Assembly (NCBI GenBank): GCA_950106755.1
Contig: OX467092.1
Span: 27,542,582 to 27,606,581, forward strand
DNA: 64,000 bases
From: Climacium dendroides
Lineage: Eukaryota > Streptophyta > Bryopsida > Hypnales > Climaciaceae
Direction of reading: 5' to 3'
This document shows, in pieces, positions 1 through 64,000 of this stretch. The notes below the pieces were generated by a model. It was not told the origin of the DNA, searched no databases, and saw only the letters and a program-made list of their open reading frames with translations. Each line of letters starts with the position of its first letter. Within the stretch, counting starts at the first letter, position 1. Position numbers and translations under genes: made by a program.

Positions 1-485
1 TATCTAGATTGAACATTTTTGCTAAGATGCATTATGAATGCAATTGAAAAAAGATATTTTTAAACATAATCAATGAATAGAAGTAATCCAATATGAATTT
101 CAACAAATTTCAACAATATATTTAGAATACATCATTTCAACTCATTTCAACAAATCTTAGATTGACAATTTGTTGAAATGAATTCAAATGATGCACTCTA
201 AATATAGTATTTTTTAAAGATGTATATCTTTTTTCAAGAGCACTTTTGAACTAAGATCTTAGTGAATTTTATTGAATCATTGCAATATAATATAAGGCAT
301 ACAAACTTCACAAATCATCTCTTATCTAATTAGTTTACACATGCTTGAAGCTAACTTCTTGTAAAATTTATAGAAAAAATTGCACATTGCAAAAAAGTAC
401 ATAGTGAATGAGAAAATAGAGGTTGGTTTTTTATTCCATCCAAATATTAGGGTTTTCATAGTGGGCGTCCAGTTCGCCCGTCCGT

Positions 486-700
486 TTGATTCGCCCGACA
501 GGGCGTGGACGCTGTAGTCGGGGCGCGGACGGGATCGTCAGGGCGTGGTCAAGGCGCAGACGAGATCGTCAAGGTGCAAAACCCTCAAAATTAAAGCCGT
601 TCGGACCATCCGTCCGTCCGGTCTGGTTTGCCCGTCCGGTTCGCCCGTCCGTCCGGTCCGGTTTGCTCGTTATGACAACCCTGCCAAATATGGATGGTTG
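486..700. repeat. GC-rich patch of degenerate short repeats (gtccgtccgg type)
   Basis: A 200-bp GC-rich island in otherwise AT-rich DNA is built from variants of cgtccgtccgg and ttcgcccgtccg. The first half carries ggcgtgga/ggcgcgga variants. It has an open frame on the plus strand, but the arginine/proline-rich translation only reflects the repeat, so I do not call a gene. Confidence 0.5.
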
Positions 701-1122
701 TTCCTTTAAAGATTAAGTTCATTTATTTTTTATCATCCTTGAGGATTTGTTCAATTGAAGAATTCTTGGTGGTTGCATGTTTTTTTTTGGAAAAGTAAAA
801 AAAAGTATTATTGACAACAAAACAAGACATTTTATATTGGATGTCTTTTCAAAAATAAACAATTATACATTTGTTTTTATTTGTGTCTTTTAAAAAACTA
901 AAAGATTTTCAATTAATGCTTTTGCGTATATAGCATCTACTTTCTTTGATACCTTCTTGATACTTTGCACACAATTAGTAAATTTCAATGATGGTTATTT
1001 TAACTATTTCATTGGAAGAAAATGCAATGGCATATGAATCAAAAAATTTACTCACCTATCTTAAACAACCTATCATATATTCATATGTATACAAGTTAGA
1101 TAAGTTTTTAAAATTCAACCTC

Positions 1123-1630
1123 CAAGCACTTGCAACTTCTACCAAGTCAAATCTACTTGCTCACTACAATGAAGACCAAATCTAAGTAGAATATCTTGTT
1201 AAGTCTTGTTAACTAGTAGAATTGGAAAAAAATCCAGTTGCAATTTGAAAATATTGACAAAAAACCTAGTGAAAAAATCTATGAAACTTCTATTTCTATT
1301 CCTAATTAAAAAAAGAGAAAATATCCAAAATGGTTACTTAAAAAAATTGTTTCACTATAGGAATTGAAGGAAAATAGTCAATAAACCTCAAAAAGCTTCC
1401 TAAACACTAGTCCACCCCATCCTAGTGAACTCAAATTCACTTGCAAGTACTTGCAACTCCACCAAATCAACACTCCTTGTTCATTACAATAATGACCAGA
1501 TCTAAGTAAAGTATCTTGCTTGCTCCACCCTACTCTAGTGATCTCAAATTCATGTGCAAGCACTTGCAACCTTGCCAAGTCAAGGCTATTTGCTCATTGT
1601 AGCGATGATCAAATATCATTATAGTATTTT
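1123..1630. repeat. Three diverged copies of an approximately 80-110-bp sequence
   Basis: The phrase 'caagcacttgcaact' followed by 'accaagtcaa', a 'tgctcactacaatgaagacc'-like stretch and 'agtatcttg' recurs starting near 1123, 1440 and 1555. Copies two and three also share 'ctcaaattca' just upstream. The copies are clearly related but strongly diverged. No coding function is seen. Confidence 0.6.
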
Positions 1631-1800
1631 GTTATGTTGTCACAAAATTTTGCTATTAGGTTCGGAATAGCATGGAGCCTTTACTATGAAAATTCTTTTT
1701 AATTAGTGTCTAATACCCTTAAACACCCTAAATAATAATAAACCTATCCTAAAACTTCCTTTTTTCCAAATCCCTATCCTATGATTCCTACTATACCATA

Positions 1801-2175
1801 GAAATTGCCATACCTAGCTTTGATTTAGCATAACTTTTGTATAGTAATCCAAAGAATTTGAAACTTTATCACAATATAGATCAACTATTAAAATATTCAC
1901 TCACCAAATTTCATCATATTCTAAGGTATTGTACAACTTTGGTGAACATTTTCCTACTATTGATTCCTACCCTTTCCACTATGCTTTAGAAATTGTCATG
2001 TAGCTAACGTTGATTTAGCATAACTTTTGACAATAACTTTAAACAACTTGAAACTTTAATACAACATATATCAACTATCCAAATATTTACTCACTAAATT
2101 TCATAATATTCTATGATACTTTCCAACTTTGGTAGACATTTTCCTACTACTAACTTCCTAATCTTCACTACTTCT
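1801..2175. repeat. Tandem duplication, 188-bp unit
   Basis: The sequence starting gaaattgcca at 1801 (…gatttagcataacttttg…ttggtgaacattttcctac) is repeated starting at 1989 with about 80% identity by eye. The wording is typical of decayed plant LTR elements. Confidence 0.65.
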
Positions 2176-3482
2176 TCAACTCAGTTGCATTTTGGTGCAT
2201 AACATCTAGATCCTAAATTCATTTAGGCTAAAGTTTGATAAAAGCTATAAGATAAGATAAAGAAGGTACCTTCAAAGTTTTGTTTCCATTTTATAATTTC
2301 TCAATAAGAATGAAGCTCTTCAAAACATCCCCTTCAATTATTTTTGAATCCAAACACCTTCACTTCAAAGCTTCATATCTTCTTCTTCATAATAGATCTA
2401 AATCTGAAACTTGGCATTATAGTAAATCAAGTATTCAAAAACTTAAATCCAAAAGCTTGTAATCATTCAACACTTATCCAAAATACAACACAAAACTCTC
2501 TCAAATCAATATTCTTTTCAATATAAAACCACAACAAGTATACAATTAGCATTTGAAGTACCTCTCACACCTTTCAACACACCAAAACAAGAAAGAGAGA
2601 GAGAGACAAGGGACCATCACTTGCCTCAAGTATCCACCTAATTCCTAAGATGGCTAGTTGTTGGCTAACTCTAACCCTAACTCCACTAATCCTAGTACCA
2701 ACTATTAACCAACTGGTTATCAACCAACTTTTACCAAGCTAATTAACACAAGCTCAATACTAAGCTTCTAATACTAAGCTTCAAGTACCAAACAACTACA
2801 AATATTAAACACATTTTTACTAATAAACAAAAACATCATTTCAACTACTAGATGGCCTACATCACACATCACAACAATATCCACCCTAGTGAATTCAAAT
2901 TCACCTACATGAATACCTTGGGATACAACATCCAAAATTTTACCAATAGAAATCACTAAAATTAGACCATTATATAAAACATTAGTACACAATATAATTG
3001 TTTGTTCACATCTAACCACAAGACAAAAAGTAGTGCACGTATAACTTGGTAGTGTCCTTTCAAAAACCTACCACCATTCGATACATATTTTTTGAACAAC
3101 TTTATTTACATATAGTAAGATGACTATACAAGGCTATTCACTGTTCTTGATGAGTATAGTGTAGGAAAACTTGGGAACAAAATCCAAGGAATCCTCTAGT
3201 GGTAGTTTTTTTAATTGGGGAAGGTCAATTTGTTTATCGTTTTGTATCTAAGATCACTTTTACATAGGTAAATCACTTGCTTTTGATAATTAAAGATTAA
3301 AACCCCATTGGTTGGTTTAATTATGTGGAATGAATATTTTTTTGTCCTAACCTATTCTAGTAACCATCCATTACCTATGGATGTAAATATTGGACATGTT
3401 GTCTTTGTCTTACACTAGAATTTTAATGTCAAATTGTTCAAGGTTTGTCAAATAGTCATAGTGCCTGTTCTATTGACTTAAT

Positions 3483-3517
3483 CATGCCCATCGATCCATC
3501 GATCCATCGATCTATCT
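3483..3517. repeat. Microsatellite (atcgatcc)n
   Basis: Short run of atcgatcc / atcgatct repeats. Confidence 0.7.
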
Positions 3518-3539
3518 AATATAACATCCAAATGTTATA

Positions 3540-3637
3540 TTAGACACAAAAAAACACAAGTTGTTTTTTCCGACGTCACCTAAAATCCGTCTGAAAAAAT
3601 TACAAAACGTCACCTAAAACGCGGGTTTCTTCTAGTG
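3540..3637. mobile_element. Right terminus of a small CACTA-like element
   Basis: The segment ends in gggtttcttctagtg, the reverse of CACTAGAAGAAACCC. Just inside lie two copies of the motif acgtcacctaaaa. The same TIR and motif flank the 227-bp MITE at 47,445-47,671, so this is the same family. A CACTAG at 3413 would give a similar length, but its sequence and flanking triplet (tta against cta) do not match well. I therefore support only the right end. Confidence 0.55.
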
Positions 3638-3888
3638 CTAATAGAAATACATACAGAGTTACGATGGGCCAATTTCCCACATGCACATGCCCAGACTTTG
3701 TGAATATGGCAGTTTCTGCAATTGGAGGTCGGCAACAATACGTGAACTGCAAACACTTGTACTATTTGTACAGGTACTTTTGCAAGATGGATGTCAATGA
3801 AGACAAATTTATTCATGCACCAAGCTATAGCTTCAATGAATTGAAGTTGTTGCTACTTCAGGCTGCCATGATCACACTTCCAGAATAG
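3638..3888 (+). pseudogene. SWIM zinc-finger domain fragment
   Basis: The frame open from 3638 encodes a peptide with FPTCTCPDF near its start and YVNCKHLYYLYRYFC about 20 residues later. This gives the CxC…CxH spacing of SWIM zinc fingers, followed by FIHAPSYSFNE and a stop. SWIM domains bind DNA or protein partners and are common in plant MULE transposases and in ZSWIM-type proteins. Only about 80 residues are present. The open frame begins exactly at the border of the CACTA-like terminus, so the gene was probably cut by that insertion. I cannot say which SWIM protein it came from. Confidence 0.6.
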
Positions 3889-5397
3889 GCATAGACACGT
3901 TTCTGTATGCACTTCAGTTGTAATGAACTCTTCTTTATATATTACAGTTGCAAAATTCTCATGCCAAATTTTCCCATCAAAAGTTTCATCTATATTTCCA
4001 CTAACGTATCAATTTTGGCCAATGCCTTCCCTAAACCCTCTAAAGTTTTTGCCGTTATTTTTAATTGCAAGAAACTTTGCAATACATAATGTTTTAAATT
4101 CCTGCTCGTACGGCAACGCTGAGTATCATGAGTGCTGAAAACGGTGAAGAGTTCCCACGGCAATGTTCACAAGACAAGATTACCTAGTTTTCTACAAAAA
4201 CAGATTAAAAATTTGCATAAACATCTATACATCCACGGTCATGGGGTACACAGACATAGGTCCCAAATTCACCCTAAACAGCCAAAAAAAATCAATTTTT
4301 TGAATTTTTTTTGCCAAAAAAAAAAAGTGGAAAAAAAATGGGAAATTTTTGGCTCCATGCTCTCCGCTCACAGGTTCCCTGCTCCCCGCTCACAAGCTCC
4401 CCGCTCCAAGCTCGCACGCTAGCGTCGTTGCCCACCAAGCTATCCTATTAGAATATATTTTTGAAAATATGCCTCTATTAGGTGATACGAGGCCAAAGGT
4501 TCTTGAAGATGGACACTACATTCACCAATATCTAAGTCCTTCAACCTTTGTAGATGTTGCAACCTTGGTTCTTATGCACATCAGCCTCGTTGGTTTCGAA
4601 TATATTTGGCACCACCTCATATACTTTCAACAACATTTGATGAAGTCAAGCAACTTATGGATTGTAAAGAAGTGGATGATATTTTAAATGACCATTGTAT
4701 TTCCTTAGTTGTTTTCAAGGATGATGTATTGCCATTTAATTAACAGGGAGCCTTTAAAAGCGCATTGCCTACTTTTATGACATATCCAAGGTCTTTTGCA
4801 TTTTGATCTCATGGACCTAGTATGGTTTAGAATTTGCAATCTCAAGCTTGTGAAAAATCCATTGTAGATGAACAATAATGTACTATGGTCTTTCTTATAG
4901 GTACTACAGTTGTCCATGACTTCAAGGAAAATAAAAGATGTTTTCTTTTGGGCCAAGCTATAGATTATTGGATTTTAATACATTAGTATGGATTGTTTAT
5001 ACTTGTCTTGCTATTTAATAATATCATGATGACCAATTGTTTACTCTAAGGACAGAAAGCAATAGTCGAGGGGCAAAAAAACCACAATTCAAGCTTTACA
5101 TGGATGTTGAAGAGTCTAAAGTATTTTTTGTTTGAAGCGGCATGCTAAGGAGAGCTTGGAGCTTAATGTCTTTTTGTTGCTTTAGCCCAAAATTTTAGAA
5201 AGTTGAAAACTTAAAAGATGCTTTTATGATTATTTCGTTGTGACATTTCACCTTTTGATGGTTATCTAGCCTCAAAGACAAGTTGTAGTAGAAAAGCTTC
5301 TCATTTGGCTTCAAACGTAGATGCTAGAGGCAAAGAGGTTGTCCCTTCCATGGCTTAGCAATTATAGATTCTACCAATACCAAATGGCAATCATTTT
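3889..5397. other. No gene recognised
   Basis: AT-rich sequence with a short CT-rich imperfect repeat at 4340-4425 (ctccccgctcacaag variants). Open frames are short and show no family signature. The 3' part may be decayed gag/pol of the gypsy relic that becomes recognisable at about 5398. Confidence 0.4.
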
Positions 5398-6028
5398 GTG
5401 AAGCAAGAGACTACAAAGTTTGACAATTGGCTTTTAGAGTTGGAGTCAAATTTTATTGGTGCCAAGGTACAAAGGATACAAGCATTTATTTGCTTGTATC
5501 ATAATTATTTTGCCTTTAACCTTCAAGATCTTGAGGGCTACAAAGGCAAACCTATTCACATTCATCTTGAGGACGACCATCATATTTTCAAATGGCTTTA
5601 TAAACTTAGTGCATTCAAGAAGGTGGATGTTTAAACTTGATGCCATGAGTTATTAGCAACATAACTGATTCATTTGAACATTAAACTCTTGTGTTACTGT
5701 TATGCCTTCAAAAAAAAATCTTTGGCAATTGGACGGAAAAACAAATGTGTAATGATTATTATCCAATTAATTGTAAGACCAAGTCAGATTGATACTCAAT
5801 GTTGAGCTTGAAGAATTATTTAATATAATGGAATTTTCTCAAATCTATAGTACTTTAGGCTTGAGATTTGGTTATCACCATTTGCCTTAACTCTTGAAAG
5901 ATCGAGTAAATACAACATTTTGAAAAGTTGATCAAAATGGCAAAGATCACCTTTATCATTGGAAGTTCTTGCCATTTACTTTTAAAAATACACCAACAAA
6001 GTTTCAAAGGGTGATGGACCAAATGTTG
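5398..6028 (+). pseudogene. Decayed Ty3/gypsy pol, reverse transcriptase N-terminal part
   Basis: A 78-residue frame contains FAFNLQDLEGYKGKP followed by IHLEDDHHIFK, the linker into the RT domain of Ty3/gypsy polyproteins. Downstream, broken frames give pieces equivalent to the YxPIN…KTKSD segment, the fingers region and a 'FQRVMDQM'-like block just before 6028. Many stops and frame changes show an old, dead copy. The frame is interrupted at 6028/6029 by a solo LTR and continues at 7627 with the YIDD catalytic box. It is far more decayed than the CCGGA-rich gypsy element at 18-22.5 kb and belongs to a different family. Confidence 0.75.
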
Positions 6029-7621
6029 TGTCGCGTACGGTTGTCATATCGAACAGAATCTTACTGTTCACGGACGAATTGGGAGAATCAGGGTTGACTA
6101 GCTGCAAACTTTGGAGGCCAATAACTTTTGGAAAAAAATTATTCAAATTAGGCATATGAGATGTTTTTTGGCATCTACAAAAACTTTAAATGCCGAAAAA
6201 TATCTCATATGCCCAATTTGGATAATTTTTCCAAAAGTTATTGGCCTCCAAAGTTTGCAGCTAGTCAACCCTGATTCTTCCAATTCGTCCGTGAACAGTA
6301 AGATTCTGTCCGATATGACAACTGTGGTGTCGCGATCCAAATGACACTTTACAGCTTTCAGCAACTTACTAGGTTCACCTCAACCCACTTATAGCATCAC
6401 TTGGTCACAAACTACCTAATACTGCACATGCCAAGTACACGCAACGTTAGTCTGCATTTCCAATTCATTCTGCCAAGTCCCAGTCACCAAGACTACTAGC
6501 ACACTCCCATCGTGACACCAGGCATGTCACTTAATAACATGGGGTGGAACTTCCATCTTAATATGCAAGGACCCATGGTGGCACTACTCACCATGATCCT
6601 AACCGCCCTCGAGTATCACCCCATTCCATGCTAGCTCTTTTTGCATTTGCTACTCATTCACTAAATGTAACCGGCACTCACAACTCGGGACACATCCAAG
6701 GAGACCTAGCGAGGAGCGGAACTCCATCCAACCAATGCCACGGGATACACACAAGTGTCCCATGGTGCCTTGAAGTGGTGGTGAAGTCATCACCACCAAC
6801 CATGAGTCACCAAGACTCACTAAGGCTTCAAGAGGGAGAGAGGAGGGAGACCAAACCTTCCTATAGTACTCTTTGTGGTATTTGGTAGATCCCCTCTCCC
6901 ATCTTAAGTTGAAGGAAGTCTTTGGATAACCTTGAGTTGTAAAAGACCACCCACTTCCAACCCAAATCGTCAAGTTATGTCACTGTTTGGACTCCCGAAT
7001 TTCCAAGCAGCAAAACTTTACACTCAGAGCTCTAAATGCAATATGCAAGCTCATTTTAAACATTTACGCAACACGTAGATGCCAATGGACTACTCACTCG
7101 TCTCATTTAGACAAGTTTTCGTAAAGTTATGGCCCTCTAAATATTCGGGTTCACTAGGGGAGGCGTCACGCCTTCACCACGGTTCTTCTATTGGCCATAA
7201 CTTTTGACTCATGTCTTAGAACCTCGTAATGCTTGTCATTCTAAGTTCCTTGTGTTCATAGCTTTCCAATAATATGCCACATGTCATACTTTCTTATAGG
7301 ATTCATTGAGAACCCCTCACACCTAGCCCTCAAGTGTCCCGGCGCCACTGGAACCTAGTCAACTTTGGACGGCCATAACTTTTAGCTCACAACTCTGAAT
7401 TGCGCGTATTTTGTGCTATTAGAAGCGTATTGTCAAGAAATTTCCAAGAATGTATGACACTCTCTCTTTCACTTCAAAAATAGGGCGTCATTGCGCCCTG
7501 TTTGATCGGAAGTCTCTCAAATCTCCCTACCTAGTCTATTGCAAGGCTTGGGAAGTCACCCCCAAGGTCCCCCTTGTGCACTAAGGTTCATTGGGCACCC
7601 CAAGAAGATAGGGGTGTGACA
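6029..7621. mobile_element. Solo LTR, 1593 bp, TSD TGTTG
   Basis: It begins TGTCGCG and ends GGGGTGTGACA. It is bracketed by a perfect 5-bp duplication, TGTTG, at 6024-6028 and 7622-7626. No second LTR or internal region is present. It splits the reverse transcriptase of the older gypsy relic between the VMDQM block and the YIDD box. Two related passages with 'ggccataacttttg' occur inside (7190 and 7370). It is a product of LTR-LTR recombination after insertion. Confidence 0.85.
6036..6326. mobile_element. 291-bp foldback/MITE with long inverted arms
   Basis: The left arm (from ggttgtcatatcgaacagaa through ggcatatgagatgttttttggc) is the near-perfect reverse complement of the right arm ending gatatgacaac. 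The arms are about 135-140 bp around a short AT loop. The octamer gtgtcgcg occurs on both sides (6028-6035 and 6327-6334), consistent with an 8-bp duplication of the hAT type. It therefore inserted just inside the start of the solo LTR. Confidence 0.75.
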
Positions 7622-9400
7622 TGTTGGTTAGCTTATCATTTGCTAAATGCTACATTGATGATGTTATCATCTTTAGTAATAGTCCATAGAATCACATGAG
7701 ACATTTGCAAGCAATTTTTGAATAGTTGCAACAATGGGAAGTTCTATAATTGCATCATAGCAAGTACAAATTTTTGATGATTGGTTGCCATATTTAGGCT
7801 ATATGATTGTTCTAGGAGGTCTTGGTATACAGTAAGCAAAAATGAATGCTTTGCAAGAGATCTCAACACTTAGCGATGTACCACGGCTTCATGCATTTCT
7901 TGGCTTGACAAATTATTATTGCTAATTTGTTAAAGACTTTAGCTTAGTTGCTAAACCTCTCACTATTCTCACAAGAAAAGACCAACCATGGATTTGGAGT
8001 CATGAGCAATAATAGACATTTGATACATTGAAGCAAAAACTTGATTTAGCGCTAGTACTTTGATGGCCTGATGTTTCTACATCCTTTCAATTATGCATAG
8101 ATTGGAATGTTGTAGGTCTAAGAACAATATTAATACAAAAAGATGAAGGAAAAGAGTATGTTGTGGCTTATGCATCCAAAAGCAATAATAAATGCAGAAT
8201 TTAACTATTCTTCATATGAAAGAGAGACTTTGGCAATAGTTTGGGCTATTGCACACTTTCAACCTTACTTGTATGGCCAAAAATCACTTTGATGACTAAT
8301 CACCAGCCTTTGAAATGGCTTATGGAGTTCAACAAATTCATTAATAAGCTTGCTAGGTAGACTTTATTGCTCCAAGAATATGACTTGGAGGTGGTACATT
8401 GAGCAAACATCACCAACTTGGATGCAGATGGACTTTTGCATAATTCAGATCTTATGGATGAAAATTTGACTAGAGTTAAGTGGCATAGGGATTGCAATAA
8501 AAAAGCAGTTCCAAATTGGCATGTAGCCTCTTACCTTACATTAATGTCAGGATCTATTTCTAAGACATCTATTGAAGTCCAACATGAAGAATTTGACAAC
8601 TCCTTTGTTGTAAGTGATGTATAGGAAGATATTGCAATTTTGTACAAACTTCAACAAGGAACATTTATTTTAACTATCTTTGTTATAGAGCAAAATAGAT
8701 TTAGTCAATAAGCAACAAGGTTTTGGTGGAATAACGATTTGTTATTTTATATATAGCCAGATAGAACTAGGCATATAATTCCAAAGTTAAATTAAAGAAC
8801 TTCTTTGGTGCAACAAATACATGAAGATCTTGGATACTTTGGAGTATGCAAGACACATTCCATGTTGTACAAATGCACAATCAATATTGGTAAATTAATA
8901 TGTATCAACATATTGCCACTTATGTTTCTTGGTGTGAGGTGTGTGGCCAGATTAGGCCAAGTTTTAATACTTTATTACCTGAATTAAGGCCTTTATCTAT
9001 CATGAACATGAATTATTGTTGGTCATTAGATTTTGTTGGATGACTTGTTATTATCTTATATAGAGATAAATACGTATTGGTAATAATATGACATTTTAGC
9101 AAATAGATCAAATTTGTAGTTCTACCACAAAATTCTTTAGAGTTAGCAGCTATGGCTTTTCTTGATTGGATTTTGGGATATTTTGGAACATTTGTTGAGG
9201 TATTAGTCATAGTAAAGGATCCATTTCCAAGTCAACGGCCTTTGTGTGCATTAGGCTCCCTTTCTTCTAGTTGAATTACATGCACTAATTTAGAAAAATC
9301 ATTTAGGCACTCCAATTTCTTTCTTATATAATGTTTATCTTCCACATCCAAATAGTCAAATGGTTGTAAGCTCCCAATTTGTCACTTAAGAATCAGTCTT
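7622..9400 (+). pseudogene. Decayed Ty3/gypsy pol: RT palm, RNase H, integrase
   Basis: This continues the relic interrupted at 6028. At about 7640 the frame reads FAKCYIDDVIIFS (the RT catalytic YxDD). At about 8165-8290 it reads NAEFNYSSYERETLAIVWA (RNase H). At 8420 a 'LDADGLLHNSD'-like block ends RNase H. At 8805-8870 'QIHEDLGYFGVCKTHS' matches the integrase HHCC region, and 9010-9230 gives WSLDFVG and LAAMAFLDWILGYFG of the integrase core. Multiple stops and indels mean no functional protein. Order and wording are those of a chromovirus-like Ty3/gypsy pol. Confidence 0.8.
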
Positions 9401-10620
9401 CTTTTTTTCCTAAATTTTGCAATTTAAGTTATAATTATATGCGAAAACCCTAAAAAGAGTGTAAAACCAAAATAGGTATGTTACATGTCAATGTAGTATA
9501 TGGCCCTAAACAGACTTTTATCCCTAGAAAAATCCTAAAATCCACTTGTAAATAGGTTAGAGCTAGGAAAGTAGTTTGAATTAACAAGTTTGAAGGCTCT
9601 TACCCAAGATAGCCTAGCATCATCGTGTATGTGACCATGCTTGGCTAAATTGAGTTGAGGAGAGTCTAGGGCGGTCCCCCGATAGATTTTCCAAGATAAG
9701 TTTCATTCTCCCCATCTCATCGACAAAATAGTAGAAACCCCAATTATTAGCATGCAGGTATCACTTTCTTAAGATAAGTCAGCAAAGGAATCTATGACCA
9801 CTGGATTGTGATCTTAGATAAAAAATAAACTAGGACATCAAAAGTGAAGTCTATTTGCTAAGATTTCTTTGTATGCAAAAGATTCCTTGATTGACAATAA
9901 TTCAATGAAGGTGAATTTTGCCTTCTATATCAAAACGTGCAAGTTGGAGGAATAAACTTGCAAATCTCTTGGGAAACTCTATGAGAGGTTCCCCAAGAAG
10001 TTTCAAAAGTTTCTAAATTAAAGAGATATCTCTTCTGGACGATCAAACGCCTAAAACCACGATGGAAAATTCATGGAAATTATCCGGATTACAATAAAAT
10101 CTCACTAAAAATTAGACTAGCTTTTTTATGTTAATAATGCCCTCCGACAAGTTTCACAACATTTTGATAGTAGCAAGTACTTGAACTGGCTAGATTCCTC
10201 AAGAATTAATCACGTGACAAGGTCCCTGTGGCATTGACCAGCATCCTGGGGGTATACAACGACGAAACGAAGTCAACAAGGGGTCTTTCTTTACTCCCTC
10301 ACACCTACCGGAGACCCCAGGCTAGTTACTTTTTTCGAAAGAGGATATCACTAAGAGTTAAAGAATTACTTCAACTTGGTTTTTAGTCTAGGGTAGCCTA
10401 TGTTGGATTTTTGGTTCCAATATGTGGGGCAAAAAGAATTCTAGACTAAAAATAGAAATCTGGAGCCAATGGCATAATCTATTTGACATTTGGAGTTGAT
10501 CTCCAAAAGTTAGGAAGTTGGTCTAGCATAGATGGTATATAGTCAATTTTAGAGATAAGGATGAAAATCTTGGAGGATGAAAATGAAAATCCAAGTCGAT
10601 AAGGTTACTAGTAGGAATTT
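9400..10620. other. No gene recognised; probable 3' part of a retroelement
   Basis: Both strands lack credible open frames. The stretch ends in a purine-rich run immediately before a TG dinucleotide, as expected for the 3' untranslated part of an LTR retrotransposon. Confidence 0.4.
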
Positions 10621-10662
10621 AGGGGGGAGAATGGGCCCCATTTTCAGAGGAAAATGGGGCCC
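10621..10662 (+). other. Candidate polypurine tract, LTR start and perfect 12-bp-arm hairpin
   Basis: The purine run aggggggaga (10621-10630) lies directly before TGGGCCCC (10632), the normal junction of a polypurine tract with a 3' LTR. The first bases of the putative LTR form a perfect hairpin: GGGCCCCATTTT, a 6-nt loop, then AAAATGGGGCCC (10633-10662). The other end of this LTR was not located. Confidence 0.4.
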
Positions 10663-12702
10663 TTATATATGTGTTTTTATAGATACCTTTGGTTCTTTTG
10701 TATAACTTGTATACTAACTTCTAAAGTTGGAAGAGGTTGTGGGTTCTTGTCAACTAACTTGTGTATCTTGTATTGTGGCACTCTAGTTAGAAAGAAGGAT
10801 TACTTTATGACGAAAATAGAGTAAGGGGACCCATTACTAGCATATTTTTTTGGTTAGGATAAATTATTCAGCCTTTAAAATGCTAGATTCAGACTTAAGG
10901 ACCTTCGGAATTCCTTAATATGATAAATGTCGTAGACCAAAATGAGAGGATGAGGTTGGTTATATAGAATTTAGAAGTAAAGAGTTGACATTGGTAAAAT
11001 TTTTTGATTTACAAAATGGTAAACTAATTATATTACCAATATTAACTCTACCTCACTATTGGATTAGTAGTAGATAGATAATTTGGTTAAGAAAGATATT
11101 GTAAGTTTTCTGTTTTCCTAAAGATCCGGAACCGGATCCGCATCCAAGGAACCAAACAGGGATCGGAAAAATATACCGGGGCCGGAAGCAAACGCATCCG
11201 CATGCTACCGAAAGATTATCGGGATGGGAAGAGGAAATCCCGGATCCAACGGTAATCCCATACATCACGGAGGACCGTTTAACGGCTAGTTTCCTCCGCG
11301 ATGATTGTGGAAACGGCTACTTTCCCAACGGCTGCGATTGCTAGGAAATAGATAGGAAAGTTGTTAGGAAGTTTCTGAGAAGCGACCCTAGCATGGTCAG
11401 CCAAAAACCCAAGTTTTTGGTAGGTAGGAAGTAGCTTGGGAGGTGCTTTTCAAGTGCATGCACTTGGGCTGCACTTTCCGGATTTTTAGGATCTGAGATC
11501 CACATTTTGCGGATCGGATGGGGTTGGTAGGAAAGTCAACTTAGAAGGATAAGGAATGACACCTGTCATTCTCCTGTCTTTTAGTTTTATTCCTTGGGAC
11601 CTTTGGGGTTCCCTAGAGTGTGTATTTAGGGGGCTGAAGTTAGTTTGAAGCCCCGGGTGTTTTCTTATTTGTGTTTTTCAACACTTTGCGAATTGATTTC
11701 AGATTTCCACTTCATAAGTGCTGGCCTGAAAAGGCTAAGTTCTGTGTTGGTATGCCGTGCAATGCTAGAACCATTGTTTAGTGCGGGTAGCTGGTTTACA
11801 GGTGTGGAGGAAGACAAGTAGCCCCCGGATTCTGTCTAGGATCTAATTTTGAGAGCTTTGAGGATTTGGTTAAGGAAAACTTTGTGTACTGAGAGGGTAT
11901 TTTAGTTGCTGAAGTTCCTTGGGAGTCTTTTGAGTAGGATAGCCATTCTTAGGTTGGGTGAATTCTTCAGGAGGGAGAACGAATGCTAGCCGACGTCTGA
12001 TGAGGTCCCGCTGGATCCGGAAGAGAGGGACATGAAGGTAGTTAGGATCTCTCAGTTATCGGGTGCCGGATCACGCTCTTGGGGTCCTGTCCGGATAGGT
12101 CTGTTGTTGTAGTACTGGGAGGATAATAGGGGTTTCCTGAGTGACCTACTAGTCTGGATCAACATCTGGATTAGTTGTAAGGAAGTAACTATTTCCTATT
12201 TCTTTTTGGTATTTGTTGTTGTTATTCTAAGTGGATCTTCATTTCACTCTAAACACGTTTGAAGGGTAGGGTTTATGTTCCCTTCCTAAAACCAAAGAGC
12301 GGAACCCTCTCTGTAGAGGTTAAACTGAGAATTTGTGAGTTACTGTAACTGGATAGGAATCCTCTTTTTGGTTCCGCATCCGTCTAAGTCAATCCGGATA
12401 GGGAGAGGCAGAGGATTATGACAAACCTCCTTGTTCGATCATTGGTAGAAGGCTTGGAGTTGATGTAAGGGAATTAGAATATGGAGAAAAGAGGGTATTA
12501 AGAGAGTTTCATGTTACAAATATTTCACTACAACAAAAGCAGTGTTTTATGACTACAAAATATGACTGCAAGCAGTCGTAAAATCAAAAAATATGACTGA
12601 CGCAGAAATCATTGTAGATGATTCGGAATATGACTGACTCCAGTCGTTTAGAAGCAGTCGCTTCAGACATCAGTCATATTGGCAGTCATATTTTCCGAGG
12701 GG

Positions 12703-12710
12703 TATAAATA
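12703..12710 (+). promoter_or_regulatory. TATA-like box in the CACTA subterminal region
   Basis: TATAAATA lies about 180 bp inside the terminus, in a stretch (ggggTATAAATAccc, then gccatagtatgcc) conserved at the right end of the 30-kb CACTA (52,595-52,610, reverse orientation). Conservation in two elements suggests a promoter reading inward from this terminus. No transcript evidence is available. Confidence 0.4.
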
Positions 12711-13844
12711 CCCATTTTTAGCCATAGTATGCCAACTAGGCGTATACTTTGACTATCCTAGGGGTTTTTTGACTTTTATTTGGGTTGCCCGGGCAAATAA
12801 AAAAATCCTACGTGGAATACGACTGAGTCGAGTCATATTTTTTGATGACGTGGAATATGACTGCGGTGAGTCATATTTTTGGATGATGTGGAATATGACT
12901 GCAGTGAGTCATTTTTTTGATGACGTGAAATATGACTGGAGTGAGTCATATTTTTTGATGATATGGAATATGACTGCAGTGAATCATATTTTTTGATGGC
13001 ATGGAATATGACTGAAGTGAGTCATATTTTGCAGTGATGTAGAATACGACTCTCGTCAGTCATATTTTATGGAATATGACTGAGGTGAGTCATATTTTGC
13101 AGTGATGTAGAATACGACTCTTGGCAGTCATATTTTATGGAATATGACTTCTGTGAGTCATATTTTTGGCTTCATGAAGTTGTAAGTAGCTTCCAATGTC
13201 TTTGTTTCAACTTTTGATGCCTGTATATACAATTAAAGAAATGAGAGGTTAGTTTTTAGTGATTGAACAACAAAGCCTAACCTTCAAAGACTTACAAAAA
13301 CACAAAATATTTAGCTCAAGTTTAGGATAGAAAGAATAAGATTAATGATGGAAGAAATAAGAAAAAGAAGATAAGTATTAAGAGTTAACAAAAATCAAAA
13401 GTTAAGATGCAACAAGGAATAAAAAGCAACAATTAAGCAACAACTAAGACACAACAAGAAACAACAAACAACAATTAAGATACAATATGAGGCAATAATT
13501 AAGACATAAGAATAAAGAAAAAGCAACAACTAAGACACAAGAAGAAACAAGATTACAAGAAGCACCAACTAAGACATAACAAGAAACAACAAGAAATGAG
13601 AGTATAGATACAACAAGAACAAAAAAAAAGCAAGAACTATAAAACAAGAGGAAACAAAAAAACAAGAACTAGGAAGAAGAAAGAGTTCAAATGCAAGAGA
13701 AAGAAAGAATTTAGATGCAACAATAAGAAACAAGAAGCATGAACTAGAGAGCAACAAGAAACAAGAGTTAAGATGCAACAAAAAGCAACAACAAGTGAGA
13801 GCTAAGAGACAATAAAAAGTAAGAAAGAAGAGCCACAAGAAGTG

Positions 13845-13990
13845 ACGGCTAGGGTTCCAGAACCCTAAAAAGTGACGGCTAGAGTTCCAGAACCCTAAAA
13901 AATGGCGGCTAGGGTTTTAAAACCCTAAAAAAATGACGGCTAGAGTCTCAAAACCCTAAAAAAGTGGTGACTAGGATTCAAAATTAAAAA
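13845..13990. repeat. Five tandem approximately 31-bp units with telobox-like cores
   Basis: Units of the form agtgacggctagggtt…aaaccctaaaa repeat about five times with decay. Each of the first four contains AACCCTAAAA, close to the plant telobox AAACCCTAA, paired with an upstream 'ctagggtt'-like half, so each unit can form a small hairpin. Confidence 0.65.
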
Positions 13991-14513
13991 AAATAGGTGA
14001 CTAGGATTTCAAAATTTTAAACAATGACTTCTCTATATTTTTTTGGAATTGCCCAAATTTTTCTTGAATTGCCCAAAATAAAAAAAAATCACTATTATAT
14101 GAAAATATTAGTGATAATATGACTCAATGTTCCCAAACATGTTCTCTATGTTCCCTATGAAGTACTTTGGTATTCCTAATGGCCGTATAGTATACACTTG
14201 TGACGTACAAGGCGTAAAAATGACTAACAGTCATATTTTGCAGTCATATTTCTCCCCAAAGTATTGGCCTTCAAGAATATGACTGCAAGCAATCGCCAGT
14301 CATCCTCAGTCATAATTTTGCAGTCATAAAACACTGCCATTGTTGTAGTGTTTAAATCCGGTTTTGCTTAGGTTTGGTGTTTTCCGAATCCTGTTCCGGA
14401 TATCTTGAGGAAACTAACGTTGAAATCCTGTGGGAACAATACACGAGTCATCTAAGGTGTTTTACATCAATTTAACACCTAAGGGTAGGATTTGTGCTTC
14501 TTTGTACTATAAC

Positions 14514-17500
14514 AATAAAGTAGTTAAAAAGGAAGATAGTCCATCCGGAATCGGAAACCGGATTATAGTCCTTTTCCAGGAAATTCAATTAAGACCGGAA
14601 TTAGGAGTAACGGCGAAATAGACTTACGGGCTAATCCTACCGGAAGCCTATGATTAACGTTAATCTCCTAGCTGGAATGATGGGTTATCAGGGAAATCCT
14701 ATCCGTTAGAAAAGTACCAACGGTAGGAACCTTAACGGACACAAGGACCGGAATTCGAAGAAAGGGAAAAAGGGAAATTCTTTTCCGTTCGTGATCATTC
14801 TAGGTTGTCAACTTTCCGTGATTCCGAGATGAGCTCTGAGCAAGAGAGAGAGGGAATTCTATTCCGGATTCTCGAGAGAGAGAAGTGAGGTGATTTACTC
14901 GTCTTGTCCGGAATAGAGCTGTATGTTTTTGGAGCAGTTGGAGGAATCGTTAGTCGCCATGAGTGATAGGGAGAACTCTGAGGATGTGAGCAGTGAGGAA
15001 AGAGTACTATTAGCACTCCGGACGGTAGTTCCTATCATTCCGGAAGATGAGAATGAGAAGGCGCAATTGGAGGAGGATCTTACTCGCATCGGCTGCTTAA
15101 GACTACTCAAGGTGCCCTGGAACCTGCGGGATGAAGCGATAGTGCAGGAGCTACTCGAGGAGACAACTGAGGAGATGACAAGCACAATCCGGGGGCAGCC
15201 GGGAAGGTGGACGGCGGAGCACTGGAAGAAGGCGTATGGCTTCACCGCATCCGGAGAGGGTTTGAACACGCAGCGGGACAAGTACAAGGGTAAGTATACT
15301 CGAACCATTCACGCAAAGAATGGGTACATGATCGCGCATTGTGGGGATGAGCGTGAGCGAAGAGTCTTAGAATTTCTGGCTCCGATTATCAATCCGGACA
15401 GGCCGACCTGGCTTACAGTCACCCTGTCCAATTACATCTTTGATGCACTAACCGGAGCAAGAGAGATAAGGTGGGGGTTAGTAATCAAGGAGACAGTGAG
15501 GAAGATGGTCGCTGCTATAGGGAAAACTAAACCCTCCGGTTTAACACCCTTCCTCTACCACCTCTATGATTCCTTAGGATTCTTGAGTGAAAAGGAATAT
15601 GAGACTTACCAATTTGCTGTAGTGATATTAGAGTTTGATATTGAAGACGAGCAGAAAGGGAAAGAGAGAAATCCAACTCCGGAACTGGAATCCAAGGAAC
15701 CGAAACCCAGGCGTAAGGATAAGGGTCCAGAGGTAGGAACTAAGAAAGATGAGCCGGCATGGGATTCAGTCCGGAAGAGAGACGCCTTAGGACAGATCAT
15801 TGGGGAGTTAACCAAAATCCGCCAACACATAGCCAAAGAATGGGAAACCATTCAAAGGATCAGCAAGGCGTTAGGAGTAGATCCCTCCCAACTCACAAGG
15901 GAAGTAGATACTTTTCTACCTGGAAAGAGTGTCCGGAAGTTGGAGAGTAAAGTAGAAGAGTTGACCGGGACCATAGGAGAACTCCAAAATCAGGTCAAGG
16001 AGAAAACAGATGAATTAGAGAGGAGTAAGAAACTCTCTGCTGAATCTGTAGACCTACTTGGGCGGATTGGGAAATTCCTTAGTAATACCAGAGATATGGT
16101 GAATCAGGCCCGGTTGTTTGATGAGGGCATTCACAAGGAAGGAACGCAACTGGGGCCAAAGTTGGTCTCAATTCTGGTTAGTTATGGTGCAAAGATGGAG
16201 AAGACTTTGAGTGAGATGAGAGACCTGTTGGGATTAAACGAACCGGGAAAAGGAATTGGAGGAACCGGTGGTGCCACCCCCTCCAAGGCTTATTCTCCTT
16301 CTCCCATATCATCCAAGAAGGGGAAAGGGATTGAATTCACCCCTCCCCGAATCCCACCATATGAGAAGATGGGGTCTAAGGCCGGCAAAGATTCAACACT
16401 CGGATCGCACACCCGAAGTCACTCAAGGTTGGGCGAAAGTTTGGACTCTCCGGTCAGCAAGAAGCCGAGTCCAGTTCAGCCAAGCGCTACCAAGAAGAAG
16501 CAAACAGCCAAGCGGGCGAGGTCACTAGACGTTATTCCGGTTGCAGACGAAGAAGAGGAGGAGTCGCCCGAGGTCAGTGACAAAGAAGGCAACACAGTTG
16601 AGTCTTCAGAATCAGAGTCGCCTCCCAAGAAAGGTAAATTGAAAGGGGCCACTCCAGGGAAGAGCCAGACATCACGAGGAGGGAAGACTGCGACCGGAAG
16701 GAAGCAGCCAACCCAAAAAGGAGGAGCCAAGAATTTGGAAGGCACCCCCAAGCAACCGAAGAAGTAAGGGCTAGACATAAGAATTAGTCAAAACCAGAGT
16801 TGTTGGTAGAAGTAGTTAGGAAGGTACTTTCCGGTGCAGATGTATCCGGACTCTTAGGATCTGGATTCCTTCTTTTTGTTTCCTGTCTTTTAGTGAAAGT
16901 CAAGGATATGCTTTGGGATGGCACATGTCACTCCCTTGTGGTTAGTTAGGATTCTCAGCTAGGGACCATTGTGTCCCCGCGTTTGTTATTTAGGAGGTGA
17001 CGATCAATTGTTTCCTCGGACAGTTTCCGGTTGTGAGAATTCCGTCTTGATTTGAAGTAAAAATCAGTATTTCCACTTCACAAGTTGATGTGTCTATTGT
17101 ATTGTACTTGTGTTGGTATGCCTAGTGGTGATTTATCACTGATCTGTGCGGGTAGCTGAGGTTGCTGTGGTTGAAAGGAAGGAAAGAGGAAACAGTCCCC
17201 GGATTCTAGCAGATCCGGTTCTATGAGTAAGAGTTGTACACTGAGGTACTGAGAGTGCGAGGAAGATAGAGAAAGATTGTTTGGAAATCATTCTCCATAT
17301 GCTTGAGTAGGGTACAGGTATGAAAACTTAGTTAAGTGGCGGTAGTCAGAATACTAATCCAGATATTACTCCTGATGAAGTGAATAAATCTGAAACCATC
17401 CAATGAGCATTACGGAGTATGTTAGAATGATTGAGTAACTGCTACTCCCTTTAAAGCTCTTGAGCATCCCCTTATAGAATTGAGTCAGGTTAGGATTTGT

Positions 17501-17997
17501 CATTGTAGTAAGTGAAGAGGATAAGGCTTCTTGCGTGACCTGCTAATTTAGTGAACAACCAGATTAGCTGTGAGGAAGTCATTATCCGGATATTTCTTTG
17601 GATTGTGTAGAGTATAGGTGTGTGTGAATGAGCGTTTTCTCCGAGTCCCTCAATACTCGGAGGGTAGGATTTACGTGTCCTCCCTTAAATCTAAGCACGG
17701 AACCCTCTTCCCTAAGAGGTTAAACTACTTTGTATAACTGAACCGGAATACGGACTAGGCACAGGTCTTGGTTGTTCTTTCTTGGATTCCAGATAACAGT
17801 GGAAGATATCTTGAAACTAAGATAAGAGAGAGATTCAGTAGATTAAAGAGGAAAGAATGATAACCGGAATACATTCCTAATCCGGATGTTTAAAGGAGTT
17901 ACAAACTAAATCCCTGTGGAATGATACACGAGTCACTTAGTGGTGTTTTTATGCCATTAGGAGTAATTGTGCTTTCTTGTGCTACGCCACGAAAAAG
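14514..17997 (+). mobile_element. ORF-bearing LTR-like unit directly upstream of the PBS
   Basis: This segment ends at gctacgcca plus a few bases before the primer-binding site at 17,998, so its 3' side is by position the 3' end of a 5' LTR. It holds a promoter-like leader (14,514-14,920), an intact 614-codon ORF, and a 1.2-kb 3' region like those of elements A, B and N. The 5' border is uncertain; I see neither a clean TG end nor a TSD. Two TSD-flanked single-copy units of the same architecture (A and N) support reading the whole segment as one long LTR of about 3.5 kb that encodes a protein. Confidence 0.5.
14923..16767 (+). CDS. LTR-borne coiled-coil ORF, subfamily 1 (intact, 614 aa)
   Basis: Uninterrupted frame, unlike all its relatives here. 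Residues 45-230 form the conserved part: LEEDLTRIGCLRLLKVPWN, then W…Y.F at about 93-105, then VLEFLAPIINPDRP and WGLVI…, closing with FLYHLYDSLGFLSEKEYETY. Residues 230-275 are charged (E/K/P). Residues 285-430 are helical and heptad-like, with VRKLESKVEELTGTIGELQ as a probable coiled coil. The C-terminal 170 residues are Ser/Pro-rich, with an acidic patch EEEEESPEVSD and a Lys-rich tail that could act as nuclear signal or nucleic-acid binder. Overall shape resembles the poorly characterised plant transposon ORFs (Pfam 'putative plant transposon protein') and extra ORFs of Ogre/Tat elements; this is inference. A second in-frame ATG lies 36 bp downstream. Function unknown. Confidence 0.75.
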   Translation: MFLEQLEESLVAMSDRENSEDVSSEERVLLALRTVVPIIPEDENEKAQLEEDLTRIGCLRLLKVPWNLRDEAIVQELLEETTEEMTSTIRGQPGRWTAEHWKKAYGFTASGEGLNTQRDKYKGKYTRTIHAKNGYMIAHCGDERERRVLEFLAPIINPDRPTWLTVTLSNYIFDALTGAREIRWGLVIKETVRKMVAAIGKTKPSGLTPFLYHLYDSLGFLSEKEYETYQFAVVILEFDIEDEQKGKERNPTPELESKEPKPRRKDKGPEVGTKKDEPAWDSVRKRDALGQIIGELTKIRQHIAKEWETIQRISKALGVDPSQLTREVDTFLPGKSVRKLESKVEELTGTIGELQNQVKEKTDELERSKKLSAESVDLLGRIGKFLSNTRDMVNQARLFDEGIHKEGTQLGPKLVSILVSYGAKMEKTLSEMRDLLGLNEPGKGIGGTGGATPSKAYSPSPISSKKGKGIEFTPPRIPPYEKMGSKAGKDSTLGSHTRSHSRLGESLDSPVSKKPSPVQPSATKKKQTAKRARSLDVIPVADEEEEESPEVSDKEGNTVESSESESPPKKGKLKGATPGKSQTSRGGKTATGRKQPTQKGGAKNLEGTPKQPKK

Positions 17998-18014
17998 TGG
18001 CGTCGCTGCCGGGG
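17998..18014 (+). other. Primer-binding site complementary to tRNA-Asp-like 3' end
   Basis: TGGCGTCGCTGCCGGGG differs at two positions (CGT for CGC, GCT for GTT) from TGGCGCCGTTGCCGGGG, the Asp-tRNA-type site of plant Athila/Tat elements. It lies 116 bp before gag and just after the LTR-like 3' end (…gtgctacgcca). It fixes the LTR/internal boundary and the direction of the element. Confidence 0.8.
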
Positions 18015-18129
18015 ACTTAAAGGCTAACACCTTTGGACTCCGGTTAGTATCATTATAGTGGTTGTAGTCATTTTTATGTAGCAGCAAACTTCGTAGTTGT
18101 TTTAAGATTTCGAGTGTTCCGTAGCCCTC

Positions 18130-19428
18130 ATGAAAAATAGAGAAAAAGGGGGAAATTCGGAGCGAAGATCCGCCTGGTTTAGAGGAGACGAAGCTCCTAG
18201 CATTGATATTCTGGGTGTTCCTATTGAGAGGGGACAGAGAGTAGTAACTGAGCCAGAAGAAGGGTTATTAGAAATCTCCTCAAGAGTTAATTTAGGACCT
18301 GCTTTCCGTTTAGACCATAGTCCAAATCACGAAAGGGAAGATCCTGCTACGAGAGAAGAAGAGCGGGCGGAATCTCCGCCTAACCGTTTTATTCCTATGG
18401 CTTCTACACATCTTCGGTACAAAAGTTTTAAGGGAGACGGAAGTCAGGATGTAGACGAATGGTTATGTGAGTTTGAAGCCATTGCAGTAGCTAACCAAGA
18501 AGGACTAGATGCAAAAAGTAGGATATTCCAGGGCCTTCTCAAAGGGGAAGCCTTAAACTGGTATCCGGATGTTCCGGAGGCCACCCGGAATAATAGGGAC
18601 CAACTCACTAATCTTTTTGTCAGAGCGTTTAGAGAAGCAGGAGGAGAAGCTCGAGCCTTGGGAAGGTTGAGTAGGATGACTATGAAGTCATCTGAGTCCA
18701 TTAGAAAGTATGGACAGAGGGTGAAAGCCTTCATCCAGAAATTGACTACGGAGATTGCCCTAAGCGTGCAAGTAGAGTGGTATGTTGCAGGATTTCCAGA
18801 GGAGATGGGATTTCAGATCCGGCAAGCCAGACCGGCTACCTTACAAGCAACTATGGAGGCAGTCCAGAATTATGAAGATTCGGCTCAGTCCCTAAGGAAT
18901 GCATTAAAGAGAAGCGAGCGGAAGAGTAAGACACACTCAAGAAAGTACGAGAGACGGAAGAGGTACTTCAGCAGTTCGAGTTCAAGCAGCGAGTCATCTT
19001 CGGGTGATTCCCATTCCGACCACTCGGACGCAGAAGAGGTGTCTGGATCCGGCACAACATCCCGCCATCATTACCACAAGGTTGCCAAGGTTGCCAAGGC
19101 CAACAAGAGCAAGGCCTTGATCAAGGTCAAGGTGGAAGAAGACGACTCCAAGAAGTTCATGAAGAATATTCAGGATTCCTTGGAAGCCATCAAGGTGAAC
19201 CTGGCGGAGAACCGGAACCCAAGGCGCACGGTGCCGACTAATCAGGCAAACGTGTGGTGCCCTCGTTGCGGCCAACCTGGTCATTTCCCAAGTGAGTGTA
19301 CTCAACCCCACGTTAAGCGGATTTATTATGTGAATCCGGAAGATGAAGTATATATGACTATGACGGAGGAAGGAGAGGACGAGGATAAGATGAATCCGGT
19401 ATTCCAAATCCAGCCAACCTACGGATGA
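18130..19428 (+). CDS. gag: Ty3/gypsy Gag (Athila/Tat-like)
   Basis: 432 codons. Residues 95-260 form the retrotransposon gag region, with FKGDGSQDVDEWLCEFEA, then GLLKGEALNWYPDVPE and a downstream helical segment. A Ser-rich stretch SSSSSSESSSGDS follows at about 281-295. A CCHC zinc knuckle, CPRCGQPGHFPSEC, starts near residue 377. Gag packages the element RNA in cytoplasmic virus-like particles. The frame closes with TGA at 19,426, but the same frame reopens at once and contains two more CCHC knuckles (CFNCGLLGHYANNC at about 19,528 and CQNCGEYGHGSEQC at about 19,615). The TGA is therefore most likely a CGA-to-TGA nonsense change rather than the true end of Gag. An ATG eight bases after gtagccctc starts the frame. 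Confidence 0.85.
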   Translation: MKNREKGGNSERRSAWFRGDEAPSIDILGVPIERGQRVVTEPEEGLLEISSRVNLGPAFRLDHSPNHEREDPATREEERAESPPNRFIPMASTHLRYKSFKGDGSQDVDEWLCEFEAIAVANQEGLDAKSRIFQGLLKGEALNWYPDVPEATRNNRDQLTNLFVRAFREAGGEARALGRLSRMTMKSSESIRKYGQRVKAFIQKLTTEIALSVQVEWYVAGFPEEMGFQIRQARPATLQATMEAVQNYEDSAQSLRNALKRSERKSKTHSRKYERRKRYFSSSSSSSESSSGDSHSDHSDAEEVSGSGTTSRHHYHKVAKVAKANKSKALIKVKVEEDDSKKFMKNIQDSLEAIKVNLAENRNPRRTVPTNQANVWCPRCGQPGHFPSECTQPHVKRIYYVNPEDEVYMTMTEEGEDEDKMNPVFQIQPTYG

Positions 19429-22400
19429 GGAAAGGTAACTCAACAGCTTGTTCGAGCGGGTGTAGTTCCTAGGAGTGTTCCAATGGGAATGAATCCACCT
19501 ATGTACCCACCCATGGCACAGATTATTTGCTTCAATTGTGGTCTTCTGGGTCATTATGCTAATAATTGTCCTCACAAAGCACTTGGGCAAGGAGCTCCTT
19601 TTATCTTGCCATGTCAGAATTGTGGAGAGTATGGGCACGGTTCGGAACAGTGTCCGAAGCCAAAACATACTCGGATTCTATATAAGCAAGTCGATACTCC
19701 CCCTAGGGAATAGACCACGCTTAATTACGGATCCAGTGCCGGAATAGAGAATCCGGATAAATGACCTGAGGAGGTGGAGTTACCCATTAGTATAGGCAAA
19801 TCAGTACTTAGGGTAGAGACTCGTAGCTCCACCAAAACAAGAAGAGTAGGAAGAAAGAAACTAGGAAGAGACCAACGTAGAGAATCCCTAGAATCGGATT
19901 CCAGTGATTCTAATCACTCGGATCAACCTCAGTTCTCCATACCCATAGCAAATTCCGAAAATGGGGTAGAACTGCGAAGGATTGTAAAAGATATCAGTAG
20001 GGAAGTACGTAGCCAGCTAGAATCTTCTGCTAGCCAAGAATTAGGAAAGGCAATTCCTATTCCGGTTTCCCTTCCACCTCAGAGAAGTGTTAGATTTAAT
20101 AACGTCCCTGTGTTTATCAACCCAGTCAGGAAAGAGACCAGATATAACGTTTTGTAGGACATCAAAGATCAGAAGGCTAATGTAACGATCGGGCAGCTTT
20201 TAGATGATAATGCTAATTATCAAAAGCTAATCTGGGAGGCGTGGACCAAGAAACGCAAACGAAGATTTAAACTCCCAGCGGTGGCAGTAAATTTTGCTCA
20301 AGTTGAAGATTATGGACCTCCCGAGCTGGTGATAGAGATTGAAGGATGCACCATTCCGAATGTGCTGGTGGATGGGGGATCCGGAGTCAACTTAATGCTG
20401 GAGGAGACAGCTTTTGACCTTGGGTTTACTGTGTTTGAAGCAACTGATAAAGTCCTACAAATGGCAGACCAATCACGAGTCATTCCGGTTGGACGATTAT
20501 CACAAGTTCCTACCCTCATCGGAAAAGTAACTTACTTACTGAACTTTGTGATAATCCGGGTTAACAAAGGAAGGCCATTTCCCTTGTTGTTGGGACAACC
20601 TTGGTTGTATTCAGCTAGAGTAATAGTAGACTGGGGACATAAGGAATTTGTTTTAGGAACTCCTAGTATCTGAATCCCATGGAAGAATGAAGAACACATG
20701 GGTGAGACAAGTGAATCCGATGGGTACACTTCCAATTGGTCGGGCCTAGAAAGATCCTCCTCAGATTTAGTTTATATTATAGAAGAATTCAACGGAGTGA
20801 CTGAGGAAGACTTTGAGTTTCCCAAACCTGTGATAGAATTAGGAGAACCAGATTCCTCCCTTAGTAACCACTCTAGGTTCCAAGAAGATCGATCCCTTGG
20901 ACAAACTAGTGTCCCATTGACCACTGAGTGAATCAAGGAACAAATTAAGGAAGGAGGTCTAGCAGCCGTATGATTGAACTCCGGTTCCCCAGAAATACCA
21001 TGGACAGAGATTCAGGGTCAGTCCCTAGAAAGGGAACCTGATCCGGTAAAGAACATAGTTAATCCTTCGGACGATGAGAAGATAGAGATTGAACCCAGAA
21101 AATCATTTTTTCTAAGTAAATCTTTATGTAGAAATGAGAAGAGGAGGTATAAGAGACTATTAAAGAAATATAAAGATGTATTTGCTTGGGCCTCCTCTAA
21201 TCTCAGCGGAATACCACCGGAATTGGGAGAACACCGGATTGACTTGGTAGAAGGAGCTGTTCCGATTAGACAGAGGCAGTACCGATTGAATCCGAAGTAC
21301 TCCTTAATGGTGAAGGAGGAAATTGATAGGCTCTTGGAAGCCGGGTTTATATATCTAGTTAACAATTCGGAGTAGGTATCCCCGATTGTGGTAGTACCCA
21401 AGAAAATTGGAGCTGATGGCAAAGTGAAGATCCGAGTTTGCCAAGACTTCCGGAAGTTAAATACTGCCACCAAGAAGGACTACTTTCCGCTTCCCTTCAC
21501 CGATATTATCCTAGATCATGTATCTGGTCAAGAATGCTACAGTTTCTTGGACGGGTTCTCGGGATATAATCAAGTGCATATCCGGTTGGCTGATCAGTTG
21601 AAGACAACGTTTACCACGGAATGGAGAACGTTTGCATTTAACCGAATGCCATTTGGGTTATGTAACGCACCCGGAACTTTTCAAAGGTTGATGATGGATA
21701 TCTTCCGAGATTTTTTGAAGCACTTCTTGGAAGTCTTCATTGATGATTTTGTTGTGTTCAACAAGAAGGAAGAACATCTGGAGTTTCTAGAGAAGACCTT
21801 CATCCGCTGTAAGGAAACTGGACTAAAACTACATCCGGGTAAGTGTTTCATAGGTATGGAATCCGAAATTCTACTAGGACATGTGGTCAATAGGAAAAGA
21901 TTGGAAGTAGATATAGATAAGGTAAAAGCAATTTTTTTTTTGATCACTCCCACCAATGTACGAGAATCAGAGGGTTTCTCGGATGTGTGGGATACTATAG
22001 GCGGTTTATAGAAGGGTATGCTAAGCTAGCTACCCCCTTGACCGAACTCTTGAAAAAGGATGTTGATTTTCTCTGGACTAAAGAGAGGCATAAATCGTTT
22101 GAGGAGTTGAAAGGGAGGTTAGTAAAAGCTCCAATCCTTGTACCACCGGATTGGAACAAGGAATTCCATGTAACGATAGACGCATCTGGTTGGTGTTTAG
22201 GGGCAATCCTGTGGCAACAGGATGGGAAAAATGAATGCCCTATTTACTATGCTAGCCGGAAGATGAGTCTTGCGGAGAGAAAATATACTACAACTGAAAG
22301 AGAGGCTCTTACAGTAGTATATGCATGCAAGAAATTCAGGCATTACTTGCTAGGGTACAAAGTCATCTTCCATACGGATCATGACTCTTTGAGGTATCTC

Positions 22401-22549
22401 ATAAATAAACCTGATCTATCTGGTAGATTTGCTAGATGGATATTACTCCTACAAGAATTTAATTATGAAGTAGTAGTAAAGCTAGAAAAAGCAATAGCGA
22501 ATGCGGATTACCTATCACGTTTGAAAGGACCAGAAGCAGCATCCGATAT
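19429..22549 (+). pseudogene. pol: Ty3/gypsy Pol: zinc knuckles, protease, RT, RNase H, cut by a CACTA
   Basis: Continues in the Gag frame. Two zinc knuckles are followed by an aspartic protease with VLVDGGSGVNLM (20,367) and flap/C-terminal LLLGQPWLYSARVIVDWG. The RT has VKIRVCQDFRKLN, YSFLDGFSGYNQV, MPFGLCNAPGTFQRLM and catalytic VFIDDFVVF. After a one-base loss near 21,966 the frame shifts into RNase H: RGFLGCVGYYRRF, HVTIDASGWCLGAILWQ, YTTTEREALTVVYACKKF, HTDHDSLRYLINKPDLSG. The wording (SGYNQ, IDDF, WILLLQEFNYE) is Athila/Tat-like. In-frame stops at about 19,711, 19,761, 20,155, 20,671, 20,929, 20,971 and 21,373 (TAG or TGA) each fit C-to-T or G-to-A decay; the one at 21,373 replaces the Trp of the usual WVSPIVVVPKK. 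A 30-kb CACTA starts at 22,550 and the frame resumes at 52,783. Integrase is not in the window. Confidence 0.9.
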
Positions 22550-22559
22550 CACTACAACA

Positions 22560-23240
22560 ATGGCAGGGTTTTATGACTACAAAATTATGACTGAGAATGA
22601 CTGGCGACTGCTTACAGTCATATTTTGAGAGGCCCAAGTCTTCTGTAGAAATATGACTGGGAAATATGACTGCCAGTCATATTTTGACTTTGTACTATAT
22701 ATACGTATACTATACGCCCATGGGGAACATGTTATATTTCATAGGAAATGTGTGGGAACATGTTTAGGGAACGCCCAATCATATTACCAGTCATATTTTT
22801 TTTTTCAGTCATATTTCCACTTTTTTTTTTTTTTTTTTTTCCGGGTAACCCAATGAAAATTTGGGCAGATTTGGGCAGATTTTATGTTAGTCATATTATT
22901 TTGTCAGTTATATTTTGCAGACATATTTTCCTGCCAGTCATATTTGTCAGTCATACTTTATGTCAGTCATACTTTATGTCAGTCATATTATTTTCTCAGT
23001 CATATTTTTCAGTCATATTTTTGTCCAGCCATATTTTTCAGTCATATTTTTCAGTCATATTTTCTGCCAGTCATATTTTATAGTCATATTTTATGTCAAT
23101 CATATTATTTTGCCAATCGTATTTTGCAGTCATATTTATTGCTAGTTATATTTTGCAGTCATTTATTTGGTCAGTCATATTTTCCAATCATATTTGTCTG
23201 CTAGTCCTATTTTATAGTCCTATTTTATGTCAGTCGTGGC
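22560..23240. repeat. Left subterminal repeat array of the CACTA (gtcatattt)
   Basis: More than 20 copies of cagtcatattt or close variants, in both orientations near the tip and then mostly one orientation, with T-rich spacers. In En/Spm, such subterminal motifs bind TNPA. Apparent open frames rich in 'QSYF' here are translation of the repeat. Confidence 0.85.
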
Positions 23241-23584
23241 AGTCTTGACCTTCACATGTACTTCACACAATAGAGGCATTCTCAGACAATCATGATTTTA
23301 AACGTTTAGATTCTTGATTTTCTGCTAACACAAATGACATATACAACTTGACTATTGAATTTCAATGATAACACATAATCTCATCCAACTTCTACACAGG
23401 CGCATTCACTATCCAATCTACAATACAACATACAGTATCCCTTGTATGTCACCTTCCTCTAATGACAAGAAAACTTTTGCACTATATTTGTATATTATGT
23501 ATTCAATGCAATGTTTTTGAAAATACTCAATTCGGAATATGAAAGAAAAGTTTATGTATTATACTTCTAGGCATGTTTTTGAAC
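23241..23584. other. No gene seen; 3' flank of the transposase gene
   Basis: AT-rich sequence between the subterminal array and the stop codon of the last transposase exon. It presumably carries the 3' untranslated region and polyadenylation signals. Confidence 0.4.
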
Positions 23585-24496
23585 TCAATTACAATCTCCA
23601 TCACAATATTGTAGGTCATCCACATGTACTTCGTCTTGTTGTAGACGTTGCAATGCAATTGCCACCACATTAGCTTCTACTTCCACTGCATCACATAAGA
23701 TGGGTGTTTTTGGTATGGGGTCTTCAGACAAGTCAGTGGCTTCGAGTCCGTGAAACTCTGTTGTCTTTCCAAGGGATATGCACTCCACTTCAGTTGTCCC
23801 TTCATGTTCAGAGAACAATCGAACACCTCTCGGTTCCCTACGGAGTACAACTTCCCATCCATGTCTGGCCTTGTCTGATGCAAAAAATACTTGTTCAATG
23901 TGGAGAGGGAATGCAAACAACTGTGCTGAGTAAGGAATCAATCTATCAAAATTCACACTAGTGAATCCATACTCATCACGCTTCATAGTGGCTCCATCGC
24001 CCTTCATGTTTGCAACCACCCAATTGCAATATAGTACCAGTACCTCAAACTGCCCATAATCTACAGATAGGATTTCCTCCACCCACCCTACGTACTCTAG
24101 CTTTGAGTCCTTCATGTTTTTATCTTTTGCGCTTGCTCGACAAAGTTGTTTAAAGGTTGCTGCTATTCCTGAGTCCATTGTTGTCAATTTCTTCTCAATG
24201 CTTCGAACACGAATGTGGTTTCCAAATGCATACATGGAACGATATGACTTTGCTCGATCTGATGGAGGTAACATTAGAGTCCTCACATCTTTGTCCACTT
24301 CTTCTGTACCGACTTCTATAGCTCGTAGCACTGCCTTTGGAAACCAAATATGAAACTTTTCGTCACACATTTCAGTCGGGTACACTACTCGACTTTGATG
24401 TTTTTTACGCCTATACTCTTGTCGCTCTCTTTCACGACGGCGCATGTCATCTTCATACCTCCTACGTCATTCAATAATTGAATGTGTGAGTTCATT
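23585..24496 (-). pseudogene. CACTA transposase, C-terminal exon (DUF4216-like)
   Basis: An approximately 286-residue open frame precedes the stop at 23,585. It contains LEYVGWVEEILSVDYG, VLVLYCNWV, DEYGFTSVNFDRL, AFPLHIEQVFFASD and WEVVLRREPRGVR. These are in the order of the DUF4216 domain at the C-terminus of TNP2-type CACTA transposases, which has the same Y.G.I..L and QVFY.D…W.VVL pattern. An acceptor tcag at about 24,497 would start the exon. Reading from it meets one TGA at about 24,468, which fits CGA decay. The splice phase to the previous exon could not be reconciled, so another small exon or indel may exist between 24,497 and 24,837. Confidence 0.75.
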
Positions 24497-24836
24497 CTGA
24501 TTTACAAACCTAATACTACTTTGAGTCATACATGCACTTACAATACTCGTTGCAGTCATAAATGCAATTAGATTGCTAGGTTTAGTCACAAATGCAATCA
24601 CTGAAGTAGTTAACCAAAAGAAAAATACACTAATGTTGTTCTCACAGAAATGTTAGGACATGACTATGTGTAGTTACAATTTCATATATGACATTTATAT
24701 TGCATTACTAAATGGGAACACAAAGAATGATGGATCTTTTTTCTTCTATGGGATGGAAAAAAACATTATTACTATCAACATTTGATTCTAAATGCTCTTA
24801 TGCAGTAGGAGGGTTATTTCTTTCATACGACCTCAC

Positions 24837-25735
24837 CTCCTCCACTCCTCCAACGGTGCTGCATTGTTCAATACAAACTCGTGAATCCATTGTTGTAGTT
24901 CACTTGATAGGTGGCGTGCTCGTCCATTGCCTTCCAAGATTTCGTCATACATTGATGGATCTTCTTTGTCATCCCACACTCTTCGGGTGGTCACTGTATA
25001 CTCCTGCATGTATTTAGTACAGAACCCCAATGCTTCCACCACAGCGTAGCCTTCAGCCATGCTATCCTCTGGTCGAGCCCGATTCCTAACATATCCTTTT
25101 AGTGTCTTCAAATATCTTTCAATGGGATACATCCAATGTGTATGAACGGGTTTGCAAATTTCTACTTCTTCCACAAGGTGGACAACTAAGTGGCTCATGA
25201 TGTCAAAAAAAGATGGCGGGAACTCTTTCTCCAGCATGCATAATGCTATCACCATATCTGACCTCAATTCCTCAAGAGCATTGGTATCAATGGTCTTAGC
25301 ACATATCCTCCTAAATACACGGCTCAACATAATTATAGCTTTTCGTACCTCCTTTATTAGCACTGTACGAACATTGAGTGGTAAAACTTGTTGCATGAGG
25401 ACATGGTAGTCATGTGATTTCAAACCCTTCATGGTCCCATTCACATGCACACGCTTCTTCAATTGACCCACATATTAGGTGGGTGTTTGCAATGTTCAAA
25501 TTCCATCTACGAAGACCTGACGTTCCTGTTTCGTGAATGTGTAAGATGAACGAGGTAATATGACGCTCCTAGGTTTTTTCCTAGGTATGGGCCAAAAATG
25601 TTTACGTACACCTGCCTCCTTCATGTCCAAACGGACCTCCAAGGAGTCTTTTTCTCTATACAAGGTCTTCAACATATTCTCGGTGATGTTCTTCTCACAA
25701 TGCATGACGTCCAATGTGTGTCGAATCAAAAGGTC
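24837..25735 (-). pseudogene. CACTA transposase, middle exon (end of TNP2 and DUF4218-like)
   Basis: The exon starts after gtgcag with DLLIRHTLDVMHCEKNI, the classic end of the TNP2 catalytic domain (…RHNLDVMHIEKN). It continues through GLKSHDYHVLMQQVLPL, ALCMLEKEFPPSFFDIMSHL and VHTHWMYPIERYLKTLKGYV, the hallmark strings of DUF4218. It ends at AGGAG|GTGAGG. Two nonsense codons near 25,485 and 25,505 (TAA and TGA, from probable CAA and CGA) lie at the linker before GLKSHDYH. The frame is otherwise continuous for 300 codons. In intact elements this protein cuts the CACTA ends in the nucleus. Confidence 0.85.
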
Positions 25736-25933
25736 CTGCACAATGACTTCCAGGTGTTACAAATTGCATACACTATGACTATGTTCAATCATTTCATTCA
25801 TATAACTACCTCTAATATGTCACAATATTTTGATTTATAAGTCAAAAATTGTACTAGACTAGTACATTTCTTATCACTTCGAGAAGCAATTTCATAAATT
25901 ACAAAAAAACATCAAATTCCCACACCTACTTAC

Positions 25934-27491
25934 TTTTCAATACGGCAAGTTATACAGACATGTCCTTCTCTTCACTCCGTGCTTGTGTACTGGATCTACC
26001 AAATTTTCTACTCCATTTTCACGAGACTTTGTCAACCATTCCTCTCGCTCTTCTGCATAGCGAAGTTGTTCTCGACCAGTCATCCTTCTAGGTGGAGGTC
26101 TTACATCCACTTCACCATCAAATGTACCCCTCTGTCGTCTCCGCTGATGAGTCATAGGCAAGTATCGTCTGTGCCCCATATACAAGTTTTTCCTCAAGGC
26201 TTTAGAACGCCTAGTTACTATATGTGGCCCACATACAGGACATGCTCTATATCCTTTTGTTACTTGACCTGAGATTAATCCATATGCTGGAAAGTCATTC
26301 ACCGTCCACATGAGAATGCCATGTAACTTGAATGATTTCACTACTGAGTTTTTGCAAGATCCGTCCAAGCAATCAACCCCTCTCCATAGTTCTTGAAGCT
26401 CCTCAATCAATGGTGCCAAGTACACATCTATGTTCTTCTCTGTTACACTCTCTTTTCCTGAAATGATTAACGTAAGCATCATAAAGAAATTTTTTGTCAC
26501 CAACCAAGGGGGAAGATTGTAGTTCAGCATAATCATTGGCCAAGTTGAATGGCTAAGGCTTTGGTTCTGAAATGGATTCACACCATCCAATGCCAAGCCA
26601 AGTCTGACATTGCGATCGTCTTCAGCAAACCATTGCCACTTGTTGTTCACATGATTCCAAGCCTTGGAATCTACAATCGATCTCATTACCTTGTCTTTGC
26701 TTTTCCCACCTACATGCCATTTCATGAGCTCCGCCAACTGTGTATTGCTATACATTCTTCTTAATCGTGGAATCAAAGGGAAGTGTCTCAATACTTTCAC
26801 TGGTACACTGTTGGAGTTCTCTACATATCGGGATTTGTGGCAAGTAGGGCACTCTACTGCGTCCTCTAGTTCGTTGCGGAACAAACAACATCCATCTCTA
26901 CACGCATGTATGGAATTGTATGACAACCCCAACTTCATCAAGAGACTTTTGGCTTCATAAAATGATTTGGGAAGTGAATTCTCTTTTGGTAATATGGTCT
27001 CTGTCAACAACTTCAGCAACTCATCAACAAAACTATTAGAGACACCATGAGTAGTGCAGTTCACTAGTCACTAGCAACATGAGTGTGGACATCAAACGGT
27101 TGGAATCGCTTCCCACGTACAAAGGAGTTTGTGCTTCTCGCAAAAGAACATTCATATCTACGCCAGTTACATCTTCCATGTTGGTTGAAGTCCCCTCTCT
27201 CTCCATCCGGTCATTGTTGGCATCCACTTGCTCGTCAAGATTGTTAGTGTATAAACCTCGTAAACCATTTCTCCTCAAACCATCTTCATCTGTTGCATCC
27301 TCAAGTGTATCCATAATAATATTCTCAATTCCTTCTCCACGGACATGTATGTTGTCATACTTATTAAAACACTCTGTTACCATACGGAGCACATCCACCT
27401 CTCCAACATTTGGAGAGGGGTCTCGTTGAACAGGCTCTCCTCGAACACTTCTTCGTTTATGCAATTGGAGGTCCACAGGAGCATAGTCATC
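25934..27491 (-). pseudogene. CACTA transposase, TNP2 catalytic exon
   Basis: It begins after ctatag with a charged linker and then matches transposase family tnp2. Motifs in order are PLYVGSDSNRL, NSLPKSFYEAKSLL, IHACRDGCCLFRNE, ECPTCHKSRY, LALDGVNPFQNQSLSHSTWP, YNLPPWLVTKNFF, NIDVYLAPLIEEL, NDFPAYGLISGQV and GYRACPVCG. It ends KRRTCLYNLPY followed by TGA and AAA|GTAAGT, where relatives have LPYWK, so TGG became TGA. A 7-bp tandem duplication (tcactag twice, 27061-27074) shifts the frame by one inside the N-terminal part. Removing one copy joins the two open frames exactly. The asparagine-aspartate of NDFPAY and the aspartate of LDGVNPF are retained. The exon is in phase with the upstream SET exon. 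Confidence 0.88.
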
Positions 27492-27994
27492 CTATAGTAG
27501 TCCATGTGTACCACATGCACATATAAGTTTATTGTAAAATTAATAATTGGAACATGCAAACTTGTGGGACGTGATCATAATAAAATATAGCATTCTGTAC
27601 TAGTGGATAATGATCATGAACATTTCAATTAGCACTCCAAATAGGATTTCTTAAGTCAAAGAAATGATTATCAATTTTAGTTTTCATAAATTGGCAAATA
27701 AATCAATTTTCATTAATTCATTGTATGCTTAGGATGAATTAAAAATAATTATCATTTTCCCTTACTACGTCATGAATACACAATTTCATGTTCATGTTCT
27801 ACTTTCCCATAAGGCCAAAACACATGTAAACAATTGACACTATCTGGCACTCTACCATCATATTCCACTACATATAGTGGGCCTCAATAACATTGTTAAC
27901 TACACAATATGACTGAATACGAAGTGTGACTAAGTATAGTTTTTTAGAAAAATTCAATGATCCTATTCATTTGACAATACGTTTTTTAATTTAC

Positions 27995-28579
27995 ATAGTA
28001 ATGTGCATAGAGTTCCTCTCCAGCCACAATATCCCTTGACGCTATTGTCATTACATATCCCCACTCCAAGTTGTTCCATGGTTTGGGCAGCATGCGAAAC
28101 TCCCACATGACGTTCCCTAACTCCTCTCGACCTATAGAACTATTAATAAATCCGGTTACATTTCCCTTCAATACATCTCTGTCTATATACAAGTCCGGCT
28201 CAACTTCCATCACATATGACTTCATGCGAGGTTGTCCCTCCTTCAAAATTTTATACTCTGCTAGTGTATACTGGGGTCCTACAAAGGGAAGTAACTCTTC
28301 CCCTTTTTTTGCGGGTTGTAGGGCAAAAAGACCCCAACCCATGAAAGGAAACGTTGATACCTTCACATCCCAATTTCTTTGCCAATAGGAAAATATTATT
28401 AGTTTCGGTATGGAACCATCACACCACTATCCATCATACACATTTGACCTCCACTTCTCTAAAGCCACTACTCTTCTAGACGTTCCTTTCAGTGTGTCAT
28501 TCGTTGAAGTATGTGTCTCTCTTACAAATGTTTGTAAAGAAACCAAAGAGGAGGCTTCCACATAGGGTCTCCACAAGGC
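27995..28579 (-). pseudogene. SET-domain exon inside the CACTA transposase gene
   Basis: A 195-codon exon between acceptor tgtgtag| and donor TAT|GTAAAT, phase 0 at both ends. It is preceded by a phase-0 donor (ATCTTG|GTAAGG, 28,683) and followed by a phase-0 acceptor (27,491). The last 130 residues form a SET domain: FMGWGLFALQPAKKGEEL, VGPQYTLAEY, YVMEVEPDLYID, GNVTGFINSS, LGNVMWEF, YVMTIASRDIVAGEELYAHYY. SET domains transfer methyl groups from S-adenosylmethionine to lysine. The usual NHS motif is NSS here, so the histidine is missing, while the substrate-side tyrosines are retained. The 65 residues before it match nothing I know. One TAG at about 28,391 interrupts the exon. If the donor is not used, the frame ends at TAA 27,986, giving a separate SET protein. 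Confidence 0.75.
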
Positions 28580-28682
28580 CTACACAAGTCATTGAAACTT
28601 TAATAAAACAATGTAGAGGTATATTATTGACAAAAGCATAGTGTTTTTTTAATAAACAATTCATTACTTTCAATGTCCTTAC

Positions 28683-28955
28683 CAAGATAGAGGTCATAAA
28701 AGTTGGGTCCCTCTTCTTGCTGCGAAGATGTTTTCGGATTGTACGTCTATCAAGCACTTTTCCTCCTGCACACTTCATGCAGGGGCACGGGTACTTTGTT
28801 AGACGCATGTTATCTGCTTGAATTTCTTCTTCTTGCCATAATCGTAGCTCTTGCAAACTTTGAAGCTTCCCCTCAGACATGTTGTGTACTTCCCTGATAT
28901 GCACTACAAAGAAAATGTCAATGTCATATATTTCAATCACTTCTGGATTAGTCAT
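28683..28955 (-). CDS. CACTA transposase N-terminal exon (CPC-type zinc-binding, Transpos_assoc-like)
   Basis: From ATG at 28,955 the frame runs to donor ATCTTG|GTAAGG. The core, KYPCPCMKCAGGKVLDRR followed by IRKHLRSKKRDP, matches the C-P-C..C…HL pattern of the transposase-associated domain at the N-terminus of CACTA transposases, a presumed zinc-binding DNA-contact module. A possible acceptor (tatcag|GGAAG at 28,893) means the first 20 codons may belong to an upstream intron. The exon is phase 0, open throughout, and splices in frame to the SET exon. Confidence 0.7.
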
Positions 28956-29094
28956 AATTGAACATTAACATGACTATTGCAATATGGCTATGACTACTTC
29001 AGAGTCATAAAAATTGTTTACAATGACTACGTTCATTCCTGTGAATGCCTAAACTTTACTCGGTATAGTCTTAGAAGTCTACGTACAATTCAAG

Positions 29095-29430
29095 TTACAT
29101 GACATGACTAAATACAGTTATATAAGTCAACATATTACTCAACTTACATGACATGACTGACTACAGTCATATAAATGGACATACAACTCATGTTACATGA
29201 CATGACTAACTACAGTCATATAAGTCGACATACAACTCATGTTACATGGCATGACTTGATACAATCATGTTAATCGAGATACAACTGAAGTTACATGACA
29301 TGACTTGGTACAGTCATATAAGTTGAAATACAACTCACATTACATGACATGAGTCGGTACTGTCATGTTCGTCGAGATACAACTCAGGTTACATGATATG
29401 CCTAGGCATAGTGATGTGACTTCGCTCACA
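29095..29430. repeat. About six tandem 60-bp units
   Basis: Units of the form acatgacatgactnactac followed by agtcatataagtcgacatac and aactcatgtt repeat with decay. They contain paired gact…agtc half-sites, a variant of the subterminal motif of the same CACTA. They lie just upstream of the transposase start, so they could act as a binding array at its promoter. Confidence 0.75.
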
Positions 29431-32218
29431 TCACCAACTATATGTCTACGCTGGATGCCAAGAACATTCCAACATTTTAAGTATAATTTGGTATTTCATA
29501 CCAACGCACAGTGCAATGGGACAATACGAGGACCACCAACAGAAAGGCCAGACATCCTTTTCTATTAAGTATGGAAAATGCCTGTTTCGTAGCCTACTCA
29601 AAAATAGGCATTGTGGCGAACTGTGGCAAAGTGGGCCACCTACACTAACAACACAGATATACCTAACAACACGTGGGAACATAGAGCTCATACTAAGACT
29701 ACTATTGCTGCACACCTGTAGTTAACCCCTGAGCACCTCTTGCCCTGAAAAAGGGGCACTACTCTAAATTCAAAGAAGATCTTATAACTTCACAAATCCA
29801 ATGCATACTACCTTGGGTTTACTTAAGGGAAATAAGAGTACCATATGGAGGTCTGCCAAGTGGGGTTGGACGTGTACATCATTGGTAAATGGAATGGGTG
29901 GCCTTTGTTATCTGGAAGGGTACAAGAAAATTGCTACTTTTCTCTTCGAATGAGTTCCAAGATAATAGGGCCACTGCTTCTGGCCGGTTGCAAATGCTTG
30001 GGGTATGACATCTCTAATTCAATTTCTTTGCATATGTTTGTAGTGCAAGGTGATTGACTTACGTGTAAGTCAATCCTATACCTAGCTGCCGCTCTGTTTA
30101 AGTGTTTCAAACTTCGTTGCCATTCATTTAAGGTTCGACTTTGATGATTTCAGACACTAAACTCAATCCTAAATTGGGCAAGTGACCCAGAACTTCTTCC
30201 TACTCTTGTGGCTATAATTTCAGGAGCATTTGATGCTTCTCCCTATTGAAGATTCTATAAAACTAACCTTACGGAAGAAAGCAACTACTAGTAATAACGT
30301 ATGAATCTACCAAAACCGAATTCAAGACAATACAAAGAGGTAATGGATTGGCATGTGAAGACGAGTACCTCCTCTAAGAAATAGGCAGAGCACGCCCCAA
30401 CGTCTTCGTAAAAAGAAAGATCCACCAAAATTGATGAAAGGGAAGATCCACCAAAAAATTCTCCACATCAGTTTCAATGAGTTTGGATTAGAGAACATGA
30501 ACAGTACCAGCACCTTTGGAACATGCCTATCAGTGATGCATAGTTACGCGTCTTCAATCATTAATATCTGATTTCCATTGCATACGAGGTTAATGTTATG
30601 ATATAGAATTCAAACTGAAATCCTAAAATCTAAAACAATTGACAAATTTTAATTTCCAGAATGATGGTGAGAGTCTACGAATTGTTACATCTTATTGGTC
30701 AACAATACGGTAGCTATATTCTTAATGGCTTCACTTGTTCTTATAGTGCGTGCATTTTGAACTCCAAACCATAAATATTTAATGGTCAAGAACATGGTGG
30801 CATCAATCTTTTGCCTTCAATTCTACTCATGATGCCTAGTTCAACTTGAATTCAGGAACGTGAAACTTAAATTAAGAATGAGGATACACAAGGGATCAGA
30901 ATTTATGACGGTTTTAAGTTCCTAGTTTCCATGGAGGATGCAAAAATGCCAGGCCAAATTTCCAAATTTTGATCAATCCTCGTTGATCTTGACCTTGTCC
31001 ACAGCACACAAGTAATCATGAATACGAATTCAATAAGCAGAACATCAAGTTCATGCATTACATGAAAAAACTTCAAAATTGGAGGTGAAGGCATTGCAAC
31101 TCCTCTCACTAGATTCTTGATTCGTGATTGTTATTTCAAAAATTGTTTTGGGATTCACATTCGATCAATCAATCCAAACTTTGCACCCCCAACGATCGAA
31201 TTCAAGAATTCAGCCACGTTTCTTCTCTTTGAATTTTTCCTTAGCTTTTTAGATTCTTGATGAATGTGATGCCTTTATGCGATTCACTGACCGAAACTCA
31301 CAAATCTGCTAACCACCGGTACCATGTCAAACCGACATACAGTAACAATGAAAATGATTCAAGACCCACACCAACTTCAAGGGACTCCTGCGTATGAAGT
31401 TGGAACTTGTGGAAACGTAGTTCTATGAAATCTATCACCCTTCAGTTGAACCATCAGAGTGATCCATACTGTATGAGACCTGAGACCCTAAACCCTAAAC
31501 CAACCCTAAAAAATACTAAAACCTTGCATGGCTTATCATTTGGAAGTTGCAATCATGCCGTGGAATGACCTTTGAAAATTCATGTACAATTAATTGTTAT
31601 ATTGATGAGCTGACTCCGAATGATACCATTTCTATGATAGCTATGCACGTTTTTTGCAAGGTCTTCAACTGGTTTGATTGTAATGATCGTAAAATTGACA
31701 AAATTTCTACAAATTTGCAATATCATACTCCTATCTAGAACCTCAGACCGACATTGATTAGTCTTAGCTTATACCAGTCTAAGTTCAGAGAGCTCTGTAG
31801 ACGCAAATGTCTAGGTTTCCTTCAACATAGTGTCAGAGCTCTGAAATGGTAGATTATTACGTATTGGCGTGACCATTTCGGGAAGAGAAGTGATGAGCTC
31901 GAGTCATGCCCACTCTGGTTGGTTGTAATGTATTCCTGAGGATGTGGTTTGTTATTGGTGCTACCTTTGACTCAACAAATTAAAGTGATTCAATCGTTCC
32001 AATTCACAAATTTTCCAAGTTTGACTGTCTAAGTTGCTATCTGTTTGATTTCAAAATGCTGGAGTGAGATAAGGGATCGATTAGCAACAACTTCTCTAGT
32101 TAGATTTCCTGCCAACAGTTGAAGGTCAAAGCGGCAAACATCATTCCCTTCCATCAACTTCATGGCTAACTACGTGAATGTGTTCACGGCCATAGAGTCC
32201 ACCACATACCCTATGGAT

Positions 32219-32465
32219 GAGCTTGGTTTAGAAATAAGGAAGGAGGAAAATCCTTACATGGAAGTGTCGCAGGAGGGATTGCTGCCATCCAGAGAGCATG
32301 CGGGAGTGAGAAACAAGGAATCTGCACGCTAGTTGTACTGCAAGCCGCTTGGATTCTCACTAAGTTCAAAGCTTACGAAACAGGGGAAGGAAGGACTTTC
32401 AGGGTGATCACGAGAGACGGCAAATGTATCTTCATCGAACCGCAAACTCCTCCACAGATTTCTTG
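32219..32465 (+). pseudogene. Unrecognised peptide-coding remnant (possible captured exon)
   Basis: An approximately 80-codon stretch without a start codon has balanced, protein-like composition. It reads SLHGSVAGGIAAIQRACGS, then CTLVVLQAAWILTKFKAYE, then GRTFRVITRDGKCIFIEPQ, and stops with TGA at 32,463. It does not look like repeat translation. I cannot assign a family. Its position in the central region of the CACTA makes gene-fragment capture a reasonable guess. Confidence 0.35.
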
Positions 32466-34947
32466 ACTCATGGATGTCTCTAAGGATTCTCTGTGAATGG
32501 AACCCACCTGCACAGGCAAAACAACTTGAATCTCAGCCTCCACACCCTAAACCAAGAAAGAAATAATACTTGACCAAAGTTCCCAGATGACCGAGAATTC
32601 AGGGGCCCAACAATTCCTGCGAGAGATCGGTGAACAAAGATGAACACATTTGCATGCAGTGCGACGGAAGAAGCCACCACAGAGAAAATTCTATTTTTAG
32701 ATGATGTTTGTTCCGTAAAGTCTGGCAGCACTTCACTTTTCGGGGGACTTCTTTGTGTGAAGCTCCAGTGCCCCAGTGACAGTGCTATTTTAGCACCTAC
32801 TAATCGGTCCCACTGCATTCATGACTTGGGGGCCGCCCCTCCAGTTCCGACTCAAGCGCAGGTTCAGGTACCCAACAACTTGCGACTTCTTTCCTTCAGC
32901 AGTGGAGTACTCTTGTTTTTCCTTCGCTGGTTGACTAGGTTTCCAACGTTTTCCTGAGCTATCTTCCCGGCTATCTTGGTTTGCCAAGCACCGGCATGAG
33001 ACTCCGTAGGCCGTGAACATTTGCTTGTAAGCCACGACTTCAATATGATTTGATTTGCTTCTTTGTCGTTGTTGTTCCGCCTCTCCCTTTCCTGTTGAGT
33101 TGCTGTTGTTCCCCCCTTTGCAAGCCATATTGACCACCGGTGAGAAGTGCATCGACACTTCGATGGTAGTGGTCTGTTGGGTTGCCAAGGTCCTTGAGTG
33201 CATGTTGCCGACTCCGGGACCGACATCGTAACGATGGAGAGACTAGTGAGTTCACCATTTATGGTGATGAGTAATTGGTATTTGTATTTATAGCAAGCAC
33301 AACTGGAGTATGAACACTTTGAACAGGCCAGCCGGTAGCAGACTTGACTCGCTTCTGTTGTATGGAAGCTCACTTAGCTTGGATTTGATGTGCCATTTTG
33401 TCTTTCGGAGATGACTACTAGCTCCTGCTTGCCCGAATTCTTATCGATGTTGTAGTGCGACCTCAATCTGATTCGATAACTAGCTTGTGAGCAATGGAGG
33501 TCTAGAGCTGGTACAGAACTAGACCGAGCTAGATAAGTGTAGGAAGTGCTTGGTCATATACTTAGCAGCCGAGTTCTTGAGTCACCAACGTCCAGGTGAC
33601 TGTTAATTGGAGGTGAATTTCCTTACTCAATCGGTGGTAGAGGCAATAATTCAATACGAAGTCCTCTCAAGTGATTAGCCTGGTCATGGACTACATTGAT
33701 ATCAATTGAATTCTGTGTTGGAGGGACAGTAATTCTTCGAACTGGAGATTGCTCAACTGTGGACTTATATATGAAGGTAGTACTTGAGAGTCGGGTTGGC
33801 ATTCAGAGCTGTCTCTATGCCAGTATTCCTTGGCACCAGCTTGCAAACTGACAACTATAAGCCAAACATTGCTTTAGTTACAAGCTCCACACTTTTCGCT
33901 AAGTGTACGTGAAGCTATGCTGTAAAATGACTAGTACTTATTGTCTGTTTGAATTTATTTTCTCTATTTTTGAACCATTTTGAGGTGAATTATCTGACCT
34001 TGCTTGTGTGGCACCCTATCCAGGTCGTCTGTATGATGTCTAGACTTTCCCTTTTCCAGCAACGTGGAATTTTGTTTGAATTTCCGAGTGACCAAATTGT
34101 GAGCTCGAAGCAGCATCCGGTTTCCCTGTTTGCGATTACCTTTCCGTATGTGTGTGCACGGTAGGGATGATGGATGTATATGAATCTCTGGGATTTTGCT
34201 TACTGTGTGTCTGCACTGCGTCAACATCTACGGAGCGAGCTTGGACTTCCGGCCTCACGCGGTACGGTACTGGAGTCGCTTTAAATCAGTTTGTATGCGA
34301 AGCCTCCATCCCTGCATATGTCCAGAGATATTGTGAATGGTGTACAATGAAGGTTGAGTTACCATCAGCGCTTGCTTGGAAGTACCTTCAGTTTGTAACG
34401 CCAACGTCCCCATGTTTTTGACATCGCCTTGCCTGGAGCCTACAGCGTTTGAAGACCACGTACGGTATGCATTTCCCTACTTGTTCGTTTTTTAACCATT
34501 TTCTCCTTGAACCCCGTTCGTAAGGTTCATTTCGTTCTGTACTATGATGCAGTCATCACTTTTGAGTAGGAAAGTAGCGTGCACTTGGTGTGTGCTGCTG
34601 TATGGTTATCAGTTCACAAGTGGTGAGATTCTTGTCAGCATTTAGAGCGTTTCTGATGAAAGTTTTTTCAGATTGTTGAGGCTGTTTCAACCGTATTTAC
34701 TTTTTTCTTTTTTTTCCACTTTGCTCTTGCAGTGCTATATTGGCGATAGAGGAAATAATAAGCTATACTGGTGATTCTTTAGAGCAAGCGTATTTGCTCT
34801 TTTTAGGGCAATGCAGTGCAACATTTTTATTACAAGTACGTTAATGCACATCACCTGTTATTTGTTTATTTACAGTGGACATTTATGGGAGGCAATCCAT
34901 TCCTAACCACTTAAGCGAATTTGCACATCTGTGTGGTGATTCAGATT

Positions 34948-34960
34948 AGTGGGAGAATGT
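34948..34960 (+). other. Candidate polypurine tract/LTR start of a copia-like relic
   Basis: agtgggagaa is directly followed by TGTTGAAATGTG, the usual junction of a plant Ty1/copia polypurine tract with its 3' LTR. No pol coding sequence was recognised upstream and the LTR's end was not found, so it is at most a remnant. Confidence 0.3.
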
Positions 34961-35889
34961 TGAAATGTGCTGAAATAGAATTTGGGAGGTTTTCTGAAAT
35001 TTTCATATTTTTTTGACATAAAATGGATTTACTATGAATTATTTACCTCAAAACAGTGTTCCTCCCATACTGGTGATGTAGGACTTGTTTTTCTTGACCA
35101 TGGCTTCACAACAACATCAATGAAGGGTTGCTTACAATATTGAGAGACTTGTAAACAATCATAATTCATAGCAATTGTTCCAAGTCATTCATTACTATTC
35201 ATCTCTTCATGTATCGAAAGAGCACACCCTACACTGCAAGAATTTGGGATTAATTAGGAATGGCTTGCCTCCCATAGTGTTGTGTATTGTCGTTGTTTTT
35301 CTTGTTTGTTTGTTCATTTGGGATTTGTAGGGAAGCCACATGCAGTTCTCTTTCTTCATTTAGTAAGAAGCAATCATTGTAGGTGTTTTTAGTCATTTAT
35401 ATTGGTCACGTAAATTCAAACAATTGTCTACAAGGGAATGAATTTTTTCCCTACTTACAATCTTCTTCAATATAATTGAGTTTAGGAAGGTGCATGCTAT
35501 TCAATGAGCGATTGGACATTAGGAATAAAATTATCTATAAGTTTGTGTATTTCTGTTCTCATATATGGCCTTCAAATAATATTGTCGCATAGTCAGAGTA
35601 CAGGGGCTCTAAAAAAGTAAAAAAGGTTTTCAACGTTGTGCATGCATTGAATTGTGCTATGAATATCAATTCAATGTATTATTGTTTAGTACAATGATTT
35701 TCAATTTCTTGCGTATTTGTAGTTTCTAATTTAAAGAGGTATTATGTAGTGTTCTCTTATTGTTTCCTATTATTAATATATACGGATGAAAAATATATTA
35801 GCATTAATGTCTGAGACGTCACTATTGTACTAAGATGCAATTTTTTTCCTTTCCAAGTAGGATTGTTTGATGTAAACAAGCACAATAGC

Positions 35890-36589
35890 ATGGCTTCAGA
35901 GATCACTGAGTACGAGAGGTTGAGAAAGGAAAATATTCAAAGGAACTCACAAAAATTGAGTGATCTAGGCTTGTTGGACATTGCAACACAATTGGCAAAC
36001 ATCAGAGAAACAAGGTAAGATACTAAGCTCTACGTAGTTTTTAAGAAGTAAATGGATTCGTGTATTGAACTTTTGTGAAATTAAAACCATTGCCCCTGTT
36101 CAATATTAATGAATGTACATGTTGAAGTTAAATGTAGGAAATTTTGTTTTTATTAAACTTAATGAAGAGGCCTGACCCATTTGTTTTTTGACTTAAATCA
36201 ATCACATTAGGGCTTTAGGATTGAGAACTATGGAGAATATCTTGGCGACAATGACAAGATAAATAGCTAATTTGCCAGATGATGTGCAAGTGGAATTGTT
36301 TTGCACAATTGCTAGTTTTCCAACAATTACGTTTCCTATATTGGAAATGACTTCTAATCAACTTGCGGGGATTTTTGAGAGCAATCGCGACGTGCCCCTT
36401 GATAAGCCACAAGGTATAAATCGAGGAAAAGGAGTGGAGAGCTCTGGCACTATCTTACCAACATTGGAGAGGCACACACGGGCAACAACGTGGAGGGCTT
36501 TACCAAGAGGTAGTTTTGACATCAACTCAGGAGGCAATGACAAAGAAGTAGAAGAAGAAACATTGGAGGAAGACTGTTGTAAGTCGAAG
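35890..36589 (+). pseudogene. TNPA-like gene of the CACTA, exons 1-2
   Basis: Exon 1 (35,890-36,014) starts at ATG and reads ITEYERLRKENIQRN then LSDLGLLDIATQL, ending ACA AG|GTAAGA. The YE..R..NI.RN…L..LGL pattern is frequent in plant transposon-associated proteins. Exon 2 (36,211-36,589) begins after acattag|, in phase. It reads LGLRTMENILATMTR, then one TAA (36,256-36,261 area, CAA decay likely), then IANLPDDVQVELFCTIA, and ends AAG|GTTAGC in phase 0 with exon 3 at 46,787. The intron between exon 2 and exon 3 has grown to 10.2 kb through elements A and B. In En/Spm the TNPA partner binds the subterminal repeats; that role is inferred here from position. Confidence 0.6.
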
Positions 36590-38405
36590 GTTAGCTTCAA
36601 TCCTTTCCTATTGGAACTAATTGTGCTAGAGAAAGACACATAATTCATTGAATTTTAAAGAAGTTTTCCATCATTGTTGAAGTGTTTCGTTATTGCAATT
36701 GCCATCTGTATGTGGTTAGTTGTAGTTTACAATTTCTCTTTAAAAGTGCATTCATTTATTAGACTCATAATTTGTCTTCAACAATTTGGTATTAGTCATT
36801 TCTGACTTTCAATAGTTTTAAAGGTTGATGTTTGTGAGAGAGAAGCAGGAACATAGAATTTGTAAATCAAGTTACTCTCATATGAGCACATGTGATTCAT
36901 TAGAGTTAAACTAAGTTAATACATAACCCTTATTTGTAGTAATGACCAATTACAATACATTGTAATGTAAAATGATCATGTCTAATTGACCGGAGTCATG
37001 AATAGCAACGCTTTGTTCACTTCCAATTGAAGAATTTAGAATTGTGTGTACTGTTAGTCTATATTGATTTACTGTGACTTCGTGGTAGTCAATATTCATT
37101 TGTTGAGACATTTTGTAGTGATGTATAATCTATTGTGACTGTGAGCAGTTAGTAATGATATTTTGTGAGTGAAAGCCAAGTCTCGATAGGTGTTCTAATA
37201 GTATTTATAGTCAGAAAAGATGTTTTGTGTGTCATACGCGCAGTTAGCCGTAAGTATCCTTACAACAACCAATTGTTGCAAGATGACACGAATTATCATT
37301 CCAGGGAACTTCTAGTAAGATATCGATTGAGTTAGAAGTATCCGGATTGTGACTACTCACTTAGTCCCCCTCTTTCACTTCCCTACTTTATTCCAGAAAC
37401 TTAGTACATTTCCGGATTCCGTTCCGGATCCGGATACCTCCGGAATTGAGTTCCGTCTCTCTTCCGTCACTGGTTTTTGTTGCCTCTGTTTTACCCTCAG
37501 AGGGTCCGCCCTTGATCTAGAAAGGGGTGGGGACTCACCACTTGTACAATTATCCTCTCTATACTCTAAAATCTACTAAACAACACACCCAAGACAACAC
37601 AGCTGTAGGAGGAGGAAGGAGTATCCTCTCACAGTTTCCGGATTGGCCGATCCGGAATCAGGTCACATAGAGCAATTCTCACACCTCTCTTACTACAACG
37701 ACGGATCAGAACTTATAGACCCAAAGGAATAGAATCTCAAGGAGAAGATAATGTACCAAGAGGGAGGTTGGTAGACTTTCCAGAGTAGCGGGAGTTCCTT
37801 TCCTTTGGCGGTTGCTTATCTCCGCACAGAACCCTCCTGGTTCCGGACTCGCAGGGCCCTCTACCTTCTTACCCGGATTGCCGTTCCGACAATTTAAAAG
37901 CACGTCACACTTTCACTCCCTTACTCAGTTTGCATTCCTTCCACTCAGCTCAACACCAAGAGATCCGTAGCTCAAGATCCGGATTCCTCCTCTCCCTCCC
38001 TTCTCTTTCTCCAGTACCAGGTCACACACCCATGCATACACTCAACCAAAAGACCCTGTCTAAGCAAAAGTGCAGCTAGAGGTATCCTAGTTGACTTAGA
38101 TTAAGAAAAGAGAATTGTAATACATACGTGAAAGCACTAAAACGGAATGGAGTAGGATGGAATGGCAGACAACTAACTTGCCTGCCCTTAAAATACTAAC
38201 ACAAAACCCAAAGTCAACTCCTAAAAGCCTGAAAAGGAAACCCAGAAATCCAAGCCACCAATCCCTGAACCTCCCGGGATATCCGGAAAGTTTACTAACT
38301 ACCGTCCGAGATTGTCGGATTTCCTGACTATCCGCCTAAGATTCCGGAAACCGGGTCCATGCTCGGAACCCTGATCTGGATTCTATACTTCTTCTCCTAC
38401 CAATC

Positions 38406-39435
38406 CTAATGTCTTGGCTTCCGTCCTTTCCTTGAACGGCTCCCCGCTTGGCTGGTAGGCGTCCCCTTCGTATTCTTTGCTGGCGTAGTTTTTGCTGTGG
38501 CCCGAGTCTGGATATGGCGCGTTGCGGGAGACGGATCACTGTCGTCTTCTGTTCCGGAAGTGGAGTGGGCACTCTCCTCCTCAGAATCTTCAATGACTTG
38601 AACTTCCTTCTCCTTCTCTAGTGTTGTATCCTCCAATGTTGCGGATTTGCTTCTTTTCTCCGGCGTGGTCTCTTGCATGTGTACAAATCCTTTCGGATTA
38701 GTCCGAGCCGGATTGGTCATCCCACTGATCCGGTTGATGAGATCTCCCCTGACTTGCTGTCTCGGAACCTTGAATGATCCGATCATCAAGTTCGGCATTG
38801 TTTGGGACTTGGGAACTTCCGGGGTTGAGAACTTAGATGGCACCGGAACCGATTTCGCGCTAGACTCAGGTTCCGGTTCCAAGGATGGCCTCAAATTCAA
38901 CTCCGTCATCCGCATTTTGCTAGCGGAAGGCTCGACTGGTGTGAGTATCCTCCTCAAACCCTCCATCCGAGTTGCATGATCCGCCACTGGTTTCCCTGGG
39001 GTACCTGAGACAAAAGGAAGTTCCGGAAAGGTGGAGAAATCCATCGCATGGTTTGGATTGATAGCCGCCAGTAACTTCTAGATCTCCTTCAAAACTCGCT
39101 CTATCCTCGCGGTGAAGTCTACGAGGATGGTAACTACCTTGGTTCTGGTAATGTGGCCTTCCGATATCATCTTCGAGTCAAACAAGGCAGCTTTGGTGAT
39201 GATGTCGGCCTTGATGTTGACTGCTCCGGTTAGATTCTTGACCAGAGAGAGAGCCTCTTTCTCTTTCTCTTTCTCTTTTGCAGCTGCCATTTCCCCTTCC
39301 GCCCAATTCACTCGGGCTTGGAGTTAGTTCCGTTCCGCCTCCAACTCCAAGATCCGCTCCTCCCTCTTCTTCAGATCTTCCGGTTTGGGCAGTCGCTTGA
39401 CAGCTTCCACGATCTGATCCGGATCCACCTTCAAA
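38406..39435 (-). pseudogene. LTR-borne ORF subfamily 2 (element A), C-terminal half
   Basis: Continues the ORF interrupted by element N. It reads VLKVDPDQIVEAVKRLPKP, then a heptad-rich EDLKKREERILELEAERN, then NLTGAVNIKADIITKAALF, FPELPFVSGTPGKPVADH, a Pro/Ser linker, and a basic tail …GSRSRKGRKPRH. In-frame stops are TAA (near 39,326, where the relative at 54.5 kb is open) and TAG (39,079-39,081, shared with the copy at 54,735). The basic, Ser/Thr-rich tail parallels that of the intact 614-aa ORF. Function unknown. Confidence 0.7.
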
Positions 39436-39440
39436 ACTTC

Positions 39441-42400
39441 TGTAGCCATTAGTCGGACCAGTATTCCTCCAGTTAGCCTTTAATTCACACCAAAGGCCTT
39501 CTTAGAGTAAACCGCTCCGGAATCGTTCCCACGAGGACTTGTGGATTACAGTTTCATAGGCTATCCTGGTCTAAGCACTCACTTTTCTCTCCGTCAGATT
39601 ATTCCGGACTTTAGGTCCGGTCCAGACACTAGTGCCAGGTGGGTTCCGGAAGGATCCGGAAGCCGTTTCAGTGTCCCTTCCGGGATCCCTAGGTTTGGAT
39701 GACGAGTGGCCAGATCCACCGTCCAGATGCTTACCGTGTCCGGAAACACGCTCTCTTTCACTCTCTCTCTCTCTAATACTAACAGCAACCTAACTCTTCA
39801 GGAACCAGAAGTATCCTCCTGTTTCGTCGCCTCACAAATCCGGAAGTTCTCCCGGATTAGGTCACACAGGGACGGTCAAGAACTACAACAACATTCTAAC
39901 CTTTAATCGAACACTGAGCCTCCTGTCGACCGGCTGGTTTCTCCTGTACTTTCTTGGGCTTGCGCCGGGGCTTAACTCTGTTCTACGAGGAATTCCGGCA
40001 ATCCGGACTTCGGGCACGTCTGGCAATACCTCTGTATATGGAAGTTTGCTAGCAGCCTCTCAGATATCCCTTTTCACCTAGGGCTATATCCTACACGCAG
40101 GCTATATCGGCATCCGAGCAGTACTATCCTAACCTTACTGCCGGAACCATCCGGTTGATCTCCCCCTCAAGTTAATACATCCGGATACTCTCACAACATC
40201 GACTCTTGCCACACAAGGTAAGTTCTTAGTCCTGGAAATGCAAGAACGGACTCACACCTTTCACAAACATATACCGTACACAAGAAAGATAAGAGATTGG
40301 ATACTCCAACATACTTTAGAATTAAGCTCAGAAAAAGGTACAATGCTGAAACTATGAGATGGCTGTGAATGACCAGAAAGGTCATTAAAAGTCCTACTTA
40401 TACTAAGACTAATGTCATCCTAAAAATCCTACAAAGCATTCCTACTGGTCCACTAGATTTCCGGAAGATTCCAGATCCTATTTTTCCGGCTTTGACTGCC
40501 GGACTCCGGTATTGACGGCCGGACTCCGGTATTGCCACTATACTACACTACTGTATACTATTCTTTTGAATCTGGATCTTTAGGAGGAACATAATCCTTC
40601 AGAAGATCCAGCTTTACCTCTTTCCGGCTACCCTCCGGAGAAAACAGATTCGGACCCCTTTGGCCCCATCTTGGGATTTCCACGATACTGGTGTCCCTGT
40701 CCACACTCCTAGTCCCGACTACTTGAGTGTCCGGACTCCTTCTCGCGTCCTTCTGAGTCTTCTTATGACGCGGAGAAGACTGCACCGGCCGGCCGGCGTG
40801 AACTTCCGGAGAAGCACCCGTCAGGTCAATAGTCGAAGTCACCGGCAGTAGGTCTTCACTTCCCGGAGGTACCACTGCTCCCCAGTCCACTCCTTCTGGT
40901 CTTCCGGCTGGTGGTGAAAGTTCCGGATTTACCGGGACCACCGGTGAGACCTCCGTAACCATAGGTTCCGAATCGCTGCTTTCTGGAACCACCAAAGTCT
41001 GCGCTGACGGGGGAGATTGAGGTGCCAGATCCGACTCCGTAGACATAATGTACTCCATCATCTCCCTCATCGTGGCCCGGGATGTATCCATTCGTCTTGC
41101 CTGCTCCAGTAAGCATTTGACGATAGGAACCCGACTTGAGCTGGCGGCTGCATCGAGGTTAGTTTCAAACAGCCGAGCCTTGTTGATATAGTTTGTCGGG
41201 ACCTCTAGAGAGCTCCGAAGCTGAACTACACTTTCGCACAAGGCCGCTATCTACCGGCGATGGTCTTCTTCTGTGAGCCGGGCTATCTCCTTAGTGGTGC
41301 GGATGGTGCTCTCTAAATCCACACAGCGGGATTCCGAGTTCCGGACTTGGTCTCGCAATGTCCGGTTTTCTACGCGCAACGCCTCCAACTCTGTTACCAA
41401 ATTCTTCTGTTCTGCTATGAGGAGGTTGTTTTGCTGCTCCGCTGCCACCAATGCATCTGTCCTCCGGAAAATGGCGTTCCGGTCGGTTAGCGCCATCTTC
41501 CGGCACACTCGTTTGAGGGCTCCATCATAGTTCTCGCAGATCTGGAAGAGATCGTCTGCCCACCACACCAGATGCTGAGCCATCTCCTAGATGTCTTCTA
41601 GGGGTGACCCTCCCAATCGCATGGTTGTCCGATCCCTCTCCTCCACCTCTATCATCCGGGTCCGGGAGGGTCCAGCCTCAGCCTAAGTGGTGACGGTGTG
41701 CGGTCGTATCGGCCCAACCAGTTGCAAGGATGGTTGGACTCCCTTTGGAACAGGTCCGGTTTCCGTCTTTACCTCCTGAACCTCTTCCTGTGGTTCCGGT
41801 GTAGGAGGCTCCTCTGACGGACTTACCGGCGGCATTCTATTCCGCCGTTTCCTCTTCTTTAGCGGAGAGACCGGCTCCTCTTCCTCAGTGTCCTCATCGT
41901 CCGGTCCGTCTCGAGGCGAGGGCTCCTCTCCTCCGTACTACTGCAGTTGGACTAGGTCCTGATACGCACTCTCCTCATTCGCCTTGAGCAGAGAGTGGTG
42001 GGCGTACAAATGAGACAAATATGCCAGAAGAGGACTTTGGCTCTTCTTTCCGGACCGGAGGGCACGCACTCAGTCTCCGACTAGCTCGTGGATGATGGCT
42101 GCCTAGTCCATCATCATCTTTCCCTGGAGGCTCCCCAAGATGGTGGAGGCTACCTTCGCTACTACTCGCCGCGGCTTGGTAGGATGGAGGATAGGGTTGA
42201 GAAACGCTACCACATCCCGGTACTCCGGATTCACCAGGTCGGAAACCTGGTTACCTTCCTTCGAGTTGGTGGGTGCCCGGAATTCACCCTCCATCACCTC
42301 TTGGTTCTTTTCCATGACCTTGTCCAGCGCCTCCCGGAACTTGTAGACGGCCCGCCAAGTGTTCACCGTCTACAAGTCTGGCTTCGCCCGAATGGTGGTA

Positions 42401-43150
42401 TCCAAGATACCAATTTCCGGACGAAGTATGTCCGAAACCAGGCTCTCCTCTCGGATTCCCCACGGCACTTCTAGGAGTCCGTCACACCCCATGTTGCGGA
42501 GATGCTCCCGTAGGCGCGCCAGCCAGTCCTCCTCCGTCGGAACCTCCGGAACCACCTTCATCACCGGGATGGTCCTTGGTCGAGGTACAAGTGCCTGCGC
42601 CTCGTCCTCTGAATCCTCTGGCAAGTCCTTCAACTTCCGCCGGCTTGTCCTTGAAGCCATTGTGCTCATGAACAATCCTCGCACAATCTCTCCCTAAATC
42701 TCTACTCACAACTGTCACTCCGGTAACCCACACGATCGCAACTCACATAGTCCCTCAGTCTACCGGAATTCTAACGAAGCGAGGAAAACGGAATACGCCG
42801 GCAGAAGAACAAAAGAAAGAAGATAAGTGTGCCCGCAGCCGGCTACAGTCCCCCTCTTATACGGGCCCGATGTACGGGACAGGTTTTGGCGGCAAAACCC
42901 TATCCCTAGTACGGATCCGGTTTCCGGTTTAGGGCCGGCGCCGTCATCCGATTTCCGGAACTTTCTAGAGTTCCGGATTTCAGGTTTTTAGCCCAAATGA
43001 ACTTTTTCCGGATCCGGAAATCCGGTTTTCCTAATTTGCCTTAACTTCCTAGGAGAACTCAAAAACTTTCCCTCTGAAGGAGACAATTTTTTAAATTTTT
43101 CCGTCCTATACTAGTATTATGGGTCTAGCATGTGGGATCGCATTCCCACA
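39441..43150 (-). mobile_element. Retroelement N nested in A, 3710 bp, TSD ACTTC
   Basis: Read on the minus strand it begins TGTGGGAATGCG (43,150) and ends ctaatggctaca (39,441). ACTTC flanks both sides (39,436-39,440; 43,151-43,155). The interrupted ORF of A rejoins in frame across the empty site (…DTAEV then LKVDPDQ). Like A it has a leader, one long ORF and a 1.1-kb 3' region, with no terminal repeats, PBS or pol. This is a second independent ORF-bearing solo-LTR-like unit. Confidence 0.82.
40558..42660 (-). pseudogene. LTR-borne ORF subfamily 3 (element N), about 700 codons with seven nonsense codons
   Basis: ATG at 42,660 opens MASRTSRRKLKDLPEDSE. One frame runs to 40,558, broken only by stops: TAG at about 42,370, 42,104, 41,938, 41,684, 41,588 and 41,252, and TGA at about 42,068. 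No frameshift is seen. Conserved parts are MGCDGLLEVPWGIREESLV, VVAFLNPILHPTKPRRVV and LLAYLSHLYAHHSLLKANEE, aligned in order with subfamilies 1 and 2. Then come an acidic stretch, a coiled coil (LVTELEALRVENRTLRDQV) and a Ser/Pro-rich C-terminus. A run of nearly pure TAG changes in an otherwise intact frame points to CAG deamination. Confidence 0.7.
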
Positions 43151-44076
43151 ACTTCTGCGGTATCTATCACCAAATCCGACAGACCGTCGTGGAGTACCTT
43201 GGCTTCACGTATCCACTCGAGCCCCGCTTTGAAAAATGCGGATTCCGTTTCCATTTCAGGTCCCTTGCTGGACTCCCCCCTCTCCATCATCTGTGGCTTG
43301 ATTCGCGATCCCGGATCGGTTGACTTCCTCTTCTTGGTCCTCGGATCGGTCAGACGTTCCTCGGGAAGTTCCTCCGGATCAGACTCGACCGGATCTTCCG
43401 CCTCCTCCCTAGAAAGTTCGTACGACAGGATCGCCTTTCCGGTGTCATACTGGATCACTTCAGCTGCACTCAAAAGTTCCTGTTGATGGTACAGATGAAA
43501 CAAGTAGGTGCTAACTGGACTCACCTTTGCTCGGGTCACGTGATCCGCTAATTTAGCCACTATCTCGGCTATGACCCTACCCCAGTGCACTACCCGGTTC
43601 TCCATAGCCCCAAAGATAATATTGGCCACCGTAATGGTAACCCGCGTTGGCTTTTCCGAATACAAGATCGGAATCAGAAACTCTAGGATCCGCCTATGTC
43701 TCTTGTCCTTGCACTCGCTGATAGCGAATCCGTCCTTAGGGTTTGCAGACCCAGTGAACTTCCCAGCTACAAAATGGTCTGTGCTCGATGCTAAACCATT
43801 CCCACTCTTCCGGAACTGATAGACGTCCGCCCAGATGTCCTCGGTCCACGCAACTGGCCGTCTTCTCAAAGTGAGTTCATACTGATTCGGAACACCGTGA
43901 AGTAGCTCTTGAATCATCTCTTCACTCTTGAAGTTCCATGGTCGGTGTAGTAGACCGACACATCCTAACTTAGTTAAGTCCTCCTCTAACTGCTTGTGTA
44001 GTTCCGAGTTATCCGGAATGGCCGAAGAGATAACCCGGGCAGATACCGCTACCTTCCGTACTGGTCTGGATGCCAT
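43117..44076 (-). pseudogene. LTR-borne ORF subfamily 2 (element A), N-terminal half
   Basis: ATG at 44,076 starts MASRPVRKVAVSARVIS. The conserved domain follows: LHKQLEEDLTKLGCVGLL, HRPWNFKSEEMIQELL, EDIWADVYQFRKSGNG, ILEFLIPILYSEKPTRV, VVHWGRVIAEIVAKL and STYLFHLYHQQELLSAAE. A charged linker with TKKRKSTD, a nuclear-signal-like cluster, precedes DGLSDLVIDTAEV, where element N interrupts at 43,150. The last 11 residues of the listed frame come from N, not A. About 85-90% identical by eye to the copy at 53.5 kb. Confidence 0.75.
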
Positions 44077-44576
44077 AAGATCTAAGTCAGAACGAGAGAA
44101 AAGTAGCTCTACTTCAGTCGCTAACTCACCACTCTTTCTCTCAACTACTCACACAATCAGTCTCAGGTACACAGAACAGGAAAGTGAAGAGGAAAACCCT
44201 AGGAAGACAGCTTAAATACTAAACCGTCTTTTTACGGGCTTAAAGACAACGGCTACAGGTCCGTTGTATTAACGGTATCCTACTTCCGTAGCTACGAGAC
44301 CTATACGGTAGGTTCCTGTGTTCCGGATGAGTCCGGATTCCGGATCCGGATAAGTTCCGGTTTAGGGTTGTGCTGGAACGCTTATTTCCTAATTCAAGCT
44401 ATTTGGTCCAAAAATCACACTCTAACTATAATTTTTTTGATTTTTTTCTATTTTTCGCACCTACTTCTTGTATTATTGATCCGTTTCCGGATTCCGGATT
44501 CCGGATTCCCACATTGTGACTGCAAGTCAATTGAAAAATAATCATTTGTGACTCCCTATAGTCACAAATATTATTA

Positions 44577-44852
44577 TGTGACTTGAAGCCCAGTCAAAAA
44601 TGGTGTTTTATGACTGTTTGTAGACGGAAATGACCTTTTATAACTAATTGTAGACACAAATATTATAATGTGACTTGAAGCCCAGTCGGAAATGGTGTTC
44701 TATGACTGCGTGTAGTCAGAAATGAGCTTTTATAACTAATTGTAGTCACAAACATTATTATGTGACTTGAAGCCCAGTCGCAAATGGTGTTCTATGACTG
44801 TTTGTAGTTAGACATTAGCTTTTATCCAAATTTGTAGTCAGAAGTGATCTTT
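44577..44852. repeat. Three tandem 92-bp units
   Basis: Each unit starts tgtgacttgaagcccagtc (44,577; 44,669; 44,761) and contains gtgttctatgactg and taactaattgtagacacaaa. It is part of the CACTA intron between insertions A and B, and again uses gact/agtc half-sites. Confidence 0.85.
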
Positions 44853-45123
44853 TGTGACTGTTTGTAGTTTGGAGAGGCCAATTACAAAGAATTGTGTGCT
44901 CATTGTAGACATTTTTTTGATAGACATGAGGTAAAAATTAGGAGTTCAGACTCATGTGATGAAAATTAGATAATTAGAATTTGCATTTCCTAGAGACTAA
45001 CTCAGAAGTTGAACTTCATGTTTTGTAAAAATTTATTTCTTAGTAGTTTTTCTTGAGTTATGTAGGACATGAAGGTCCTCCTTCTGTACTTATTATACTC
45101 ATATTATAAGTTGTTTCTTTCTG

Positions 45124-46772
45124 TGTCGTACGCGCAGTTAGCCGTAAGTATCCTTACAACGACAAATGGTTGCAAGATGACATGAATTATCGTTTTAGGG
45201 AACTCTAGTATGATATCGATTGAATTAGAAGTATCCGGATCGTAACTACTCACTTAGTCCCCCTCTTTCACTTCCCTACTTTATTCCAGAAACTTAGTGC
45301 ATTCCGAATTCCGTTCCGGATCCGGATACCTTCGGAACTGGGTTCCGTCTCTCTTCCGTCACTGGTTTTTATTGCCTCTGTTTTATCCTCAAAGGGTCCG
45401 CCCTTGATCTAGAAAGGGGTGGGGACTCACCACTTTTGCAATTATCCTCTCTATACTCTAAATCTACTAAACAACACACCCAAGACAACACAGCTGTAGG
45501 AGGAGGAAGGAGTATCCTCTCACAGTTTCCGGATTGGCCGATCCGGAATCAGGTCACATAGAGCAATTCTCACACCTCTCTTACTACAACGACGGATCAG
45601 AACTTATAGACCCAAAGGAATAGAATCTCAAGGAGAAGATAATGTACCAAGAGGGAGGTTGGTAGACTTTCCGGAGTAGCGGGAGTTCCTTTCCTTTGGC
45701 GGTTGCTTATCTCCGCACAGAACCCTCCTGGTTCCAGACTCGTAGGGCCCTCTACCTTTTTACCCGGATTGCCGTTCCGGCAATTTAAAAGCACGTCACA
45801 CTTTCACTCCCTTATTCAGTTTGCATTCCTCCCACTCAGTTCAACACTAAGAGATTAGTAGCCTAAGATCCGGATTCCTCCTCTCCCTCCCTTCTCTTTC
45901 TCCAGTACAAGGTTACACACACATGCATACACTCAACCAAAAGACCCTGTCTAAGCAAAAGTGCAGCTAGAGGTATCCTAGTTGACTTAGATTAAGAAAA
46001 GAGAATTGTAATACATACGTGAAAGCACTAAAATGGAATGGAGTAGAATGGAATGGCAGACAACTAACTTGCCTGTCCTTAAAATACTAACACAAAAACC
46101 CAAAGTCAACTCCTAAAAGCCTGAAAAGGAAACCCAGAAATCCAGGCCACCAATCCCTGAACCTCCCGGGATATCCGGAAAGGCTAGCATCAGATCCTAT
46201 AAATCCGGAAATCCCTAAAATTCCGGATCTTCCTAAATTTCCGGAACATCCTAAATTTCCGTAAATCCCTAAAATTCCGGATCCATTCCGGAATTGTCCA
46301 TTCCGGATCCGCCCGTTCCGGATCTGCCCTTCCGCTTTTAGCCGGAGTCGTCTTCGTTGCCGCCTGGTATGAGGCTTCTGTTCCAAATCATTTTCCGGAT
46401 TCCGGATCTTCATCTGGATCCTAGACATTTCCGGATTCCGGATCTTCATCCGAATCCTAGACATTTCCAGATTCCGGATCCGTTAGTTCGGAATAGTTCC
46501 GGATTGATTCCGGATCTAGTTCCGATACTACAAAAAGTCTTTGAAAATACTTTTTGGACAACTCTCCAGGCTCCGGTTTCCGGTTAGGACGGAAAATGCA
46601 AACTTCCTCCTTAATCATTTTACCGCAATTAAGAGCCTCTACAATTGTTAATCCATAACTCTAGTAATTTCTCTATTTCTACCCCACAGAATATAGAAAA
46701 TGTACTATGAATGGATTTCTTACTTCAAATTCTATTTGAAATAAATAAAATCTATTTTCTTCGCTTCTGACA
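45124..46772 (-). mobile_element. Retroelement B: ORF-less LTR, 1649 bp, TSD TTCTG
   Basis: It begins TGTCGTACGCGC and ends tctgACA, flanked by TTCTG (45,119-45,123; 46,773-46,777). The first 1.06 kb matches the 3' region of A at about 97%. The remaining 0.6 kb is CCGGA-rich then AT-rich and lacks the ORF. Removing it restores a textbook polypyrimidine tract and acceptor (ttgtttctttctg then catttacag) for exon 3 of the TNPA-like gene, which independently supports the boundaries. Confidence 0.75.
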
Positions 46773-46786
46773 TTCTGCATTTACAG

Positions 46787-47895
46787 TTGCTTAGCCATCA
46801 ACGTCATCACCCTAGGCCGTGGCCCAAGGAAGCCACACGGAAGAAGAAGATGACTTCATCAATAGAAATGACGGTCACAACACCATTGGAAGAGGACAAT
46901 TTTTTGTTCGATGACACAGAGGAGACAATGATGGGGGAGGAATCGGATGAAGATATTGAGCAATACTTTAGTACGGAGGAGGATGGAGATGGCCCAAATG
47001 AAGAGTTGTCCAATGATGTAGTGGATGAGTTGGAGTTACGGGAAGTTAGCATATTAAAGCGCATGGCAAAGAGTGGAACAAACTTGAAGGAAGTACGTGA
47101 GAAAATGCGGAAACTGAGTGGAAATGAAGGGAAGGAAGTTAGCAATGTGGACCGGAGTAGAAGTCTTCAACGACAATCCAATTTGAAGTAGTTCAGGAGG
47201 GATCTGCAGAAGGTTGATGATAGAGATTGGGTTGAAGTGGACCTTGTTGGTTGTCCTACAAGAGTGCATAGGGCGGATTGGTTGACGAAGCTGCGTGGAT
47301 ATTCTCATGATTTGGATTGGAGTGTGGATGACTTCAATTCACATCCCCGACCTCTGCTATTAGTAATCAAGGACAAAATGGCGTCCAAATTCGAGTATCG
47401 TGGTGGGAAGGGCGATGTTCCTGATAATGTCTTCTTCCGCATTTCACTAGAAGAAACCAAAATTTTTGATGTCTAAGGGAACGGATTTTAGGTGACGTTG
47501 AAGAAAACAACCTATGTTTTTCTGTCAACAATTATCTCCATTAATGTTCCATTGGACATCATTATTGACATGAAAAATACAGGTTGTTTTTTTCAACGTC
47601 ACCTAAAATTCGTTCCCTTTGACGTCAGCTGTTTTTTTAAATGTCACCTAAAACAAGGTTTTCTTATAGTGTTTTGAGGTCCCAAATGAAGACAAAGAGA
47701 GTAAACATGAAGAAATTGATAGAGGCCGAAGCTCCCATTCCCAGAACTATGAAGGCTCATCATGTAGAGAACTTCAAGAAGCTCATCAAGAGGACAGACA
47801 AAGTAGCATATTCAGAACGCATGAAGGTTGCACGGCAGACCGTGCAGAAAGTGTCCTATAGTGGCCGATCTGAGGGAGAAGTGAAGTCACGACTG
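46787..47895 (+). pseudogene. TNPA-like gene, exon 3 (split by a MITE)
   Basis: The exon follows catttacag| in phase 0. It carries a basic start (ATRKKKM), a long acidic part (EETMMGEESDEDIEQYFS), a helical stretch, one TAG at 47,189, then VEVDLVGCPTRVHRADWL and PLLLVIKDKMASKFEY. A MITE occupies 47,445-47,671. Skipping it and one TTT copy rejoins FFRI to LRSQMKTKRVNMKKLIEAE in frame. The exon ends CTG|GTAAGT. The acidic-then-basic layout suits a regulatory partner of the transposase, but no named domain is recognised. Confidence 0.6.
47445..47671. mobile_element. 227-bp CACTA-type MITE, TSD TTT
   Basis: Left tip CACTAGAAGAAACC, right tip ggttttcttatagtg, with ttt on both sides (47,442-47,444; 47,672-47,674). 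Inside, gggaacggattttaggtgac and its complement (47,478-47,514; 47,584-47,620) form a strong hairpin. It has no coding capacity. The same family supplies the terminus at 3,540-3,637. Confidence 0.85.
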
Positions 47896-48472
47896 GTAAG
47901 TGAAAGAGATGTCTACACTTTTGTAACTTCTATTTACGCATGTGATTGTAGATGGGAGGTCGTAGTCATTGTCTTTTGGGTTTTATTTTTATAAACATGA
48001 AATTCTGAATGTAGTATGTGTTGAAGGTAAACTTTGTTGGTCATATGACAATGCTTAGCCATAAGTAGGACATATTCAAGAGAAGAAGAAATGATGGATA
48101 GGATGTTGCTTTGAGTTCTTGCAATCATAAATAACAGACATTAATGTACTTAAAATTGTATTTCGATTGTATTGTGACTAAGTATAGTTATATTTAGCCT
48201 TGTATGTGACTACTTGAAGTCATATTTGGATGTACATGTGAATATGTATAGTCATGTGTAGGTAATCATATAAGTACATGTGCTCATATTTGGTTTTCAA
48301 TATGAGAAGTTCCATTTGAAAATAGTAAGTTATGTTAGTAGTAGTTGTTGTAATTGGACATGTGCATCACAATGTGAAATTGTTTATTGTTTGTCAATGC
48401 TTTCAAGAAATTTCACTATGGTTGAATGTTTTGGTCTTGAAATTTATACATATAGGGTTGCCGTCATTGTAG

Positions 48473-49304
48473 GCTGCACATTTGGGGAGACCCCCTACTC
48501 AAATGGAAGTGGAAGCAGAGCTTGTTTCACCAAACAAATCAGTGCACATTCGGTCGTCAAATTCAGGAGGGGTGGGCACTAATTCAAGGAGGGTGGGTAA
48601 AGGCATAGAAGAAGTACGAAACGAATTGTATACATTCCAAGAGACTGTAAAGGGAGAATTAAGTGAAATGGGTTCCCTAGTGAAGCAGCTTTTGTTTGAA
48701 GTCCGCAAGCAGAATGGAAGGAATACACACCCGTCTAGTTTTGAAATAGGCACCACAGTGCCGGAAGTTGCAGGTGGTGAGGAGATCATGGAGGAATTGG
48801 TAGGTTTGAGGAAACTGAACCCTCAAAAGATACAGGAAGAAACAGCCACAAAAGCACATGTATTGAACGTGTCGAAATGTGTTGAGGTTGTGCATGCAAC
48901 AGTGGAGGTTCGTACAAAAATAAGAAGCCCTTCAGTGTCATTCAATGTAATTGAATAGGGTTTGTTGCCTTTGTATTTGTTTGGAATTTCATGTGATGTG
49001 TAGTAGGTAGACATGAAATCTCAACTACTAAATTGTGGATGTCATTGTGAGTTTAAAGGATGAAGGCATGATTGATAAGTCAAGAAATGTAAAGCAAAAA
49101 CCCAGCACTTTGCCAGTGCTGGAGCAAATTGAAGAAGCAATAGATGTTACAAAAGCAAAAAAGGATCAAGGGAGCGTGAAGAAGAGGAAGGGAGAGGGTA
49201 AGAAATTGTGGGCAGACATAAGTTCTCAATCTAGGCGTTCAACGTTGACTGGAGGGAAGATTGGTGAGAAGATGAAGGACGTGCAAGAGGATCCTAAGGT
49301 GTGA
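48473..49304 (+). pseudogene. TNPA-like gene, middle exons
   Basis: Exon 4 starts after cattgtag| at 48,473, in phase with exon 3. It encodes PPTQMEVEAELVSPNKS, a probable coiled coil (VRNELYTFQETVKGELSEM) and EEIMEELVGLRKLNPQKI, open to 48,956. A further open segment (about 49,035-49,302; EQIEEAIDVTKAKKD, a Lys-rich run and KLWADISSQSRRSTL) precedes AAG|GTGTGA. The exact 3' end of exon 4 and the acceptor of the next exon could not be fixed. Confidence 0.5.
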
Positions 49305-50292
49305 TGGACTGCCATGACTATATTCAATGTTGCAGTAGTTTATGGTATTGTGTGTGCAAAAGGGGTGCGAACATGGTATAATTCTTATAGGTGAACATAT
49401 AATTATGGATTGAGTGTTTTTTTAAATGGTAGATGGTGCAATGTTAGACAGAATGTAGGGAGGTTCATGTTATGGAATATGTTTTGTATGTGTATGAGTT
49501 CTGTTGGACATGTTTGTGGATTAGGTACCATAACTTGAACAAAAGCATGAGTGCATAATTAGAAGCAGTAATATGTAGAAGAAAACAAGTGCTGTTGGTC
49601 ATAATCTCTATTATGTGACTGATTGCAGTCATTATTTGCATGATGTAACTGACTATAGTGGTAATCTTTAGTACATGACTGTGTCAGTCATATTATGCAG
49701 AATGTGACTGTTGTGCATCACTAATGCTAGTCATATTCTATAGTATATAACAATTGTCAATCATATTATATATTTTAGAGTAAATGGCAGTAATATTTTT
49801 TAATGTATAACTAGTGGAAGTCTTATTTTAAAATATATACGTAATGACGACTAAATTTTGTATTGTGTGGGGAGTCATATTAGTGTTTTTGTCAGATGTA
49901 TTTGCCATACGTTTTCGTATGTAGCTTTGTTAACCTTTGATTATTTGTATCCATTTCTATTTAGAGGGATAGTAATTTCTTGTTTTGGTCTAAGAGGATC
50001 CTTTTGTTGTACAAAGTGTATGAAAAGGAGTATTTGTATTTCTCATTATGTGAAGTCGTACCATGAAGTATATTTTGTCGCATGTTGTGGGGGTCGATAA
50101 TTTTTCATCATTTAAATAAAGTGGCACTACTATTCCAAGTGTATAATAGTGGGTGTTTTACTTTTGAGGTCTCAAAAGTGTTCCTGAGTCGTATGTATTT
50201 ATGTTTCATAATTGATATTTTGTTGTTGTATGTGTTGAATTTATAATTGTTATAATACCATGACATTGAATACTAAATTGTTGATGTGCATG
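49305..50292. other. Intron with scattered CACTA repeat motifs
   Basis: Between coding segments of the TNPA-like gene. From 49,610 to 49,870 diverged gactg…cagtcatatt motifs are scattered, the same words as in the subterminal arrays. No other feature is seen. Confidence 0.45.
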
Positions 50293-51035
50293 TAGATTGG
50301 AGCAAGAGGCTCTAGAGAACAACATTTGGAATTCAATTCCAAATTAATGGAAGAAGAGCCTACCAAAAGGAGGGGGCCAATGAGGGCCGCAAAGGTTGGA
50401 AAACCTTCAAAAAAAAAGAATATTTCAGGGAAACTGAAGTTTCCACCGGTGAGAGTTTCGGATGATTCACGAAGAAAGGTACTTGTGTTGAATGTCTTGG
50501 GTTTTCTATGTGACATCCGACCACTGCATGATGGAAAAGAGTGGGGGTTAGGTGGACGATCCATTATGAGAGAGAGTTCGGAGTCAAAATTAAGAAAAGG
50601 GAAGACTGTGCAGCTTTTATGACAATGCTGCACTATCGATTTGATGTGGGGATATGGGCTCCAATTGGAGAGGCACTTCTATAAGAAGTGGCTCGATTCC
50701 TAGCTTGGGGGACACCCATAAAGTGGTGTTTTTTATGGGGAAAGGAAATTGGTGGTGGAAAAAGAGACTTGCATGATTTATTTGACATGATACCAGATCC
50801 AACCCATGGATCGGCTAGGGTACTTCAAGTGGACTGGGATTCCACAGCTACCTCTAAGTCACCTAGTACAAATGTATTACACATTGCTGCATGGGATCCT
50901 TTAGCTTCAGAAGAAAACTTCCTAAAGAACATGAAAGGACCCTTTGAAGTTTTTAGTCAAAATCCTTCCGACATTGAATATTGTGTGATGTTCTTGGATA
51001 AGGCAATCAGTCAGTTACAAAATCCATTGCCCTAG
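50293..51035 (+). pseudogene. TNPA-like gene, penultimate coding segments
   Basis: After tgcatgtag| the frame reads IGARGSREQHLEFNSKLME and a Lys-rich KVGKPSKKKNISGKLKFP up to a possible donor AAAG|GTACTT (50,477). From about 50,570 another frame encodes HYRFDVGIWAPIGEALL, one TAA, EVARFLAWGTPIKW, DLHDLFDMIPDPTHGSARV and LDKAISQLQNPLP. It ends with TAG immediately before GTATGT: a CAG|GTATGT donor with CAG turned to TAG. The domain with FLAWGTPIKWCFLWG is not one I can name. The small intron between the two parts is inferred. Confidence 0.5.
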
Positions 51036-51140
51036 GTATGTATTTTTGAATATATTGTTTGCCTTTCAATTTCAAAAGTGAAAGTGAAGCTCCATCGTTT
51101 GTTTACTTAATGTCTACAACCATTGTAAATGTAAATGCAG

Positions 51141-51497
51141 GATGCACAAGGTGGGAAGAAATCGCTGCAAGGTTCTCGAACCTCAAAGAATGAAAGTCCT
51201 ACCTCCTTGGCTGTAGGGTCGAAAGTGAAGGTGTTCGATGTGGACGATGACAACAAGGCAGAAGACAATGTAATTGTACATGGAGTCATAGTGAATGTTG
51301 CAAGAAGTTCACTTCATAGATGGCTCATTGAAAAGGGCAATGTGTCTATAAGCATAACATCTATGGTTCACGGATCGGAGATGGTTCTTCTATATGAGGC
51401 AAACAACAACGACGACCCTCCTATGGTGCATGTAGGTGATGCTATGAAGTCTGTGACAAAGTGGCCCATTGAAGCGTTGGCTCCTTTAAACGAATGA
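51141..51497 (+). CDS. TNPA-like gene, last exon (DUF8039-like)
   Basis: The exon begins after aaatgcag|, phase 0, and is open to TGA at 51,495. It reads LAVGSKVKVFDVDDD, VHGVIVNVARSSLH, GNVSISITSMVHG, PPMVHVGDAMKSVTKWPI. The order 'vA.G.V…HG…V.V…vgDA…WP' resembles the C-terminal domain (DUF8039-like) found in plant CACTA-associated proteins. The last exon of the third CACTA's gene (56,559-56,837) has an analogous position and a VVA…LKDVVGA…WDERF layout. Confidence 0.6.
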   Translation, partial: DAQGGKKSLQGSRTSKNESPTSLAVGSKVKVFDVDDDNKAEDNVIVHGVIVNVARSSLHRWLIEKGNVSISITSMVHGSEMVLLYEANNNDDPPMVHVGDAMKSVTKWPIEALAPLNE

Positions 51498-51849
51498 GTG
51501 AAGGTATGCAGTAGTGGATTGCTCACTCCAGTATAAAGTGAGGTGTGTGTTTATGTGTTCTCAGTGTGATTTTTTTCATATGTGTTTTGAAGTGCATTCT
51601 GGAATGTATATCCATGTTTTGTGATTTGAGAAGTTGTAAAGACATGTTTAGGATATGATATTAGAGTGTGAATTTGATGTTCTTTGTTTGGAAGACAATA
51701 TGATTTCTAATTATAGAGACTATTAGTGGAAGTCACTCATAGCAATGAAAAACATGAATGAATAGTCCACCAAGTAAGCTTAGATAGCGTAGAACTGCTT
51801 TATCGCTTTTAAAATTCATACTTCGAAATACATGTGAATACTTCTAAAA

Positions 51850-52782
51850 AAATAAAACTAAGCCCAGTAACATGGAATATGACTCATTGTAGTCATATTG
51901 CGTGCCATCAAAAAATATGACTGAACGTAGTCATATTGTACATCACTACAAAATATGACTCATCCTGGTCATATTCGACATAGTAATAAAATATGAGTCA
52001 TTGTAGTCATTTTTTTATGTTACTAAAAAATACGACTCACCAGTCATATTCCACATCACTACAAAATATGACTGACCGTAGTCATATTCTACATCATTAC
52101 AAAATATGACTCACCGTAGTCATATTTCACCTCATTGCAAAATATGACTGACCGCAGTCATATTCCACGTCACTACAAAATATAACTCATCGCAGTCATA
52201 TTCCATATTACTACAAAATATGACTCACCACAGTCATATTCCATTTCATCAAAAAATATGACTCAGCAGTCATATTCCACATTATTACAAAATATGACTC
52301 GCCGCAGTCATATTCCACATCACTGTAAAATATAACTGACCGCAGTCATATTCCATGTCACTGCGAAATATGACTCACCACAATCATATTCCACATCATA
52401 AAAAAAATGACTCATCGCAGTCATATTCCACGTCATCAAAAATATGACTCATCGCAGTCATATTCTACGTCATCAAAAAATATGACTCGATCCAGTCGTA
52501 TTCCACGTAGGATTTTTTTATTTGCCCGGGCAACCCAAGAAAAAGTCAAAACCCCCCTAGGATAGTCAAAGTATACGCCTAGTTGGCATACTATGGATAT
52601 TTATACCCCTCAACCCATATGATTGCCAATATGACTGATGTCTGAAGCGACTGCTTCTAAACGACTGGAGTCAGTCATATTCCGAGTCATCTATAGTGAT
52701 TTCTGTATCAGTCATATTTTTTGATTTTACGACTGTTGGCAATCATATTTTGCAGTCATAAAACACTGCTTTTGTTGTAGTG
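51850..52782. repeat. Right subterminal repeat array of the CACTA
   Basis: About 15 units of roughly 40 bp, catcactacaaaatatgact followed by caccgcagtcatattcca, with paired gact…agtc half-sites, then the 300-bp terminal block shared with the mini-CACTA at 12.5 kb. The unit differs from the left array, which is typical of the asymmetry of En/Spm ends. Confidence 0.88.
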
Positions 52783-52853
52783 TATTTCAGTCCAACTTCC
52801 GGATGAGTTTCCGGATCCGGCTCAACAACAAACCACTATGCCGCCAGACCTAG
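52783..52853 (+). pseudogene. pol: Continuation of the gypsy pol frame beyond the CACTA
   Basis: Directly after the CACTA the frame of 22,549 continues (SDISVQLPDEFPDPAQQQ, then TTMPPDL) until a new LTR end at 52,854. This proves that the two flanks were contiguous before insertion. Integrase would have followed, so the element was truncated by later insertions. Confidence 0.8.
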
Positions 52854-53029
52854 TGTCGTAGCACAGGAAAGCAAAAATCCTTCTCTAAGGCTCAATATTT
52901 CTTAAAAGAGGCCTTAAAGTGACTTGAGTATTGTTCCCACGAAGATCGAATTTCCTAGGTTCACAATTACCGGAAAATGGTAGAGTGATGATCACGAAAT
53001 TACACACACAAAACCCTAAGCAAAACAAT
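52854..53029 (-). mobile_element. LTR 3'-end fragment in reverse orientation
   Basis: It begins TGTCGTAGCACAGG on the plus strand. The reverse complement reads …cgtgggaacaatac…gctttcctgtgctacgaca, matching the LTR ends before the PBS (gctttcttgtgctacgcca) and of N (cgtgggaacgatt). The left flank cctag may be half of a TSD. Element X begins at 53,030. Confidence 0.6.
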
Positions 53030-55164
53030 TGTGGGAATTCGGAATCCGGAAACGGATCAATAATACAAGAAGTGGGTGCGAAAAATAAAAAAAAATAAAA
53101 AAAATAATAGTTAGAGTGTGATTTTTCGACCAAATAGCTTGAATTAGAAAATAAGCGTTCCGGCACAACCCTAAACTGGAACTTATCCGGATCCGGAATC
53201 CGGACTCATCCGGAACACAGGAACCTACCGTATAGGTCTCGTAGCTACGGAAGTAGGATACCGTTAATACAACGGACTTATAGCCGTTGCCCTTAAGCCC
53301 GTAGAAAGACGGTTTAGTACTTAAGCTGTCTTCCTAGGGTTTTCCTCTTCACTTTTCTGTTCTGTATTCCTGAGACTGCTTGTGTGAGTAGTTGAGAGAA
53401 AGAGTGGTGAGTTAGCGACTGAAGTAGAACTACTTTTCCCTCATTCTCACTTAGATCTTATGGCATCCGGACTAGTACGGAAAATAGCGGTATCTGCCTG
53501 GGTTATCTCTCCGGCCATTCCGGATAGCCCGGAACTACACAAGTAGTTAGAGGAGGACTTAACTAAGTTAGGATGTGTCGGTCTACTACACCGACCATGG
53601 AACCTCAAAAGTGAAGAAATGATTCAAGAGCTACTTCACGGTGTTCCGAATCAATATGAACTCACTTTGAGAGGGCAGCCAGTCACGTGGACCGAGGACA
53701 TCTGGGCGGACGTCTATCAGTTCCGGAAGAGTGGGAATGGTTTAGCATCGAGGACGGACCGTTTTGTAGCTGGGAAGTTCACTGGGTCTACAAACCCTAA
53801 GGACGGATTCGCTATCAGCGAGTGCAAGGACGAGAGACATAGGCGGATACTAGAGTTTCTAATTCCGATCTTGTATCCGGAAAAACCAACGCGGGTTACC
53901 ATTACGGTGGCCAATACTATCTTTGGGGCTATGGAAAACCAGGTAGTGCATTGGGGTAGGGTCATAGCCGGGATAGTGGCTAAATTAGCGGATCACGTGA
54001 CCCGAGCAAAGGCGAGTCTAGTTAGCACCTATTTGTTTCATCTATACCATCAACAAGAACTTTTGAGTGCGGCGGAAGTAATTCAATATGACACCGGAAA
54101 GACGCTTCTGTCATACGGACTTTCCGGGGAGGAAGCGGAAGATCCGGTCGAGTCTGATCCGGAGGAACTTCCCGAGGAACGTCTGACCGATCCGAGGACC
54201 AAGAAGAGGAAGTCAACCGATCCGGGGTCGAGAATCAAGCCACCGACGATGGAGAGGGGGGAATCCAGCAAGGGACCTGAAATGGAAACAGAATCCACAT
54301 TTTTCAATGCGGGGCTCGAGTGGATACGTGAAGCCAAGGTACTTCACGACGGGTTGTCAGATTTGGTGATAGATACCGCGGAAGTGTTGAAGGTGGATCC
54401 GGATCAGATCGTGGAAGCTATCAAGTGACTGCCCAAGCCGGAGGATCTGAAGAAGAGGGAGGAGCGGATCCAGGAGTTGGAGGCGGAACGGAACCTACTC
54501 CAGACCCGGGTGAATTGGGCGGAAGGGGAAATGGTAGCTGCGAAAGACAAAGAGAAAGAGGCTCTCGCTCTGGTCAAGAATCTAACCGGAGCAGTCAACA
54601 TCAAAGTCGACATCATCACAAAAGCTGCCTTGTTTGACTCAAAGATGATATCGGAAGGCCACATTACCGGAACCAAGGTAGTTACCATCCTCGTAGACTT
54701 CACCGCGAGGATAGAGCGAGTTTTTAAGGAGATCTAGAAGTTATTGGCGGCCATCGACCCAAACCATGCGATGGATTTCTCCACCTTTCCGGAACTTCCT
54801 TTTGTCGCAGGTACCCCAGGGAAACCAGTGGCGGATCATGCAACTCGAATGGAGGGTTTGAGGGGGATATTCACACCAGCCGAGCCTTCCGCCAGTAAGA
54901 TACGGATGACGGAGTTGAATTTGAGACCAGCCTCGGAACCGGAACCTGAGTCTAGCGCGAAAACGGTTCCGGTGCCATCTAAGTTCTCAACTCCGGAAGT
55001 TCCCAAGGCACAAACAATGCCGAATTTGATGACCGGATCATTCAAGGTTCTGGGACAGCAAGTGAGGGGAGATCTCATCAACCGGATTGGTGGGATGACC
55101 AATCCGGCTCGGACTAATCCGAAAGGATTTGTGCACATGCAAGAGACCACGCCGAAGAAAGGAA
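53030..55164 (+). mobile_element. Retroelement X: ORF-bearing unit, truncated by a CACTA
   Basis: It starts TGTGGGAATTCGG exactly like A and N, followed by the same leader (atcaataatacaagaagtg, then ccgtataggtctcgtagc) as the inverted 44.1-44.5 kb segment. The long ORF begins at 53,461. The unit is cut at 55,164 by the third CACTA before its 3' region. Confidence 0.75.
53461..55164 (+). pseudogene. LTR-borne ORF subfamily 2 (element X)
   Basis: Near-identical relative of element A's ORF and in one piece: MIQELLHGVPNQYELTLR, ILEFLIPILYPEKPTRV, STYLFHLYHQQELLSAAE, TKKRKSTD, DLVIDTAEVLKVDPDQIV, a coiled coil, then SKFSTPEVPKAQTMPNL and …VHMQETTPKKG, where the CACTA interrupts. Nonsense codons: TAG at about 53,548, where A has CAG (HKQLEED); TGA at 54,426, where A has CGA; and TAG at 54,735, shared with A. 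The C-terminal 50 residues of the longest frame come from the CACTA. Confidence 0.75.
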
Positions 55165-55499
55165 CACTAGAAGAAATTAGGGGGTTTTGCGACTGCAGTG
55201 AGCAACTGGTTTTTGAGTTGCGAAGGACATTTGCGACTAGGTGATAATTTGGAGCTTGTAGTCGCAGTGGACAAGTTGCAGGAGTTGCAGGAGAGTTGTA
55301 AGTGCACGTCATATCGGACGATTTTCTGTGAAACTTCATCCTGCATATCTTCTGACAAGATACGCACTGTCGCGTGAAACTTCTGACAAGATACGCACTG
55401 CCGCGTGAAACTAATGAATTCAATGTTCATTGCTCAACTACTTCTTTACAATTAATGTACTTAGTTTAAATTTGAATTTTGTGATTCTGTTCAATTGTA

Positions 55500-56400
55500 A
55501 TGTGTGATGATATGCAACCTATGTGCGAGTAGTATGCCACTGATTTGCAACCTATATATAACTCATTTACAACGTATATGCAACTAGTGTGTGACTCATT
55601 TTGTAACTACTATGCAACTAATTCTACAATCTATATTCAACTAGTATACAACTCATTTTACAACCTGAATGCAACTAATATCCAACTGTTTTTACAACTA
55701 ATATCCAACTCATTGGGCAACCTATGCATCTAGTATACAACTAGTTTCACAACTTAATACAACTAGTATGTAACTCATTCTGCAACTAAAATGCAATTAA
55801 TATGCAACTCATCTTGCAACCTACGTACAACTAATATGCAACTTAATTTGCAACCTATGTGCAACTAGCATGCAACTAATTTTACAACTGATTCTCCTTC
55901 AAACCTAACTGCAACTCATTTTGCAACTGTTTTGCAACTCATTTTGCAACTCTTTTGCAACCTTTTTTGCAACTCTTTTGCAACTCATTTTGCAACTGTT
56001 TTGCAACTCATTTTGCAACTCTTTTACAACTCATTTTGCAACTGTTTTGCAACTCATTTTGCAACTGTTTTGCAACTCATTTTGCAACTGTTTTACAACT
56101 CATTTTGCAACTGTTTTGCAACTCATTTTGCAACTGTTTTGCAACTCATTTTACAACTCTTTTGCAACCTATATGCAACTACTTCTCAACATTTATATAT
56201 TATTATTATCTTGCAACACAAGTGCAACTTATATGCAACTATTGTACAACTAACTCTCAATTTCTTATATATTCTACATGCAACTAGTATGCAACTACTT
56301 TTACCATTGATTTAGTATATAACTATTATGCAACTACTATATAACCTATATGCAACTAATTTCCACTATTTGCAATCTATATGCAATTAAAGGAGCGACT
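55500..56400. repeat. Subterminal array of gcaact repeats, with a 21-bp core array
   Basis: Dozens of tgcaact words. From 55,915 to 56,165 they form a regular array of ttttgcaactcattttgcaa with a period of about 21-22 bp. Open frames here in three phases (QLFCNSF type) are repeat translation. It is the probable binding array of the element's TNPA-like protein. Confidence 0.85.
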
Positions 56401-56558
56401 AGTTACTACTGCAAGCCACAGAGATAGACAATCATTTTTCACACAAAGTAATATAAAATACAATAAAGATAGAAACAATCATTGTTCACACAAAACAATA
56501 GAAAATCCATATATTAGATAAATATATACATTGCCGAGAAAAAAACAAGGTTACTAAT

Positions 56559-59500
56559 TCACTTGTCAATATGTGCAAGAACGACTATGAATCGCTCATC
56601 CCATATGGTATTAGCTCCTACAACGTCTTTCAACTTTAATTGGTCTCCTGCTGGATTAGGATACATTAAGTCCACAAAACCACCTGGTGCATGTGCAATA
56701 TCGAGCTTATACCACCCTTGTGGTATAGGCTTTGTATGATGAAAAGCTTCTCCTCCAATACCAGTGACATATCTAGCTGCCACAACTTGCCCAGGTGCTG
56801 TTGGATTTAGAAGGGAAACGTGTTGGCCAATTGAAAACTGTAGTTATTCACAATACAAAACAAAACATTAATGAGCAAACATAAATATATATATAAATAA
56901 ATATGTATACATCAACAATTTAGCTAACTTTAACATCTAATATATAAATGGTGAAATGTAGGGACTACCTTTGGAAATGCCACTTTTGGCCTTCGTTTAG
57001 GTTGAGGTTTGAGTTTAGGTTGAACCTCGGTTTGAACCTTCCTCCTCCTCAAGATCTCCTTCTTGACAAAAGGTTTCTGCAACATTTAACCACAATCATT
57101 ATAAGTAATGGCTAAGCATATCAAAATTTATCAAAAACACTTTAGCTTTAAATTGGAGACTTAGGTAGTTGTACTCACCTCTTGCTCCTTTCCTCTTAAC
57201 TGCATTCTTGTATTATGATTTTTGGAATTCTTCGGTGGTTTAGGAGTAGAGCCATCCAATATTTGTACATCATCATTGGCTCTATTTTTGTCCTCACCTT
57301 CATCTTCACCTGATGTTTTATCCTCAAGATCCTTCTCCACACTCCCATCGCCAAGGTAAGATTGCTGACCTCCTAACACCATGGTAGAATTTGTAGGATT
57401 TACAACAATTTTAGGTGGCTCAATATGGTCAATAGGTTCTACATTAGAGCCCACAATGTTGCTATCTAATATAGGATCTGATGGTATAGGATCTGATGGT
57501 AAAGAATCCGATGGATCAATGACCCCCTTCTCAGCAGACACTGGCTCATTCTCAATGGCCCTTGGCTCATGAATTTGGCTACTACTGTTCCCTTGAAAAA
57601 ACTTCATCAACATCTCTTGCATTGCTTCAACAGCTTTCGTGTTCCGCTCTGTAGTTGTAAGTATTTCAACTTTGAACTTGTCTAATTCATCTTGTTTACT
57701 TTCCAATGCAATGACTTTGGCTTGAAATTCTGAGGACACAACCTTTTGATCACAAACAAACAATAGTTGTAATGGTTAATGTAATATGCATAAAATCATC
57801 ACTACTACTAATCCTACAACTATTTTGCAACAATTAAAAAACTATTAATGGTTTTTGCAACTACTATGCAACAAGTATACAACTACTTTTAATCCTTACA
57901 ACTAGTTTGCAATTAATATGCAACTACGAGTAATCCTTTCAACTATTATGCAACTAATATTCAACTACAAGGCAACAATAACCTTACAGATTTTGTACAA
58001 CTACTACTAGCCCTTTCAACTACTATGCAACTAATGTACAACTACTAATCCTTTCAACTACTATGCAACTAATATCCAACTACTGTTATCCTTTGCAACT
58101 ACTAAGCAACATTCTTGCAACTTCAAATGTAATATATTAACATTTCATTGCAACTTATATGTCACTATAAAGTTCATAACCAACTACAAAAATGAAGACT
58201 TACTGATGATCCTCCCACATTGGATGCTGTAAGCTCTGGACTTTTCTCCCACACTTTTGTCTAGTACAACAAACAAACTTTATTAGAATAAATAACAAAT
58301 TTTTGAAGTAAGTCAAAACTAATTGAAAGTCTACACAACAAACAAACTTTATTAGAATAAATAACAAATTTTTGAAGTAAGTCAAAATTAATTGAAAGTC
58401 TACACAACAAACAAACTTTATTAGAATAAATAACAAATTTTTGAAGTAAGTCAAAACTAATTGAAAGTCTACAATATTGAGAAGGCTCACCACGTCAATT
58501 TCTTCGCCTGCTTTCCCTCTACGGCCACGCTTTGATACGTTTTGAACTTGCTTTCGGACATTAGACATTACTTCAGATTTTTTAACTTGGTCACTTCTAC
58601 TCCAATAAGCCTTTAGTCGTTTCCACTGGTCCAAGTCAATCTGCACAGGACAATCTTCTTCACTTCCTGGAACACTTAGTTTTTTCAATCTACAACGTTC
58701 ACCCTTCAAGAAACGCTTCACTGCATTCCGAAAACCCTTATTGCTAAGGGGATTCCCTAAATATGCAAATTCTGCATCCATAGAGTCTCTTAACTTCTTC
58801 AAAGACTCTGGCTTATGCTTGTCCCACTCATTGACACTCATATCAAGGCATAAGGGGGCATATGCCCTCATTGATTGATCCCATGCATTCTTCCCGCTTG
58901 AAGATGTATCAATCTCTCCATTCGATTGCACGTGCACTTCACTTGGTTTTAGACCACTATTTGTCCTCACTGTTGAGTTCTTTTCTAACTCCTTCTGTTG
59001 CTTTCGTCTGTTAGATCGTCCAATGCTTTCATTTTTTATAGAACCTTGCCATGGAAGTCCTGTCGGTAAATATGAGGATTCAATCGCTCCAGAATATGAA
59101 GGCCCTGGAGGAGGCCCTGTCGGTCCAACCATTGCCCACGGTGTAGATGTTGGTGGCGGCGGTGTCCATTGCCATTGCCATTGCCCTTGTTGTTGTATTG
59201 GAGCTGATTGTTGTACTGGAGGAGAAGATGCAAGCTTCATACGCTTGTAGCCACTTTCTTCTTCTGTTTCTTCTTCTGATCCAATGTCTTCATCCTGGTT
59301 CTCGTCCCCTAAAAAGAATACAACAAGTAAATGACATTAATAAATGACATTAATAGTACACAAATGCAACAAGTAAATGGAATTAATAGTACTATAAAAA
59401 GTGAACAAACAAAGAAATGTACTTAATGAATTTGAAATTTTGTAATAAATAAATTTTTTAAAATTTGAACCACTAACCTTTGCTGCTGCTTGAATCATTG

Positions 59501-59577
59501 GTCTCTGAACTTGAGGCAGAAAGGGGATCTGACATTGCTTTGTTACCTCCAGTTTTTGGAGAAGGCATTGGATCCAT
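56559..59577 (-). CDS. TNPA-like protein of the third CACTA, six exons, intact (about 641 aa)
   Basis: Exons 59,577-59,478; 59,308-58,491; 58,260-58,204; 57,742-57,179; 57,076-56,969; 56,837-56,559. All junctions are AG/GT with compatible phases, and the joined frame has no stop until TAA/TGA at 56,559. It starts MDPMPSPKTGG (an earlier in-frame part of exon 1 lacks ATG). Exon 2 has a Pro/Gln-rich stretch (QWQWQWTPPPPTSTPW) and a Transposase_24-like domain: RDSMDAEFAYLGNPL, FRNAVKRFLKGERCRLKKL, DLDQWKRLKAYWSRSDQ, SKRGRRGKAGEE. Exon 4 has a coiled coil (VIALESKQDELDKFKVEIL) and an acidic linker. The last exon has VVAARYVTGIGGEAFHH and LKLKDVVGANTIWDERF (DUF8039-like). It probably binds the gcaact arrays. 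Splice sites are predicted by eye. Confidence 0.72.
58267..58473. repeat. Three tandem 69-bp units within an intron
   Basis: caacaaacaaactttattag starts units at 58,267, 58,336 and 58,405 with at most one or two differences. Being a multiple of three, the triplication leaves the minus frame open and makes the intron look coding. The flanking splice sites and the loss of domain similarity show it is intronic. Confidence 0.85.
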
Positions 59578-59639
59578 TGTCTTCTTTTTCTTCTTAGAAG
59601 AAAATGCTCTGCAGCAATTAAAATATCAATTAGTCTTTG

Positions 59640-60040
59640 CTAGATATATTTTCAACTAATTTTCAACTACATTGCAACTACTACCTTGGATGCAACTACA
59701 ATGCAACTACAATGCAACTACTACCTTGGATGCAACTACGATGCAACTACTACCTTGGATGCAACTACATTGCAACTACTACCTTGGATGCAACTACAAT
59801 GCAATTACAATGCAACTACTACCTTGGATGCAACTACAATGCAACTACAATGCAACTACTACCTTGGATGCAACTACGATGCAACTACTACCTTGGATGC
59901 AACTACATTGCAACTACTACCTTGGATGCAACTACAATGCAATTACAATGCAACTACTACCTTGGATGCAACTACAATGCAACTACTACCTTGAATGCAA
60001 CTACAATGCAACTATGACACAACTATGATGTAACTATAAT
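59640..60040. repeat. Minisatellite of ctaccttggatgcaact units with 138-bp higher-order repeat
   Basis: Short units (ctaccttggatgcaacta followed by caatgcaacta variants) are arranged in a block of about 138 bp that is itself duplicated (compare tgcaactacgatgc at 59,730 and 59,868). It lies upstream of the TNPA-like start and uses the same gcaact word as the subterminal array. Confidence 0.85.
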
Positions 60041-60214
60041 GCAACTACAAGGTCCATCAAAGATAATTTTCACTTTTGGCCGCCTGTTGCATCTGCATGT
60101 CGACGCAATTCCATTTTGGGTGTTCACCACCTGCCAATCAATTTCATGCATTATATTATAAATTTATATCTTCCGTTGCCACTGATACAAATTAAGCATT
60201 GTCTTCCAAAAATG

Positions 60215-60550
60215 GATACAAACAAGGCTACCTTTCGGTGATACAAAATAGGCTCTTCCGGTGATACAAACTAGGCTTTTCCGGTGATACAAACTAAGCT
60301 CTTCCGGTGATACAGCTCTTCCAGTGATACAAAATAGGCTCTTCCGGTGATACAAACTAGGCTCTTCCGGTGATACAAACTAGGCTCTTCCGGTGATACA
60401 AACTAGGCTCTTCCAGTGATACAAACTACGCTCTTCCGGTGATACAAACTAGGCTCTTCCGGTGATACAAACTAGGCTCTTCCGGTGATACAAACTACGC
60501 TCTTCCGGTGATATAAACTACGCTCTTCCGGTGATACAAACTAGGCACTA
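60215..60550. repeat. 23-bp minisatellite (ctcttccggtgatacaaactagg)
   Basis: About 13 copies with few substitutions from 60,215 to 60,550, decaying at both ends into longer cttccgttgc…actgatacaaact variants. No gene. Confidence 0.9.
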
Positions 60551-61362
60551 TCTTCCATTGCAACACTGATACAAACTAGGCATCGTCTTCCGTTGCTAGC
60601 ACTGATACAAACTAAACACTGTCCATCAACTCCTCTCCAACTAAAACAAAGTTGACTTTCTACCACGTAAATGAGAAGATACAAACCAGATCACTCAACC
60701 TGCTCTCTTGCACCAAAATCAACGAATAAATAAAGAACACCCTCCTATACCAAAGTCAACGAACAAATAGAGAACACACTCCTAGGGTTTTAGGAAGAAA
60801 CACCTCAAGAACAAGCAAAGCGGTGGCAGTAAGAACACGCAAAACGGCGGCAACAAAAACAAGCAAAGTGGTGGTGAAGAGACGAAGAAGATAAGCAAAC
60901 CTAATCCACATGTTTCACCTCACCGTTTACACTTTTCATCTCATCGTAGGATGGATGAAAGTAGGACTTATTTCATTAACACATGGCACTACTAGGGTCC
61001 ACATATTGACACATGGCACTACGAAGTCCACAGGTGGGTGGGATGTCACGGGACAGGAGTAGCCTCAGTAACTAGTTTAGAAGTCGGTTCAAGGACAGGA
61101 GCAGGAGGAAGTTGAATTCATCAAAATTCTCTCTTCAACTCCATCTTACATTTCGTGTTCAATTCATCTCTCACATTTCAAATTTTTCAGAGCACTTTAC
61201 AAAGGAAAATTTTGAGGGATTGAAGGTAAGCTCTACTATCTTGATTAACACATAAATCAAACAAAATACCTCGCCCGCAGCACTGCATTTCAGTCATGTT
61301 TTGCCAATTCAACCATCTTGGGAAGAACTCGGGTAACTTGATGATTTGCAACATCTAATGCA
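60551..61362. other. No gene recognised between minisatellite and FAB1-like sequence
   Basis: Mixed-composition DNA with a short diverged repeat (catggcactac twice, 60,985 and 61,013) and no supported coding frame on either strand. Confidence 0.4.
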
Positions 61363-64000
61363 CTAGCAGACAAGCAATGAAGAATTCATAACTAAATTCA
61401 CTTTCTTCACATTGCAGACTCTGAGGCTATTTGTTGGTTGAAGGAAACTGGTGTCGTTGTACACCGCTTGCTCCAGCAGAAGCTTCGAATGGTTGGTCAT
61501 GAAAATAGGACTGGTCGGCATATCCTCCAACAGGTTCTGGTCGAGCAGTGTGCCTCTGGCGTCTGGGTTGTAGCGAGACCGCAAGGAGCCTTTCAAATCA
61601 TACATGCGACTGATGTTCTTCCCATAGACCAGATTCTCCATCACCATCATGTCCATCTCTTTCTCTCCTTTCCCTCCTTTCCTTAGTGACGGTGTAGAAC
61701 CCCAGAATTTTGGCCAGGCAGGTGGGACTCCCTGAGCTCATGGTCTCCCATAGATGCTTGAAGTATTGAGGGGCAAACTCCAGAAAAGAGTATTTCTCCG
61801 TGCTGGAAACTTGTTTCACAATGAAGCGATCATCGAGGGTCTTGGCAAAGTAGGCCTTGCTCTTCCCGCCCTGGGCGCCCCATGTCTTGCATCGACTCAA
61901 AGACCGAATATACTCCATCTCGCCCCCACAGCACTGGTGGCGAAGTGCAATGAACTGCCTGGTGTAGTAACAAAGCACTTGGTATTCCGTCTTGGCAATG
62001 TCGCTGTAGTAGTCTGTGAACCGCACCTTCACAGTGAGGGGAGTTGGGGAGGTCAGCGCTTTGCCCACCTGGCACTTTGCCCTTGGAGTGGGTGGCCGCT
62101 CTAATGGAGGAGTTGTACTCCTAAATCCCTCATCCAGCATGTCAACCGCGGTAGTCCCATCCTCCACGGCCGAACCCGCACCCTCATCGCCAGTGTTTTC
62201 TTGGACACCTGGATCTTGAAGTTGATTCTGGTACTCAACTGATGTGAGAACATACGCGATCACACTCGTGGGCTCATCCTCATAAACTGCAATAACAGCA
62301 CCATTAACACCTGCCGGCAGGCGAACTCTGGCAACTCCTTGGAGGAAAAATTGCTGGACCTTGGGAACGGTGGAATTACTACGACTGTAGGTAGACGTGT
62401 GGACGCTCGACGCACTTTGCAATACTCTGGAAGGACTTCTGGAGCCCTTGTTGAAGGTGCTCAATGACGCTGAGACCCCTACCGCCTCTTCAGACTCTTC
62501 TTTGTCCTTGAAGGGAGATGGAGGTCGACTCACTACCAGAGAAGTATCTTCCAAGGGAGATGCAGGTCTACTGACCTCCAAATCGACGCCCTCCTTGTCT
62601 TTCAAGGGAGATGAAGGCCTACTACTCACTGCCAAACCAACCTCTTGCAAGGGAGACGTACCTCCGAAGGATGACTCTTTGATTTTCGACGGAGTTGTAC
62701 CACCACCTTTATCTTCAAAAAGAGATCTCACATATAAATCAGGGTCTCCAGTTGTTGCCCCAACTTCATCTTCCTGTTGCTGGCTTGTTGACTTAGTTAT
62801 CGTTGTAAGGTCACTCACCTCCGCTTCCTCGCCGCTCGGAGCAGCAACAGGAGCCTCAACAATTGAAGCATCAATAGACCCACCTTCGCCTCTCTAAGCT
62901 GCCTCGATCGTTAAAGGGAGATCCACCATGATGGGAAAATCCCCTTTTGAAAGTGGTCGACTTTGACTTGGGGCACTCATTTCGCTTGAGACTGAACCTA
63001 TAGTGCTACTGAGTGGAAGAGGATTTGAAATCTGTCTGTCTAAAGCCAGAGATTTGCTCAAGAAATCATCTGATCTATCACCCTCACTTTCTCCAAGGTT
63101 TTCGTCGCTCATTGCACCCTCTGCTGCTATGGAGTGACTCGAAGTGCCTGAAACTTCAACACCCTGCTCAGCAGGAGAGTGGTGTCCTTCGATTATTGCC
63201 ATTAGAGCGTCTGAAGTCGTGTCGAAAAGAGCGACAGGGGGGTCCTTGATAGATAATTGGTCTAAAGCGCATTCAACACTCTTTGGCGATCCCGCACCAC
63301 TCTCAGATTCCAGAAGCACTGCATGCGCTAAAGGTCCTCCTGCACTTGGCTCTCCTGAACTTGAGGCTTCAGGACTTGAGACAGCTCCAGTTACGGCCTC
63401 AGAAAATGAACTCGGGATGAACGTAGAGGCTGTATTCTATATTTGCGACATGTTCAGATACAGTTTCTTCGCACGGTCGTCCCAATCATTGTAAACCAAA
63501 GCCAAGTGTCGACGCAGCTTATTGAGAGCTAAGATGTCGGCAATAGGCTCAGACATTCCCTCCTTCAAAGGAGCCGCCATCTGCAGCTGTTCCTCAAAAC
63601 CTTCCTTCTCCTTCTGCAGCAAAATTTCCAGTTCTGCGAGTTGGCCACGTAATTCCAGCGCTTTGCTGGTGTACAGAGGACCCAAACTAGCAATTTTGTC
63701 GCTAAGTCCACGTAACTGCTCAGTGGCTGTTGTAAAAAGGTTCACCCCCACAAAAACAACATTTTGCGCTTCGGCTTTCAACCATGCCTGGGAGCTAGGG
63801 ATGTTGAACTCAATCTGGGGAGGAGGAACCAAGACAGAAAGCAACTTGATTGGATTGTACATTAGACATGCTACTGTGTTCCCTATTCCAAAAAACCTCA
63901 AGCAATCCCTGTAAACCTGGTGGCCACAAGCTGTGATGGTCACCACGGCCTGATCCGAGAAGTAGCGCTGCAGGAGCTTCCCAAACGAGATATTCTGAGC
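61363..64000 (-). pseudogene. FAB1: FAB1/PIKfyve-like phosphatidylinositol 3-phosphate 5-kinase, 5'-truncated and broken
   Basis: Enters from the right edge with ISFGKLLQRYFSDQ, then ACGHQVYRDCLRFFGIG (the plant FAB1 CGH..HRDCLRF..G motif of the CCT-like/CCR region), a coiled segment with LNKLRRHLALVYNDWDDR, a Ser/Pro-rich middle, and the PIPK catalytic domain: VKVRFTDYYSDIAKTEY, GGKSKAYFAKTLDDRFIVK, FLEFAPQYFKHLWE, CLAKILGFYTVT, MVMENLVYGKNISRMYDLKG, SRYNPDARG, LLDQNLLEDMPTSPIF. FAB1 makes PI(3,5)P2 on late endosomes and vacuoles. Breaks: TAG at 63,437-63,439, TAG at 62,894-62,896, a one-base shift between GFYTVTK and MDMMVMENL (about 61,657-61,685), and loss of the normal end after NDTSFL; a VMNSSLLVC string may be a remnant of VMDYSLLVG. 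No introns are evident over 2.6 kb, so a processed or captured copy is likely. Confidence 0.8.

Follow-up and report, generated by a model that had tools for sequence, protein, structure and literature searches.

A SET-domain gene within a degraded CACTA transposon, probably an accessory gene in the transposase intron

The CACTA element and its surroundings

The window, meaning the whole 64,000-nucleotide stretch of DNA that was analysed, contains a CACTA element and, within its boundaries, an open reading frame (ORF) for a SET domain, so the earlier note's placement of SET inside a TNP2-type CACTA transposon stands (Table 1). CACTA termini and 3-bp target-site duplications are features of the CACTA superfamily, and both are present here. 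The TIRs start with CACTACAACAATGG at 22,550 and CACTACAACAAAAG at 52,782, and together with the 3-bp duplication and a Transposase_21 domain these CACTA-type starts place the element in CACTA/En-Spm. The two TIRs are 86% alike over 44 columns, and the one at 52,782 was the only good partner found to the right of the one at 22,550. A truncated element ending near 29.4 kb, with no matching TIR at 28.9-36 kb, was also considered and was replaced by this pairing.

Table 1. Coordinates of the CACTA element, its ends and reading frames, and of related insertions in the window.
Feature	Position	Strand	Remarks
CACTA element	22550..52782	- (transposase strand)	30,233 bp TIR to TIR
TIR, 3' side of TNP2 gene	22550..22593	+	AGTCATA-type subterminal repeats next to it
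TIR, other end	52740..52782	-	subterminal repeats at about 51.88-52.75 kb
Target-site duplication TAT, left copy	22547..22549		on the outer side of the TIR
Target-site duplication TAT, right copy	52783..52785		on the outer side of the TIR
Exon 1, CPC/Transpos_assoc-type	28683..28955	-	ends at GTAAGG donor
SET gene	27986..28579	-	from AG acceptor before 28,579 to TAA stop at 27,988-27,986
TNP2 (Transposase_21) exon	25937..27491	-	PF02992 E 1.1e-73; TATAG/GAT acceptor at start
DUF4218 exon	24833..25756	-	PF13960 E 2.3e-36; broken in window copy
Last exon, DUF4216-like	23585..24466	-	PF13952 29.3 bits, cut-off 30.6
Nested LTR-type insertion	37224..46182	-	about 9 kb, inside CACTA element
Non-autonomous relative, same CACTA family	12526..14350	+	target-site duplication TTT

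The small non-autonomous relative has both CACTA ends in the same order as the large element, matching the 52,782 end at 84% over 659 columns and the 22,550 end at 78% over 253; tblastn of this relative found no match to SET or transposase. The large element is hosted by a Ty3/gypsy element, whose gag, RT and RNase H are found in 18,106-22,549 and from 52,783 onward. Across the empty-site join, the gypsy pol frame stays open for 25 codons past 52,782 (...GPEAASD-ISVQLPDEFPD...) and is then lost, a run with a chance expectation of about 30% for unrelated sequence. The continuation presumably is gypsy-like; because the frame gives only mild support, the boundaries rest on the target-site duplication and the shared ends. 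It is the TIR pair, the TAT duplication and the ends common to the small relative that put SET inside the 30,233-bp element.

The nested LTR-type insertion carries direct repeats (37,224-38,290 and 45,118-46,182) that are 95.6% identical, and the ORFs on its minus strand gave no clear Pfam match. One part of it (43,151-44,502) is present in a second copy to the right of the CACTA element (54,385-53,034; 93.6%), with an ORF that has no clear Pfam match, and a similar-looking ORF lies at 14,917-16,767, before the gypsy gag. Near the other end of the CACTA element, on the strand opposite to the transposase, several ORFs at 46,745-51,497 (+) are perhaps the element's second gene; five ORFs at 46.7-51.5 kb tried as a TNP1-type second gene all stayed short of the Pfam cut-off (best E 0.012). 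A tandem 49-bp unit with AGTCATA-type motifs lies just upstream of exon 1 (29,067-29,404), and this array perhaps serves as a promoter or as protein-binding sites. Elsewhere in the window, PIP5K-domain exons at 61,363-62,893 (-) probably belong to a host gene, which is presumably of the FAB1 type, and repeat arrays lie at 55,869-56,315, 59,664-60,050 and 60,215-60,546, the first two being open in several frames.

The copy in the window is dead. With a stop in SET, a frameshift in TNP2 and the nested 9-kb insertion, it is not an intact mobile copy, and the degradation pointed out in the earlier note is borne out.

The SET reading frame and the transposase exons

On the minus strand the order is CPC-type exon, SET ORF, TNP2 exon, DUF4218 exon and DUF4216-like exon; the domains on either side of SET match those described previously on the transposase strand, with Transpos_assoc below threshold. 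The SET ORF matches Pfam SET (PF00856) with E 1.8e-10 and 41.6 bits (cut-off 22.4) over profile positions 1-104 of 105, a score well outside what chance would give, and all the motif strings previously named for it are found in the window letters. One stop codon, at 28,429-28,427, interrupts the ORF at codon 51 of the 195-codon interval, and at 28,546, where the nearest relatives have their predicted start Met, the codon does not encode Met.

Among candidate proteins of up to about 255 aa, 43 SET homologues were found, with identity to the window SET of up to 82%, and an alignment of 24 of these homologues with the window SET has 16 invariant columns. The SET motif departs somewhat from the canonical form: the window has Ser in place of the His of 'NHS', as do 41 of the 43 letters in the alignment, which makes catalysis by the SET protein uncertain. 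The motif Asn and Tyr, which are active-site residues of SET-domain lysine methyltransferases, are kept in 40 of 43 and 34 of 36 letters, respectively. As to origin, the best profile scores were in effect equal, at 34.5 bits for Set1/COMPASS-type H3K4 methyltransferases and 34.9 bits for a bacterial SET, and the rows of a fold comparison were tied. A scan of genome contigs for SET turned up 15 sequences, all bacterial (25-32% identity) and none of them of the window SET's family, and plasmid and phage collections yielded no relatives of that family. Viral contigs scanned for the DNA of the relatives contained no locus of the SET/CACTA family, and one stretch there encoded a relative.

Exon 1 scored 22.7 bits against PF13963 (Transpos_assoc), under the cut-off of 27.7. 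In a set of 163 proteins, blastp matched it to the N-termini of TNP2 proteins P0098 (E 1.3e-10) and P0105 (E 1.8e-10), both of which have an exon-1-type domain and TNP2 within a single ORF. The TNP2 exon, frameshifted near 27,050 in the window copy, has relatives of up to 80% identity in a search that covered proteins of up to about 658 aa. Among the 120 TNP2 relatives listed out of 815 found, Pfam marked Transpos_assoc together with Transposase_21 in 13 and SET in none. Seven of the 120 listed have a DEYSP motif, each time with Gln immediately before it, and the residues ahead of this Gln mostly differ among the seven, P0046 and P0048 being alike. A Gln kept after variable residues fits a CAG/GAT acceptor at the point where the window has TATAG/GAT. 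In an attempt to complete Transpos_assoc, exon 1 was joined in turn with SET, TNP2 and the intron; the scores (21.5-21.7 bits, against 22.7 alone) did not discriminate between these joins. These sequences are most simply explained by splicing of exon 1 to TNP2, the intron having gained SET in a single sub-lineage.

All four phase-0 donors and acceptors predicted in the earlier note were found, as the splice-like sites TTG/GTAAGG at 28,683, GTGTAG/GCC at 28,579, TAT/GTAAAT at 27,995 and TATAG/GAT at 27,491. The GTAAAT 'donor' at 27,995 is made up of the last two codons ahead of the TAA stop of the SET ORF, and the C-terminal tails of the homologues bear on this donor rather than on donors a few codons away. 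The C-terminal GEEL motif is reached by 33 of the 43 homologues, and in every one of these 33 the ORF stops 11-24 residues from the first letter of the motif. The donor would require a GTN codon, and the corresponding residue is Val in 15 of the 33 and Leu (15), Ile, Trp or Gly in the other 18. Two residues past the proposed splice point, 14 of the 15 Val homologues and 16 of the 18 non-Val homologues have an Asn; an intron would not conserve it, so coding continues to the stop. With the stop kept, the donor codon lost and the Asn kept, GTAAAT in the window is best read as an ORF end that resembles a donor. SET is thus probably not an internal exon of a CPC-SET-TNP2 protein, contrary to what the earlier note had proposed. 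These sequences suggest instead that SET, within the transposase intron, is an accessory gene in its own right or else the last part of a short splice form that starts with the Transpos_assoc domain (TAD).

Expression of SET and its place in the element

The preferred reading, held with fairly good confidence, is a CACTA family whose intron between the Transpos_assoc and TNP2 exons houses an accessory SET gene, which ends at its own stop and is skipped by the transposase mRNA. Such a gene, of about 180-190 codons and on the same strand as the transposase, would be translated either from a Met of its own or as the last part of an exon-1-SET splice form. The transposase mRNA of this family would run from exon 1 to TNP2.

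Whether exon 1 (Transpos_assoc) is spliced to SET at 28,579, giving a TAD-SET isoform beside TAD-TNP2, is a narrower question, on which a positive answer can be given only tentatively. The acceptor GTGTAG/GCC is in frame, and the RP of ALWRPYVE, which lies ahead of the start Met predicted in the nearest relatives, recurs in two homologues, P0021 and P0026 (RPHIQ); an AG acceptor before ALWRPYVE and the shared RP are why exon 1 may splice to SET. The out-of-frame N-terminus of P0043, read by eye, is also compatible with ALWR. Weighing the other way, the SET ORFs of the relatives have plausible start Mets (these being the gene finder's choice), Transpos_assoc scores 22.7 bits for exon 1 alone and 21.6 when joined to SET, and no TAD-SET protein appeared among 572 candidates of about 270-857 aa. 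Several products per transcription unit would resemble En/Spm, in which, according to PMC1636069, TnpA and TnpD arise by alternative splicing. Of the splicing from CPC to SET to TNP2 described in the earlier note, the first join thus survives as a possible short isoform, and the second is not supported, SET having its own stop.

An unlikely alternative is that SET is a passenger, a host gene or fragment captured by the window copy alone (transduplication) and without a role in the element. Plant CACTA elements pick up host sequence, and the window copy is decayed, both of which suit a passenger. Against it, the 43 SET homologues form one family with the 16 invariant columns noted above, their C-terminus lies at the same place across the family, and SET and TNP2 co-occur in another assembly. 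There, contigs were equated by their size in bp: for a SET match (P0029) and a TNP2 match (P0136) the longest contig measures 598,999 bp in each case, and for another such pair (P0023 and P0060) it measures 2,846 bp, within the same source. In a control that moved the sizes by between -200 and +200 bases, size matches averaged 0.16, at least one occurred in 15% of shifts and the maximum was two. The shared 598,999 bp is hardly a coincidence and indicates co-occurrence of SET and TNP2, not adjacency; the 2,846-bp match would mean adjacency if real, but is perhaps due to chance. The nearest relatives of the window SET (82%) and of its TNP2 (80%) show similar identity.

It is improbable, too, that SET reached the transposase intron as part of an unrelated gene or mobile element. 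Nested insertions are abundant in the window, but a check at 27.2-28.9 kb found neither direct nor inverted repeats on the two sides of the SET ORF, SET is on the transposase strand, and the contig co-occurrence of SET and TNP2 counts against this reading as well.

Least probable of all is a single mRNA in which SET is an internal phase-0 exon and which encodes a CPC-SET-TNP2-DUF4218-DUF4216 fusion. The flanking phase-0 sites and the possible GT in 15 of 33 homologues would allow it; the C-terminal tails speak against it, as do the relatives in which one ORF contains TNP2 and a domain of the exon-1 type without SET (13 of the 120 listed). A joined exon 1-SET-TNP2 query did not recover such a fusion among the 572 candidates, a weak null, since that database appears to consist largely of unspliced ORFs and a complete fusion would exceed the lengths covered.

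Possible role and relation to known systems

Transposons and hosts compete over chromatin marks. An accessory SET gene in the transposase intron would couple expression of a mark-writer to that of the transposase. Its product would be a lysine methyltransferase acting on chromatin, and it would most likely keep the promoter or the ends of the element permissive during transposase production. That SET most likely modifies chromatin to counter silencing is argued by analogy with the SET genes of HarbingerS, MuDR and Helentron elements and the TET/JBP genes of fungal EnSpm elements. It might also write self-limiting repressive marks or methylate a non-histone protein. A stronger statement, that a long-lived CACTA lineage encodes a histone methyltransferase and writes permissive marks on its own chromatin, with SET made as an alternatively spliced TAD-SET product or from an intronic ORF of the transposase gene, is put forward with some reserve, as a possibility. 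If the family does keep SET under selection, the element itself would write a histone mark, and would do so in the superfamily of Spm.

Among CACTA/En-Spm elements, Jozin of Chenopodium has the architecture TAD-Transposase_21-DUF4218-DUF4216, the same transposase domains in the same order as the window element (PMC8978399). Unlike the Jozin type, the window element carries a SET gene between TAD and Transposase_21, within the intron; that survey of Chenopodium CACTA elements, with its angiosperm comparison, names Transposase_24 and Peptidase_C48 as further domains, and the whole words SET and methyltransferase are absent from its main text. The literature covered, with most subscription journals and Repbase Reports outside its scope, yielded no report of a SET gene in a CACTA element. 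SET genes in DNA transposons are already known, and SET in a CACTA element would be the new part.

SETMAR of primates had been named in the earlier note as the nearest precedent, and it resembles the present case in that SET is joined to transposon-derived sequence (PMC6326780). It differs in being a domesticated host gene, which arose by the integration of Hsmar1 on the downstream side of a SET gene, and is not borne by a transposon (PMC6326780). SET and transposase probably do not share one polypeptide in the window element, judging from the kept stop, the unconserved donor and the conserved Asn. The SET genes of Phytophthora transposons are nearer: HarbingerS and MuDR elements are reported to carry genes for SET histone methyltransferases (as cited in PMC12730594), and proto-Helentron-Pi has a separate, intronless SET ORF of about 153 aa (PMC4067079). 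HarbingerS and MuDR differ from the window element in superfamily and in their oomycete hosts, and proto-Helentron-Pi in being a rolling-circle element, its SET having been compared with Clr4 (PMC4067079).

Two further systems bear on the proposed role. In Spm, TnpA restores the activity of the methylated promoter (PMC1636069). TET/JBP has been captured as an extra gene by EnSpm and other DNA transposons of fungi, for which an anti-silencing function was proposed; TET/JBP differ from the window SET in being dioxygenases acting on 5mC and in their fungal hosts (PMC12730594). If the accessory-gene reading is correct, this CACTA family would offer a plant-type counterpart, in another superfamily, to the SET and TET genes that transposons carry in oomycetes and fungi, and would extend SET capture to one more DNA transposon superfamily and to plant-type genomes.
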